NCBI GenBank assembly: GCA_013213905.1
Contig: JABSSQ010000519.1
Coordinates: 1-56,137 of the forward strand
Length of the DNA stretch: 56,137 bases
Direction: 5' to 3'
Source of the DNA: Verrucomicrobiales bacterium
GTDB lineage: Bacteria > Verrucomicrobiota > Verrucomicrobiia > Verrucomicrobiales > DEV007
The notes beneath the pieces are model-generated. The model made no database searches and was not told where the DNA came from. It was given only the letters and a program-made list of their open reading frames with translations. The position numbers and the translations under genes are program-made. This document shows positions 1 to 56,137 of this stretch, one piece after another. Within the stretch, counting starts at the first letter, position 1; every line of letters starts with the position of its first letter.

Positions 1-190
1 CGATCTTCCAGTATCCCGGATTGAGGGATTCCCAGCCGCTACCATGGAAGAGCGAATCGGCGCGGGAGAAATCATCGACGAGAGTGCCGGGCAGGGCTGC
101 GGCCCGGGCGGCGTGTTCCAGTGACTGGGAGGAAATAGCTGTTGCGCTGGCACCGGCGGCAGAAGTTTTGAGGAAATTGCGTCGTTCCAT
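1..190 (-). CDS. Partial N-terminus of a secreted protein with Tat-type signal (runs off the window)
   Basis: Reverse-strand translation from ATG at 190: MERRNFLKTSAAGASATAISSQSLEHAARAAALPGTLVDDFSRADSLFHGSGWESLNPGYWK; RRNFLK twin-arginine-like motif; open to the window edge. Confidence 0.6.
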   Translation of the reverse strand, partial: MERRNFLKTSAAGASATAISSQSLEHAARAAALPGTLVDDFSRADSLFHGSGWESLNPGYWKI

Positions 191-273
191 GGTTGAGGCT
201 TGAGTTTCAGAAAATTGCAGACACAGAGCAATGTTGGAATCCCTGGATTTCTCACGCCTTTTGAAGGGCGTGA

Positions 274-1554
274 TCAGGGCAGCACCAATGGTCTTCCGGT
301 GCCGGGCGCTACGGGCACCGCTGGCAGGTAGGTCGGCACGAGATCCTCGATAGTAGATGGCTCGGTGCTGTTGGCGCGGCGGTAGCGTTCCATTGCTACC
401 GTGATCTGGAGAACGAGAAGTCGAAAGTTGGTGGAGTTAGTGTGGGATATGATCCTGTCCAGAACCGGCGCGGAATAATGTGCCAAGAAGGTGTAGGGTC
501 TGTAGCGTTGAACTCGTTCGGCGGCATTTTTTCGAGTGATGGCATCATCGTCGTAGACCTGGCAGGCGAGGACACGATTCTGATCAATCCATCCGGCCGG
601 AGCGATGATGAGTGCGCTCCCCATTATTTTATCGAAGAGAGTTTTGAACAGGCCAAATGCCTCCTCCAGTCCGGGGCGTTGAAACATGGTCGGGGTATCG
701 AGATTGGGAATTGCAAATGCCATTCCGTAAGTATCGGTGCCGGTACGATTCTTCTGAATCTGATCAAAGAAATAGAGAGTGAGAGCACGTTCCTGGTTGA
801 GAACGTTGGTAGGTGAAATGGTGGCATGCTTCTTCAAGAGAGCTGCCAGGGTTTGTAGCTGAGCGTTTGAAAGATGCTCAGGTGGAACAGAGTCGGTAAG
901 AAGTTTCGCCGCATTGGAGCGGAATTTGCCTTCGATCAGGAACTGGGTCAGCGAGTGGTCCCCGGTCTTGCGGGCCAATGAGAGCAGCGCGTCCAGTGAT
1001 CTGAGCCCTTCCTCGTATTCTCCTAAATGGAAATGAGCTTTTGCTTTGTACTCAAGCAAGCTCATCGACTTTTGAAGTCTTGATGGATCCCAATAGTAAC
1101 CCGGAGTATCGGGGTGAGCTGGATAAGATGAGAAGTCGAGTTCGAGGGCGGTGTGTTCGAGGTGAGCGATAGGTTCCCGGTAGTATTCCATCGCATTGAA
1201 AAAGTAGCCTGCCATGGCGAACTCTCTCTCTTTGTCGTAGGCGGAGGCAAAGTGAGACTCCCAGGAATCAGGGTGAAAGAAGTGATGTGGTGTCGAGCCG
1301 GAATCAGGGAAATAGGTTCTCGTTAGTGGTTGTTCTGCCAGATTGGAAGAAACGGGAATGGGTTCGGAGCGGTAGTCCTCAAGCAACAACGAAATCCCAA
1401 GCGCTTTGTAGCGCTCTTTACACTCTTTCCACGCTAAGTGACCGCGATAGTTCTCTATCAGATAGAACAAAGGAATCAGGATGAGAAACGCAACGCCCCA
1501 GCGGATCCACCACCGACTCTTGCGATAGCGTTGCCAGAGATGCTTCACCTTCAC
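274..1554 (-). CDS. Hypothetical membrane-anchored protein
   Basis: 426-aa ORF, N-terminal TM segment (WGVAFLILIPLFYLI); stop-start overlap with the upstream response regulator. Confidence 0.75.
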   Translation of the reverse strand: MKVKHLWQRYRKSRWWIRWGVAFLILIPLFYLIENYRGHLAWKECKERYKALGISLLLEDYRSEPIPVSSNLAEQPLTRTYFPDSGSTPHHFFHPDSWESHFASAYDKEREFAMAGYFFNAMEYYREPIAHLEHTALELDFSSYPAHPDTPGYYWDPSRLQKSMSLLEYKAKAHFHLGEYEEGLRSLDALLSLARKTGDHSLTQFLIEGKFRSNAAKLLTDSVPPEHLSNAQLQTLAALLKKHATISPTNVLNQERALTLYFFDQIQKNRTGTDTYGMAFAIPNLDTPTMFQRPGLEEAFGLFKTLFDKIMGSALIIAPAGWIDQNRVLACQVYDDDAITRKNAAERVQRYRPYTFLAHYSAPVLDRIISHTNSTNFRLLVLQITVAMERYRRANSTEPSTIEDLVPTYLPAVPVAPGTGRPLVLP

Positions 1555-1919
1555 TCTCCGACGATCTCTTTCACCTTTGCCATGATCTCGTCGAACTGAA
1601 ACGGCTTGGTGAAGTAGCCCTCCGCTCCTATCGCATCGGCCTCCGCGATCGATTCTACGTTGGCGTGGGCCGACAAAAAGACTACGGGAATGCCTGCGGT
1701 TGATTCGTCGGCCCGCATGCGTCTGAAGGTTTCAAAGCCGTCAATGCCCGGCATCTTGATATCGAGCAGAACCAGGTCCGGGGTCGTCTCGGCGACTGTG
1801 CTCAGGGCTTGCTCACCTGACTGCGCGACAAGCAATTCGTAACCTTCGGGGGCAAGTGCCTGGAAAAGAACCTGCAGGTTGGTGGTGTTGTCGTCGACCA
1901 GAAGGATGCGGGCTGCCAT
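1551..1919 (-). CDS. Single-domain response regulator (CheY-like receiver)
   Basis: ILLVDDNTTNLQVLF, PDLVLLDIKMPGIDGFE, PVVFLSAH, GYFTKPFQFDE: full receiver motif set. Confidence 0.93.
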   Translation of the reverse strand: MAARILLVDDNTTNLQVLFQALAPEGYELLVAQSGEQALSTVAETTPDLVLLDIKMPGIDGFETFRRMRADESTAGIPVVFLSAHANVESIAEADAIGAEGYFTKPFQFDEIMAKVKEIVGE

Positions 1920-1971
1920 GCGGAAAGAGTAACTTAGCGAGCCCTCGAGGGCAATGAGAGCGCACTGGCAA

Positions 1972-3705
1972 TCAATCCTTCTTGATCGTTAAAAAGCGCA
2001 GGTTGTCTCCTCGTTTCAACTCACCTTCGATTTCGACGTGAAATTCAGCTTCGCCGGTCGCCAGTTCCAGGCCGGGAAATGCAATTTCGGTATCGCTTTC
2101 GTTCAGGGTTCCGCTGGCGGAGACATCGCCAAGGTGGACTGTCACCTTGCGTGGGCCGATCGGGTGATCCCATTTTACGGTGGCGGTGTAGGGGCCTTGG
2201 TCGGCCACATTGACAAGCCACCTGCCGCTGGATCCCCATCCGTCCGCCATGCCGACCCGCCAGTCCTGGATGGAAAGATCGGTTTCGAGTTCGTGTTCCG
2301 TGCCGACAATGATGCGCGGTGGTGCGTAGTTGTCAGGGCGTGTCGAGGAGACATCATCGAACCAGTCCTCGTAGAAGGATTTCAGTTCCGCCATTTTCTC
2401 CGGCATCTTTCCGGCCAGATTCTCGGCTTCACCGGGGTCTTCACCAATGCGATAGAGCTCAAATGGGACGCCTTCCTTCATGGTTTCAGAACCGAAGCCG
2501 GTGGGATGGACCAGTTTCCAGTCCTGGGTGCGAACGGCCATATGATGGAAAGGAATAGGCGCATCGCCCCGATGGGTCTGCAGGACGAGGGCGCGGTCCG
2601 GCCAGTCGGAAGGCGTGCCTTCGAGCAGGGGAAGCAGGTTGGTGCCGTCAATCTTGACTCCTTCCGGCAGGGGCGCTCCGCTGGCGGCGGCAAGAGTTGG
2701 TAGCATGTCGATGTGAGCCGCAATGCGGTCGTTCACGTGCCCTGCTTTGAATCTCTCCGGCCAGCGTGCATAAAACATGGTGTGAATGCCTCCGTCATGG
2801 ACATGAGATTTCATGGCTCGGAAATCGCCGACGTAGCGCATCGTATTGGGGCCGTTGTCCGTAAAGAACATCATGAGGGTATTGTCCTTCTGGCCGCTTT
2901 CTTCGAGGTAAGCCTCCAGCTTGCCGACGTTCTGATCGATGTTCTCAATCATGGCGAAGACGCGGGCGACGGTGTCCTTGTGCTTGTCGCTTTCGTTTCC
3001 ATTGAGGATGGGCGAGAGGTCGGCGGACTGGTAGTAGGCCAGTAGATCCTCGGGCACATCATGGTAGGGGCCGTGGGGGGCATTAGGGGGGAGGTAGGCC
3101 AGGAAAGGTTTGCCCTCGGCCTGGCACTTCTTCATCCACTCAATCGCGGCATCGAAGTAGACGTCGGTGCAATAGCCTTCGCTTTGCACTTGCTCTCCGT
3201 TGTGAAAGAGAATGGCGTCGGTGTAGCGCCTTTCGTTTTCAATGGGTTCGGAGGGCTGGGCCAGTCCGCCGCCGCGGTGGATCAGCACTTCATCAAAACC
3301 CTGCTCCTGGGGACGGAGCGGGTAGTTGTCGCCGAGGTGCCACTTTCCGAAAATGCCCGTCGCGTATCCGGCTTCTTTGAGCATCTCGGCGATGGTGACT
3401 TCCTCGGGTTCCATCATGGAGCGTCCCTTGAAGGTGTCGATGCAGCGGGTGCGTTGATTGTAGCGTCCTGTCATGAGGCTGGCACGGGTGGGGGAGCAGA
3501 CCGGCGAGACGTAGAAATTGGAGAGCTCAGCGCTTTCACCGGCGAATGCATCGAGATGAGGTGTGCGGATGACAGGGTTTCCAGTGACGCCGAGGTCGCC
3601 GTATCCCATGTCATCCGGCATGATGATGATAATGTTGGGTGGTGTGGCGGCTCCGTAGAGAGGGAGTGCCAACAGGGAAATAAAAAGGAGCAATCGTTGC
3701 TTCAT
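1972..3705 (-). CDS. Secreted arylsulfatase, Cys-type
   Basis: Signal peptide; PPNIIIIMPDDMGYGDLG; active site VCSPTRASLMTGR; GKWHLGD. Confidence 0.93.
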   Translation of the reverse strand: MKQRLLLFISLLALPLYGAATPPNIIIIMPDDMGYGDLGVTGNPVIRTPHLDAFAGESAELSNFYVSPVCSPTRASLMTGRYNQRTRCIDTFKGRSMMEPEEVTIAEMLKEAGYATGIFGKWHLGDNYPLRPQEQGFDEVLIHRGGGLAQPSEPIENERRYTDAILFHNGEQVQSEGYCTDVYFDAAIEWMKKCQAEGKPFLAYLPPNAPHGPYHDVPEDLLAYYQSADLSPILNGNESDKHKDTVARVFAMIENIDQNVGKLEAYLEESGQKDNTLMMFFTDNGPNTMRYVGDFRAMKSHVHDGGIHTMFYARWPERFKAGHVNDRIAAHIDMLPTLAAASGAPLPEGVKIDGTNLLPLLEGTPSDWPDRALVLQTHRGDAPIPFHHMAVRTQDWKLVHPTGFGSETMKEGVPFELYRIGEDPGEAENLAGKMPEKMAELKSFYEDWFDDVSSTRPDNYAPPRIIVGTEHELETDLSIQDWRVGMADGWGSSGRWLVNVADQGPYTATVKWDHPIGPRKVTVHLGDVSASGTLNESDTEIAFPGLELATGEAEFHVEIEGELKRGDNLRFLTIKKD

Positions 3706-3795
3706 GTTCGGTATGCTGCCTGAGGAATCAGCCTCTGTCGCTGGCGGGGTTGCGGCTGAAATTTCAGGCGGTGATTGGGTATAGCGAGAGTGACC

Positions 3796-5070
3796 TCACT
3801 CGCTAAGGCTGGCTTTGACTCGCTGAACTTCCGTTTCGATAAAGTCCGGAAAGAATCCCGGGTAGAATGTTTGTAGGGTCGACAAAATCTTGAGGGCGTG
3901 CTCTTGCGAGACCTCGGCTTCATCGCTGATTCCTTCTTCTTCCAACAGTGAGGCTGCTCGCTGATGGAGGAACGCCTCGTAGCAAAGGTGTTCGAGGTCA
4001 GGAGCTCTATTCACCGCGCTGAGCCAAAGTTGGTATTTGTCCATTTCTGATTGAGTGAGGCGAACGATGAGTTGATTCGATTTCCTGTTGAGGATGGCAG
4101 ATGCGCCTGGATTGAAGTGGAAACCAAGCGATTCAAGCAAGTCCCTGGCATTCCGGGAGGTGTTCACAAGAAAGCACTCTGGAGCCTGGTTTACCGTGGT
4201 TGGAGCTTCGCTGCAGATAGTGCTGAGAGGACCGATGATGATTTGGGTCTGCTCAAAGTGATAACGAAGGCCTGCCAGGGAGGTCGTGTAGCGCAGCGCC
4301 TCGGACATGGGGGCGTTGGAGAGTCGCAGGGTGATGCGGGTGTTGAATATACTCTCAAGAGTAGTTTGATCGGGAGTGCTCTCGTTCGCTCCAAAGCCCC
4401 GTTGAGCGCCCTCTTCTCGACTGGGATCAGCTCGACCGCCAAAGGGTGAAGCCTCACCCTTTTTGCGATTTGGGGTGAATGGAACAATGTCAGACTCGCG
4501 AATAACGAAATCAAAGGTAGTTCCTTCAGGCGCATTCTCCCTACCCAGCCGATCGATCGTATCAAGAGCTTCCTTGAGTGGCGTGTCTGTGAATTCAATC
4601 TTCGGAATGATCACCCTCTTGAGCATTCGCTTCGCCTCAAGATTTGGGTTGAGAGATATCAGTTGATTGCCAAGCGTCTTCGACGCGACTTCGGCAAATT
4701 CGGCGCGATCGATTTTCCCCTCTTCGAGAAGATACATGCCTCGGCCGATGAAGCGGCGGCGATACTCCTGTTTGATGGGTTCCGTTCTTGGGTGATCCGG
4801 GAGGAGACGGATCGCCTTGTCGAGTTTCTCAAGGTAGTCTAGTCCTGTAACGGGTTCAGTTTGATCCACATTTTTCCAAAAGAGCTCATCCGCCCGGTCA
4901 ACGAGACCTTTTTCTTCGTCCGACAGGGGTGGGGGCGATGACGGTAATTCTTCTGCAACAGCTTGCACAAAGTAAGAAGCGCTGCCAATGGCGAGCGTTG
5001 TCGCGAGTGTTCGAGGCCAGGCATTCATCTGAGCTACTCCGATTGCAGCGGGCAACCAGTCGGAGGTCAA
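3796..5070 (-). CDS. Hypothetical secreted protein with secretin/STN-like repeats
   Basis: IPKIEFTDTPLKEALDTIDRLGR and ITLRLSNAPMSEALRYTTSLAGLRYHFEQTQIIIGP resemble STN-type repeats; N-terminal hydrophobic segment. Confidence 0.6.
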   Translation of the reverse strand: MTSDWLPAAIGVAQMNAWPRTLATTLAIGSASYFVQAVAEELPSSPPPLSDEEKGLVDRADELFWKNVDQTEPVTGLDYLEKLDKAIRLLPDHPRTEPIKQEYRRRFIGRGMYLLEEGKIDRAEFAEVASKTLGNQLISLNPNLEAKRMLKRVIIPKIEFTDTPLKEALDTIDRLGRENAPEGTTFDFVIRESDIVPFTPNRKKGEASPFGGRADPSREEGAQRGFGANESTPDQTTLESIFNTRITLRLSNAPMSEALRYTTSLAGLRYHFEQTQIIIGPLSTICSEAPTTVNQAPECFLVNTSRNARDLLESLGFHFNPGASAILNRKSNQLIVRLTQSEMDKYQLWLSAVNRAPDLEHLCYEAFLHQRAASLLEEEGISDEAEVSQEHALKILSTLQTFYPGFFPDFIETEVQRVKASLSE

Positions 5071-5094
5071 GCCTGTTGAAGATTCTGGGTGACC

Positions 5095-5628
5095 TCAGCG
5101 CTTGCGAGAGAGAGCCCTGAAGAGAGCATTAGGAATACTCCAAAGAAGTCGCACCGTGCCCGAAAAGATCCACCAGATCGTGCAGAGACATAGCAGGACC
5201 AACTTGAATGGGGCACGTAGAATCGGAAGGAAGAGCTTGTAGAGAAGAAACCCCCCAAACGTTGGTGGATAATCCGGGTCAATGTTCCACTGCTCCCGGG
5301 GTCGGTAGAACCAGTTCAGCCTTCGACCTGAGATCTTTACGGCTTCCTCTCCGGCGTCGATGGCTTCATCCAGATCCACATCGAAGAACTCCCGCTTTGG
5401 ATTCGTTCGGTAGGCGGATAGCGATCGGTGAATCAGTCGCTCTGCTTTGATGCAGTCCTCGGTTCGTCCATACCACGCGACAGTGAAAGGAGTTGGGATA
5501 CCGGTAGCCTGAGAAAGCTCTTCTGCGCGAAATTCAGGGTGATGATGAGTGCGGCCGATCTTGAGCCGGTCAGGCTCCAGTGATTCGTTCTGGAGGATGT
5601 ATATGTAGCCGGCGTCGGGGGACCGCAT
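5095..5628 (-). CDS. T5orf172/GIY-YIG superfamily domain protein with hydrophobic C-terminus
   Basis: GYIYILQNESLEPDRLKIGRTHHHPEFRAEELSQATGIPTPFTVAWYGRTEDCIKAERLIHRSL...REFFDVD, followed by hydrophobic LLYKLFLPILRAPFKLVLLCLCTIWWIF. Confidence 0.75.
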   Translation of the reverse strand: MRSPDAGYIYILQNESLEPDRLKIGRTHHHPEFRAEELSQATGIPTPFTVAWYGRTEDCIKAERLIHRSLSAYRTNPKREFFDVDLDEAIDAGEEAVKISGRRLNWFYRPREQWNIDPDYPPTFGGFLLYKLFLPILRAPFKLVLLCLCTIWWIFSGTVRLLWSIPNALFRALSRKR

Positions 5629-5671
5629 GGGCGGTATGATAGGCGCAGCGAAGGGGGATTGCTAATGTGTT

Positions 5672-8600
5672 TTAGAAGTTAGTTGGCTTTAGAGGCTGTT
5701 TTGGTTTCTGGTTATTAGTTTTCGGCTGGTTTGATTTCGGAGGCGCTTTGGGTTTGGATGATTGTTTGGAGGTGGGAGCGTCGTTGATCATCGACTCGTC
5801 CCAGCCGAAGCGGGCGAAGTAGTCGGTCATCTGTTGGTAGAGTTTTCGGGTTAACTCGGGCTCTTTTCCGGCAAGGTTGTTTCGCTCGCCGATATCATCC
5901 TTGAGGTTGAAGAGAAAGATCTCGTCGGTGTCGATGTCCTTGATCAGTTTGTAGTCGCCCTGGATGATGGTGGCGTCCTGTGGCGGGCGGGGTTTGGAGA
6001 ATTTGAAGACGAGAAAAGGGTCTTTGCGGTCGACCGGTTTCTTGCCGCCGCTCTCGAGGTGTTGAGTGAGACTGGCACCTTCGACACGAGAAGGGATTTG
6101 ATCCGCCCCTCCGGCCAGGTCCATGACCGTGGCGAAGACATCGGTGCCGACGACGGGCGTGGGCGAATGGGCGTTGGCAGGAATGCCGGGGCCGCGCACG
6201 ATGAAGGGCACGCGGATGCCACCTTCGCTGACGTGATACTTGTGGCTGCGTTGGGGATAGGCTTTGTAGAAGCCGCGTTCTTTGACGGTCTTCTTGAAGT
6301 CGCTCTTGTTTTCGTAGCCGTTGTCAGCGGTGTAGATGACGTAGGTGTTGTCGGCAATGCCGAGTTCGTCGATTCGATCGAGCACCTGACCAATGCCGGT
6401 GTCGAGGTCTTCGTTCATGGCAGCCCACAGGGCATGGTGGTGATAGTCAGTCGCGTCGTCGGCGTACTCGGTTTCGTATTTGGCGATGGTTTCGGCCCGG
6501 GCCTGATACTTGAGGTGATTGGCGTAGTGCGAGATCTGCAGGTAGAAGGGCTTGCCGGCCTCGACCTGTTCTTCGATGAACTCGTTGCTGCGGCGACTCA
6601 GGTCAAAGATGAGCTTGGGGTCGCTCGGATCCTTGGAGTTGCCGGTGCCGTTGCCGGCTCCGCCGTCACTGAGATCGTAGCCAAGCGTCTCGGGCGATCG
6701 GCCGATGTGCCATTTGCCAAGGTGGGCGCACACGTAGTTCGGATCGATGCTCTTGAGCACGTGAGCGAGGGCTTCCTGATCCTTGGCGTCCCAGTCACGA
6801 ATGCCATCGGCTCCGAAGATGCCGAGGCTGGTGGGACTGCGACCGAACTGGATCGCATGCCGAGTGGGCGAGCAGGTGGGAGCGGGCGAGTAGGCCTGTG
6901 AAAACCGCATGCCTTCAGCGGCGAGTCGATCGAGGTTGGGGGTGCGAAAGTAGGTGCTGCCGGAACCGGGATCGTCGGGATCCATTCGCGTCGAAAGTGC
7001 GTTCCAGCCCTGGTCGTCTCCGAGGATGAAGATGAAGTTCGGTGGCGAAGCCACCGAAATTGTTGGTTCTTGGTTCTTAGTTGTTGGTTGGGTTTTTTCG
7101 GGGGATTTAGGTGGGTTGGAAAGGAGAATGTGGTCGACGACGATGTGGCCCCAGCCTTTGGAGGCATTGTCGACAATTGTGATGCGGGCTTCTTTGCCTT
7201 TCCAGTCGCCGATGTCCCAGGAGATGAGCTCAAGGATCTTGTTTCCCTGCTCATCTTTGCTGGCCGGACCGGTGGCTGATTTGACGACCTCGCCGTCGAC
7301 TTTCAGGTTGAGGCAGGTTTCGCCGGGGTGATTGCCTCCGCCGATGAGGAAGGAGAGCTGCGTGTGTTCAATGGTGAAGGGTGGGGAGGTCAAGGTGCCG
7401 GTGGCGGCATCGCCCCCGCCGGTGACGATGGAATCGATGAGCCGATCTCCCTGGTAGCCGGCAACCGGCCGGACGGCGGTGGTGGGACCTTTGCCGAAGG
7501 CGGTGCCGGTCGTGGTCCAATCGCTGTGGCTTTCCTTCTCGAAGTCGGCCAGGAGTCGATCACCGGGCTCCAGCTTTGGCAGCGTCAGCGCTTTTTTTTT
7601 ACCTTGGGCTTTGCCCTTCGCTTTTCCTTTACCCTTGGCGGCGGGGGAAGCGGTTGGGGCGCGTGGTCCCGGTTCGCGATCCGAGACGGGTGTCAGGGCG
7701 GCTTCAGTGTCGTTATTGAGACGAAGCACTGAGACATACATGGCGCTGCAGAGGGAACGATCTTCGGCATCGAGCAAGGCGGTGCTGAGCTGAGTTTTGC
7801 CGGCGGGTAGTTTTACGGTGAAGCGGGCGTAGCGGTCTTTCGCTTTGACGTCCTGGGTGTAATTTTTGCCGTCGATCTGGAGGTTCGCAGCGGTGATGGG
7901 GCGGGCGCTGAAGCTCTGGTCGTCCGGTCCGGCTTTGCCTTCGGTGAGGGATTTCATCGATTCCTTCGACCAGCGGCGTAGATCAATTTCGTAAGTGCCG
8001 GGGCGGTCGACGATCACGTTCCAGTAGCCGATCGAGACGGCCTTGGTGAGACCGCCGCCGTTATCGCAGTAGTCGCCAACCCAATCCTGAGCGTAGAGGG
8101 TGGAATAGTTGGCCGCCTCCGACCCAACGATGATCCAGCGGGGCGTGTCGAAGAGTGGTTTGGCTTCCTCGTGCCAGGCGTCGTAATGCGCTGACATGGC
8201 TTTGACAACTTCTGCGTGTTGATCGGCGACGTTGGTCTGCTGGCCGGGATCGTGTCTCACGTTGTAGAGTTCGAGTGGGGTTCCGGGGGGCGGGGGATTC
8301 CGCCCCTTCCTGGGTTTGAGCAGGCGCCACTCGTTCCACATGACCACTGCTGGATCCCAGGGCTCGCCAGAGGTGCGATACTGAACGACCAGTTTGCGGT
8401 CGGGGAGTTCGTTGGCCTCGCCGGTGAGGAGCCCGGCCAGACTGGTGCCGTCGAAGGGCAGGGGTGATTCCAAGGTGTCGAGGGAGCAGAGTTCGATCAA
8501 GGTGGGAAGCAGATCCTGCACCTGGGTCATTTCGGCGATGTCGTTGCCGTGCTTGAGCTGGCCCCCGGGCCAGCGCACAAAGCAGGGGACGCGGTGGCCG

Positions 8601-9565
8601 CCTTCGTAAACACTGGTCTTCTTGTCGCGCATGCCGGCGTTGAAGATTTCTTTGGCGCCGGTGCTCTGGGTGCCGTTGTCGGACAGGTAAATGACGAGCG
8701 TGTTATCCTTGAGTTGTTTCTGATCGAGGAAGGTTTCGAGGCGACCGAGATTTTCGTCGAGGTTGGCGATCATGCCGTAGAACTCGGCAGGCTGTTTCTT
8801 GCCTTCAAACTCTCCAACATAGGGCGCTACGTATTTTTCCGGTGCAATGTTAGGCACGTGTGGGGTGTTGGTGGGCAGGTAGACGAAGAAAGGTTGCTCG
8901 ACTTTGCCGAGAGTTCTCAGTTCTTGGTTCTTGGTTGTTTGTTCTTCCATCCAATCCATGGCTTCGTTGAAGAAGATGTCGGTGCAGTAGCCTCGGTACT
9001 TTTGATCGACGCCGTTGTGGGACAGAACGGGATCGAAGTAGACATCGGTGAGGTTGTCCCAGTGGTCAGCCAGAGAGGTGATGCCCCAGGCGCGGTGGTA
9101 AATGGTTTCTTGGAAGCCCCGGTCCTGGGGGCGGTGGGGGTAGCTGTCGCCGAGGTGCCATTTGCCGAAGTGGCCGGTGGCGTAGCCGGATTCGGCGAAG
9201 TAGTCTGCCATGGTCGGGAGTTCGGCGCGCATCATGGAACGGCCCTGGCAGACGGCAGTGCAACCGTTGCGCATCGCATCAATGCCGGTCATGAGTTGCC
9301 CGCGAGTGGGCGAGCACATCGGTGCGACATGAAAGTCGGTGAAGCGCACCGCACTCTCTCGGAACTGATCCATGTTCGGAGTTTCGAGAACGGGATTGCC
9401 GTGGGCTGAAAAGTCGCCGTAGCCCTGGTCGTCGGTGATGATGACGATCACGTTCGGTCGGCCGTTGGCCGAAGTTTTTAGTTCTTGGTTCTTGGTTCTT
9501 GGTTTCTCAGCAAAGACTGACGCAGTGAGAGCCAGAGAGAGCAGTGGGTGGAGAAGTCGTTTCAT
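5672..9565 (-). CDS. Bimodular sulfatase: sulfatase / GH32-associated beta-sandwich / sulfatase
   Basis: 1297-aa ORF; two sulfatase cores (RPNVIVIITDDQGYGD...MCSPTRGQLMTG; PPNFIFILGDDQGWN...TCSPTRHAIQFGR) separated by LLADFEKESHSDWTTTGTAFGKGP...LSFLIGGGNHPGETCLNLKVDG...GWGHIVVDHILL. Confidence 0.92.
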   Translation of the reverse strand: MKRLLHPLLSLALTASVFAEKPRTKNQELKTSANGRPNVIVIITDDQGYGDFSAHGNPVLETPNMDQFRESAVRFTDFHVAPMCSPTRGQLMTGIDAMRNGCTAVCQGRSMMRAELPTMADYFAESGYATGHFGKWHLGDSYPHRPQDRGFQETIYHRAWGITSLADHWDNLTDVYFDPVLSHNGVDQKYRGYCTDIFFNEAMDWMEEQTTKNQELRTLGKVEQPFFVYLPTNTPHVPNIAPEKYVAPYVGEFEGKKQPAEFYGMIANLDENLGRLETFLDQKQLKDNTLVIYLSDNGTQSTGAKEIFNAGMRDKKTSVYEGGHRVPCFVRWPGGQLKHGNDIAEMTQVQDLLPTLIELCSLDTLESPLPFDGTSLAGLLTGEANELPDRKLVVQYRTSGEPWDPAVVMWNEWRLLKPRKGRNPPPPGTPLELYNVRHDPGQQTNVADQHAEVVKAMSAHYDAWHEEAKPLFDTPRWIIVGSEAANYSTLYAQDWVGDYCDNGGGLTKAVSIGYWNVIVDRPGTYEIDLRRWSKESMKSLTEGKAGPDDQSFSARPITAANLQIDGKNYTQDVKAKDRYARFTVKLPAGKTQLSTALLDAEDRSLCSAMYVSVLRLNNDTEAALTPVSDREPGPRAPTASPAAKGKGKAKGKAQGKKKALTLPKLEPGDRLLADFEKESHSDWTTTGTAFGKGPTTAVRPVAGYQGDRLIDSIVTGGGDAATGTLTSPPFTIEHTQLSFLIGGGNHPGETCLNLKVDGEVVKSATGPASKDEQGNKILELISWDIGDWKGKEARITIVDNASKGWGHIVVDHILLSNPPKSPEKTQPTTKNQEPTISVASPPNFIFILGDDQGWNALSTRMDPDDPGSGSTYFRTPNLDRLAAEGMRFSQAYSPAPTCSPTRHAIQFGRSPTSLGIFGADGIRDWDAKDQEALAHVLKSIDPNYVCAHLGKWHIGRSPETLGYDLSDGGAGNGTGNSKDPSDPKLIFDLSRRSNEFIEEQVEAGKPFYLQISHYANHLKYQARAETIAKYETEYADDATDYHHHALWAAMNEDLDTGIGQVLDRIDELGIADNTYVIYTADNGYENKSDFKKTVKERGFYKAYPQRSHKYHVSEGGIRVPFIVRGPGIPANAHSPTPVVGTDVFATVMDLAGGADQIPSRVEGASLTQHLESGGKKPVDRKDPFLVFKFSKPRPPQDATIIQGDYKLIKDIDTDEIFLFNLKDDIGERNNLAGKEPELTRKLYQQMTDYFARFGWDESMINDAPTSKQSSKPKAPPKSNQPKTNNQKPKQPLKPTNF
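5704..5731. repeat. Degenerate heptamer array at the 3' end of the 5672..9565 ORF
   Basis: GTTTCTG GTTATTA GTTTTCG GCTGGTT. Confidence 0.5.
7059..7093. repeat. Heptamer array (5 units) in the linker before the second sulfatase domain of 5672..9565
   Basis: ATTGTTG GTTCTTG GTTCTTA GTTGTTG GTTGGGT. Confidence 0.8.
7110..7590 (-). other. GH32-associated (DUF4980-like) beta-sandwich domain between two sulfatases (approximate bounds)
   Basis: Translation closely parallels the domain preceding GH32 in the 14377..20973 ORF (LxSFLIGGGNHPGET, DIGDWKGKEARI, GWGHIVVDHI). Confidence 0.7.
8913..8947. repeat. Heptamer array (5 units) inside the first sulfatase domain of 5672..9565
   Basis: GTTCTCA GTTCTTG GTTCTTG GTTGTTT GTTCTTC; encodes EEQTTKNQELRT on the minus strand. 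Confidence 0.8.
9474..9508. repeat. Heptamer array (5 units) after the signal peptide of 5672..9565
   Basis: GTTTTTA GTTCTTG GTTCTTG GTTCTTG GTTTCTC; encodes EKPRTKNQELKT. Confidence 0.85.
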
Positions 9566-9585
9566 GAATAGAGTCGGATGGGTAG

Positions 9586-11154
9586 CTATTGGATTCGACC
9601 GGTGTCAGCACCTTTCGACAAGGCTTCGGCGTCTTCGATTTTTGCCATGAGCTTGGCGAGGGCTGCGACTTTTTCGGGGTGCTTTTCGGCGAGATTAGTC
9701 TTTTCGCCGAGGTCGTCTTCAAGGTGGTAGAGTTCGGCTACCTTGGGGCGATCGTCCTCGATGGCGTAACCGAAGAAGTGGGCGTCGGGTTTGAGATACT
9801 TCCACGGGCCCTTACGGACACCGGCTTTGTCGAAGTAGAAGTAGTTCCGACCGGTCTCGCTTTTGCCAGTGAGCAAGGCGGTCTGATCGATGCCGTCGAT
9901 GTGACGGTCCTCAGGAATCGAGAAGCCAGCGAGAGCGGCAAAGGTAGGGAGAAAGTCGATCGTCGCGAAGATCGCATCGGAGGTCCGGCCGGCAGGTACC
10001 TGCCCGGGCCAGCGAACGAGACAGGGGAGGCGATAGCCGCCCTCGTAGCAGGACCCCTTGCCGTTGCGTAGCGGCCCGGCTTCTCCCCAGAAAATGGTGT
10101 CGGGTTCCTGATACCAGGCCTCGGCCCTTTTCTTGGGGCCATTGCCTTTGCCCATTTTGCCCAGATAGTATTTCGGCTGATTCCAGGGGCCGTTGTCGCT
10201 GGTGTAGATCACAAGTGTATTTTCACTGAGGTCGAGTTCGTCAAGCGTGTCGAGCAGGCGCCCGGTTTCGTAATCGAATTCCTCAACGACATCGCCGTAG
10301 AGTCCGCCTTCGGATTTGCCGCGAAACGGTTCGGAGGCATCGATGACCGTGTGCATCATGGTGTGGGCGAGATAGAGCGCGAAGGGTTTGTCAGGATCGC
10401 GTTCGTCCTTGAGCCACTCGATGGATTTCTCGGTGTAGAGCCGGGTGAGGCTGGCCATGTCATCGGTGCTGCCGGCGGCTTCGTTGTTCTCGTGGAACTT
10501 GACGGTGCCGCCGTCGTTGGCTCCGAGGGCCCCGTAGAAATAGTCGAAGCCCTGGGCATTGGGCATGCGCTCGAGGATGGGCTTGCGATTGGAGACGTCC
10601 CACTTGCCGACACAGGCGGTCTGGTAGCCGGCGTCGCGAATGAGCTCGGCCCAGGTGATTTCATCGGCTGGCATGGACCAGCCGCCACTGCGGCGAGGTT
10701 GGCGTCCGGTGAGGAGGGCGGAACGAGAGGGGCCGCAGACGGTCTGGGAATAAAAAGAAGTGAAGAGCGTGCCTTCCTTCGCGAGTTCATCGAGGCGGGG
10801 AGTCTTGTTCTTCTCGTTGCCGTAACAGGCCAGGTCAGCGTAGCCCTGATCATCGGTGAAGATGATGAGGATGTTGGGACGCGGGGCGTCTGAAGTTCCT
10901 GATTTTTGGTTCTTAGTTTTTGGTTCCTGGGCTGTGAGCGTGGTAGCAAGCAGGAAGGGGGTGACTGCCGTGGCCACACCGCCCTTCGCCGCGAAGCGGC
11001 AGATAGAATACCGAAACGGAGTGGAGGCACAGAGCGGGGCGTGTGAGCTTGCGATCAGGATAAAGTGGCTCAGAAAACAGTGGGGACGCAGAGCGGTGGA
11101 GAGATCAAGCAGAGCCCGGCGAAGTCGGGATAAGAGGCAGGCGATAATTTTCAT
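9586..11154 (-). CDS. Secreted sulfatase, Cys-type, with unusual N-terminal extension
   Basis: RPNILIIFTDDQGYADLACYGN; active site TVCGPSRSALLTGRQ; GKWDVS. Start uncertain (see finding). Confidence 0.88.
   Translation of the reverse strand: MKIIACLLSRLRRALLDLSTALRPHCFLSHFILIASSHAPLCASTPFRYSICRFAAKGGVATAVTPFLLATTLTAQEPKTKNQKSGTSDAPRPNILIIFTDDQGYADLACYGNEKNKTPRLDELAKEGTLFTSFYSQTVCGPSRSALLTGRQPRRSGGWSMPADEITWAELIRDAGYQTACVGKWDVSNRKPILERMPNAQGFDYFYGALGANDGGTVKFHENNEAAGSTDDMASLTRLYTEKSIEWLKDERDPDKPFALYLAHTMMHTVIDASEPFRGKSEGGLYGDVVEEFDYETGRLLDTLDELDLSENTLVIYTSDNGPWNQPKYYLGKMGKGNGPKKRAEAWYQEPDTIFWGEAGPLRNGKGSCYEGGYRLPCLVRWPGQVPAGRTSDAIFATIDFLPTFAALAGFSIPEDRHIDGIDQTALLTGKSETGRNYFYFDKAGVRKGPWKYLKPDAHFFGYAIEDDRPKVAELYHLEDDLGEKTNLAEKHPEKVAALAKLMAKIEDAEALSKGADTGRIQ
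10895..10929. repeat. Heptamer array (5 units) after the signal peptide of 9586..11154
   Basis: GTTCCTG ATTTTTG GTTCTTA GTTTTTG GTTCCTG; encodes QEPKTKNQKSGT. Confidence 0.8.
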
Positions 11155-11238
11155 AAGGCTGAGTGGCTGGAGTTTGCGACTCTTTTCTTTCTATTCGGTG
11201 TCAATTTTTCAAAGGCGACATTGCCGCGTTTCGGTGCA

Positions 11239-12777
11239 TCACTGATTGATCGGTTTTGCTTCTTCTTCGTCGACATAGGCGGCCGGTCTCACTTCTGATC
11301 CAGGTCTTTTGTCGTCTCCCAGTTTCTCTACATAGGTCTGGGTCAGGTTTTGCATGCGGATAACTACTTCGGGGTGGCGGTCGGAAAGGTCGGAGGTTTC
11401 GGTAGGATCCGTCTCCAGATCGAAGAGGGCACCTTGCTCGATCTCGAGAAGGTCATGCGTTTCTGCTTGCAGGAAACGGGTGGGTTTCGGGTAATACTTC
11501 CAGCGCCCCTCACGCACGGCGTGCAGCAATACGGCATTCTCATCTCGATACTGATGGTCCGGGTTGAAGTAACCGTAGTAGGCAAAGGTGTTTCGGGGGG
11601 AAGTGGTTGGCAGTATCGCTCCAAACATGCTACTGACATCGACTCCATCGATTGGAACAGGTGACTCAAAGGCGTCGCCTGCCAAAGCGGCAAAGGTGGG
11701 TAGGAGATCGAGGGTGGAGGCCATCAGGTCTGTGCTGCTGCCTGCCTCAATCGTTCCCGGCCACCAGCCGATCGTGGGGACACGGAACCCTCCTTCAGCG
11801 GGCGTCGCTTTGCCACCGCTGTAGGGAGCATTGGAGGAATAGGGGGGCTTCAGTGTTTTTCCAGGCTTTGGAGGGAAGAGCCCGCCTCCGTTGTCCGAGG
11901 TGAAGAGAACGAGCGTGCGTTCGTCGATTTCCAAGTCGACGAGACAGTCGAGGATTTGACCGACGGACCAGTCAATTTCGGCCACGGTATCGGCGTAGAG
12001 ACCTTGACCGGTTTTGTCGAGAAAGGCGGGGCTGGCCGCGTGGGGGCCGTGCACCATGTTGTGGGGTAGGTAGATGAAGAAAGGGTCTTCCCGGTTGCGT
12101 TCGATAAAATCAATCGCGTATTCGGTAAAGCGCTTCGTGAGGTAGCCGAAGTCGTCCGGCTCTAGGTCCTCAACGACGGTCTCGTTCTTGACCATGGGTG
12201 GCGGCACCTGGAATGGTTTGGCCTTCACGCCCATGTCATGTCCGTTGGGAATGCCAAAGAATTCGTCAAAACCCTGTCGCGTGGGGAGAAAGGGGGGCTG
12301 ATCACCGAGATGCCACTTGCCGATGCAGGCGGTAGTATAACCTCTCTCCTTGAGAACTTCGGCGATGGTGATTTCGTTAGGATTCAGCCCCTTGGGGTCG
12401 CCGGGCCAAAGGACGCTGGCGTGGGGAAGTGGATCCCGCGTTTCGTTGTGAAGCATGCTGACCCGGACCGGGTAGCTGCCTGTCATGATGGCGGCCCGCG
12501 ACGGGGTGCAGACACTGGAGGCCGAATAGAAGCTGGTGAAGGTGCGCCCTTCCTCCGCCATCCGCACCAGGTTGGGAGTTTCGTGGCGATCGCTGAAGGG
12601 TTGGATGTCGGCGAAACCGAGGTCGTCGATGAAGAGGACGATGAAGTTCGGACGCGGAGCGTCCGAGGTTGTTAGTTCTTGGCTCTCAGTTGTTGGTTCC
12701 TCTGCGAAAAGCGCCTTGCCAAGCAGGAGGGTGCCAAAGGAGATTGGTCTAAAAAATTTCATTCTATTTGGTGTCAA
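11239..12777 (-). CDS. Secreted arylsulfatase, Cys-type
   Basis: RPNFIVLFIDDLGFADIQPF; SVCTPSRAAIMTGSYPVR; GKWHLGD; start overlaps the GH32 stop (14 bp). Confidence 0.93.
   Translation of the reverse strand: MTPNRMKFFRPISFGTLLLGKALFAEEPTTESQELTTSDAPRPNFIVLFIDDLGFADIQPFSDRHETPNLVRMAEEGRTFTSFYSASSVCTPSRAAIMTGSYPVRVSMLHNETRDPLPHASVLWPGDPKGLNPNEITIAEVLKERGYTTACIGKWHLGDQPPFLPTRQGFDEFFGIPNGHDMGVKAKPFQVPPPMVKNETVVEDLEPDDFGYLTKRFTEYAIDFIERNREDPFFIYLPHNMVHGPHAASPAFLDKTGQGLYADTVAEIDWSVGQILDCLVDLEIDERTLVLFTSDNGGGLFPPKPGKTLKPPYSSNAPYSGGKATPAEGGFRVPTIGWWPGTIEAGSSTDLMASTLDLLPTFAALAGDAFESPVPIDGVDVSSMFGAILPTTSPRNTFAYYGYFNPDHQYRDENAVLLHAVREGRWKYYPKPTRFLQAETHDLLEIEQGALFDLETDPTETSDLSDRHPEVVIRMQNLTQTYVEKLGDDKRPGSEVRPAAYVDEEEAKPINQ
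12668..12702. repeat. Heptamer array (5 units) after the signal peptide of 11239..12777
   Basis: GTTGTTA GTTCTTG GCTCTCA GTTGTTG GTTCCTC; encodes EEPTTESQELTT. Confidence 0.75.
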
Positions 12778-14314
12778 TTTCCCAGATGCGATTCTCTCGC
12801 GCTTCGAGGTATCCCTGGTTGGTGGGTTTCATTTTCCAGATCTCGACTTTCTTGATCGTCGTCGGCTTGGAGAAAGAGTAAGCATCAAATCCGCTCGCAT
12901 CCTGCCAGTTCATGTCCGCTGCCACGATGGCTTGTCGATTGTTGGCGAAGACTTCGACGAAGTACTTGTCGACGAAGATACGCAGTTCCACGTCCTCGCC
13001 TTCCGGGAGATCGGAGACCACGAAAGGCGCTTCTACTCCGCCAACGCGCAGGGTGCCGTTGTTCGGTTGGAAGTAGATGGGCAGGCCGACGCGGTTCTGG
13101 TCGGAAAAGAGCCGGAAGCCGAAGCGCTTTCGTTCGGCCTCTTTGCGATCGACGGTGATACGGATTTCGTAGGCATCGCCATTCAGCTCCGCGATGCGTG
13201 TGGTGCGATTTTTCCAGTCGATGCCTCCTTTCGGTTCAGGAATAACGACCTCGATGTTCTCGTGGGTAGCGAGATCGAAGCGTTGCAATTCCAACTCGCG
13301 CAGCGGTGCCATGCGCAGGCTTCCATCCTCACCAAGAGTTAATTCGCGTGGCAGGGTTTGAATCGATTTTGGCAGCAGTGCTTCATCCGCTGTCGCTGAC
13401 CAGGCCCACATGACGCGTCTACCATCCGGAGTGAGGACGCTCTCCGGAGCAAAAATATCCCGGCTTTGCAGCCCCAGGTTGTTCAGATCCTGGCCCTCTT
13501 GTCGCCAGTTCATTCGGCCGTGGTATTCGGGGACGAAATGCTCGGCTTCAGCATCCCAGTCTCCGAGGTAGTAACGGCAGCCAAACTGGTGGCTGATGCA
13601 AAGCAGCATCCATTTGCCTGTCCCGTCTCCCGCCGAGTCACTAATCGGAAAGAAATTGCCGCAGGAAATGTCTTCCCCGAGAACGACGTCATCCAGTTCG
13701 TGCTTCATGAAATCACCGACATAGGTCCAACTCTTGAGATCGTCGGATTTCATGAGCGGCTGTTCTTTCCCGCCGGAATAGGCGTAGTAGGTGTCACCAA
13801 TCTGGAACAGATCCGGATCCCAATATCTCAGATCGGGTTCTTCCCCATCCGCTGTTTTGGGCTCGATGGGAAACGGCTTTTCCCAGACCGAGATTCGATG
13901 GTCCTTGGCGATAGCGATCTGGTTGCGCTTGGATCCGCCGCCGTGGTAGATCACCGCGGGTCTGCCGTCCTTCGTGATAAAGCCGGTGCCGCTGCACATG
14001 GTATGCCCCGTAAAGGTGGGCTGCAGCTTCGTCTTCTGCCAGGTCCAGTGCAGCATGTCCGGGCTGGTGACATGAATCCAGGAAAGGCCCTTGCGGATCT
14101 TGCCCTGATTCATCCACTCATGCGCAATAATGTAGTGCAGGTGATAGGTGCCATCGAGATAGATGGCTCCATTCGGGTCGGCTGGCCTGCTCTCGCCACC
14201 CGGGTGCATGAGGTGAAAATTGAGGGCCAGGGGATCGGGCCCATCCGCCGAGGCGATTACGGATGAAGCCAGGATCGAGAGAATCAAAGCGGCTGTCCGG
14301 AGGTGGTTCTTCAT
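12764..14314 (-). CDS. Divergent GH32-family glycoside hydrolase (beta-fructosidase-like), secreted
   Basis: DPNGAIYLDGTYHLHY (variant of WMNDPNG), TWQKTKLQPTFTGHTMCSGTGF, LRYWDPDLFQIGDTYYAYSG, APESVLTPDGRRVMWAW; C-terminal beta-sandwich with VDKYFVEVFANNRQAI. Confidence 0.8.
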   Translation of the reverse strand: MKNHLRTAALILSILASSVIASADGPDPLALNFHLMHPGGESRPADPNGAIYLDGTYHLHYIIAHEWMNQGKIRKGLSWIHVTSPDMLHWTWQKTKLQPTFTGHTMCSGTGFITKDGRPAVIYHGGGSKRNQIAIAKDHRISVWEKPFPIEPKTADGEEPDLRYWDPDLFQIGDTYYAYSGGKEQPLMKSDDLKSWTYVGDFMKHELDDVVLGEDISCGNFFPISDSAGDGTGKWMLLCISHQFGCRYYLGDWDAEAEHFVPEYHGRMNWRQEGQDLNNLGLQSRDIFAPESVLTPDGRRVMWAWSATADEALLPKSIQTLPRELTLGEDGSLRMAPLRELELQRFDLATHENIEVVIPEPKGGIDWKNRTTRIAELNGDAYEIRITVDRKEAERKRFGFRLFSDQNRVGLPIYFQPNNGTLRVGGVEAPFVVSDLPEGEDVELRIFVDKYFVEVFANNRQAIVAADMNWQDASGFDAYSFSKPTTIKKVEIWKMKPTNQGYLEARENRIWEIDTK

Positions 14315-14376
14315 GGTAGTGACTGGGTCCTTGGTGCTTCGTTGTTCAGTCCTTAAGTCGCTTGACGATCTAAAAG

Positions 14377-15690
14377 CTATTTTGAGTTCAGGTATTCGAC
14401 GAGGGTGGGAACGTCGTCGCTGCTGGAGAGCAGTGGCTTCGGGTTATCTATTCTGCCGGCGGGGCGGATGCCTTCGGCGATGGAGGCGACGTGGGATTCG
14501 AGTGCTTCGACCAGTTCGGTGACGATGTCAGGATGCTGGGCGGCAATGTTGTTCTCTTCTCCCAGATCGGTTTCGAGGTTGTAGAGCTCGGTGATGGTTT
14601 CCTTTTTGGCCGGGTAGTGAATGAGCTTCCACTTGCCGCGTCGGGCACCGCCGTTTTCGTAGAAGAGAATCTCGTGTGGTGATTTGGCCTTCCGGTCACC
14701 GAGCAGGATGTCGCTGATATCATGGCCATCGAGGATGCGGTCGTTGGGGGCTGCCAGGCCGGCGATTGAGGCGATGCTGGGCAGCAGGTCGATGGTGGCG
14801 CCGATTTCAGAAGTGACCGAGGCCGCCGGGATTTTTCCGGGCCACCAGGCGAGGGTGGCCACGCGCATGTGGCCTTCATACTTAGGGCCGAACTTGTGAC
14901 CGCGGAGCGGGCCGGAGGAAGTCTTGCCGGCACCGCCGTTGTCGTTGGTGAAGAGGACAAAGGTGTTCTCGTCGAGCCCGAGCTGGCGGAGGGTATTGAG
15001 GATGCGTCCAGTGCTGTGGTCGATTTCCCCGATGAGGGCTCGCATGACGTCGCCGCCGGCGGCTTCGAGACGTTCGGGTGTGACCATGTGAGGGGAGTGC
15101 ACCGCGGAATGGGGGACGTAGGCAAAAAACGGCTCGTCCTGGTGACGGATGATGAACTCGACGGCGGCCTCGGTGATCGCGTCAGTGATGCGGGCCTGGT
15201 TCTCGGCATCGGGAATGTGAGCGACGGGTTCGTTTTGAACAATCCACGGGAGCGGCGGATAGTTGCGCTTCTTGTTGCCATTGACCCACATGTCGTTGGA
15301 GTAGGGGATGCCCTGGTATTCGTCGAAGCCCTGGGCCAGTGGCATGAATTCCGGCTGATCGCCGAGGTGCCATTTGCCGAAGCAGCCGGTGGCGTAGCCG
15401 CCCTGTTTGAGTAGGTCTGCGATGGTGATTTCGTCAGGATTCAGTCCGCGTTCATCGGCTGGGAAAACGACGCTTCTACCCATTTCGAGACGGTCCGCGT
15501 AGCAGCCGGTGAGCAGGGCGGATCGGGATGGGGTGCAGGCGGTGGAACTGACATAGAAGTCGGTCAGCTTGAGGCCTTCGGCGGCCATGCGATCGAGGTT
15601 GGGGGTGGGGTGGTCGGAGCCAAACGGGCCGATGTCGCCGTAGCCCATATCATCGATAAAGATGACGACCACGTTGGGTTGGTCACCGGG
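14377..15690 (-). other. Sulfatase domain C of the fusion (approximate bounds)
   Basis: QPNVVVIFIDDMGYGDIGPFGSDHPTPNLDRMAAEG...STACTPSRSALLTGCYADR...CFGKWHLGDQPEFMPLAQGFDEYQGIPYSNDMW. Confidence 0.85.
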
Positions 15691-18600
15691 AGCGCGGGGA
15701 TTCTGGACCGGTTTGAGGTTCTTTGTGGGCGGGGCTTTGGCCGGAGCGGGTTTGGTTGGAGCTGCCTGGATTGACTTTGGTGGAGGTGTTTTTGCCACTT
15801 CGGCTTCAGCTGGTACTGGCGCCACTCCGTTGCCCCAGGCTGACTTAAGTTCGTGGACGACGAGGGAATGGATTTTGAGATCGTCGTTGCCTTCGATGGC
15901 GATGCGACGGTCCGCTGGGTCGGGCACAACGACGAAACTGGCAGCAGCGGCACCGTCGTTGATGAACAGTTCCAGTGAAGCGCGATCCACCAAGGCTCGC
16001 AGCGTGACCTGACCGTCCACGGCGGGGGCGGGGATGCGTCGAAGGCCATTGTCCCGGTAGGGGCCGCTTTTGTTCCAGGCGGCCCGTTCGCCTTCGACCC
16101 GGGCGGTGTTGGTGAACTCAAACTCCTGAGCCTCGGCATCGAAGAGAATCTTCAGTCCACGGAGGTAGAGCGTGAAATCTTTTTCGGGTGAGAACTTGAG
16201 ATTCAGGTCGATCAGCTCAGGCAGTAAGTCGCTGAGTTCTTCATTGGCCTTCGCCGCACTGAGGTTCTCCAGGTTCCTGGTGATGGCGTAGAGTTTCTCA
16301 ATCTCCTGAACGGGGTTGCGAAACATCTCGATGCCATCGGGGGTGGTTTTCAGCGTGATCTCGATCGGGACCGACATCTGCTGGTTGAAGGGCATGTTGG
16401 CCTCGAGGAAGGGGCGGTAACCGGGCTGCTTGGCACGCAGCCAGCCGACGTGAACGACGCGCCCGGCAGGTCCCTGGTTGAAGGCCTGAGCGGCATACCA
16501 GGCGTCGCCATAATCAAACTTCAGTCGGCGATCGTTGGCATCTACCGCGCCGTAGCCTTTCCACGTTTTGCCGTCGAACTCCCCGATTTCGTAGTGGGCT
16601 CCGGCATCGGAAATGATCCATCTCACATTGTCCGGGTCGCCGTCGACGGGAACGGCATACATGTCGATGCATTCCGCGGCTTTGTTAGGAATGTCGCCGA
16701 TGATTTCCCAGTCGAGCAGGTTGGTCGATTTCCAGAGACGGACGAGCCGGTCAGGGCCACCGATCATCATGATGGTGACGTAGAAGTCTCCGGGGGCGAA
16801 GTAGAAGACGCGTGGGTCACGCTGCCCCTTGGAGAAACCTTCCTGGTGAGGAATGACGGGTTTACCGTCGTTGATCTTGGTCCAGGTTCTCCCTTTGTCG
16901 GTGCTGTAGGCGCCGCCCTGGAAAAACTTGTCGTGGGTTGCAGAGTAGAGCGCAAAGAGTGTCTTGGTATCGCCCTTCTGTTTGCCGAGCGCGTTGTTCA
17001 CGTCAACGACGGCAGAGCCGGACCAGATGGCGTGAACGCCTTCCGAGCCATCGACCTTGGGGTAGGGGTTGATGGCGTGGGGAAGCTGTTCCCAATAGAT
17101 CAAGTCAGGGCTGACGGCATTGCCCCAGGACTTGGTCGCGCTGGGGTTGCCTTTGGCGTTGTGCTGAAAGAGCATATGCCATTCGCCGTCGTAGTAGACC
17201 ATGCCGTTGGGGTCGTTGAGCCAACCCATCCGCGAAGTGAAATGAAACTGCGGGCGCAGGGCCTGATCGTAGCCAACCTGGTCGTAGAGTGGGAAAGTGG
17301 ACCACTCGTCTTTGAGGGCGACTCCCGGTTTCGGAGGCGGGCTGAAACTCGAGGAAGTGGGGGGTGTCACGGCTGGTTTGGCGGGCGCTTTAGGAGCAGC
17401 AGCGGCTCTAGAAACTTTGGGTGCGGCAGGAGTGCCCTTGAGAGTAATTGAGACCGGTTTGGCTTCCTTGAGAGTAAGGTCGGACTGAAAGATGTGATCG
17501 ACCTGGATGTGCCCCCAGCCTCCGGAGCGGTGATCGAAGATTTCGACCCGGGCTTCTTTGCCTTTGAATTCGGCGATGTCCCAGGAAGTCCACGCCATGA
17601 CTTCCTGCTTCTGCTCGTTCTTTTTCGAGAGCCCGGTCGCGGTCCTCGCAGGCTGGTCATCGATGAGCAGGCGGATGCCGGTTTCACCGGGGTGATTGCC
17701 GCCGCCAATGAGAAAGTGCAGATAGTCGCGTTCGAGCTTGAACCCGGGAGAGGTCAGGGTGCCGGTGGGTTTGTCGTTGGGGCGATAGCTGTTGGCGAGA
17801 CCGTTACCGATAAAGGGCTCCAGTCGGTTGCTGCTGTTGTCCCTGGTGATGGGGCCTGATCCGAAAGCATCTCCGGTGGTAATCCACTGGCCGAAGTCGC
17901 TGCCCTCGAAGTCGGCAAGGATGAGATCGGAGGGATCCGCGGGGTGACCTTCCGGTGCTTTGGTCGTGGGTTGCTTTGCTGGTTTGGGTTTCGGTTTTTG
18001 AGTGACCGGGGGGAGCTCTTTCTCCACGGGCACCCATTTGCGATGCTCGGCGATGACGGGCGCGTATTCCGACTGCCCTGCGAGATTGGTCCACTCCCAG
18101 GGATCTTTCTGGTGGTCGTAGAGTTCTTCGGTGCCGTCGCTGTAGCAAATGTAACGCCAGCGATCCGAGCGGACCGCGTGATTGCCTTTGCCCTGAGTCA
18201 TGATGGCGGGTTCGCTCCATTCGGCCTCCGGGTTTTTCAACAGCGGCACGAGGCTGTTTCCGTCGAGGTGGTCGCCCACCTCCAGTCCGGCGAGATCGGC
18301 CAGGGTGGGATAGATGTCGAGCAGGCTGACAGGGCGGTCGATCACGGTGCCGGGTTGGGTGACTCCCCCTTCTTCGCTCCATGAGCTTCGAAGGGCAGGC
18401 GGGACAACGATGATGAAAGGAACGCGGTTGGCTTTCTCCCAGAGGGTGAACTTCACGCAGGCATTCTTGTCGCCGAGGTGGTAGCCGTGATCGGACCAGA
18501 GTACGATGATGGTGTTATCGGCGCGACCGGTCGCGTCGAGTTCGTCGATGAGCCTGCCGACCATTTCGTCGGCGTAGTCGGAGGCGGCCTGATAGCATTG

Positions 18601-20973
18601 CACCATTTTCTTGAGACTGCCGGGGCGGTTCTCGGGATCGGGATGGGCGTTGTCGAAAATGAAAGCTTCCTTGCGCGACATTTTCACACCCAGTGGCGGT
18701 ACGTCGTCGAGGTCATCTTCCGGGCGCGGGGGGAGTTCGACGCCATCGAAGGGATAACGCTCGAAGGTTTCGGGCGGTGCCCAGAACGGAAGGTGAGGAC
18801 GAAAGATGCCGGCGGCGAGAAAGAGGGGTTCGCTCTTTTTCGCCGTCTGCATCACGTCGGTGACGTAGTCGACGGTGTATTCGTCAGTCTGCTTCTCGAC
18901 TTCGTGAACACCCCAGTCCCAACTCGCGCTGGCGAGTTGCTTGTGTCCGTCTTCCCGGGTGTAGCCGTTGTAGTTGGATTCGGGCTTGTGGGCATGGAGG
19001 TTGAGTTTTTGAAAAGCCTGGAAAGAGGGATTGTCCTGGCGGTCGGTGCCGGTGCCTCCGTGGTGAAAGATTTTTCCGGCGCCGTCGGTGCGGTAGCCGT
19101 GGTTGCCGAAGAACTGGGGAAGCGTGACCACATCGGGAAGCAGTTGCTTCCAGGGGGAGCCGTTGGAATATACGCCGGAAGTCGTCGGAGCGAGGCCGGT
19201 GAGAATGGCGGTCCGGGAAGGGTTGCAGGCGGGGACGGCGCAGTAGGCGCGGGAGAAAAAGGCGCCGCGTGCAGCAAGGCGTTTCAGGTTGGGCGTCTGG
19301 ATCGGGTTGTCATCGTCGAAGAGCGTGGTCCAGTCGTTCATGTCATCGATGGCGATGAAGAGAATGTCCGGCCGCGAAGCGGCCGCGGTTTTTGGTTTTT
19401 GGTTTTTGATTTTCGGTTTCGGTTTCGGTTTCGGTTGGGCACCTTTCGAGACGGCGTTGCCTCCTCCAGGACTCCCTTCGGGAACGGATGCTCCGGCGGC
19501 GTTGAGGGTTTCTTCAGGGGGGCGTTTCAGGTAGGTTCGAAGGTTAGGAAGGTCGTGTTCGTAGGGGATTCGGGGGCTTGTTGGGCGTTCTAGCAAGCCG
19601 CGAGGGCGGAAGTTTTCGGGTGCCACCACTTCTTCGCCGTGGGCGATGCAGAGTTGGAGCAATTCTTCGGTGAGTTCAGGATGCTCCTGAGCGAGGTTCC
19701 GGGTTTCCCCGATGTCGGCGCTGAGATTGTAGAGTTCCAGCTTGGCGTCCTTGCCGTTGCGGACCAACTTCCAGTCACCACGACGAATGCCCATGTCCTC
19801 GTAGTGGATGACGTGGTGCGGGGATTTGGCACCCGGTTTGCCGAGGAGAACGTCGAGTCCGTCTTTGCCATCTATCTTGCGGTCAGTAGGAACCGTGCCT
19901 CCCACGAGTTTAGCAAGCGAAGGAAGCAGGTCGATTGACATGAGAAACTCATTCGACTCACTCCGGGCAGGAATGGTTCCGGGCCACCAGGCGACGAAGG
20001 GTTCGCGTTGGTGCCCTTCATATTTGGGACCGCCTTTGTTCCCTCTAAGGCCGCCCATGACCTCCTGAGAACCAACTCCACCGTTGTCGGAGGTGAAGAT
20101 TACCAGGGTATTCTCATCGAGTTCGAGCTCGCGCAGCGTGTCAAGAATGCGCCCCACAGAGTCGTCCACTTCCTCCGTTGTGGAGCGGTTTACGACGCCT
20201 TCGGCGCGGTCAAAATGCTGGCGCCTCGCGTAGCGTGGAAAGTGAACATAGGCATGGGGGACATAGCAAAAGAAAGGCTGCGTCGTTCCCGGTTCTTGAT
20301 TCCTATTGTTTAGTTCTTTGATCCATTCGATGGCTTTGTCGGTGAATGTTTCGGAGAGTAGTGCCTGGTCATGGGCATCGGCGACGTAGGCGACTGGATC
20401 GTTCTGCAGGATGACGGGCAGGGGGGTGTAGGGCTCCTTGGTGATACGGTGCTTGTTGCCATTGCCCGGCCACATGTCATTCGAGTAGGGAATGCCGTAG
20501 TAGTGATCAAAGCCGTTCGCGAGGGGGAGGAATTCGTTCTGGTCGCCCAAGTGCCATTTGCCGAAACAGCCAGTGGCGTAGCCCACTTCTTTGAGCATGT
20601 CCGCGATCGTGACTTCGTCAGGATTGAGCCCCCAGTTCTCTCCGGGGAAATGAACCGTTCCGTCCATCTCGATTCGTCGCGCGTGGGTGCCGGTCAGCAT
20701 GGCGGCGCGAGACGGAGTGCAGGCTGTGTTGGAGGTGTAGTATTGGCGCAGACAGAGGCCTTCTGCCGCCATGCGGTCTAGGTTGGGGGTCTGGTTGGCG
20801 GTGTTACCGAAGGGGCCAATTTCGCCCCATCCCATGTCATCGATGTAGAAGAGCACGATGTTCGGACGGAGAGCGTCCGAAGTTGCTGGTTCTTGGTTCT
20901 TAGCTTTTGGTTCCTGGGCTTTTGTGGAGCACAGGAGAACTAGAGCGGGAAGGAGATGAGTTAGGATTTTCAT
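14377..20973 (-). CDS. Giant multi-enzyme fusion: sulfatase A / sulfatase B / beta-sandwich / GH32 fructan hydrolase / sulfatase C
   Basis: Uninterrupted 2198-aa ORF with three sulfatase active sites (ACTPSR, ACNPSR, ACTPSR) and all canonical GH32 motifs (WLNDPNG, QRDPRV, ECIDM); signal peptide MKILTHLLPALVLLCSTKA. Confidence 0.93.
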   Translation of the reverse strand: MKILTHLLPALVLLCSTKAQEPKAKNQEPATSDALRPNIVLFYIDDMGWGEIGPFGNTANQTPNLDRMAAEGLCLRQYYTSNTACTPSRAAMLTGTHARRIEMDGTVHFPGENWGLNPDEVTIADMLKEVGYATGCFGKWHLGDQNEFLPLANGFDHYYGIPYSNDMWPGNGNKHRITKEPYTPLPVILQNDPVAYVADAHDQALLSETFTDKAIEWIKELNNRNQEPGTTQPFFCYVPHAYVHFPRYARRQHFDRAEGVVNRSTTEEVDDSVGRILDTLRELELDENTLVIFTSDNGGVGSQEVMGGLRGNKGGPKYEGHQREPFVAWWPGTIPARSESNEFLMSIDLLPSLAKLVGGTVPTDRKIDGKDGLDVLLGKPGAKSPHHVIHYEDMGIRRGDWKLVRNGKDAKLELYNLSADIGETRNLAQEHPELTEELLQLCIAHGEEVVAPENFRPRGLLERPTSPRIPYEHDLPNLRTYLKRPPEETLNAAGASVPEGSPGGGNAVSKGAQPKPKPKPKIKNQKPKTAAASRPDILFIAIDDMNDWTTLFDDDNPIQTPNLKRLAARGAFFSRAYCAVPACNPSRTAILTGLAPTTSGVYSNGSPWKQLLPDVVTLPQFFGNHGYRTDGAGKIFHHGGTGTDRQDNPSFQAFQKLNLHAHKPESNYNGYTREDGHKQLASASWDWGVHEVEKQTDEYTVDYVTDVMQTAKKSEPLFLAAGIFRPHLPFWAPPETFERYPFDGVELPPRPEDDLDDVPPLGVKMSRKEAFIFDNAHPDPENRPGSLKKMVQCYQAASDYADEMVGRLIDELDATGRADNTIIVLWSDHGYHLGDKNACVKFTLWEKANRVPFIIVVPPALRSSWSEEGGVTQPGTVIDRPVSLLDIYPTLADLAGLEVGDHLDGNSLVPLLKNPEAEWSEPAIMTQGKGNHAVRSDRWRYICYSDGTEELYDHQKDPWEWTNLAGQSEYAPVIAEHRKWVPVEKELPPVTQKPKPKPAKQPTTKAPEGHPADPSDLILADFEGSDFGQWITTGDAFGSGPITRDNSSNRLEPFIGNGLANSYRPNDKPTGTLTSPGFKLERDYLHFLIGGGNHPGETGIRLLIDDQPARTATGLSKKNEQKQEVMAWTSWDIAEFKGKEARVEIFDHRSGGWGHIQVDHIFQSDLTLKEAKPVSITLKGTPAAPKVSRAAAAPKAPAKPAVTPPTSSSFSPPPKPGVALKDEWSTFPLYDQVGYDQALRPQFHFTSRMGWLNDPNGMVYYDGEWHMLFQHNAKGNPSATKSWGNAVSPDLIYWEQLPHAINPYPKVDGSEGVHAIWSGSAVVDVNNALGKQKGDTKTLFALYSATHDKFFQGGAYSTDKGRTWTKINDGKPVIPHQEGFSKGQRDPRVFYFAPGDFYVTIMMIGGPDRLVRLWKSTNLLDWEIIGDIPNKAAECIDMYAVPVDGDPDNVRWIISDAGAHYEIGEFDGKTWKGYGAVDANDRRLKFDYGDAWYAAQAFNQGPAGRVVHVGWLRAKQPGYRPFLEANMPFNQQMSVPIEITLKTTPDGIEMFRNPVQEIEKLYAITRNLENLSAAKANEELSDLLPELIDLNLKFSPEKDFTLYLRGLKILFDAEAQEFEFTNTARVEGERAAWNKSGPYRDNGLRRIPAPAVDGQVTLRALVDRASLELFINDGAAAASFVVVPDPADRRIAIEGNDDLKIHSLVVHELKSAWGNGVAPVPAEAEVAKTPPPKSIQAAPTKPAPAKAPPTKNLKPVQNPRAPGDQPNVVVIFIDDMGYGDIGPFGSDHPTPNLDRMAAEGLKLTDFYVSSTACTPSRSALLTGCYADRLEMGRSVVFPADERGLNPDEITIADLLKQGGYATGCFGKWHLGDQPEFMPLAQGFDEYQGIPYSNDMWVNGNKKRNYPPLPWIVQNEPVAHIPDAENQARITDAITEAAVEFIIRHQDEPFFAYVPHSAVHSPHMVTPERLEAAGGDVMRALIGEIDHSTGRILNTLRQLGLDENTFVLFTNDNGGAGKTSSGPLRGHKFGPKYEGHMRVATLAWWPGKIPAASVTSEIGATIDLLPSIASIAGLAAPNDRILDGHDISDILLGDRKAKSPHEILFYENGGARRGKWKLIHYPAKKETITELYNLETDLGEENNIAAQHPDIVTELVEALESHVASIAEGIRPAGRIDNPKPLLSSSDDVPTLVEYLNSK
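15810..17300 (-). other. GH32 catalytic and C-terminal beta-sandwich domains (approximate bounds)
   Basis: LRPQFHFTSRMGWLNDPNGMVYYDGEWHMLFQHN, GFSKGQRDPRVFYF, AAECIDMYAVPVDG, LVDRASLELFINDGAAAASF. Confidence 0.9.
17480..17935 (-). other. GH32-associated (DUF4980-like) beta-sandwich domain (approximate bounds)
   Basis: LILADFEGSDFGQWITTGDAFGSGPITRD...DYLHFLIGGGNHPGETGIRLLIDDQ...GGWGHIQVDHIFQSD. Confidence 0.7.
18020..19380 (-). other. Sulfatase domain B of the fusion, iduronate-2-sulfatase-like (approximate bounds)
   Basis: RPDILFIAIDDMNDWTTLFDDDNPIQTPNLKRLAARG...VPACNPSRTAILTGLAPTTSGVYSN...GAGKIFHHG. Confidence 0.8.
19388..19433. repeat. Heptamer array (4 units) running into three GTTTCG hexamers, in the linker before sulfatase domain B of the 2198-aa fusion
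   Basis: GTTTTTG GTTTTTG GTTTTTG ATTTTCG GTTTCG GTTTCG GTTTCG; encodes PKPKPKIKNQKPKT. Confidence 0.75.
19520..20880 (-). other. Sulfatase domain A of the fusion (approximate bounds)
   Basis: RPNIVLFYIDDMGWGEIGPFGN...NTACTPSRAAMLTGTHARR...CFGKWHLGDQ. Confidence 0.85.
20285..20319. repeat. Heptamer array (5 units) inside sulfatase domain A of the 2198-aa fusion
   Basis: GTTCCCG GTTCTTG ATTCCTA TTGTTTA GTTCTTT; encodes KELNNRNQEPGT. Confidence 0.7.
20882..20916. repeat. Heptamer array (5 units) after the signal peptide of the 2198-aa fusion
   Basis: GTTGCTG GTTCTTG GTTCTTA GCTTTTG GTTCCTG; encodes QEPKAKNQEPAT. Confidence 0.8.
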
Positions 20974-21052
20974 CAGATTGCAGACTGAAGAGGGTTAGGT
21001 GAGTGACTGAACAGATTCGGAGCGCAGTGAAGAGAGACGGAGCGAAGAGAAG

Positions 21053-21910
21053 TCAATTGGGTATGGCGCCGGGGTGGGCGCAGACGGCTGCTGCGGTGTG
21101 GCAGGCTTGTTCAAGGGTGTTTGAAACGGGAAGCCCCTCGAGCCGGCCGAGAGCGAAGGCGGCGGTGAAGGCGTCGCCGGCGCCAACGGTGTCGACTACG
21201 GCGGTAGGAAGGCCGGAGTGTTTGACGGTTTCGGTTGAAGAACGATAAATCGCGCCCTTGGCTCCTTGCGTCATGACCAGCGCTGTGAGCTGGTATTTTT
21301 CGAGAATCGCGAGGAGCGGGTCTGGGGAATTGGTCACGCCACAGGCTGACAAGATTGGGGTGAGCTCCTCATCGCTGAACTTAAGAAGGTCGGCATTTTC
21401 GAGGGATTGCCGAATGATGGAATCGTCAAAGAAAGGAACGCGAAGATTGATGTCGAGGATGCGGGGCGTTGCATGGGACTTGGCGACTTCGAGTCCGTGT
21501 AAAATCGTCTGCTGGGAGAGTTGGCTACGTTGGCAGAGGGTGCCGAAGTAGACGGTGTCTGCCGATTCGATCAGTGCTTCGAGTTCCGGGTTCCAGATGA
21601 TGCTGTCCCAGGCAGCGTTGTCGTGAATCGTGTAAGTTGGCCTGCCCTCGGCATCGGTATCGACACCGACAGTTCCAGTTGCTAGTTCGGCGACTACCTG
21701 CATATAACTGGTTTGAACGCCAAAACTGCTGAGAATCTGGATCGCCTCTTCTCCGCGCGCATCATCACCCACCGCACTGACCATGCTGACCTTTCCTCCG
21801 AGAAGAGCCGCGTGGCAGGCGAAGTTGGCAGGTGCCCCCCCAAAACGGGCACCGTCCGGGAAAAGATCCCAGAGCACTTCGCCAAAAGAAACGAGATGCG
21901 GTTCCCTCAT
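21053..21910 (-). CDS. PfkB-family carbohydrate kinase, probable fructokinase
   Basis: FGEVLWDLFPDGARFGGAPANFACHAALLGG; VDTVGAGDAFTAAFALG. Confidence 0.9.
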   Translation of the reverse strand: MREPHLVSFGEVLWDLFPDGARFGGAPANFACHAALLGGKVSMVSAVGDDARGEEAIQILSSFGVQTSYMQVVAELATGTVGVDTDAEGRPTYTIHDNAAWDSIIWNPELEALIESADTVYFGTLCQRSQLSQQTILHGLEVAKSHATPRILDINLRVPFFDDSIIRQSLENADLLKFSDEELTPILSACGVTNSPDPLLAILEKYQLTALVMTQGAKGAIYRSSTETVKHSGLPTAVVDTVGAGDAFTAAFALGRLEGLPVSNTLEQACHTAAAVCAHPGAIPN

Positions 21911-23247
21911 CCTTTAGAGACTCCCAGTTCGTGTTCAATGGACTCGAGCGAGCGGCCCTTGGTCTCAGGCACCATCCATTTCACCCAGATGAGTTGAAGC
22001 ACCATCATGAAGGCGAAGAACCCGAAGACGACTGAAGGAGCAAACTTTTCAACCACGGCAGGGAAGAAGAGAGTGAGCAGAGCCGCGAAAACCCAGTGGG
22101 TAGCGCTGCCGATCGACTGCCCGTAGGCACGGAAACGGTTGGGGAAGATTTCAGAAATGAAGACCCAGATGACCGCCCCCTGACCCACGGCGTGAGCAGC
22201 GATGAAAGCGAAAATGCAGATGGGCACGATGCCGAAATTTTCTGTCTTGAAAGCCCAGGAGCAGAGTCCAAGGGAAAGAATGTAACCGAAAGAGCCAATG
22301 AAGAGCAGGGTACGACGGCCCAGTTTGTCGATCAGCCAAAGACCGACGAAAGTGAAAATCAGGTTGGTCACTCCGATACCGACCGATTGGAGAAGGGCTG
22401 CGTTTTCTTCAAGGCCGGTAAGTTCGAAAATACGTGGCGCGAAATAGAGGATCGCGTTGATACCGGAGAGCTGATTGAAAAACGCGATGAGAAAGGCAAG
22501 AGCGATCGGAACTTGGAGGCTGGCAGCTTTTTGACCATCAGGTCTTTCTCGCTCTTCGACGACCTCTTCGATTTCTTTCGCAAGTTTTTCAATTTCATCC
22601 GGAGCTAGGTCAGGATTGACCTCGCTGAGCACTTTGATGCCGGCGTCTTGATCTCCTTCTTTACCAATGAGCCAGCGCGGACTTTCAGGAAGGGTGAGAC
22701 ACATCAGGGAGTAGATGATGGCGGGAATGGCTTCGATTCCGAGCATCCAGCGCCATGCCTGATCCCCGATACCACCGAGCGCGGCATTGGAAGCGAAGGC
22801 GAGGAGAATACCGAAGACGATATTGAACTGAAACATCCCGGCGAGTCGCCCCCGTTTTTCGGGCGGTGCAATTTCCGAGATGAAGAGTGGAGCGGCGACC
22901 GTCGAGATGCCGACCCCGAGACCACCGATGAAACGGGCGATGAGAAACGAAAGAGGATCATTCGCCATGGCTGACCAGATAGCCGAAACGAAGTAGAGCA
23001 AGCCGATCGATAGAAGGGTCTTCTTTCTCCCGAACAGATTGGTTGGGAAGCCACCGATAAGCGAACCGAGGACGGTGCCCCAGAGAGCCGCCGAAATAGC
23101 AAAGCCATGCATGAAGTCGTTCAGGCCCCAAAGCTCCTGGATGGACTGCTCGGCACCCGAAATTACCACGGTATCAAAACCGAAGAGGAATCCCGCCAGA
23201 GCAGCGGTGATGGACCAGAGAATCAGCTTCGGGTTCGAGTTGTTCAT
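21907..23247 (-). CDS. Sugar-porter-family MFS transporter
   Basis: GFDTVVISGAEQ, GRKKTLL, LPESPRWLIGKEG, VPETKGRSLESIE. Start moved from the ORF-track position to MNNSNPKLILW at 23247. Confidence 0.92.
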   Translation of the reverse strand: MNNSNPKLILWSITAALAGFLFGFDTVVISGAEQSIQELWGLNDFMHGFAISAALWGTVLGSLIGGFPTNLFGRKKTLLSIGLLYFVSAIWSAMANDPLSFLIARFIGGLGVGISTVAAPLFISEIAPPEKRGRLAGMFQFNIVFGILLAFASNAALGGIGDQAWRWMLGIEAIPAIIYSLMCLTLPESPRWLIGKEGDQDAGIKVLSEVNPDLAPDEIEKLAKEIEEVVEERERPDGQKAASLQVPIALAFLIAFFNQLSGINAILYFAPRIFELTGLEENAALLQSVGIGVTNLIFTFVGLWLIDKLGRRTLLFIGSFGYILSLGLCSWAFKTENFGIVPICIFAFIAAHAVGQGAVIWVFISEIFPNRFRAYGQSIGSATHWVFAALLTLFFPAVVEKFAPSVVFGFFAFMMVLQLIWVKWMVPETKGRSLESIEHELGVSKG

Positions 23248-23303
23248 GGTGCCATGATAGAGAGCGCCGGGGAATTGAAAATGGTTTACCTTCTGTTTGT
23301 TTT

Positions 23304-24251
23304 GTGACAGATTGTGATTTTGTGTCGAAATTCGTGATGAATCAGGGTACTGAAAAGAAGGCAATTATGGGAGTGGAAGCTCCATATTTTCTGATGTGGA
23401 GGCCGCTAGAGCCCGATCTGGAGCGAGACTGGGAGCGGCAGTGGTTTGGTCACGAATTGAATACTGAGGCCGTTTTTAATATCAGAGGGATCGGGATTCG
23501 GGAACCGATGTTCAACGCCAATGTGAATCGCCCGGCGGGCACAGGTGACTGGCTCATGATGCTGTTTCATGAGGCGGCCCGGCTTGATTCAGAGAGAGTT
23601 GATGCATCGGTAGATCCCATGACCCTTGTGATTTGGGAGCCAGGGGTGCCACAATTTTACAGCTGGGTAAAAGCTGCAGGGCAAGAGCCCCATTCATGGA
23701 TGCATGTCGAAGGAACGTCAGTGTTGCGCCTGATCAGGACTTTGGGTTTGCCCCGGAATGTGCCGTTTGTTCTGCCGGATGCTTCGGTGATGGATGGCGC
23801 TCTAGCGCTGATGCTTGAAGAGATGCGGGAGGATCACCCTGACAAAGTAATCTTGCAGAACCTGTTCGAGAATTGGGCTCGGGGTGTTCGCCGGCAGACA
23901 CAGCCTGTAGAATCAGCCAGGAATGTATCTCCGGCCTTGCTTCGCATTCGTCGCTATCTTGACTCTGATTTTCGGAGAATTCCTCCTTTGGATGAATTGG
24001 CGGAAATGGCCGCGATGTCGCGAAGTCATCTCTGTCATCAGTTCAAGGAATGCTATGGCTCTTCGATCAGTGAGTATGTGATTCGGAAGCGAATGGCCGC
24101 GGCGCAACGATTGCTCTACGATCTCGAATTGAGGCCCGGGGATATTGCGGAGGCAGTGGGGTATCCTGACATTTATCAATTTTCGAAGCAGTTCAAAAAA
24201 TCGTTTGGCATCAGTCCAACTCGCTACCGACGCGAGCAGGTTCAATCGTAG
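23304..24251 (+). CDS. AraC-family transcriptional regulator
   Basis: C-terminal two-HTH domain: LDELAEMAAMSRSHLCHQFKECYGSSISEYVIRKRMAAAQRLL...IAEAVGYPDIYQFSKQFKKSFGISPTRYR. Start likely 23337 or 23367 (the latter preceded by AAGAAGG). Confidence 0.9.
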   Translation: MTDCDFVSKFVMNQGTEKKAIMGVEAPYFLMWRPLEPDLERDWERQWFGHELNTEAVFNIRGIGIREPMFNANVNRPAGTGDWLMMLFHEAARLDSERVDASVDPMTLVIWEPGVPQFYSWVKAAGQEPHSWMHVEGTSVLRLIRTLGLPRNVPFVLPDASVMDGALALMLEEMREDHPDKVILQNLFENWARGVRRQTQPVESARNVSPALLRIRRYLDSDFRRIPPLDELAEMAAMSRSHLCHQFKECYGSSISEYVIRKRMAAAQRLLYDLELRPGDIAEAVGYPDIYQFSKQFKKSFGISPTRYRREQVQS

Positions 24252-24253
24252 TG

Positions 24254-25489
24254 TCAGAAAGAGACCTCCCATTGCAGGCGAAAGCGAGCTTCAGATTCCG
24301 CACCGGTGGGGGAGTTCATGTTCAGGGTTGATACGTCGGCGCTGATTTTGTTGCGGTGCCCGTTGAAGTACCAGTTAGTACCGAGGGCAAATTCCCATTG
24401 AGCGTTGTTGGAAAGTGAGACGTCCGGCGTGACGTGAGCCGCTCGAGCGACCAGTTCCAGAGGCTTTGGCAGATGGATACAATACTCGGACGGGAACGTG
24501 CCGATCTGGGCGTAGCCGCCGAGGATCGATTGGTGAGTGCCTGTGCCGCGGGTTTCAATGTCTTTCCAATGGAGTTCCTGCTGCCAGGACCATCCTCGCC
24601 ACTTGGCCGCGGTTTCGAACATGATTTGGTTGAAACGGTAATTGCCAAAGCCATAGCCTGGTAACTGACCTCCCCCTGAACTCGAGAAGCGGGTGAAGCG
24701 ACTGTCTCCATACACGGCGCCAAGGGTGACCGCAGAAATGAAGTCCTCGGTGCGGTCCAAGTCGGCTTGGCTGAAGCCGAGAACTTCGCCCTGGGGATTC
24801 CATTGCCATCTCACCATCCAGAGTCCGCTATCATCAGCGTAGCTGGCGCCGAGGCCATACCCACTGAGGTATTGCAGCCAGACAGTGGAATCAAAGCTTT
24901 CCCCTTCATTGAGGCGAAAGTTCAGGCTCGTGCCCATCTGGCGATCGAGAGTGAACCAGTAGTTTGAGAGGGAGCGGTCAACGAACTGTTGCTTGCCAGA
25001 GGAATCGATCCGTTCGCGGTTGTAATCGGATTTCCATTGGCCCACTCGGACATTGAAGGTGTCAGTGATATGCCAGGTGCCGCGGTAGTCGAGCAGTGAG
25101 TTGGTGGGGAAGTTGTATTCGGAATAGATTTCCAGATCTTCGGAAAACAAAGTCCCACCACCCTTGACTCGACCACGCTTGAGCTCAGTCGCTCCGTTAG
25201 GAGGTGGTTGCAGGTCGCTGACGGAGCGAATCTGTCCCGGGAGGCTGTCTGTCCGAAACTGAAATCGAAGCCCAATCCAGAGGTCTGTTTGTTCGTCAGG
25301 AGATGTGTAGCGAAGACCCTTGTCGGCGTCGTACCGTAAGTAAGGCGCAGAACTCTCCGAAGTGGAATCAAAGAGGGGCTGTTCAGCTGGATCGCTCGCT
25401 TCCAGTCGGGCAGAGAGCAGTAGGAGAGCCAGAGCCACCAATCGCGATGAAAACAGCGAGGCAACCGGTTCGTGGCAGTGGTGGGTCAT
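24254..25489 (-). CDS. Outer-membrane porin-like protein (OprP/phosphate-selective-porin-like)
   Basis: Beta-strand-rich: DLWIGLRFQFRTD, YSEYNFPTNSLLDYRGTWHITDTFNVRVGQWKSDYNRERIDSSGKQQFVDRSLSNYWFTLDRQMG; terminal aromatic FRLQWEVSF. Confidence 0.7.
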   Translation of the reverse strand: MTHHCHEPVASLFSSRLVALALLLLSARLEASDPAEQPLFDSTSESSAPYLRYDADKGLRYTSPDEQTDLWIGLRFQFRTDSLPGQIRSVSDLQPPPNGATELKRGRVKGGGTLFSEDLEIYSEYNFPTNSLLDYRGTWHITDTFNVRVGQWKSDYNRERIDSSGKQQFVDRSLSNYWFTLDRQMGTSLNFRLNEGESFDSTVWLQYLSGYGLGASYADDSGLWMVRWQWNPQGEVLGFSQADLDRTEDFISAVTLGAVYGDSRFTRFSSSGGGQLPGYGFGNYRFNQIMFETAAKWRGWSWQQELHWKDIETRGTGTHQSILGGYAQIGTFPSEYCIHLPKPLELVARAAHVTPDVSLSNNAQWEFALGTNWYFNGHRNKISADVSTLNMNSPTGAESEARFRLQWEVSF

Positions 25490-26679
25490 GGAGATAGAAA
25501 GCCGGGAATGATGCGTTGAGGAAGAGTTTTGAGCATTTTGCCCATGCCTTTGTTGTGAGCCGTGACGATAGCAATGAGGTCCAGTTCAGGAAACATCAAA
25601 ATGAACTGTCCTCCGGCCCCTCGGCCCGACATACAGTCATAGGTTTTGTTTCCTACGGGAGCATCATGTCTCCACCAGAAGTAGCCGTAGGAAGTCCCCT
25701 GTGGATTGGTGTGAATCCTGGATGTGGCCTGCTCGACGAACGCAGCGGGAACCAATTGTTCGTCTTTCCATTTGCCATCGTTCATCACGAGAAGACCCCA
25801 CTTCAGCATGTCGCGGGAACGCATACTGCTGCCCGCGGCTGATTTGGGCAGGCCGCTCACGTCGTCCTGCCACGCAAAATTTCGGATGCCCATTTTGCCG
25901 AGCACTTCCTTCTCGAGAAATTCGCGGGCCGTTCCCGGAACGACGGCTTCGATGACTTGCATGGTCATGGAGGGGTCGGAGCCCTGGTATTTGTATTCCC
26001 GTGGAGAGGGGGGAATCGGCGCACTGTGGCTCAAATAGGCTTGGATCTGCCCCTGTCCTTCCAACAGTCCCGGGACTTTCATGAGTTCGGCAGCCTTCTC
26101 ATTTTTGATGCGTACTCCTGAATGCATGTTCATCGCCTCGGCAACGGTGATCTCGGTCGCACCTTCGACCAGCTGGCTGCGGTCGATTTCATCGAGATAG
26201 CTGATCACGGGGCGATTGAGGTCTTCCATGGTGAGGTAGCCCATCTCGATGGCGCGTCCCATGGTCATGGCAGTGTAGGACTTGGTGATGGACATCTGGT
26301 AGTGCGGGTAGTTGACCCGGCCGCGGCGATAGTAAGATTCGAAAATCAGCTTTCCTTTGTGGCAGAGAAGAAAGCTGTCGATTTCACCATGGTCGCCTGC
26401 GGCAATTTCATCTGCGAAAGCGAGAACGGCTTCCCTGTCACCTCCGTCGGCACCGAGTTCACCCACAGGAATACCGTCTTTCCGATCTCCGGGAGCGGCA
26501 TTGAGAAATGGTTTTTTGAGGTCGGGAAGGTTCTTCTCAAGGGTGTAGGAAACGTCCTCTGCGTTGAGATCGGTCACCTCAGGCGCGAGACCATTGGCCT
26601 GAGTTTCTGCGAGCAGGTTGAGGGCGCCGAAGCTGCACGCAAAGGCAGTTGCGCAAAGAGTGAATGGGGTTTTTCTCAT
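25486..26679 (-). CDS. Serine hydrolase (beta-lactamase/class C-like)
   Basis: QMSITKSYTAMTMGRAIEMG (SxxK), GTSYGYFWWRHD; signal peptide MRKTPFTLCATAFACSFGALNLLAE at 26679. Confidence 0.85.
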   Translation of the reverse strand: MRKTPFTLCATAFACSFGALNLLAETQANGLAPEVTDLNAEDVSYTLEKNLPDLKKPFLNAAPGDRKDGIPVGELGADGGDREAVLAFADEIAAGDHGEIDSFLLCHKGKLIFESYYRRGRVNYPHYQMSITKSYTAMTMGRAIEMGYLTMEDLNRPVISYLDEIDRSQLVEGATEITVAEAMNMHSGVRIKNEKAAELMKVPGLLEGQGQIQAYLSHSAPIPPSPREYKYQGSDPSMTMQVIEAVVPGTAREFLEKEVLGKMGIRNFAWQDDVSGLPKSAAGSSMRSRDMLKWGLLVMNDGKWKDEQLVPAAFVEQATSRIHTNPQGTSYGYFWWRHDAPVGNKTYDCMSGRGAGGQFILMFPELDLIAIVTAHNKGMGKMLKTLPQRIIPGFLSP

Positions 26680-26805
26680 GAAATCAGTAGGGGCGAGAGA
26701 GGACAGTGTCACAAACGAAGTTAGGCGGAGCGAGGCCTTTTGTGCGTAATCAGGGAAAGAGGCATGGCGCCAGGAGGGCGGTCGTGTCATGAATGGATAC
26801 GTGTT

Positions 26806-27906
26806 ATGAAAAATTGGCTCTATTTGGGATGGTCAGTGGTCTTACCTATGGCAGGCGCGCAGGCGGATCCGGCAACGAACGAAAACTGGTCCGAGACCGC
26901 GGCTGAGATGACGGCTCACGGCGTGCGAAGCAAGCATGATAGCTACCTCGCCAACGTGGAGTTTCTTCGGCCTCAGGCGGCTACCACGGCGCGTGAGTTG
27001 GAGGCGATCAATCCGTCGCTGACCAAACTTTTGCCCGGACTGGGGGCAATGATCGACGAGGGTGAGGTCTCTCCTCTCTACAAGCAACTCTATGATCGCA
27101 AGGTGAGGCAGTTGCGGGCGGGGTATTTCCCGACGAATCACAATTTCCTCGACTGCGAGACGGCCATGAACCTGAAGCACAGCGAGAGTGGGCGGAAAGT
27201 CTTCCTGCTTCAGGCGGATATGGATGTGGTGACAGATGGGACGGATCCGGTGCGGAAACCCCATGTGGAGGACTATGATTTTGCGAGGGGGTCGAATTCC
27301 TTCCTCCCAATTACCAAGTATGGTTGGTACAAAGGCAGTGAACCCAAAAATCCTTTCATCGATTATTATCCCGAGGCGCTTAAGGAACTGCAGGAAGTTC
27401 GCGCCGATCTTGCCAAGCGGGCGGAAGCCGATAAGGGGGTGATCTGGCGTCGGATGCTGGAGACCTGTGATGAGCAGATTCAGGTGATGAAAGGCCGCGG
27501 CAATGGAAGCAGTATTCAGAGCTGGATGAAAAACAGCCGATACCTGCTCGCGACAGAAGATCCGTTTGTCGTATTGCCGATGAGCTGGTTCAAGGATGCC
27601 AACACTCCCGGGACCGGGGATCTCTGCGCGGTGGTCTACAAAAACCGAATCTACCCGGCGATTCTCGGTGATTCCGGGCCCGACACCAAGGTGGGCGAGG
27701 CATCCATCAAGCTCGCGAAACAGTTGAACTCAGAGGCTTCCGGCACCAATCGCGCGATCAACAGTGTTGGTGTGACTTATCTTTTTTTCCCAGGTAGCAA
27801 ATTGAGTAGTGGCAACTTGGACTACGCTGAATGGCGTGAGAGAGTGGTCGAACTGCTCGGGGAGATTGGTGGCGTTTCTTCAGCGAACGTGGTTCATACC
27901 TGGTGA
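26806..27906 (+). CDS. Secreted GH75 chitosanase-like protein
   Basis: Signal peptide MKNWLYLGWSVVLPMAGAQA; DMDVVTDGTDP...STSYLPITKYGWY-like region and GDLCAVVYKNRIYPAILGDSGPDTKVGEASIKLAKQLN resemble GH75 catalytic regions. Confidence 0.55.
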   Translation: MKNWLYLGWSVVLPMAGAQADPATNENWSETAAEMTAHGVRSKHDSYLANVEFLRPQAATTARELEAINPSLTKLLPGLGAMIDEGEVSPLYKQLYDRKVRQLRAGYFPTNHNFLDCETAMNLKHSESGRKVFLLQADMDVVTDGTDPVRKPHVEDYDFARGSNSFLPITKYGWYKGSEPKNPFIDYYPEALKELQEVRADLAKRAEADKGVIWRRMLETCDEQIQVMKGRGNGSSIQSWMKNSRYLLATEDPFVVLPMSWFKDANTPGTGDLCAVVYKNRIYPAILGDSGPDTKVGEASIKLAKQLNSEASGTNRAINSVGVTYLFFPGSKLSSGNLDYAEWRERVVELLGEIGGVSSANVVHTW

Positions 27907-27921
27907 GTTCCGTCTGAAAAA

Positions 27922-29070
27922 TCAAGCAATCAGGTGATCTGGAAAGTCAGTGACATTCTCACAGGCCACTTGTTCCATGACTTGCTGCAACTGTCGCTTC
28001 AGCATGGTCAGGGTGTGGTGACCGCCGTATTCTCCGAGGGCACCGACGCCGTACATGGGCGTGCGGCCAAGAAAAGTAAAGTCAGCTCCCGTCGCGAGAG
28101 TGGCGGCAATGTCGGGGCCGGTGCGGATGCCGCTGTCCATCATGAGGGTGGTCTTGCCTTTGAATTCTTTCACCAGATCCGCAAGTGGTTTGATCGTAGA
28201 TTGGCCGGCATCGAGCTGTCGCCCCCCGTGGTTGGAAACGATCATTCCGTCGACTCCAAGCTTGAGAGCGCGCTCGGCGTCCTCGCGGTTGACGATGCCC
28301 TTGATCACCAGTTTGCCCTTCCAGCGATCACGCAATGGCTTGATTCGCTCCTCCGTGAGACGGCCGGAAAAAGTCTTATTCATGAAGAGTCCGAGGTGTT
28401 TCATGCTGAGCCCTTCGGGAATGTATGGCTTCATGGTTTTGAACTCGGGGGCTCCGGCGGCGAGTTGGCTGAATGACCAGGTCGGATGGGTCATCATCTG
28501 GAAGACGTTGCGCGCACTCATTTTTGGTGGGATGGAAAGACCGTTGCGAATTTCCTTGGGGCGATAGGCGAAAGTTGGGGTGTCGGCGAGTATAACCAGT
28601 ACCTCGCACCCGGCAGCTTCGGCGCGCTCGAGCAACTTGTCTCGCAGCTCGTCTTCGGCGGGGTGGTAGAGCTGAAACCAGAATTTGCCTTCGGTGATTT
28701 CTGAGATGGTTTCGATGCTGGCAGTGCCGACGGTACTGAGGACAAACGGCACATTGTGATCGAAAGCAGCTTGGGCGAGAAATTCGCAGCACTTAGGCCA
28801 CATCAAGCCTTGAAGCCCAACGGGAGCGATGCCGAAGGGGGCGTCCCAGGTTTTTCCAAACAGTTCGGTTTTCTGGGAGGCACCGGGATAGTCCCGGAGG
28901 TAATAAGGTTTCAGTTGAATCTCTCGAATGTCAGAGGTGTTGCGGTCAAGATTCACATTGGAGAAGCAGCCGTTGTCGAGATAGTCAAAAGCAAAGCCGG
29001 GCATGCGACGACGGGCACGTTCGCGCAGCGCCTCGACGGAGGGGAAGCGGGAGTCAAAATGATCTTCCAT
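27922..29070 (-). CDS. FMN-dependent alpha-hydroxy-acid dehydrogenase/oxidase (L-lactate dehydrogenase-like)
   Basis: FAFDYLDNGCFSNVNLDRN, APFGIAPVGLQGLMWP, LVIKGIVNREDAERALKLGVDGMIVSNHGGRQLD, MMDSGIRTGPDIAATLATGADFTFLGR. Confidence 0.93.
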   Translation of the reverse strand: MEDHFDSRFPSVEALRERARRRMPGFAFDYLDNGCFSNVNLDRNTSDIREIQLKPYYLRDYPGASQKTELFGKTWDAPFGIAPVGLQGLMWPKCCEFLAQAAFDHNVPFVLSTVGTASIETISEITEGKFWFQLYHPAEDELRDKLLERAEAAGCEVLVILADTPTFAYRPKEIRNGLSIPPKMSARNVFQMMTHPTWSFSQLAAGAPEFKTMKPYIPEGLSMKHLGLFMNKTFSGRLTEERIKPLRDRWKGKLVIKGIVNREDAERALKLGVDGMIVSNHGGRQLDAGQSTIKPLADLVKEFKGKTTLMMDSGIRTGPDIAATLATGADFTFLGRTPMYGVGALGEYGGHHTLTMLKRQLQQVMEQVACENVTDFPDHLIA

Positions 29071-29157
29071 GGGATAGCGGAAACGGTAAATGAGAAGTGG
29101 CGGGAATTGAAATGAGATTTTGACGCGAATCGGCCCACGGAGACGGAAGAAATAATC

Positions 29158-29171
29158 TCAGCGAACGCTGA
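29158..29171. promoter_or_regulatory. Perfect inverted repeat in a divergent intergenic region, possible operator
   Basis: TCAGCG-AA-CGCTGA between the divergent genes 27922..29070 (-) and 29217..30044 (+). Confidence 0.35.
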
Positions 29172-29216
29172 ATTCTCGTTAAGGTTGGGAGAGCAAAACG
29201 TCGAAGAATATTGCCT

Positions 29217-30044
29217 ATGGACCCTTATCAATCACCGGACTCGCAGAGCGATGAAGCGATCGGAGCGATGACCACTCGTCTCGAAGACCGCGGCACTAAC
29301 GAGGACTTTCAGGAAATGATCTCGGATTACCTGTTTGGGATTCCGCAGGACGAAGCGGTTTCAGTCCTCGATCTGGGTTGTGGGACTGGAGTGGTGACGC
29401 GGCGCCTAGAGGAGCATTTGTCTCAGGATAGTCGTCTTGTAGGGGCAGATATCAGTGAGCGATTCCTCAAGGCGGCGGCGGAATTCTCTGAGAGCGATTT
29501 TATTCGTTGGGAACGAGTGCCGGAGGGCCGTTTGCCTTACGAAGACGAGTCGTATGATTTCGTGATCCTGCATACGGTGATGAGCCATGTGCCTGATCCT
29601 GTCGCGACTTTGGCAGAAGCGGGAAGAGTGCTGAAGCGGGGTGGGCGGCTCATCGTGTTTGATGCTGACTATGCTTCGACCACGTACGGTTATCCCGATT
29701 TTGAGAAGATGCGGGAGATCGATCATAAGTTGCTCGCCGCTGTGGCGGCTAATCTGGATGTGTGCCGTCAGATGCCGCGTTACCTCGTTGCGGCGGGGCT
29801 GGTGATGGAGGGGCATGAGGGATACCTCATTTCAGAAGCTGGAGAGGGAGATTTCTGGCTCTCCAGCGTGCAGGGCTTTGCTAAGTTGATCCCGGCTCTG
29901 GGCATTCTTCCACCGAAGGAGGGAGAGGCTTGGGTAAATCACATGTTGCGCTCTCACGATGAAGGAACCTTCTTTGCAGCCAGTTCCTACTACACCTTCG
30001 TAGCATCTAAGGCAGGCGGAGATTTGAGGCAGGCGGAGATTTGA
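29217..30044 (+). CDS. Class I SAM-dependent methyltransferase
   Basis: VLDLGCGTGVVTRRLEEHL, DFVILHTVMSHVPDPVATLAEAGRVLKRGGRLIVFDAD. Confidence 0.9.
   Translation: MDPYQSPDSQSDEAIGAMTTRLEDRGTNEDFQEMISDYLFGIPQDEAVSVLDLGCGTGVVTRRLEEHLSQDSRLVGADISERFLKAAAEFSESDFIRWERVPEGRLPYEDESYDFVILHTVMSHVPDPVATLAEAGRVLKRGGRLIVFDADYASTTYGYPDFEKMREIDHKLLAAVAANLDVCRQMPRYLVAAGLVMEGHEGYLISEAGEGDFWLSSVQGFAKLIPALGILPPKEGEAWVNHMLRSHDEGTFFAASSYYTFVASKAGGDLRQAEI
30011..30044. repeat. Perfect 17-bp tandem duplication ending at the methyltransferase stop codon
   Basis: GGCAGGCGGAGATTTGA x2. Confidence 0.9.
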
Positions 30045-30197
30045 CTGGATCGTGGAGAGGACTGGATAGGACTGGATCGTGAAGAATCCGAACCTATAGA
30101 CAGCTTCTCGTGGGATTCTTAACAAAAAGGTTCGGCGGATTTGAGTGGTCCATATTTGAGTGACTAAGCGGACGAATTTGGGTGCAATACGACGCTA

Positions 30198-31184
30198 ATG
30201 ACCCCCTGTGCCCCCACTACCTGGAAGAAGTTGCTTGAGAAGGCAGGGCAACTTCCGCAAGAAGCGATGCTGCTGTCTGAGGCGACAGATGAAAGCAAAC
30301 GACTTCGGCGGACCTTCGATCCTGCATTTCCTTTCGAAATTCACTCTTTTTGCTTTCCTGACCACAAAGAGAACCTCGGAACTGATTGGCTCAATCTGCA
30401 CGACTACCTGGAGTTGATCATTCCCAGTTCCGGTTCCGGGCGATTTTGCATGGGAGACCATGAAGTACAGTTTGAGCCGGGTGATCTTCTCATTGTCGAG
30501 ACGATGAAGCTGCACGGAGTCACGGAGACCCAAGGGGAGCATGAGTCGATTGTGATTTTCTTCATGCCGGAGTTCGTCTTTCATCCTGGCTCCGTGCTGT
30601 GCGACTATGAATTTCTCAGCCCGTTTTTTGGGCGTCAAGGTGGGGAATCTCCGATTTTGAGGCGAGACGATCCTTCGGCAGCAGGAGTGCATCAGGCTCT
30701 GATCGATTTACTGGATGCTTACCAGAAAAATTTCGACGCTTCGACATGCAAGCTTCGTCTGTTAGGGGTATTGAACGAGCTTCGGCTCAACCTCGGGTCA
30801 ACCGCATTTACCGAAGTGGAGTATAACCAAAGGCAACGCAGCGTGGATACCATTGTCCCGGTGATCGATCATTTGCGTGAGCATTTTTCGGAATCACAGA
30901 GTCTGCCGGAGCTAGCGTCGATGGCGGGTATGAGCCCAACTCTATTTAAGAGTCGGTTTAAAGCCGTGACAGGCAGCACCTTCACCCAGTATCGCAGCCA
31001 TCTGCGCATTTCCGCGGCGGCTCACCTTCTCTTGGAGAGCGATCTTTCGATTGGGGAAGTCGCCCACTCGGTTGGCTTTTCGGACCAAAGCTATTTTGAT
31101 CGGCGTTTTCGAGAACGATTCCGGAAAACGCCCCGTGAATACAGGATGAACGGGGCGGTTCGGCAGCCAGCCGAGGCAGTCTGA
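30198..31184 (+). CDS. AraC-family transcriptional regulator with cupin-like sensor
   Basis: Cupin-like GRFCMGDHEVQFEPGDLLIVETMKLHGV; C-terminal LPELASMAGMSPTLFKSRFKAVTGSTFTQYRSHLRISAAAHLL...IGEVAHSVGFSDQSYFDRRFRERFRKTPREYR. Confidence 0.93.
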   Translation: MTPCAPTTWKKLLEKAGQLPQEAMLLSEATDESKRLRRTFDPAFPFEIHSFCFPDHKENLGTDWLNLHDYLELIIPSSGSGRFCMGDHEVQFEPGDLLIVETMKLHGVTETQGEHESIVIFFMPEFVFHPGSVLCDYEFLSPFFGRQGGESPILRRDDPSAAGVHQALIDLLDAYQKNFDASTCKLRLLGVLNELRLNLGSTAFTEVEYNQRQRSVDTIVPVIDHLREHFSESQSLPELASMAGMSPTLFKSRFKAVTGSTFTQYRSHLRISAAAHLLLESDLSIGEVAHSVGFSDQSYFDRRFRERFRKTPREYRMNGAVRQPAEAV

Positions 31185-31218
31185 GCCAGTGTTCGGCATT
31201 TCCAGAGGGTGAGGATTC

Positions 31219-31286
31219 TGTCCAATAGTTTTAAAAATATGTCCCATAGTCCAAGCCATCATGGGCGGTCGCGGGACATCTTATTG
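31219..31286 (+). promoter_or_regulatory. Putative AraC-type operator/promoter upstream of giant gene 1: TGTCC direct repeat (31219, 31240; 21-bp spacing) plus CATCTTATTG at 31277
   Basis: Same elements at the same spacing occur upstream of giant gene 2 (37970..38037). Confidence 0.6.
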
Positions 31287-31292
31287 ATAGTT

Positions 31293-31335
31293 CCGTTCAG
31301 CGGCAGGCTTTCCCCGTTTGGCCTGACCTGAACGG
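31293..31335 (+). promoter_or_regulatory. Imperfect stem-loop in the putative 5' UTR of giant gene 1
   Basis: CCGTTCAG...CAGGC pairs with GCCTG...CTGAACGG. Confidence 0.4.
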
Positions 31336-31431
31336 GCTGTCGGATTCCTCCAGAACCCCCACTCTCCGCAGGATGCGTCTTCAGCACTCGTTGAATACGC
31401 TTCCCGACGGAAGCTATCCCCAAAAATCCCC

Positions 31432-34400
31432 ATGTTCAGATCGAAACCCTCGTTAGGGCTGGTGATCTTTTTCACCATGCTGTCGTTCTCCTGTCATGTC
31501 TTCGCTGACAGAATCCAACACCTCGACGCGGTCCAGGCCGCTTCCGTCATCGGAAATCCGGTCACGCAGTGGACGGATCTCAGTGGCTTCGATAATCACG
31601 CCACGCCCTCATCCGGTGGAGATGTCACGTTCCCTGGCACCACCACATTCGGCAGTGGCCTGGACGGGCTCGATTTTGCTCCGACCAAGAGCACGCTCGC
31701 ATTGTTCTCCTCGACGGACTCGGATGTCTGGCTGGATCAGACGGCTGGGAATGGATTTACGGTGTTGATTGCCTACAAGGTGAACTCGGTGGTGGATGAC
31801 TGGAACGATCTGCTGGGCAACAGCTCGAGCGTCAACTCGGGGTTCCATATGCGGATGAGCAGAGGCGGGAGTATGCGAGCTTCTTTGGGGGGGACAACGA
31901 CGATTATCAGTGGGCAGAGCGCCGCTGCGGGTGACACCGTGGTCTTCACCTTTCGCTACGATCCCGCGACTTCTCAGATGCGACTCTGGGATTCGCTGAA
32001 CCAGATTGAGACATTCGGGACCGTGGCACCCGGTGATTTCTCCAATGGGAGTCCCGTTCGAGTGGGGGCGACGACCGCCAACGTGCGCTTTTCGGACGTG
32101 CTTGTCGGTGAAATCATGGTGCACGACACTGCCCTGTCGAATGAAGCGATCGAGTTGTTGGAGGAACATCTCGTTTCCAAGTGGGACACGGTTGGGGCTC
32201 CCTTGATTCATTTGACTTCATCCGATCCGGAAAGTGTTCAGGGTGATCCGGTGACGGCGTGGGAGGACCAAAGTGGTAACGCTTATGATGCCGTGGCCGG
32301 AGTGGGAACCGTCGGCTTTCCCGGCGCGACCCAGTTCAGCAATGGAAATGACGCTCTCGACTTTGGCAGTGTCCGAAACAGTTTAAATATCGCCACGGCG
32401 GCCGACTCGGATGCCTGGCTGGACCAGACGTCAGGTAATGGCTTTTCTGTGTTTGTGGCGTTTAAGACAGAATCGCTGAATACCAGTAACTGGAATGACC
32501 TGATCGGAAACACCAGTGGTGTCGCGTCAGGATTTGGACTTCGCTACAACCAGACGGGGACCATGCAGGCCTACCTCGGAGGTAACAGTATTAACGTGGC
32601 AGCAGATCCCGTAGTGGCGGGGGACGAGGTGGTCTATTCCCTGCATTACGATCCGGTGGCGTCAGAATACCGGTTCTGGAATTCAAAGACTGAGACCGAG
32701 GCGGTGGTTTCATTGGCTCCGGGTGATTTCTCCAACGGCGCTCCCGTATCCCTGGGAACTACGAACAGCGGCGGGCGCTATTTCAATGGATTGATTGGTG
32801 AGGTTCGGGTCTACGACAGTGCCTTGTCAGCAGACAAGGTTCAGGAAGTCCGCGATCAATTGATCGATCGCTGGGCGCCATCCGCATTGCCGCCTCCACC
32901 TCCTGGACCGGGATTCCCGAATGTCACCCAGACATTAGGTAATACCCTGGGGCAATTTAAAGCAGATCCCATCGACGACAATGTGCGGGTGGTGGTATTG
33001 GACTACGTGAACGGCTACCTGTTGATGGATACTCGTGGTCTCGAAGCGGATGGCATGGGGCACGCTCAGCAGGTTTGGGACATTTCCGATCCTGCGAATC
33101 CGGTGGAAGTGCATCGGATCGGAGCGATTCGGGGGATGCACAAGTCGACTCGCTTTCTGCCGGACTACCGCGTTAATCATGCGGGTGATGATTTTTACAA
33201 TGTCAGGGACATGCTCGATATTCGGAAGCAGAATCCTCCGGGCTTGGCGCTTTCCGATGTGGGCACTCGTGGGGCTTACTTGCTTCCCTACCAGTACCTG
33301 GTGGAGGGCACTACCGGGGCGATTCAAATCACCGACACCCGGATTGGCACTACGCCACTCTCGAGCTCAAGCGCTCATGGGTTCGAGGGGCAGACGATTC
33401 CCATCGGCAATCTGCTGATTGTAGCGGGTATTCGGGGGCAGGGCTCCCGGGCCGTGGCGACCTACGACATCAGCGATCCATCGAATCCTGTCTTTCTTGA
33501 TGTGATTGCCTCCAATGACCCTGTGTGGAATGAGACGGAGCCTCCCTATGAGGCTCAAATTTGGAAGAACTTCATCGTCCTGCCCAACGTTGCCGGCAGT
33601 GATGACTGCGCCTTCATTGACTTCTCAGATCCGACCGATTTGCAGTATGTGACCAAGATCAGCGACCTTCCTGGCCGCACTCGATACGCTCAGATGCAGG
33701 ATGATCATATGTTTCTCGGCTTCGGGAAATACGATATGTCTCCGCTGCTGACAGGTGGTGACCCACTACTGGTAGATACGTTTTTTCAGGACAGCGAATA
33801 CCTGTTACCTTTGGGGAATCTGCTCGTCAGTGCCGAGAACTCAGAGCAGGGCACAATCGAAGGCCAGCCGACCGGTCAAACTAAGATCATTGCGCACCAG
33901 GCGGCGCCGGATACGAACCCACCCACGGTGGCCTATCACAGCCCGGCTGCCGGGGCGACCGGGCAGGCGGTGACGACCCGGGTCGGGTTGCTCATCCACG
34001 AAGTGCTCGACTACGCCACGATCAACGAGACGACCTTTCGCGTGTTCCCTGACGCGGGTGGCGCCGATGTCCCGGGAACCTTTACGGTGATGGATAAGGA
34101 TGTGGTCACCTTCACGCCTGATGCTCCGCTGGCAGAAAACACAACCTATCGAGTGCAGCTCGAAGCGGATGGCATCAAAGATGTGTCGGGCAACGGAATG
34201 GCCGCGTTCTCTTATACTTTCGCCACGGTTGGGCCGGGCGGAGCGGATCCGGTCATGATCACTGAGGTGAACAACTCCACTTATCCCGCGCCGGTCAATG
34301 GTTCGACCACCCTGACGGCAACGGCACAAGGCGGAGGCGGTACCCTGGAATACAACTGGACTTTCGGAGACGGCACCGCTTCGACGGGCTGGAGTACGTC

Positions 34401-37400
34401 GACCGGCAGTATTGCGCACACCTACACGGCACCGGGGCACTACACGGTGATTGTGCAGGTGCGGGACAACAGCAATCCCACCAATATTAACACGTCGACC
34501 ATGGTGGTGACGGTCAGTGATGCAGCGCCCAGTTCGGTGGCGAGCAAGGGAACCCAGATTCTTCTCGATGGAGCCAGCCGATTGGTCTGGACCGTGAACC
34601 CTGACAACAACACAGTGACCTCGATCAATGCGGATACGATGGCGAAGACGCATGAGGTGCCGGTGGGGGCGGATCCTCGAAGCATTGCGCAAGCTGCTAA
34701 TGGTGATCTGTGGGTGGCCTGCCTCGATGACGATCAGATTGATATTCTCAGTAGCACGAATGGAGCGCTGTTGAATACGATCAATCTTCCGATTGGATCT
34801 CGTCCACACGACGTGGTGTTCAACAGTGGTGGGGTCTACGCCTACGTAACGCTGAAAGGAAGTGGGAAAGTCGCTCGAATCGATCCCGTGACTCGTCAGA
34901 TCGATGCCACGCTTGATGCGGGGTCGACGCCCACGGCGCTGGCGGTCTCAGCGAGCGGAGACAAGCTTCTCGTGAATCGATTCATCTCTCCCGACAGTAG
35001 CGGAGAGGTTAGATCTTTTGACAATGCAAGTAACGGGTCCTTTGGGCTGGAGCAGATGGTGAGCCTGCAGGAAGACACCACCTCATCAGACACCGGCGAG
35101 AGCGCCCGGGGACTTCCCAACTACCTCGCGGATGTGGCGATCGATCATGCCAATGGCTACGCCTACGTCACTGCGAAGCAGGACAACATTGCCCGTGGGG
35201 AATTTCGGGATGGCCTATCTTTGACTCACGATTCCACAGTGCGGGCCATCCTTTCGAAGATCGATCTCGCGACCAATACGGAAGTCTTCTCCGAGCGCGT
35301 CGATATCGATGATGCGTCTCAGCCTTCCGCCCTGTTGTTTGCGCCGCTCGGAGATTATCTCTTTGTCGCGATCCAGGGCAATAACGAGGTCCAGATCATG
35401 GACACGTTTAATGGTGGTTTTGTGGCGACTCTTTCGACGGGGCTAGCTCCTCAGGGAATGGCTTTCGACCCGGTTAACAATCAGCTCTTTGTGAAGAACT
35501 TGAATGATCGCTCGGTCACGGTTCACGACCTGACGAGCGGCCTCCAGAAAGGGCAGTTTAATAACTCAGCGGTGGCTACCGTTTCGACCGTGGCCAATGA
35601 AGTGTTTGCAGCAGACGTGCTTCTTGGGAAACAGGTCTTCTACAATGCGGCGGACGAGCGCATGGCGTTTGAGGGGTATCTCAGCTGTGCGGCCTGTCAC
35701 CAGGATGGTGATCACGATGGCCGGACCTGGGACTTCACTGATCGCGGGGAGGGCCTGCGGAATACGACGAACTTGCGGGGGCGCGCGGGAATGGCGCACG
35801 GTAACGTGCACTGGAGTGCCAACTTCGATGAGATCCAGGATTTTGAACTGGATATCGTGAACGGTTTTGGTGGAGATGGTTTCACCGCAGAAGGCCCCAA
35901 CCCGTCCTTGGGCGCTCCCAATGCCGGTCGCAGTGTGGAACTCGACGCACTGGCTGCTTACGTCACTTCGCTAGGGAACGACTCGGTCGAGAAAAGTCCT
36001 CACCGGGATCTCGATGGCACGCTCTCGGATGCGGCCGCGATCGGGAAACAGCTTTTTGAAGGAACCATCGTGCCAGCGTCCGGCACCGCACTCAATTGTG
36101 TGACCTGTCACGATCCCAATTCTGGTTATACCGACAGTGTGGTGGGCGACGGCACCGCAGCGCTGCATGATGTGGGAACCTTGAAGGCTTCTTCTGGTGA
36201 GCGACTGGGCGGTGGGGGTTCTTCTCTCCTTGGTATCGATACGCCGACCTTGATGGGACTGCACGCGTCGGCACCGTATTTGCACGACGGAAGTGCAGCC
36301 ACATTGTCGGAGGTGTTTGACCAGTTTGATAGTGCGGCCAACCTTGGGGAAGATGGTGTGGCCCATGATCTCTCCGCGACTGGCTACAACTTGACGGCAG
36401 GGGAGAAAGACGACTTGATTGCTTTCCTCCTGCAGATTGATGGAGGTGCCGATGTGACGCCGCCGGCGATTCCATCTGGATTGCTTTCCAACGCAGGCGA
36501 TGCCTCGGTTTCTCTGGGTTGGGGCGACAATACCGAAAGCGACTTCGCGAGTTTCAATGTCTACCGCTCGCAGTCTCCGGGCACCTATGGTGCGGCCCTC
36601 GCGACCGGCTTGACGAGCAGTGACTACATTGATTTTACGGCGCTCAACGGCGTGACTTATTACTATGCCGTGACGGCAGTTGATTCGCTGGGCAATGAGT
36701 CGGAGATCGTGAACGAAACCAGCGCGACGCCAACCAGTCCGAATCCGGCGATTCGGGTGACGGAATACTACCTGACCACGGGTGACTTCAGTGGTACGAC
36801 TACGACAGTCACACTCGATCAAGCACTGGCGGACGATTACTTCATTCTCGTTCGAGGATCACGAACCGGGGATGGTTCCTCTAATCCAAACAACGACTAC
36901 GTCCGTGTCGTATCGGTGCCTGGCAGCAAGGGAGATCTAGCGGACTCCGGAAGCAGCACCTTGATTGGGCTGCAGCGTGATGTGGCGGACCATGATTGGG
37001 AAGGGGTTGTTACGGTAGTGGAATGTCAAAACTCACAGAGCCCGGCGGGCTTTGCTCTCGTCGATGCGGTGGAGACCTCAATGACCGGTACCTCTGGCAC
37101 CGATAGCGGAGCGGCCTGGAGTGATATCAATCAGGTGGTTCTTTTCGGTGGGTATCGTGGCGGTGGCGTGGAAATGTCGGGCATGCCAACCAATCGCAAG
37201 CAGGGAACGGGTTGTTACACTCGTCTCTATCCGAGTGGCAGCAACACGCTGAACTGGGTGAGGAATGCCGGTGGTGAAACGATGTTCGACGCAACCATGA
37301 CGACCTTCGTGGTCGAGTGGGGCAGCGAGTGGAACATACAGAGAGTCAATGTGGCAGGAAACAACGGCGGCGGCGGCGCTGATGTCGCGGGCGAATACAC

Positions 37401-37869
37401 CACGGCCGCCATCAGCCCGGTGGTACGAGCCAACACCTGGGTGTGGGGAACAGGGACTCGCATTGATTCCGGGATTGGAGATTGTGCGGAATCCTGCTTG
37501 ATCACCCTTGGTGACGGTGTCGTCGAAAACGTGACCGAGTCGACCGTAGCCGTGGGATCCGAGTATACTGATGCCTATGACTTTGACGTCTACACTCTGA
37601 CGCACGCGGATCTGAATGTGGATCATCGTTTCAAAGCAGATGGGGATTCCACTGTGCTGGACTTGCCGGTGACGGTGGATGCCACTTCTTCTGGAGCACG
37701 ATTCGGATGGAGCTACAACGGGTGTAATGGAACGGGATCCGCCTTCCCGCGTCCTCGGATGTGGGCGCGATACACGGATGATTCTACGGTGACGGTCAGT
37801 CGGGGTTACGATGGGCAGAACTTCCCGGCGTGGGTGCAGGGGATTGACCTGTCAGAACTGAATCAGTGA
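31432..37869 (+). CDS. Giant secreted multidomain c-type-heme protein: two LamG-like domains, LVIVD-like repeats, Ig-like, PKD, YVTN beta-propeller, di-heme cytochrome (CCP/MauG-like), FN3, conserved C-terminal domain
   Basis: 2145-aa ORF; signal peptide; LamG-like repeats; PKD YNWTFGDGTASTG...HTYTAPGHYTVIVQV; YVTN-like repeats; heme motifs CAACH (35686..35700) and CVTCH (36097..36111). Confidence 0.85.
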   Translation: MFRSKPSLGLVIFFTMLSFSCHVFADRIQHLDAVQAASVIGNPVTQWTDLSGFDNHATPSSGGDVTFPGTTTFGSGLDGLDFAPTKSTLALFSSTDSDVWLDQTAGNGFTVLIAYKVNSVVDDWNDLLGNSSSVNSGFHMRMSRGGSMRASLGGTTTIISGQSAAAGDTVVFTFRYDPATSQMRLWDSLNQIETFGTVAPGDFSNGSPVRVGATTANVRFSDVLVGEIMVHDTALSNEAIELLEEHLVSKWDTVGAPLIHLTSSDPESVQGDPVTAWEDQSGNAYDAVAGVGTVGFPGATQFSNGNDALDFGSVRNSLNIATAADSDAWLDQTSGNGFSVFVAFKTESLNTSNWNDLIGNTSGVASGFGLRYNQTGTMQAYLGGNSINVAADPVVAGDEVVYSLHYDPVASEYRFWNSKTETEAVVSLAPGDFSNGAPVSLGTTNSGGRYFNGLIGEVRVYDSALSADKVQEVRDQLIDRWAPSALPPPPPGPGFPNVTQTLGNTLGQFKADPIDDNVRVVVLDYVNGYLLMDTRGLEADGMGHAQQVWDISDPANPVEVHRIGAIRGMHKSTRFLPDYRVNHAGDDFYNVRDMLDIRKQNPPGLALSDVGTRGAYLLPYQYLVEGTTGAIQITDTRIGTTPLSSSSAHGFEGQTIPIGNLLIVAGIRGQGSRAVATYDISDPSNPVFLDVIASNDPVWNETEPPYEAQIWKNFIVLPNVAGSDDCAFIDFSDPTDLQYVTKISDLPGRTRYAQMQDDHMFLGFGKYDMSPLLTGGDPLLVDTFFQDSEYLLPLGNLLVSAENSEQGTIEGQPTGQTKIIAHQAAPDTNPPTVAYHSPAAGATGQAVTTRVGLLIHEVLDYATINETTFRVFPDAGGADVPGTFTVMDKDVVTFTPDAPLAENTTYRVQLEADGIKDVSGNGMAAFSYTFATVGPGGADPVMITEVNNSTYPAPVNGSTTLTATAQGGGGTLEYNWTFGDGTASTGWSTSTGSIAHTYTAPGHYTVIVQVRDNSNPTNINTSTMVVTVSDAAPSSVASKGTQILLDGASRLVWTVNPDNNTVTSINADTMAKTHEVPVGADPRSIAQAANGDLWVACLDDDQIDILSSTNGALLNTINLPIGSRPHDVVFNSGGVYAYVTLKGSGKVARIDPVTRQIDATLDAGSTPTALAVSASGDKLLVNRFISPDSSGEVRSFDNASNGSFGLEQMVSLQEDTTSSDTGESARGLPNYLADVAIDHANGYAYVTAKQDNIARGEFRDGLSLTHDSTVRAILSKIDLATNTEVFSERVDIDDASQPSALLFAPLGDYLFVAIQGNNEVQIMDTFNGGFVATLSTGLAPQGMAFDPVNNQLFVKNLNDRSVTVHDLTSGLQKGQFNNSAVATVSTVANEVFAADVLLGKQVFYNAADERMAFEGYLSCAACHQDGDHDGRTWDFTDRGEGLRNTTNLRGRAGMAHGNVHWSANFDEIQDFELDIVNGFGGDGFTAEGPNPSLGAPNAGRSVELDALAAYVTSLGNDSVEKSPHRDLDGTLSDAAAIGKQLFEGTIVPASGTALNCVTCHDPNSGYTDSVVGDGTAALHDVGTLKASSGERLGGGGSSLLGIDTPTLMGLHASAPYLHDGSAATLSEVFDQFDSAANLGEDGVAHDLSATGYNLTAGEKDDLIAFLLQIDGGADVTPPAIPSGLLSNAGDASVSLGWGDNTESDFASFNVYRSQSPGTYGAALATGLTSSDYIDFTALNGVTYYYAVTAVDSLGNESEIVNETSATPTSPNPAIRVTEYYLTTGDFSGTTTTVTLDQALADDYFILVRGSRTGDGSSNPNNDYVRVVSVPGSKGDLADSGSSTLIGLQRDVADHDWEGVVTVVECQNSQSPAGFALVDAVETSMTGTSGTDSGAAWSDINQVVLFGGYRGGGVEMSGMPTNRKQGTGCYTRLYPSGSNTLNWVRNAGGETMFDATMTTFVVEWGSEWNIQRVNVAGNNGGGGADVAGEYTTAAISPVVRANTWVWGTGTRIDSGIGDCAESCLITLGDGVVENVTESTVAVGSEYTDAYDFDVYTLTHADLNVDHRFKADGDSTVLDLPVTVDATSSGARFGWSYNGCNGTGSAFPRPRMWARYTDDSTVTVSRGYDGQNFPAWVQGIDLSELNQ

Positions 37870-37907
37870 CCGATTGATTGGTGCGCGGTCTATTTCGCAT
37901 ATGATAT

Positions 37908-37945
37908 CGAAAGCGCCCTGCTACAAAGCAGGGGGGGAGCTTTCG
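37908..37945 (+). terminator. Hairpin terminator-like structure between the two giant genes
   Basis: CGAAAGC-G-CCCTGCT-ACAA-AGCAGGG-..-GCTTTCG followed by a pyrimidine-rich stretch. Confidence 0.55.
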
Positions 37946-37969
37946 CTCTTTCTCGGATTTCGGCATGAA

Positions 37970-38037
37970 TGTCCAAAAGTCCTAAAGATATGTCCAATTC
38001 TGCAAGCCTGGCGGGTTGCAGTTAAGGCATCTTATCG
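37970..38037 (+). promoter_or_regulatory. Putative AraC-type operator/promoter upstream of giant gene 2: TGTCC direct repeat (37970, 37991; 21-bp spacing) plus CATCTTATCG at 38028
   Basis: Matches the element at 31219..31286 in sequence and spacing. Confidence 0.6.
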
Positions 38038-38184
38038 TCTTCAGCTTTTTTAGGCACTGTCGAAATCCCCATTTCACATGTTGTCGATCCGCACCCGCAA
38101 AATGTGCGCGGTTCGTGGATTGGTTAAGGTGTCAGGAGAAGGCTGTTGTGAACGCCACCTTCAATCCAACCCCCAAAAAACCTC

Positions 38185-41100
38185 ATGTGTGTTCAACCGA
38201 AGAAAGGTTTCCTTGTCGCTACAATCTTATCCACTCTATTTGCCGCGGTTGTTGGCGCCGCCCCCATTGGCAAAAAGATCGTCCTGAAGAACGTTGAGAA
38301 CGGCAAATACGTAACAGCCGATGCGGCGAGCGCCGATCGGCTGGAAGCGAGATTGGATACTGCGGATACCGACCGGGAGGAGTTTCTCGTCGAAGATGTG
38401 GGAGGTGGGGCCATACTGCTGAAGTCGGTAGCCACTGGCAATTACGTGCGGGTTGATACGAGTAGTCGGGACCGATGCTATGCCGTTGGAACCTCAGCCT
38501 CCGATACAGCGGCGCAGTTTCAATGGACTGAGTTCAGTGCGGGAGTGGTGCGGTTGCAGAGTCTAACGACGATGGAATTTGTGAGGATCGCGGGAGCAGC
38601 GAACACCTTAAGAGCCAATTCATCGAGTACCGGAACGAATACCCAATTTGAGTGGGAGATTTCCGGGGGGCCAGGTTTTCCCAATGTGACGCAAACCTCA
38701 GGAGCGATGCTGTCTGACTTCCGAACAGACCCGGTCGATGATGAGCTCCGCACGGTAGTCATCGATTATATTGACGGCTATCTCTACATGGACACCCGGT
38801 TCCTCGCGACCGGTGACTCGGGGCATACTCTGCAGACCTGGGATATTTCTGATCCGGTCAATCCGGTTGAAGTGGCGCGAGTTGGAGGGGAGAGAGGCAT
38901 GCACAAGTCGACCCGGTTCTTGCCTGACCACCGGGTCAACAATCAAGGAGACAAATTCTACAATGTCAGCGACATGCTCAATATCGTGCCGGAGAATCCG
39001 GCGGGGTACAACGTATCCTCGAAAGGAACTCGAGGCGCCTATCTGCTGCCCTATGAATACTTCAGCGGAAATGCGGGCAATACCATCGATATTGTTGATA
39101 CGCGGATCAGTACGAGTCCCGTCGCTTCGGTGTCGAGTCACGGGTTTGAGGGGCAGACTATTCCCATTGGGAATCTTCTGATTGTTACATCAATCAGGGG
39201 CAGTGGTGTTCGAGGTGTCGCCACCTATGATATCAGTAATCCTGCGGCACCGGTGATGTTGGATGTCATTGCGCCAAACGATCCCTTGTGGTCGGAGAAC
39301 GGCTCGGCCTACGAATCCTTCGTTTGGAAGAACTTCATCGTCTTGCCGAATGTGCAGGGAACGGATGATGTCGAGTTTGTCGATTTTTCGGATCCGACGG
39401 ACCTCAAGATTGTGACCAAGACCGGCGCTCTCCCGGGGATCACCCGCTACGCGCAGTTCCAGGACAATCACATGTTTCTCGGATGGGGTAAGTATGATCT
39501 AACTCCGGTCGAGAGTGGTAATCCGCCCACGCTTGTCGGCACCTACGAACAGGCGGGAGAATACATGCTTCCTTTAGGTAACCTCCTCGTTTGTGCTGAG
39601 AACACGCACCAGGGCCGACCCTACGGCTCCAGGATTTTTGCTCATCAAGCGGCTCCTGACACCAACCCGCCGACGGTTGCCTATCACAGCCCTGCAGCCG
39701 GGGCGACCAATCAGGCCGTCACCTCCCGAGTTGGTATTGTCATCCACGAAACCTTGGACTACGCCACCATCAATCCAACGACGTTTCGGGTCTTTCCGGT
39801 GGGCGGGGGCGCGGATTTGACAGGCACGTTGAATGCCATGGATAAGGATGTCCTCACTTTTACACCGGACGTCGATCTCGAGGAGGGAACCACTTATCGT
39901 GTTCTGCTTGAAGCCGGGGGGATCAAGGATGCCGCGGGTAATGGCATTGCCGAGTTTTCTTTCGACTTCACCACGGCAGGTGCCGGAAGCGCTCCTCCGA
40001 TTTTGATCACGGATGTATCGAATTCCTCTTATCCGGCTCCCGTTGGGGGCTCGACGAACCTGTCGGTAGTGGCGACGGGAGGACAGGGGGCCTTGTCCTA
40101 CAGCTGGGATTTTGGCGACGGAAGCCCGGCTACCGGATTCTCGACGTCGAGCCAAGCGAGCCACACTTATGCTTCGGCAGGGCATTACACCGCCCGGGTT
40201 CAGGTTCGGGACAGCAGTGCGCCGCCGCAGATCAGCACCGAGACGATCGTGGTCACGGCAACCACGGTGCCGTCCGGGCCACTTTCTACCAAGGGTACTC
40301 AAATCTTGGTGGATGAATCGAGTCGCCTCGTCTGGTGTGTGAACCCTGACAACAACACGGTGACTGCGATGAATGCGGACACGCTGACCAAAGCGCTCGA
40401 GGTGTCGGTGGGTAAGGACCCTCGCAGTATCGCGCAGGCTTCTAACGGCGATCTCTGGGTGACTTGCCTGGATGACGATCGCATCGACATCCTCGACGGC
40501 ACGTCCGGAGCCGTGCTCAACTCGATTGATCTGCATCGAGGATCCCGACCACACGATGTCGTTTTCAATAGTGCCAAAACCTATGCCTACGTCTCTCTCA
40601 AAGGGAGCGGGAAAGTGGTGCGGATTGACCCGGTGACGAGATTGGTCGATGCCACCCTCGATGCGGGAGCGACACCCACCGCTGTTGCTGTTTCATCCGG
40701 AGGAGATCAACTCCTGGTCAACCGTTTCATCTCGCCGGACACCAGCGGTGAAGTGCGTTCCTTTGACAACGCCGGTAATGGATCCATTGCGTTGGATCAA
40801 ACCATGACCCTGGCCATCGATACGGTATCGGAAGATTCCGGTGATGGCGGTCGCGGGCTGCCGAACTACCTCGCCGACATCGCGATTGATCCCGGGAACG
40901 ACTTTGCTTACGTGACCTCCAAACAGGACAACATCGCCCGCGGACAGTTCAGGGACGGCCTGCCATTGACTCACGACACCAGTGTTCGTGCGATTCTCTC
41001 CAAGATCGATCTTTCGACCCATACGGAAGTGTTCTCAGCACGAATCGATATCGATGATGCTTCTCAACCTTCTGCTCTTTTGTTCTCTCCCTTAGGCGAT

Positions 41101-43617
41101 TACCTGTTCGTCGCGATCCAGGGCAACAACGAGGTCAAAGTGCTGGATGCGTTCAACGGCAATATTGTGGTGACGCTTCCCGCGGGTTTGGCTCCTCAGG
41201 GGCTCGCTTTCGATGCGGTGACGAATCAACTTTTCGTTAAGAACTTGATGGATCGAACCGTGGTGGTACACGACTTGAGCCAGGGACTCCAGGAAGGCAA
41301 GTTTGGACAGCCGCCGGTGGCGACGATCGCCACCGTGGCCACGGAGACGATGACGGCTGAGGTCCTGCTCGGGAAGCAGGTTTTCTACAATGCGGCCGAT
41401 GAACGCATGAGCTTCGAGGGATATTTGAGTTGTGCCGCTTGTCACCAGGACGGGGATCATGATGGTCGCACCTGGGACTTCACCGATCGCGGAGAGGGCT
41501 TGCGCAACACGAGTAACTTGCGCGGACGTGCCGGAATGGGGCACGGCAATGTGCACTGGAGTGCGAACTTCGATGAGATTCAGGACTTTGAACTGGATAT
41601 CGTGGGAGGCTTTGGTGGAAACGGATTCATCAGCTCAGGCGGTCCCAATCCTTCCCTGGGTGCACCGAATGCAGGGCGCAGTGTCGAGCTGGATGCTCTG
41701 GCTGCCTACGTCACCTCCCTCGGGCTGGAGTCGATTGAAATTAGTCCGCATCGCAATGGAGATGGCACACTGACAGCCGAAGCCGCGATGGGTAAGCAAC
41801 TCTTCGAGGGAACCGTGATTCCCGCCTCGGGAACCGCGCTCAGTTGTGTGACGTGTCATGATCCAGCCACGGCCTTCACTGATAGCGTGGTCGGGGACGG
41901 GACGGGCGCTTTGCATGACGTTGGAACGATCAAGGCTTCATCGGGTGCGCGTCTTGGCGGCGGGGCTTCTTCTCTCTCCGGAATCGATACGCCGACTTTG
42001 CTGGGCTTGCATGCTTCGGAGCCGTATCTGCATGATGGCAGCGCCGTGACGATTGCGGGCGTCTTTGATCAGTTTGACAGTGGAGCGGCTCTTGGACAGG
42101 ACGGATCTGCTCACGATCTTTCGGTAACCGGTTACAACCTCACGGCAAGTGAGAAGGATGATCTAATTGCTTATCTGATGCAGATTGATGGCAGTCCTGA
42201 TGTGACTGCGCCTTTGGAACCTTCCGGCTTGCTTTCGTCGGCAGGGAACAATTCGGTCAGTTTGAATTGGGATGACAATACGGAGAGCGATTTTGCCAGC
42301 TACAATGTCTATCGTTACTTAACGCCTGGTGATTTTAGTTCGGCGTTGGTGACAGGATTGACGAGCAGTGACTATATCGATTTCACGGCGCTCAATGGAG
42401 TCACCTATTACTACGCCGTCACAGCAGTGGATGCGCTGGGCAATGAATCGGTCATTGTGAACGAGACCAGTGCCACGCCTTTCAATTCTAATCCGTCGAT
42501 TCGAGTGACGGAGTATTACCTTACGACGGGGGATTTCAGTGGCACGACCGCGACAGTGACGCTGGACCAAGCCCTGGCCGATGATTACTTCATTCTCGTG
42601 CGAGGGTCACGGGCAGGGAATAATTCGTCATTTCCCAACAATGACTATGCTCGAATCGTATCGGTTCCAGGCGGCAAGGGAGATTTGGCCGATTCTGGTA
42701 GTAGCGTTTCCGTGGGCTTGCAGCGTGCAGTGGCGGATGTTGACTGGGAAGGGGTGGTCACCGTGGTGGAATGCCAGAACGCCTCGAGTCCGGGTGGGTT
42801 CACTCTGGTAGATGCGTTGGAGACGTCGATGACCAGCACGAATGGCACGGATAGCAGTGCTGCCTGGGGAGATATTAATCAGGTGGTTCTGTTTGGGGGG
42901 TATCGAGGTGGTGGTGTCGAAATGTCAGGCAGTCCCACCAACCGAAAACAAGGGACCGGCTGTTACACCCGCGTCTATCCGAGTGGCAGCAATACGCTGA
43001 ATTGGACCAGAGATGCTGGGGGAGAAATCATGTTTGATGCGACCATGACCACCTTTGTGGTGGAGTGGGGCAGTGAATGGACTGTGCAGCATGTGAATGT
43101 GGCCGGAAACAGCGGCGGTGACGGAGCGGATGTGGCGGGTGAATATACGACCGCTGCGATCAATCCGGTGGCGCGTGCGAATACCTGGGTTTGGGGCACA
43201 GGAACACGGATCGATTCCGGGACGGGGGATTGTGCCGAGGCTTGTCTCATCGCTCTGGGAGACGGGGTTGCTCAGAACGCGACCGAATCGACGGTGGCGG
43301 TGGGATCGGAGTATACGGACGCATATGATTTTGATGTCTACACGCTGACTCATGCCGACCTCAATGTGGATCATCGTTTCAAAGGTGATGGTGATTCTGC
43401 TATCTCGGATTTGCCGGTGACGGTGGACTCGGCTGCGGCAGGTGCCCGTTTTGGTTGGGTTTATAATGGCAGCAACCGAACCAATAGCGGATTCCCTCGA
43501 CCAAGAATGTGGGCGCGCTATACGGATGGGGCGACGGTCACCATCAGCCGGGGCCGAAGTGGACAAACTTTTCCGGCCTGGGTACAGGGAATCGACCTTT
43601 CAGGATTGAATAATTGA
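38185..43617 (+). CDS. Giant secreted multidomain c-type-heme protein, paralog of 31432..37869, with N-terminal fascin-like beta-trefoil module in place of LamG
   Basis: 1810-aa ORF; N-term IVLKNVENGKYVTADAASADRLEARLDTADTDREEFLVED...RLQSLTTMEFVRIAGAANTLRANSSSTGTNTQFEW; heme motifs CAACH (41431..41445) and CVTCH (41845..41859); rest collinear with the upstream paralog. Confidence 0.85.
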   Translation: MCVQPKKGFLVATILSTLFAAVVGAAPIGKKIVLKNVENGKYVTADAASADRLEARLDTADTDREEFLVEDVGGGAILLKSVATGNYVRVDTSSRDRCYAVGTSASDTAAQFQWTEFSAGVVRLQSLTTMEFVRIAGAANTLRANSSSTGTNTQFEWEISGGPGFPNVTQTSGAMLSDFRTDPVDDELRTVVIDYIDGYLYMDTRFLATGDSGHTLQTWDISDPVNPVEVARVGGERGMHKSTRFLPDHRVNNQGDKFYNVSDMLNIVPENPAGYNVSSKGTRGAYLLPYEYFSGNAGNTIDIVDTRISTSPVASVSSHGFEGQTIPIGNLLIVTSIRGSGVRGVATYDISNPAAPVMLDVIAPNDPLWSENGSAYESFVWKNFIVLPNVQGTDDVEFVDFSDPTDLKIVTKTGALPGITRYAQFQDNHMFLGWGKYDLTPVESGNPPTLVGTYEQAGEYMLPLGNLLVCAENTHQGRPYGSRIFAHQAAPDTNPPTVAYHSPAAGATNQAVTSRVGIVIHETLDYATINPTTFRVFPVGGGADLTGTLNAMDKDVLTFTPDVDLEEGTTYRVLLEAGGIKDAAGNGIAEFSFDFTTAGAGSAPPILITDVSNSSYPAPVGGSTNLSVVATGGQGALSYSWDFGDGSPATGFSTSSQASHTYASAGHYTARVQVRDSSAPPQISTETIVVTATTVPSGPLSTKGTQILVDESSRLVWCVNPDNNTVTAMNADTLTKALEVSVGKDPRSIAQASNGDLWVTCLDDDRIDILDGTSGAVLNSIDLHRGSRPHDVVFNSAKTYAYVSLKGSGKVVRIDPVTRLVDATLDAGATPTAVAVSSGGDQLLVNRFISPDTSGEVRSFDNAGNGSIALDQTMTLAIDTVSEDSGDGGRGLPNYLADIAIDPGNDFAYVTSKQDNIARGQFRDGLPLTHDTSVRAILSKIDLSTHTEVFSARIDIDDASQPSALLFSPLGDYLFVAIQGNNEVKVLDAFNGNIVVTLPAGLAPQGLAFDAVTNQLFVKNLMDRTVVVHDLSQGLQEGKFGQPPVATIATVATETMTAEVLLGKQVFYNAADERMSFEGYLSCAACHQDGDHDGRTWDFTDRGEGLRNTSNLRGRAGMGHGNVHWSANFDEIQDFELDIVGGFGGNGFISSGGPNPSLGAPNAGRSVELDALAAYVTSLGLESIEISPHRNGDGTLTAEAAMGKQLFEGTVIPASGTALSCVTCHDPATAFTDSVVGDGTGALHDVGTIKASSGARLGGGASSLSGIDTPTLLGLHASEPYLHDGSAVTIAGVFDQFDSGAALGQDGSAHDLSVTGYNLTASEKDDLIAYLMQIDGSPDVTAPLEPSGLLSSAGNNSVSLNWDDNTESDFASYNVYRYLTPGDFSSALVTGLTSSDYIDFTALNGVTYYYAVTAVDALGNESVIVNETSATPFNSNPSIRVTEYYLTTGDFSGTTATVTLDQALADDYFILVRGSRAGNNSSFPNNDYARIVSVPGGKGDLADSGSSVSVGLQRAVADVDWEGVVTVVECQNASSPGGFTLVDALETSMTSTNGTDSSAAWGDINQVVLFGGYRGGGVEMSGSPTNRKQGTGCYTRVYPSGSNTLNWTRDAGGEIMFDATMTTFVVEWGSEWTVQHVNVAGNSGGDGADVAGEYTTAAINPVARANTWVWGTGTRIDSGTGDCAEACLIALGDGVAQNATESTVAVGSEYTDAYDFDVYTLTHADLNVDHRFKGDGDSAISDLPVTVDSAAAGARFGWVYNGSNRTNSGFPRPRMWARYTDGATVTISRGRSGQTFPAWVQGIDLSGLNN

Positions 43618-43650
43618 ATAGATCCGTAATAATCGGGCCGATTCATCTGA

Positions 43651-44346
43651 TTGATGCAGAAGAAGAAAGTCCTGACCCTATTCACCATTGGTGGCGTCGT
43701 GGGTTTCTTTGCCTTGGTGGAACTCTGGCGCCAGGCGGAGAACGACGTGGCGGATCCAGCGGACAAGTCAGGGCTCACGTTGACGAAGCTTTCGCCTATC
43801 GCTGCCAAAGATCAGGATCTCGAACAAAGTGTTGAGCCTCCACTCCCGTTGGATGATGAGTTTCAGAATTCGAGTGCGGTGTCGCGTGACTCCTCGGCGG
43901 CTTCCGACTCGTCGGCCGATCTCCTGAACATTATACCTGCCTGGCTTCGCGAGAGTGGTGAAGTCTTGAGGGAGCAAATCGAGATCAATGGGCAGTTGGT
44001 GGATCGAGTACGCAGCCGTTACGAATGGAATAGCGGTGAGTTGGTGGAGGTCGAAGTCCTCGACCTCGGAGAGACGGCAACAGAAGAGCAATTCATGTCG
44101 CTGGGGTTCGACGTGAATTTTAAGGCTGATGACGGAGAAGTAGAGCGCCTCTTGAAAGACGGCGAGAACTACGTGATTAACATGGAGTTCAGCAAAGAGG
44201 ACCTCGAGGGTTGCGTTCAAGTCATCGTAGGCGGTCGCTACTTGATGGAAGTTCAGATGGAAGGGCTTCCTTTTGAAGCCTTTCAAGCCCTGGAAGACCG
44301 GGACACAGTGTTTGGATCCTTGTTGCAGCGTGCCGAGAATCAGTGA
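43651..44346 (+). CDS. Hypothetical protein with N-terminal TM/signal anchor
   Basis: 231-aa ORF; VLTLFTIGGVVGFFALVELW hydrophobic N-terminus; no recognised domain. Confidence 0.65.
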   Translation: MMQKKKVLTLFTIGGVVGFFALVELWRQAENDVADPADKSGLTLTKLSPIAAKDQDLEQSVEPPLPLDDEFQNSSAVSRDSSAASDSSADLLNIIPAWLRESGEVLREQIEINGQLVDRVRSRYEWNSGELVEVEVLDLGETATEEQFMSLGFDVNFKADDGEVERLLKDGENYVINMEFSKEDLEGCVQVIVGGRYLMEVQMEGLPFEAFQALEDRDTVFGSLLQRAENQ

Positions 44347-44444
44347 GTCTGCTTGTGGTATTCAACTCTGCGCGAGATTGACCTGCTCGAAGGCGGTATG
44401 GGTTTTGCGTTGACTGGCAGGTGAGCGCCGGAGATCCTGTAACG

Positions 44445-46910
44445 ATGAAGTGTGGGCGGCATAATTTGGCATTTTTGCTGTTGCTGACCACTCCTTGCTT
44501 TGCTGGCGAAATAGATGTGACCTTCTTTGAAAAGAACATCCGCCCAGTTCTGATCGAGAGCTGCTACGAGTGTCATTCGGTCGAGGCGGGAAAGTCCAAG
44601 GCGGGACTCTTGCTCGACACCCGCGAAGGAACGCTGACCGGCGGCGATAACGGCCCTGCCGTGGTGCCGGGAGATCCTGAAGCAAGCTTGCTTTTTGTGG
44701 CGATCACGCACGCAGAGTCCGACCTCGAGATGCCTCCTAAGAAGGCGAAACTGCCGGACACGGTCATTGATGATTTTCGGCGCTGGATTGAAGGGGGCGC
44801 TCCGGATCCAAGGGACGAGCCGCGGGGCAAGTTGACCGACGCTCCGATTGACTACGAGTCCGGGCGCGAATTCTGGGCGTGGCAGATGCCTCAATGGCCG
44901 GATATTTCTGAATCCAAATTTCAATCGGAGTGGGCGCGCTCTGACATTGATCGACTGGTCCTGTCAGGATTGGAGAAAGCGAACCTGCAACCGTCCGAAG
45001 ATGCGGGAACTGAAGCGCTGCTGCGCCGCCTCTATTTCAACCTGATCGGACTGCCTCCGACGGCAAAGGAATTGGGGGCATTTCGTCGCGAAGTGGAGGC
45101 GACGTCCCGGCAGGAAGCCCTGAAGAAGAAAGTGGATGAGTTGCTGGCGTCCGGGTTTTACGGGGAGCGTTGGGGGCGCCATTGGCTGGATGTGGCCCGC
45201 TTCGGGGAGTCGAGCGGCAAGGAATCCAACTTCACCTATCCGGAGGCCTGGAGGTATCGGGACTATGTCATTGATGCATTCAATTCGGATATTCCCTTCG
45301 ATCGCTTCATTGCCGAGCAGCTGGCGGGCGATCTTCTTCCGGCGGACGGTGATGCGGAACGAGCCCGTTTGCAGGTAGCGACGGGATTTCTTGCCGTGGG
45401 AGCCCGGAGCTTGAACGAGATGAATCGCGATCAGTATGAAGCTGATAATGTCGATGAGCAGATCAATGCAACGACCCAGGCGTTCATGGCTTCTACCGTG
45501 GCCTGCGCCCGTTGTCACGATCACAAGTTCGACCCGTTCCTGATGAAGGATTATTACGCGCTGGCGGGAATCTTCAGCAGCACGAAAACTTTCATCGGCA
45601 CCAAGATCGAACCGGACAACGTGATTGGAGGGGAGTTAATCCATCTTCCTGACAGCCTCGGTCTGCCGGTATTCAATCGTCCGATCACACCCCAAAAAGT
45701 CGAAGAACTCAAACTCGAGCGAGTTGCCGTTCTCGAGAAACAGGAAGAAGACCAGGCTCTGGCAGCGAAGGCAATCAAAGAGGGCAAAGACCCGACGGAG
45801 TTTTTCAGTATCCAGATGGCGATCGGTAATATCTGGAAAGTGGGCCGTATCGACGGGGCGCTCGCCAAGGTCGATGATTCCGGTAAGCCGCATGTCATGT
45901 GCATGGGGGTTCAGGAAGCCGGGGAAGTTCGCGATGAACCGGTTTATGAGAGAGGGGATCTTGCCCAGCCCGGTGATGAAAAGATTCCCCGTGGGTTTCC
46001 TGAAGTAGTGGTGATGTCAGGGGCTCCTCAAATCGACGGAAATGTGAGCGGGCGTTTGGAATTGGCTGAGTGGCTGGCTCATCCAGAACATCCGTTGACC
46101 GCACGTGTTCTCGCGAATCGTGTCTGGCGGCACCTTTTCGGGATTGGTCTCGTCAGGACGACTGATAATTTTGGATACAATGGGGAGCGTCCCACACACC
46201 CGGAGCTACTCGATTACCTCGCACTTCGACTGGTGGAGAAGCATGAGTGGTCGGTGAAAGGATTGATTCGGGAGATTGTTCTTTCACGGACCTTCCAGCA
46301 GGCTTCCGATTTTCGGGAAGACGGGTTCCTGGCGGATCCGGAGAATCGCCTGATGTGGCGGGTCTCAAAACGCCGTCTCGAAGCCGAGGCCATTCGCGAT
46401 GCCATGTTGGTGGCGGCCGGTGACCTCGATGTGAACCGACCCGAGGGATCATTGATCGGCCGTCTCGGCGACCGCAATGCAGCTCTGCTCGGGTTTGCCA
46501 AGGGAGTTCCTTCGGATCTCGACGGGAGCCGGCACCGATCCGTTTATCTTCCGGTGGTAAGGGACCGCCTGCCCGACGTGCTGGAGTTGTTTGATTTCGC
46601 CGAAACGAGCCTGGTCACCGGCCACCGCGAAACAACGAACGTGCCGACCCAGGCTTTGTATTTGATGAACAGCGACTTCGTTACCGCGAGGGCTGAATCG
46701 CTGGCAAAGTTGGTGGCGGACCGGGAGCGTGACGCGGCGGTTCGAACTGTCTTTGAGCGATGTCTCAGCCGTCAGCCGGATGCGGATGAGCTGGAGTTGG
46801 CTCGAAGTTTCTTTGAGCAATTGGATCAGAGCGATGTCCCGAAGCACGAGGGCATGAAGTTGTATTGTCAGTCGGTATTGAGCACGGCTGAATTCCGTAA
46901 CCTCGACTAG
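44445..46910 (+). CDS. PSD1 / Planctomycete cytochrome c plus DUF1549-DUF1553 protein
   Basis: IRPVLIESCYECHSVEAGKSKAGLLLDTREG (CxxCH), DRLVLSGLEKANLQPSEDAG...LLRRLYFNLIGLPPT, ACARCHDHKFDP, LADPENRLMWRVSKRRLEAEAIRDAML. Confidence 0.93.
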   Translation: MKCGRHNLAFLLLLTTPCFAGEIDVTFFEKNIRPVLIESCYECHSVEAGKSKAGLLLDTREGTLTGGDNGPAVVPGDPEASLLFVAITHAESDLEMPPKKAKLPDTVIDDFRRWIEGGAPDPRDEPRGKLTDAPIDYESGREFWAWQMPQWPDISESKFQSEWARSDIDRLVLSGLEKANLQPSEDAGTEALLRRLYFNLIGLPPTAKELGAFRREVEATSRQEALKKKVDELLASGFYGERWGRHWLDVARFGESSGKESNFTYPEAWRYRDYVIDAFNSDIPFDRFIAEQLAGDLLPADGDAERARLQVATGFLAVGARSLNEMNRDQYEADNVDEQINATTQAFMASTVACARCHDHKFDPFLMKDYYALAGIFSSTKTFIGTKIEPDNVIGGELIHLPDSLGLPVFNRPITPQKVEELKLERVAVLEKQEEDQALAAKAIKEGKDPTEFFSIQMAIGNIWKVGRIDGALAKVDDSGKPHVMCMGVQEAGEVRDEPVYERGDLAQPGDEKIPRGFPEVVVMSGAPQIDGNVSGRLELAEWLAHPEHPLTARVLANRVWRHLFGIGLVRTTDNFGYNGERPTHPELLDYLALRLVEKHEWSVKGLIREIVLSRTFQQASDFREDGFLADPENRLMWRVSKRRLEAEAIRDAMLVAAGDLDVNRPEGSLIGRLGDRNAALLGFAKGVPSDLDGSRHRSVYLPVVRDRLPDVLELFDFAETSLVTGHRETTNVPTQALYLMNSDFVTARAESLAKLVADRERDAAVRTVFERCLSRQPDADELELARSFFEQLDQSDVPKHEGMKLYCQSVLSTAEFRNLD

Positions 46911-46913
46911 ACG

Positions 46914-48323
46914 ATGAGCCCTCAATTTCCATTTTCCCGACGCAGTGCCCTCAAGAGTCTTTCTTCAGGGTTCGGCTACCTTGCCTTTGCCGGTCTGGCA
47001 GCGAAAGCCGCTGCGAAGGAGTCCGGTTTGTCATCCCGGCCCGGGCATTTTCCGGCCCGGGCCAAGCGGGTCATTTTTCTCTGCATGAAGGGTGGGCCCT
47101 CTCACGTGGACACCTTTGACTACAAGCCCGAGTTGGAGAAACGCGATGGCGAGCGTTGGCGCGGAGGAGCTGCCCGCCTCCTTGGGCCTCGTGCCGAATT
47201 TTCGCAGCATGGGGAATCCGGTCTCTGGGTGTCGTCGCTCTTTCCGAAACTGGCAAAGGCTCACGCGGATGACCTCTGTGTCATCAACAGCATGCACACC
47301 GATCTGCCGAACCATCCGCAGGCCTTCGCTCAACTGCATACGGGAAGCTTCCAGTTCATTCGTCCATCGCTGGGCGCGTGGTCGCTTTACGGGCTCGGGA
47401 CGGTGAATGAAAACCTTCCGGGTTTTATCACACTCAATCCGCCGGCCGATTTCGGAGGCGCGAACAATTACGGCAGTGCCTTTCTGCCGGCGGTCTACCA
47501 GGGGGCGAAGATTGGTGGTGGTCAGTTGCCGGCGATCTTTTACGCACTAACCGGAAAGACGGAGGAACCGGGGCCGCCGATGAAGAATATCGATGCGGCG
47601 ACGCCAAAAGCTTCGCAGCGGGCACAACTGGATCTCATCGCCGGGCTCAATCGACACAAGCTGAAACTGGATCAGTATAATCCTGAGGTTGAGGGGGCGA
47701 TCGAATCATTCGAGCTCGCTTTTCGAATGCAGGATGAAATTCCGGAAGTGCTGGATCTCGCGTCGGAGCCGGAATCGGTTCGCAAGCTCTACGGAGTCGG
47801 GCAGGGTGGTGGTAATGAGCGTTTTGCCAAGCAATGCCTGCTTGCCCGCCGGTTGGTTGAGAATGGAGTTCGATTTGTCGAGGTGACGGCGCCAACGAAT
47901 TGGGATCATCACAACCTGCTGCAGCAGGGACTCAATGAAAGTGCGGCCATGGTGGATCAGCCTATTGCCGCGCTGCTGACTGATTTGAAGCGTCGCGGAA
48001 TGTTGAAAGACACCCTCGTCATCTGGGCGGGAGAGTTTGGTCGGACGCCGTATGCCCAGGGTATGGGCGACGGTCGCGATCACAACAACAAGGGTTACTC
48101 GATCTGGATGGCTGGAGGCGGCACCAGGGGCGGATATGCTCATGGTTCCACGGATGATTTTGGCTACGCAGCCGTGGATCAGGCGGTGCATATCCATGAT
48201 CTCCATGCCACAATCCTTCACTTGCTCGGCCTGGATCACGAACGGCTCACCTACAATTATGCCGGTCGGGATTTTCGTCTGACGGATGTCTACGGCAATG
48301 TCGTGAAAGAAGTGGTAGGGTAG
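46914..48323 (+). CDS. DUF1501 secreted protein (Tat-type signal)
   Basis: SRRSALKSLSSGFGYLAFAGLAAKAAA; RAKRVIFLCMKGGPSHVDTFDYKPEL; LVIWAGEFGRTPYAQGMGDGRDHNNKGYSIWMAGGGTRGG. Confidence 0.93.
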   Translation: MSPQFPFSRRSALKSLSSGFGYLAFAGLAAKAAAKESGLSSRPGHFPARAKRVIFLCMKGGPSHVDTFDYKPELEKRDGERWRGGAARLLGPRAEFSQHGESGLWVSSLFPKLAKAHADDLCVINSMHTDLPNHPQAFAQLHTGSFQFIRPSLGAWSLYGLGTVNENLPGFITLNPPADFGGANNYGSAFLPAVYQGAKIGGGQLPAIFYALTGKTEEPGPPMKNIDAATPKASQRAQLDLIAGLNRHKLKLDQYNPEVEGAIESFELAFRMQDEIPEVLDLASEPESVRKLYGVGQGGGNERFAKQCLLARRLVENGVRFVEVTAPTNWDHHNLLQQGLNESAAMVDQPIAALLTDLKRRGMLKDTLVIWAGEFGRTPYAQGMGDGRDHNNKGYSIWMAGGGTRGGYAHGSTDDFGYAAVDQAVHIHDLHATILHLLGLDHERLTYNYAGRDFRLTDVYGNVVKEVVG

Positions 48324-48343
48324 GGCCCCGCGTTTTCGGGGCC
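48324..48343 (+). terminator. GC-rich hairpin just after the DUF1501 stop
   Basis: GGCCCCG-CGTTTT-CGGGGCC; no long T-run downstream. Confidence 0.4.
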
Positions 48344-48485
48344 GTATGAAGGTGCAAAGGTAAAAACTGAAAGGTGCCGAGTGCGAAGCTGTAGCGATAC
48401 TCGTGAGAGTTTCGCCGGGTTGTATGACGCAAAGAGCGGGGGATTTGGGCTGGTGACTTGAAAAGCTTGAAATAGGATTGGGTCG

Positions 48486-50306
48486 ATGAATGGAAAGCCT
48501 TCCTTGTTCCTTGCCGTAGCTTGTTTTGTTGTAATCGGTGTGAAGTTTGCTGCTGCCGATGAAGCGCTGAAGGCCCACCAGGATGGCGTCGTGCAGCAGG
48601 CGACTGCGATTCTTGATGCTTATCACGGCGAGGAACGAAACGCAGAACGAAAGCTTCGGGTGATCTGCTGGCGACCTAACGATCGCGAGTATCCTGCGGA
48701 TAACACGGAGCGGCTAACCCGGATCATGAAACACATCCAGGCATTCTATGCCGATGAGATGGAGCGACTTGGTTTTGGGCGACGATCGATTGCTCTGGAT
48801 CTCGATGAGGAAGAACAGCTGGTCATTTATCACGCCGTCGGCTCGGCTCCGTATGATGATTACAAGAAGCCGGAAGGGGACCGGGTCAAAGATGATTGTT
48901 GGCCGGTCTTCAAGGAAGCTGGCCTTGATCCTGACCGGGAGACGGTATTGATCTTCACCAACCTATCAGACTGGGATCCTGACAAGCTCACTTTCTTTCA
49001 CAAGAGTCCCTATTACGCGAGCGGCAGTAACCGTAGAGGGGTTGCCTGGCAACTGGCGTCCCCGGAGCTCGACACGAAAAACCTGCCGCTCAAGAAACCC
49101 ATGATTCGGGACGGTGAATACGGACGGATCTCCCTGGGGAAACATAATTCCATCTTCATTGGCGGAATCGCTCACGAGTTGGGGCATGGTCTCGGTCTTC
49201 CTCACTGCTGGGGACACGAGCAAGAGGTAGCTGCCCATGGTACTGCATTGATGGGCTCCGGTAACCGCACCTATTTTGATGAGCTGCGAGGGGAGGGGGA
49301 AGGATCGTTTCTTGCGCTGTCGAGTGCCTTAAGGCTCGCCTCGCATCCACAGTTTTCCGGGTCGGTGAAAGGACTCAACCTCCCGGCCAGTGCCACGTTT
49401 TCTGAGATGAATGCCAGGAACGAGGCGAGGGGATTTGAGCTCTCCGGAAAAGTCACCTCTCCGGTTCCCGTGTATGCCGTGCTTGGATACCTGGACCCGG
49501 AAGGCGGCGGGGATTACAACTCGCGCACGGTTTGCGCGGTTCCAGACCCGGATGGAAATTTCACGCTGAATTGTGACCAGATGGTCAATGGGAGGCCTGC
49601 CGAGATTCGTGTCTTTGCCCTGCTCGCGAACGGAGCAGTGAGTCGATGGCAGTCCAGCTATGAGGTAAATGCCAAGGGCGCGGCGGATCTGTCGATGATG
49701 CAGGCGACCCTGGAACTTGGGGATTTTGTGGCGGCGCTGAACCGCAAAGACATGGCCGCTGCCCGGAAACTGGCAGAGGCACTTCCTGAAGATGGGCGCT
49801 CCCATTCGGTGGCGCGAATGATTCTTGCAGGACGTGACCCCGGGCGCTTGACGATCTCCCTTGATGACTACGAGAAACAAGCGGACGACTCGATGATTTC
49901 CCTGTCGCTGATCGAGCCAGCGGAAGTCAAGGTGGGTTGGGGCCAACCAGTCTACGACTACCTGCCTAGAGACGAAGTGCTGCTGACATCGGGAACACGG
50001 CTCTTTACGACCGGGATATACGCGCACGCTCCGGCAAGGCATGCCTATGAGCTGCCGGGGGGACACGGATGGAAAAAGCTCTCCGGTTTTTGCGGCCTGC
50101 CGAACCAGCGGGGCGGGAGTGTGGCTTTCCGAATAATTGTCGACGGTAAGGAGGTGTTTGCTTCACCTGTTCTCGAAGGTGGTCAGTCGGAGCACTTTGA
50201 GGTAGATCTCAGTGAGGCCGGGAAAGTCGAACTGATCGTCGATAATGGGGGTGACGATCATGCAGTGGACTGGGGGTATTGGTTCGATCCAATTTTGAGC
50301 AGGTGA
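48486..50306 (+). CDS. Secreted metzincin-like zinc metallopeptidase with C-terminal NPCBM-like domain
   Basis: GGIAHELGHGLGLPHCWGHEQE (HExxHxxGxxH); C-terminal WGQPVYDYLPRDEVLLTSGTRLFTTGIYAHAPARHAYELPGGHGWKKLSGFCGL. Confidence 0.75.
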   Translation: MNGKPSLFLAVACFVVIGVKFAAADEALKAHQDGVVQQATAILDAYHGEERNAERKLRVICWRPNDREYPADNTERLTRIMKHIQAFYADEMERLGFGRRSIALDLDEEEQLVIYHAVGSAPYDDYKKPEGDRVKDDCWPVFKEAGLDPDRETVLIFTNLSDWDPDKLTFFHKSPYYASGSNRRGVAWQLASPELDTKNLPLKKPMIRDGEYGRISLGKHNSIFIGGIAHELGHGLGLPHCWGHEQEVAAHGTALMGSGNRTYFDELRGEGEGSFLALSSALRLASHPQFSGSVKGLNLPASATFSEMNARNEARGFELSGKVTSPVPVYAVLGYLDPEGGGDYNSRTVCAVPDPDGNFTLNCDQMVNGRPAEIRVFALLANGAVSRWQSSYEVNAKGAADLSMMQATLELGDFVAALNRKDMAAARKLAEALPEDGRSHSVARMILAGRDPGRLTISLDDYEKQADDSMISLSLIEPAEVKVGWGQPVYDYLPRDEVLLTSGTRLFTTGIYAHAPARHAYELPGGHGWKKLSGFCGLPNQRGGSVAFRIIVDGKEVFASPVLEGGQSEHFEVDLSEAGKVELIVDNGGDDHAVDWGYWFDPILSR

Positions 50307-50363
50307 TCAAGGTAGGAAAAGGCGGCCGTCGCTAGTTCCTGAACTTCAGAATCTAGACATTGG

Positions 50364-50392
50364 AAAACGAGCGACTTCGGTTGCCCGTTTTT
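50364..50392 (+). terminator. Rho-independent-type terminator with UUCG tetraloop
   Basis: AAAACG-A-GCGAC-TTCG-GTTGC-C-CGTTTTT followed by T-rich sequence. Confidence 0.65.
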
Positions 50393-50448
50393 GTTTGAGG
50401 GGTGGATAAGCAGTGGGCGTGAGGGCGCTTCAGTGCTAAAGAGAGTGT

Positions 50449-51213
50449 ATGAATCCGAAACCACGCTTCGAAGAACTGGATTTCCGGGAGACGGAACTGG
50501 GTGACCTGATCCTTCGCCGGCGGACGCTTTTGTCACTGGGGAACGAGGAGATCTACGAGGTTATCCTTGGAGACGGTTACCTGATGTCGAGCCTGTTCAC
50601 GGTGGTGGAGCAGGAACTTTCGAACCTGGGGTTGGCGGCAGCGTCAGAATCAACCGGGGCCGGGAAGCTGGATGTGGTCGTGGGAGGGCTTGGATTGGGC
50701 TACACCGCGGTCGAGGCGCTGAAACACGACTCGGTTGAATCGTTAGTTGTGGTCGATTTCATGCAGCCGGTTATCGAATGGCATGAGAAAGAAATGGTGC
50801 CGCTCGGTGCCAGTTTGAATGCCGATCCGAGGTGCCGTTTTGTCCATGGGGATTTCTTTCGCCTCGCGTTGCCGGGGGAAGGTGAGCCGGGTTTTGATCC
50901 TGAGGCTCCGGGGAGAAAGTTTCATGCGGTGTTGCTCGATATCGATCATTCACCGGCAAAGTTGCTGCATGAGAGGCATGGAAATTTTTACAGTGCCGAG
51001 GGGCTTGTGAAAATGACAGAGCAGTTGCATCCCGGAGGAGTCTTTGCGCTCTGGTCCGATGACCCGCCGGAAGAATCGTTCATGACGGCGCTGGCGGAGG
51101 TGTTCGACTCCTGCGAATCCCACGTTGTGAGCTTTTTCAATCCGCTCCAGGACAGGGAGTCGAAGAGCACGGTTTATGTTGCCAGGTTGAAAGAACTCGG
51201 CCGGGGCAGTTGA
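50449..51213 (+). CDS. Spermidine synthase-like class I methyltransferase fold protein
   Basis: LDVVVGGLGLGYTAVEALKHDSVESLVVVDFMQPVIEWHE, FHAVLLDIDHSPAKLLHERHGNFYSAEGLVKM. Confidence 0.75.
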   Translation: MNPKPRFEELDFRETELGDLILRRRTLLSLGNEEIYEVILGDGYLMSSLFTVVEQELSNLGLAAASESTGAGKLDVVVGGLGLGYTAVEALKHDSVESLVVVDFMQPVIEWHEKEMVPLGASLNADPRCRFVHGDFFRLALPGEGEPGFDPEAPGRKFHAVLLDIDHSPAKLLHERHGNFYSAEGLVKMTEQLHPGGVFALWSDDPPEESFMTALAEVFDSCESHVVSFFNPLQDRESKSTVYVARLKELGRGS

Positions 51214-51503
51214 GGCTTGTTTTGGAAAGGAATTTGAAAAAATCCGCCTAAATAGACAGCCATGTGTTGGGAGAATGCCGGCGGACTCTTGTGTGAATGA
51301 GACAAGCTTTATCGCGATTTCCTAGGTCAAAGTTCCGAACTCTTTCTGTTGCAGGCCGGCAGCCTTTTTGGCCGGACGGCTAACGAAGCTACTGTCGAGG
51401 TCGTTGGGAATAGCGCAAAATAGACAACAGTATCATGACCCTTCGGAGTTGCGTTCTCTTCGGGCTTGCGAAGCAGGTGGATCACCGCTTGAATCAGGGC
51501 CTT

Positions 51504-53069
51504 ATGCGACTCCTGACCCTGATTGCCCTCTTCTGTGTGCCGGTTGTGGCTTTATCTGCCGATCCGGCCGGTTCCCGACCGAATATTGTCTTCATTCTCA
51601 GTGACGACATGGGCTGGGCCCAACCCGGATTTAACGGAGGGAAAGCCGAGCTGACTCCGAACCTGGATACCCTGGCGGCCGAGGGGCTTCAGCTGACCTC
51701 TCACTACACTCACTCGGTTTGTGCTCCCACTCGCGGCGCGTTCCTGACCGGGCGATATGCTTTTCGTAACTGGATGGACTGGCGATCCGAGGATTTCGGA
51801 AAGCCGAGCTACCTCGCGAAACTGGGACTCACCCTCGCTCACACCGAAGACGGGGAAGAAACCCGTCGCATCCACGCCCTGGAAAGCTCCGAGCGCACCA
51901 TTGCCGAGGCGCTCAAGGATGCCGGCTATTTCACTTCCCTTTGTGGCAAGTGGCACTGCGGTGAGTGGTTGCCGGAACACCTCCCGATGGGGCAGGGCTT
52001 CATGCACCAGTATGGCTTCTACGCCTGGGGCATTGACTACTACAACAAGTCCATCGTGCACAACGCGCCAGCCCGGTTTGCTGTTTATGACTGGCACCGC
52101 AACCAGGAGCCGGTGTGGGAAGAGGGGTATGCGACCGACCTGCTCGCCGACGAAGCCGTTCGAGTGATCGAGGATTTCAACGGCGATCAGCCGCTCTTCA
52201 TTTATGTGGCTTTCAACGCGGTGCACGGCCCGCTTAACCCGCCTCCCGGGTTCGAAGGGAACGCCGACGAGCCGCTCGAGATTCGTGATGCCATGCTGGA
52301 GAACATGGATATGAACGTCGGCAAGATCATGAAGGCGATCGACGACAAGGGCATTCGCGACAACACGCTGCTGATTTTTGCGAATGACAACGGCCCGGTG
52401 CTCGAGGAAATGAGCGCACCCTACCGTGGTACCAAGAACACGACCTTCGAGGGCGGCGTTCGCACGCCCTGCCTGGTTCGCTGGCCGGGACACACCGAGG
52501 CGGGCAGCAAGAACGATGAGATGCTTTTTATCGCAGACTGGTACACCACGTTCATCACCCTGGCTGGAGGCAGTCATGAGCAGGAGACTTCCGTTGATGG
52601 ACTCGACCAGACCAACACGGTGTTTGGGGATGAGCCGAGCCCGAGGACTGAGATCATTTTCGATGTCGAGGGCAGCGTTCGCGTTCCCACCATTCGAAGC
52701 GGGGATTACAAGCTGATGGGGGAATTGCTCTTCAATGTGAGCGAGGATCCGTCTGAGACGAAAGACATCGCTGCGGCCAATCCGGAAATCGTTTCCAAGC
52801 TCGCGGCGCGTCTTCAGCAGGCTGCCAGTGAGCGCCCGCCGCTCGGTGACAAGCCTCTCCTGATGGAGCCGCCGCTTCCTTATGTCTACGGTCTCGAGGA
52901 AAATAAGAATGTTCCCCAGTGGCTCAAGGATCATGTCGATGCGATTCGCGCGACCCAGCCGAAAGAGTGGGCTCCTGGCGAGACACCATGGCCGCAGGCT
53001 CCCAAGGGCGTGAATGCCAGTAAGATGACTGGCGGCCTTGACGAGCAGGGCGGCGGGGAGAAAAAGTAG
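51504..53069 (+). CDS. Secreted arylsulfatase (arylsulfatase B-like), Cys-type
   Basis: Signal peptide MRLLTLIALFCVPVVALSA; RPNIVFILSDDMGWAQPGFNGG; SVCAPTRGAFLTGRYAFR; GKWHCGEWLPEHLPMGQGF. Confidence 0.93.
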   Translation: MRLLTLIALFCVPVVALSADPAGSRPNIVFILSDDMGWAQPGFNGGKAELTPNLDTLAAEGLQLTSHYTHSVCAPTRGAFLTGRYAFRNWMDWRSEDFGKPSYLAKLGLTLAHTEDGEETRRIHALESSERTIAEALKDAGYFTSLCGKWHCGEWLPEHLPMGQGFMHQYGFYAWGIDYYNKSIVHNAPARFAVYDWHRNQEPVWEEGYATDLLADEAVRVIEDFNGDQPLFIYVAFNAVHGPLNPPPGFEGNADEPLEIRDAMLENMDMNVGKIMKAIDDKGIRDNTLLIFANDNGPVLEEMSAPYRGTKNTTFEGGVRTPCLVRWPGHTEAGSKNDEMLFIADWYTTFITLAGGSHEQETSVDGLDQTNTVFGDEPSPRTEIIFDVEGSVRVPTIRSGDYKLMGELLFNVSEDPSETKDIAAANPEIVSKLAARLQQAASERPPLGDKPLLMEPPLPYVYGLEENKNVPQWLKDHVDAIRATQPKEWAPGETPWPQAPKGVNASKMTGGLDEQGGGEKK

Positions 53070-53096
53070 TTAGTCGTTGGTCATTAGTTGTTAGTT
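53069..53096. repeat. Heptamer array (4 units) beginning on the stop codon of the 51504..53069 sulfatase gene
   Basis: GTTAGTC GTTGGTC ATTAGTT GTTAGTT, immediately upstream of a terminator hairpin. Confidence 0.7.
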
Positions 53097-53135
53097 AACA
53101 GGGTTGGGTCGGTGACCTAACCCTGTTGTGTTTTC
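53097..53135 (+). terminator. Strong hairpin terminator downstream of the sulfatase gene
   Basis: AACAGGGTTGGGTC (53097..53110) pairs with GACCTAACCCTGTT (53114..53127) with one G-T wobble, followed by GTGTTTTC and a further T-rich run. Confidence 0.7.
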
Positions 53136-53194
53136 TTGCGGTTTTTTCTTTTCCCCTGACAGGGATGTTACACACTCATGGGAAGGCAGCGCCC

Positions 53195-56137
53195 ATGATT
53201 AAGTCGGCTATTTCGAAAGAGGATTTTGTCAGTGCTCTGGTAGAGCGGGTGGAGAAGGAGCAGAGCCACATTCCCAGGGAGGTGGCGGAGCACTTCGGGC
53301 AGCGGTTTTTCCACTTTGTGCCTTACGCCGAGGCCGCTGAAGAGCGAAGGGATTCGTTGATTGATTCTGCCGCCCTGATGCTGGGGCATCTCGACGGTTA
53401 CTGCCCTCCGGATTCCAAGGTGGCAGTCTTCGATACCGGTGTGAGTGATAAACGGACGATGATTGCCGTGTTGTTACCGGATCTTCCGTTTATCGTCGAT
53501 TCGATCCGGATGGAGTTGCGGCGCCAGGGGAGGCCCATCCGGTCGATTCTCAGTGTCCTGTTGGAAGTGGAAAGGGACGGCGAGGGAAAGTTGCTCGATG
53601 TGACGGGTGAGGGCGCTTCGAATACGAGGCATCTTGAGGCGGCAATCTGCGTCGAGACCGATTGGCTTGATTCGTCGGAAGATCGCCGACGAATCCAGTC
53701 AGGTGTCGAAGAGAGTCTTCAGCAGGTGCGTCATGCGGTGGAGGATTTTTCCGCCATGAAAGAGCGTGCCCTGGTCGAAGCAGAATACCTTTCAGAACAT
53801 CATGCGTTGTTGGAAGGTGAGGACTGGGAAGAGGCGCAGGCATTCCTGAGATGGCTGGCTGACAGCAATTTCGTTTTTCTTGGATTCGACGAGCACCGCT
53901 TTGTGGAAAAGGACGGCACTCGAGTTCTTGAACCGGTTGAGGGATCAGTCCTCGGGACAATGAAATTTCACGCCCAACGCAAGTCGTGGGTGATTGATTC
54001 GCTGCCGAACGAAGCTCGTGGATTCGTCGAGGCCAGGACGATCCTGACATTCGTGAACTCGACGCACCGTTCGCGGGTGCATCGCGCTGTCTATCCTGAC
54101 TATGTCACGGTGAAGCGTTTCGGCGAAGACGGGGAAATCGTGAGCGCCTGCCGTTTCCTCGGCTTGTTCACTTCATCGGTCTATCACCAGGAGCCGTCCG
54201 AGATTCCGTTGGTTCGGAGTAAGGTGGCAATGGTGAAGGCCAAGTCCGAGTTTTCCGAGGGCAGTCACTACGGTAAAGCCCTCAATGGAGTGCTCAATGT
54301 CTATCCTCGTGACGAATTGTTCCAAGCTTCAGTGGACTCGATCTTCAAGACGTCGATGGCGATCGTGCAACTCCAGGAAGCCCCGCGGGTCAGGTTGTTC
54401 CTGAGGCGAAATCCATACGGGCGCTTTTACTACTGCCAGGTTTTTGTGCCTAAGGAAATCTACGACACGGAGCTGCGTTACAAGATTCAGCGCCTGCTAT
54501 GCGACCGTCTCAATGCCGATGATGTGGAGTTCTCCACGACGATGGGCGAAACCGACCTGGCCCGGGTTCGCTTTGTGCTGCACGTGCCGAGTTCAGTCGA
54601 TGAGGGTGTGGACATCAGGCAGTTGGAGCGGGATGTGGTTGAGGTGTCGCGCTCCTGGGATGAAACTTTCGCCGCGGAGGTTCGCGAGAGCGGGCGGGAA
54701 GATCTCGCCGAATTGATTCCGATCTATCGAGGCGCATTTCCGGCCAGTTACCGCGAACACTACGCGCCCGCCGCGGCGATTGCTGACCTGGAGTCTATCA
54801 GGGAAATGGATGCCGGTGCCAACCTGGCTCTGCGTATCGGAGCGCATGGATCCAATCACATGCGCCTGGCTCTGCGCTTGTTTCACCGGGACCAGCCGGT
54901 GCCGCTTTCGGACGTTTTGCCTATCCTCGAGAACATGGGGTTGCGGGCGGATAACGAGCACCCCTACCTCGTCCAACGGCGGGATGGTGTTTCGATTTGG
55001 ATTCACGAATTTGAATTGATCCCCTTGTTTCCGGTCAAAGTGGATGACGAAGCGGTCGCAAGCCGGTTCCGAAAGGCGTTTGTCAGGATCTGGAGCGAAC
55101 GGGTGGTTAACGATGAGTTTAACGCGCTGGTGCTCGGTGCCGGACTCAGCTGGCGTGAGGTGGTGGTGTTCCGTGCCTATGCCAAATTCAATCACCAGGT
55201 CCAGTTTGGTTTCGGGGCCCTCTACACGGCGGAGACCTTAGCCCGTCATGTCTACATCGTTTCTCTCCTGGCCGCCTATTTCCGGGCCCGGTTCGGATTG
55301 GAGATCGAGAACCGCCAGGGTGAGCTTGCCAGAGTTGAGCGGGAGATTCTCGCTGCTCTGGATCAAGTTCCCAGTTTGAACGAAGACCGGGTGCTGCGGC
55401 GGTTCCTCGAATTGATGAAGGCGACGTCACGCACGAATTACTTCCAGAGCACCGATGAAGACGCGAAGTCCTATCTTTCGTTTAAATTTGATCCGGCAAA
55501 AATCACGGCCATGCCCTTACCCCGGCCTGCTTATGAGATTTTTGTCTATTCGCCACGGATGGAAGGCGTTCACCTGAGGGGAGGGAAAATTGCCCGGGGT
55601 GGCTTGCGCTGGTCGGATCGACCGGAGGATTTTCGAACCGAGGTGCTCGGACTTGTGAAGGCACAGCAGGTGAAGAATGCGGTGATCGTGCCGGTCGGTG
55701 CGAAAGGTGGCTTCGTGGCGCATCAGCTTCCCGTGGGTGATCGCGAAGGAATGCTGCGAGAAGGGCAGGAGTGTTATCGAATGCTGCTGCGGGGGATGCT
55801 CGATGTGACAGACAACATCGTGGAGGGCGAGATCGTGCCGCCTGAAAAAGTTGTCAGGCACGATCCGGACGATCCCTACCTCGTGGTGGCGGCGGATAAA
55901 GGCACAGCGACATTTTCTGATATCGGGAATTCCATCTCGGAAGAATATGGATTCTGGATGGGTGACGCATTTGCCTCGGGAGGCAGCGAAGGCTACGACC
56001 ATAAGAAGATGGGCATCACGGCCAAAGGGGCCTGGGTGTCAGTTCAGCGGCACTTCTGTGAGAAGGGGGTTGATGTCCAGAGCGAAGCGATTTCTGTCGT
56101 CGGGATCGGAGACATGGCAGGGGATGTCTTCGGTAAC
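53195..56137 (+). CDS. NAD-specific glutamate dehydrogenase (large bacterial GDH), 3' truncated by the window end
   Basis: Open in frame from ATG 53195 to the window end (2943 nt, no stop, hence absent from the ORF track). Translation includes AYEIFVYSPRMEGVHLRGGKIARGGLRWSDRPEDFRTEVLGLVKAQQVKNAVIVPVGAKGGFV. Confidence 0.92.
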   Translation, partial: MIKSAISKEDFVSALVERVEKEQSHIPREVAEHFGQRFFHFVPYAEAAEERRDSLIDSAALMLGHLDGYCPPDSKVAVFDTGVSDKRTMIAVLLPDLPFIVDSIRMELRRQGRPIRSILSVLLEVERDGEGKLLDVTGEGASNTRHLEAAICVETDWLDSSEDRRRIQSGVEESLQQVRHAVEDFSAMKERALVEAEYLSEHHALLEGEDWEEAQAFLRWLADSNFVFLGFDEHRFVEKDGTRVLEPVEGSVLGTMKFHAQRKSWVIDSLPNEARGFVEARTILTFVNSTHRSRVHRAVYPDYVTVKRFGEDGEIVSACRFLGLFTSSVYHQEPSEIPLVRSKVAMVKAKSEFSEGSHYGKALNGVLNVYPRDELFQASVDSIFKTSMAIVQLQEAPRVRLFLRRNPYGRFYYCQVFVPKEIYDTELRYKIQRLLCDRLNADDVEFSTTMGETDLARVRFVLHVPSSVDEGVDIRQLERDVVEVSRSWDETFAAEVRESGREDLAELIPIYRGAFPASYREHYAPAAAIADLESIREMDAGANLALRIGAHGSNHMRLALRLFHRDQPVPLSDVLPILENMGLRADNEHPYLVQRRDGVSIWIHEFELIPLFPVKVDDEAVASRFRKAFVRIWSERVVNDEFNALVLGAGLSWREVVVFRAYAKFNHQVQFGFGALYTAETLARHVYIVSLLAAYFRARFGLEIENRQGELARVEREILAALDQVPSLNEDRVLRRFLELMKATSRTNYFQSTDEDAKSYLSFKFDPAKITAMPLPRPAYEIFVYSPRMEGVHLRGGKIARGGLRWSDRPEDFRTEVLGLVKAQQVKNAVIVPVGAKGGFVAHQLPVGDREGMLREGQECYRMLLRGMLDVTDNIVEGEIVPPEKVVRHDPDDPYLVVAADKGTATFSDIGNSISEEYGFWMGDAFASGGSEGYDHKKMGITAKGAWVSVQRHFCEKGVDVQSEAISVVGIGDMAGDVFGN

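Follow-up and report, generated by a model that had tools for sequence, protein, structure and literature searches.

Closest described systems

The XylS/Pm, MekR/PmekA and MtlR/PmtlE systems have tandem head-to-tail half-sites of two boxes each with a period of 21 bp; half-site patterns in this group are TGCA-N6-GGNTA-N6 (XylS) and CACC-N5-CTTCAA-N6 (PMC4514859, PMC5481539). The promoter modules described here resemble them in their tandem 21-bp two-box half-sites, with the proximal one over the -35 region (PMC4514859, PMC5481539), and differ in their boxes (TGTCCA and TNCNAA), in a regulator that is only distantly related, in phylum and in targets. With araI1-araI2 of araBAD they share direct-repeat half-sites (there TAGC-N7-TCCATA), and with AraC the regulator shares a sugar-type N-terminal domain and a double helix-turn-helix (HTH); its model matches 2arc, 1xja and 2k9s. 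In contrast to AraC/araBAD, neither a distant loop operator nor CRP is in evidence here, and the regulator scores far below the cut-off of the NCBIfam AraC equivalog (68 vs 208 bits). Its best full-length NCBIfam match is RhaS (6e-20) and its ligand-domain fold is that of RhaR (5u93), but at 71.7 vs 288 bits the regulator stays well short of the RhaS equivalog cut-off. In RhaS operators, half-sites of 17 bp are separated by 16 bp, a layout unlike the 21-bp period found here.

Candidate promoter modules in the window

The window, i.e. the whole stretch of 56,137 nucleotides that was analysed, carries two modules, one before each of two giant genes:

30198..31184, + strand: AraC/XylS-family regulator, 328 aa, N-terminal cupin-like sensor and C-terminal double HTH (Pfam, AF2 model)
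31219..31225, + strand: copy 1 box A1, TGTCCAA (sequence; TGTCCA invariant in three copies)
31229..31235, + strand: copy 1 box B1, TTTTAAA (sequence; TNCTAAA in the other copies)
31240..31246, + strand: copy 1 box A2, TGTCCCA, 21 bp after A1 (sequence)
31250..31257, + strand: copy 1 box B2, TCCAAGCC, lying over the putative -35 site and agreeing with the GTCCAAG core after AraC orthologues
31277..31282, + strand: copy 1 -10-like hexamer CATCTT; its 27-bp distance to the T of box B2 is conserved in orthologues
31432..37869, + strand: giant secreted protein 1, 2145 aa, with Laminin_G, Big_5, PKD, beta-propeller, CCP/MauG and 2 CxxCH (domain search)
37970..37976, + strand: copy 2 box A1, TGTCCAA (sequence)
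37980..37986, + strand: copy 2 box B1, TCCTAAA (sequence)
37991..37997, + strand: copy 2 box A2, TGTCCAA (sequence)
38001..38008, + strand: copy 2 box B2, TGCAAGCC (sequence comparison of the copies)
38028..38033, + strand: copy 2 -10-like hexamer CATCTT (sequence)
38185..43617, + strand: giant secreted protein 2, 1810 aa, with beta-trefoil-like N-terminus, Big_5, PKD, beta-propeller, CCP/MauG and 2 CxxCH (domain search)

TGTCC starts at 31219 and 31240 in copy 1 and at 37970 and 37991 in copy 2, 21 bp apart in each, and CATCTTAT starts at 31277 and 38028, 37 bp past the second TGTCC in both. These sites and spacings, put forward in the original prediction, are present letter for letter at both giant genes. 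The prediction had also called the copies identical, which is incorrect: identity between copies is ∼62 % over 70 bp and ∼80 % in the module core, and the flanks on either side are at background. The intervening sequence, described as otherwise diverged, is so only in part, as T-N-CAAGCC at +31 to +38, which had been missed, is common to all three copies (the third lies outside the window; see below).

All three copies consist of two 21-bp half-sites, each TGTCC-N5-T-N3-AA, with a box A followed by a box B that is mostly TNCNAA: TGTCCAATAGTTTTAAAAATA and TGTCCCATAGTCCAAGCC in copy 1, TGTCCAAAAGTCCTAAAGATA and TGTCCAATTCTGCAAGCC in copy 2, and TGTCCATTTGTTCTAAACAAA and TGTCCAAAACTGCAAGCC in copy 3. 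In each, the distance to the start of CATCTT is 58 bp from the first T and 27 bp from the T of the proximal box B. With an assumed spacer of 17 bp, the expected -35 place is AGCCNN within the proximal box (AGCCAT, AGCCTG and AGCCAA); no -35 consensus was found at this spacing from CATCTT in the three copies, and the layout is thus that of a promoter that would need an activator. The module is best read as a candidate four-box AraC operator, (TGTCCA-N4-TNCNAA)x2, with a 21-bp period, the proximal box over the -35 and CATCTT as the putative -10.

Genome-wide occurrence and a third copy

The 4.96 Mb genome was scanned by pattern searches, with the reversed sequence as control. The exact pattern of the original prediction, for which a genome scan had been suggested, gave two matches and none in the control, far above chance. 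With the 26-bp repeat and up to three mismatches (chance expectation estimated at ∼0.03), a third copy was found at C256:2753 on the minus strand, TGTCCATTTGTTCTAAACAAATGTCC, with CATCTTTT at +58, the same offset as in the window. The composite TGTCC-N16-TGTCC-N7-CAAGCC-N19-CATCTT (22 letters) has exactly three perfect matches in the genome and none in the reversed control; with up to three mismatches, no genome-wide match beyond the three copies was obtained. The third module stands before a gene whose product is a secreted sulfatase (domains SGSH_C and CBM6), and the module, predicted for the two giant genes and present at both, has this further target outside the window.

The ATG of the sulfatase (C256, locus L037, minus strand 2695-2676) lies only ∼13 bp past CATCTT, which, with CATCTT as the -10, would leave its mRNA almost without a leader; the leaders of both giants are ∼145 nt long.

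Other candidate sites were rejected. Across the genome, the looser pattern GTCCAA-N14-16-TGTCC matched about as often as in the control and was dropped for naming further targets. A pattern of box B only, with up to three mismatches, gave extra matches on C124 and C228 (three mismatches each) vs three control matches; they were judged to be chance, and their contexts (pilus-type and thyA/folA-type genes) gave them no support. Two matches in congeners (G003 and G019, three mismatches each) equalled the control number and were likewise attributed to chance.

The regulator at 30198..31184

Pfam HTH_18 (1e-23) and HTH_AraC were both found above cut-off in the regulator, and Cupin_2 (3e-4) below it. 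The AF2 model (pLDDT 83.8) has a beta-rich N-terminal half; by Foldseek, this sensor half matched the ligand domains of RhaR (5u93) and AraC (2arc), and the HTH half (AF2 helices 236-319) matched the DNA-binding domains of AdpA, MarA and AraC. The modelled architecture, a double-HTH C-terminal domain with a cupin-like N-terminal domain predicted to serve in ligand binding and dimerisation, is that of the AraC/XylS family. The stop codon ends at 31184, and 34 bp separate it from the first site, close to the 33 bp at a related locus (L041); the gene had been correctly placed just before the first site, with a gap given as 35 bp.

AraC-domain proteins gave 17 matches in this genome. Downstream of a paralogue on C416, which is 37 % identical to the 30198 protein, stand TGTCCAA..TTTCC at a 21-bp spacing, TACTCT at 26 bp and then a giant gene; the three modules are more alike among themselves than to this C416 site.

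Operator-like footprint after related regulators

Relatives of the 30198 protein (32-44 % identity) occur in other Verrucomicrobiota and in Acidobacteriota. They carry a GTCCAA-type repeat at 21-22 bp just past the stop codon and a -10-like hexamer 26-27 bp further on; a clear repeat is absent in about half of them (L043, L045, L047, L048, L061). A weight matrix built from only the three own sites was applied to 180 bp around the relatives' stop codons, and 9 of 19 non-redundant relatives reached p<0.05 vs dinucleotide shuffles (Fisher 3.6e-9). Independently of the matrix, pairs of GTCCAA (≤1 mismatch) after AraC stop codons peaked at a spacing of 21-22 (7 of 23) and were near zero elsewhere. 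In 10 of the 13 relatives with a clear repeat, the distance from the T of the proximal core to a [TC]ANNNT hexamer was exactly 26 or 27 bp, vs a mean of 0.2 at other distances. Repeat and hexamer together followed 10-11 of 25 AraC gene ends, a set that includes a few near-duplicates, vs 0 of 449 other gene ends. When all loci were scanned (1.47 million strand-bases), seven strong matches were obtained, and each of them immediately follows the gene of an AraC relative; inspection of the data preceded the choice of core score and hexamer distance, and control sets gave no matches. The three own copies score under the strict scan threshold in box B, yet lie at the same distance (27) from it.

In a first register, GTCCAA of the orthologues had been equated with box A. 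This was ruled out by the -10 distance, according to which it corresponds to box B. In the Pedosphaera-like group the repeated core aligns with box B and there is no clear box A; apart from the window genome and its close relatives, no two-box half-sites are apparent. By this comparison, the element common to the family is box B (GTCC[AT]AG), and the eye-catching TGTCC repeat represents this lineage's version of box A. The proposal that the TGTCC repeat is the operator was therefore right as to the direct repeat, and needs amending in that TGTCC marks the A boxes only and the box shared by the family is B. The broader reading as an AraC-type operator is supported by the footprint after distant orthologues and by the conserved -10 distance, and the suggestion that the spacing is under selection agrees with the recurrence of 21-22 bp and 26-27 bp across families.

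Just past the AraC stop codon of the closest relative (L064/L126, 44 % identity), box A is seemingly GGAC[AG], with TSCAA as box B and TACCGT at 26 bp; box A and HTH residues may possibly have changed together there.

Giant genes and neighbouring genes

PF03150 was found above cut-off in both giants, with CxxCH at 1419/1556 and 1083/1221, and both are predicted di-heme CCP/MauG proteins. Hydrazine-synthase matches were rejected, as they lie far below cut-off and reflect only shared beta-propeller and CCP parts. Residues 162-1809 of giant 2 share 75 % identity with giant 1, but at fourfold sites the identity is 35 %, and the N-terminal parts adjoining the promoters are not homologous. The giants are taken to be old duplicates. 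With fourfold sites this diverged, flanks at background and non-homologous promoter-side parts, the conserved module appears to be held by selection.

Both giants have CCCCAAAAA(A)-CC-C-ATG at the start codon (31411-31434 and 38164-38187), which is not seen at other starts in the window; no Shine-Dalgarno sequence was found before either start codon.

The AraC clade holding the window protein has a support of 98/99. Its members directly precede giants with two CxxCH at L126 (2015 aa), L128 (1861 aa) and the C416 paralogue (2172 aa), and giants with one CxxCH at L127 (1230 aa) and L129 (1217-1227 aa). Some more distant relatives precede other secreted proteins; the genes after L044, L046 and L050 we take, by reading-frame resemblance, to be DUF4038-like glycoside hydrolases.

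Further genes were noted nearby and elsewhere in the genome. On C279 (locus L125, 3-7352), a giant ORF with a frame of 2449 aa and no CxxCH begins at the contig end, with its promoter beyond the visible sequence. Its C-terminal 474 aa are 72 % identical to giant 2, and this common module, which has no Pfam name, possibly serves in sorting or anchoring. In the window, 14377-20973 (minus strand) encodes a protein of 2198 aa that combines three sulfatase domains and one GH32 in a single chain, and 5672-9565 (minus strand) a protein with two sulfatase domains. Just downstream of giant 2, 44421-48323 carries a PSCyt1/PSCyt2/PSD1 (DUF1549/1553) protein followed by a DUF1501 protein, perhaps in one transcription unit with it.

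Distribution among related genomes

The 30198-type AraC gene is present in 1 of 75 family genomes, namely this one. Apart from the C416 paralogue in the same genome, no other member of the subfamily was found in 33 congeners or in the other 74 family genomes. At giant homologues in 18 other family genomes, which are without this AraC gene, no module was found where the promoter is visible. This co-occurrence of module and regulator supports the assignment to the 30198 protein that had been predicted, and together with the cis footprint and the synteny with giant heme proteins it constitutes evidence independent of the pattern from which that prediction was made.

Proposed mechanism and alternative explanations

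The modules are very probably class-II-type AraC-dependent promoters run by the 30198 protein and driving a small three-gene regulon of giant 1, giant 2 and the CBM6-sulfatase on C256. They have the class-II arrangement, i.e. tandem two-box direct-repeat half-sites with a period of ∼21 bp and a proximal half-site over the -35 at a fixed distance from the -10, the overlap with the -35 depending on the assumed 17-bp spacer. Two AraC protomers would bind head to tail on the 21-bp direct repeat, as with XylS at Pm (PMC4514859, PMC5481539). Within a half-site, one HTH would contact box A (TGTCCA) and the other box B (TNCNAA), in major grooves next to each other. The proximal box B would cover the -35 place, 27 bp before the -10 CATCTT, and the bound activator would substitute for the missing -35. 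Binding of a ligand, probably a sugar or oligosaccharide, by the cupin domain would lead to recruitment of RNA polymerase, and transcription would start at ∼31289 and ∼38040. What can be read directly from the DNA is the repeat with its geometry, the existence of a third copy, the footprint that follows orthologous regulators and the link with giant CxxCH proteins; binding, activation over repression, the inducer and the start sites we infer.

The modules might belong, as operators, to some other AraC-family member such as the C416 paralogue, the 30198 neighbour being coincidental or sharing the sites. The genome offers 17 AraC-domain matches, and cross-recognition is plausible given that the 37 % identical C416 paralogue has a 21-bp repeat of its own, TACTCT at 26 bp and a giant gene. 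Such an assignment is nevertheless unlikely, because the cis footprint sits directly after relatives of exactly the 30198 regulator in other phyla; the 34 bp between its stop codon and copy 1 (cf. 33 bp at L041) and the greater likeness of the three modules to one another than to the C416 site also speak against it. The overlap of the proximal box with the expected -35 would, taken alone, be compatible with steric repression, the AraC protein blocking the -35. As the AGCCAT, AGCCTG and AGCCAA sequences at this place offer no -35 consensus, an activator would be needed, and most AraC/XylS proteins whose tandem repeats adjoin the -35 act as activators (PMC4514859, PMC5481539); a repressor is accordingly quite improbable.

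The 75 % identity of the giants over 1650 aa would allow the likeness of the modules to be mere carry-over of a promoter in gene duplication, free of functional constraint. This explanation is already contradicted by the comparison of a conserved module core (∼80 %) with saturated neutral sites (fourfold sites 35 %, flanks at background). It also leaves aside the non-homologous promoter-side N-terminal parts, the third copy before an unrelated sulfatase gene and the same geometry in other phyla, and has next to no likelihood. Activation of the three promoters by the 30198 protein is the preferred reading.

Significance

That regulator and promoter belong to known kinds, a class-II AraC/XylS activator and its promoter, is well supported. 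No described AraC operator in Verrucomicrobiota was found in open papers, the coverage of which was incomplete. More tentatively, and less probably than not, an undescribed Verrucomicrobiota AraC clade may have the dedicated role of a transferable switch that controls giant secreted beta-propeller/di-heme proteins, with regulator, operator and giant gene moving as a cassette and the operator copied to the second giant and the sulfatase gene. Such a cassette would be present in 1 of the 75 genomes of the family; other families have near relatives, and Acidobacteriota more distant ones. If this reading is true, the small regulon so formed would serve to attack sulfated polysaccharides oxidatively.

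For Verrucomicrobiota, the analysis yields a specific pair of regulator and operator that can be tested, together with a sequence rule, and would place two giant di-heme proteins and a sulfatase in a single regulon. By the rule, a GTCC[AT]AG repeat at 21-22 bp with [TC]ANNNT 26-27 bp further on, right past the regulator gene, promoters can be predicted in many other genomes, and the inducer of the AraC protein would point to the substrate of the giants.
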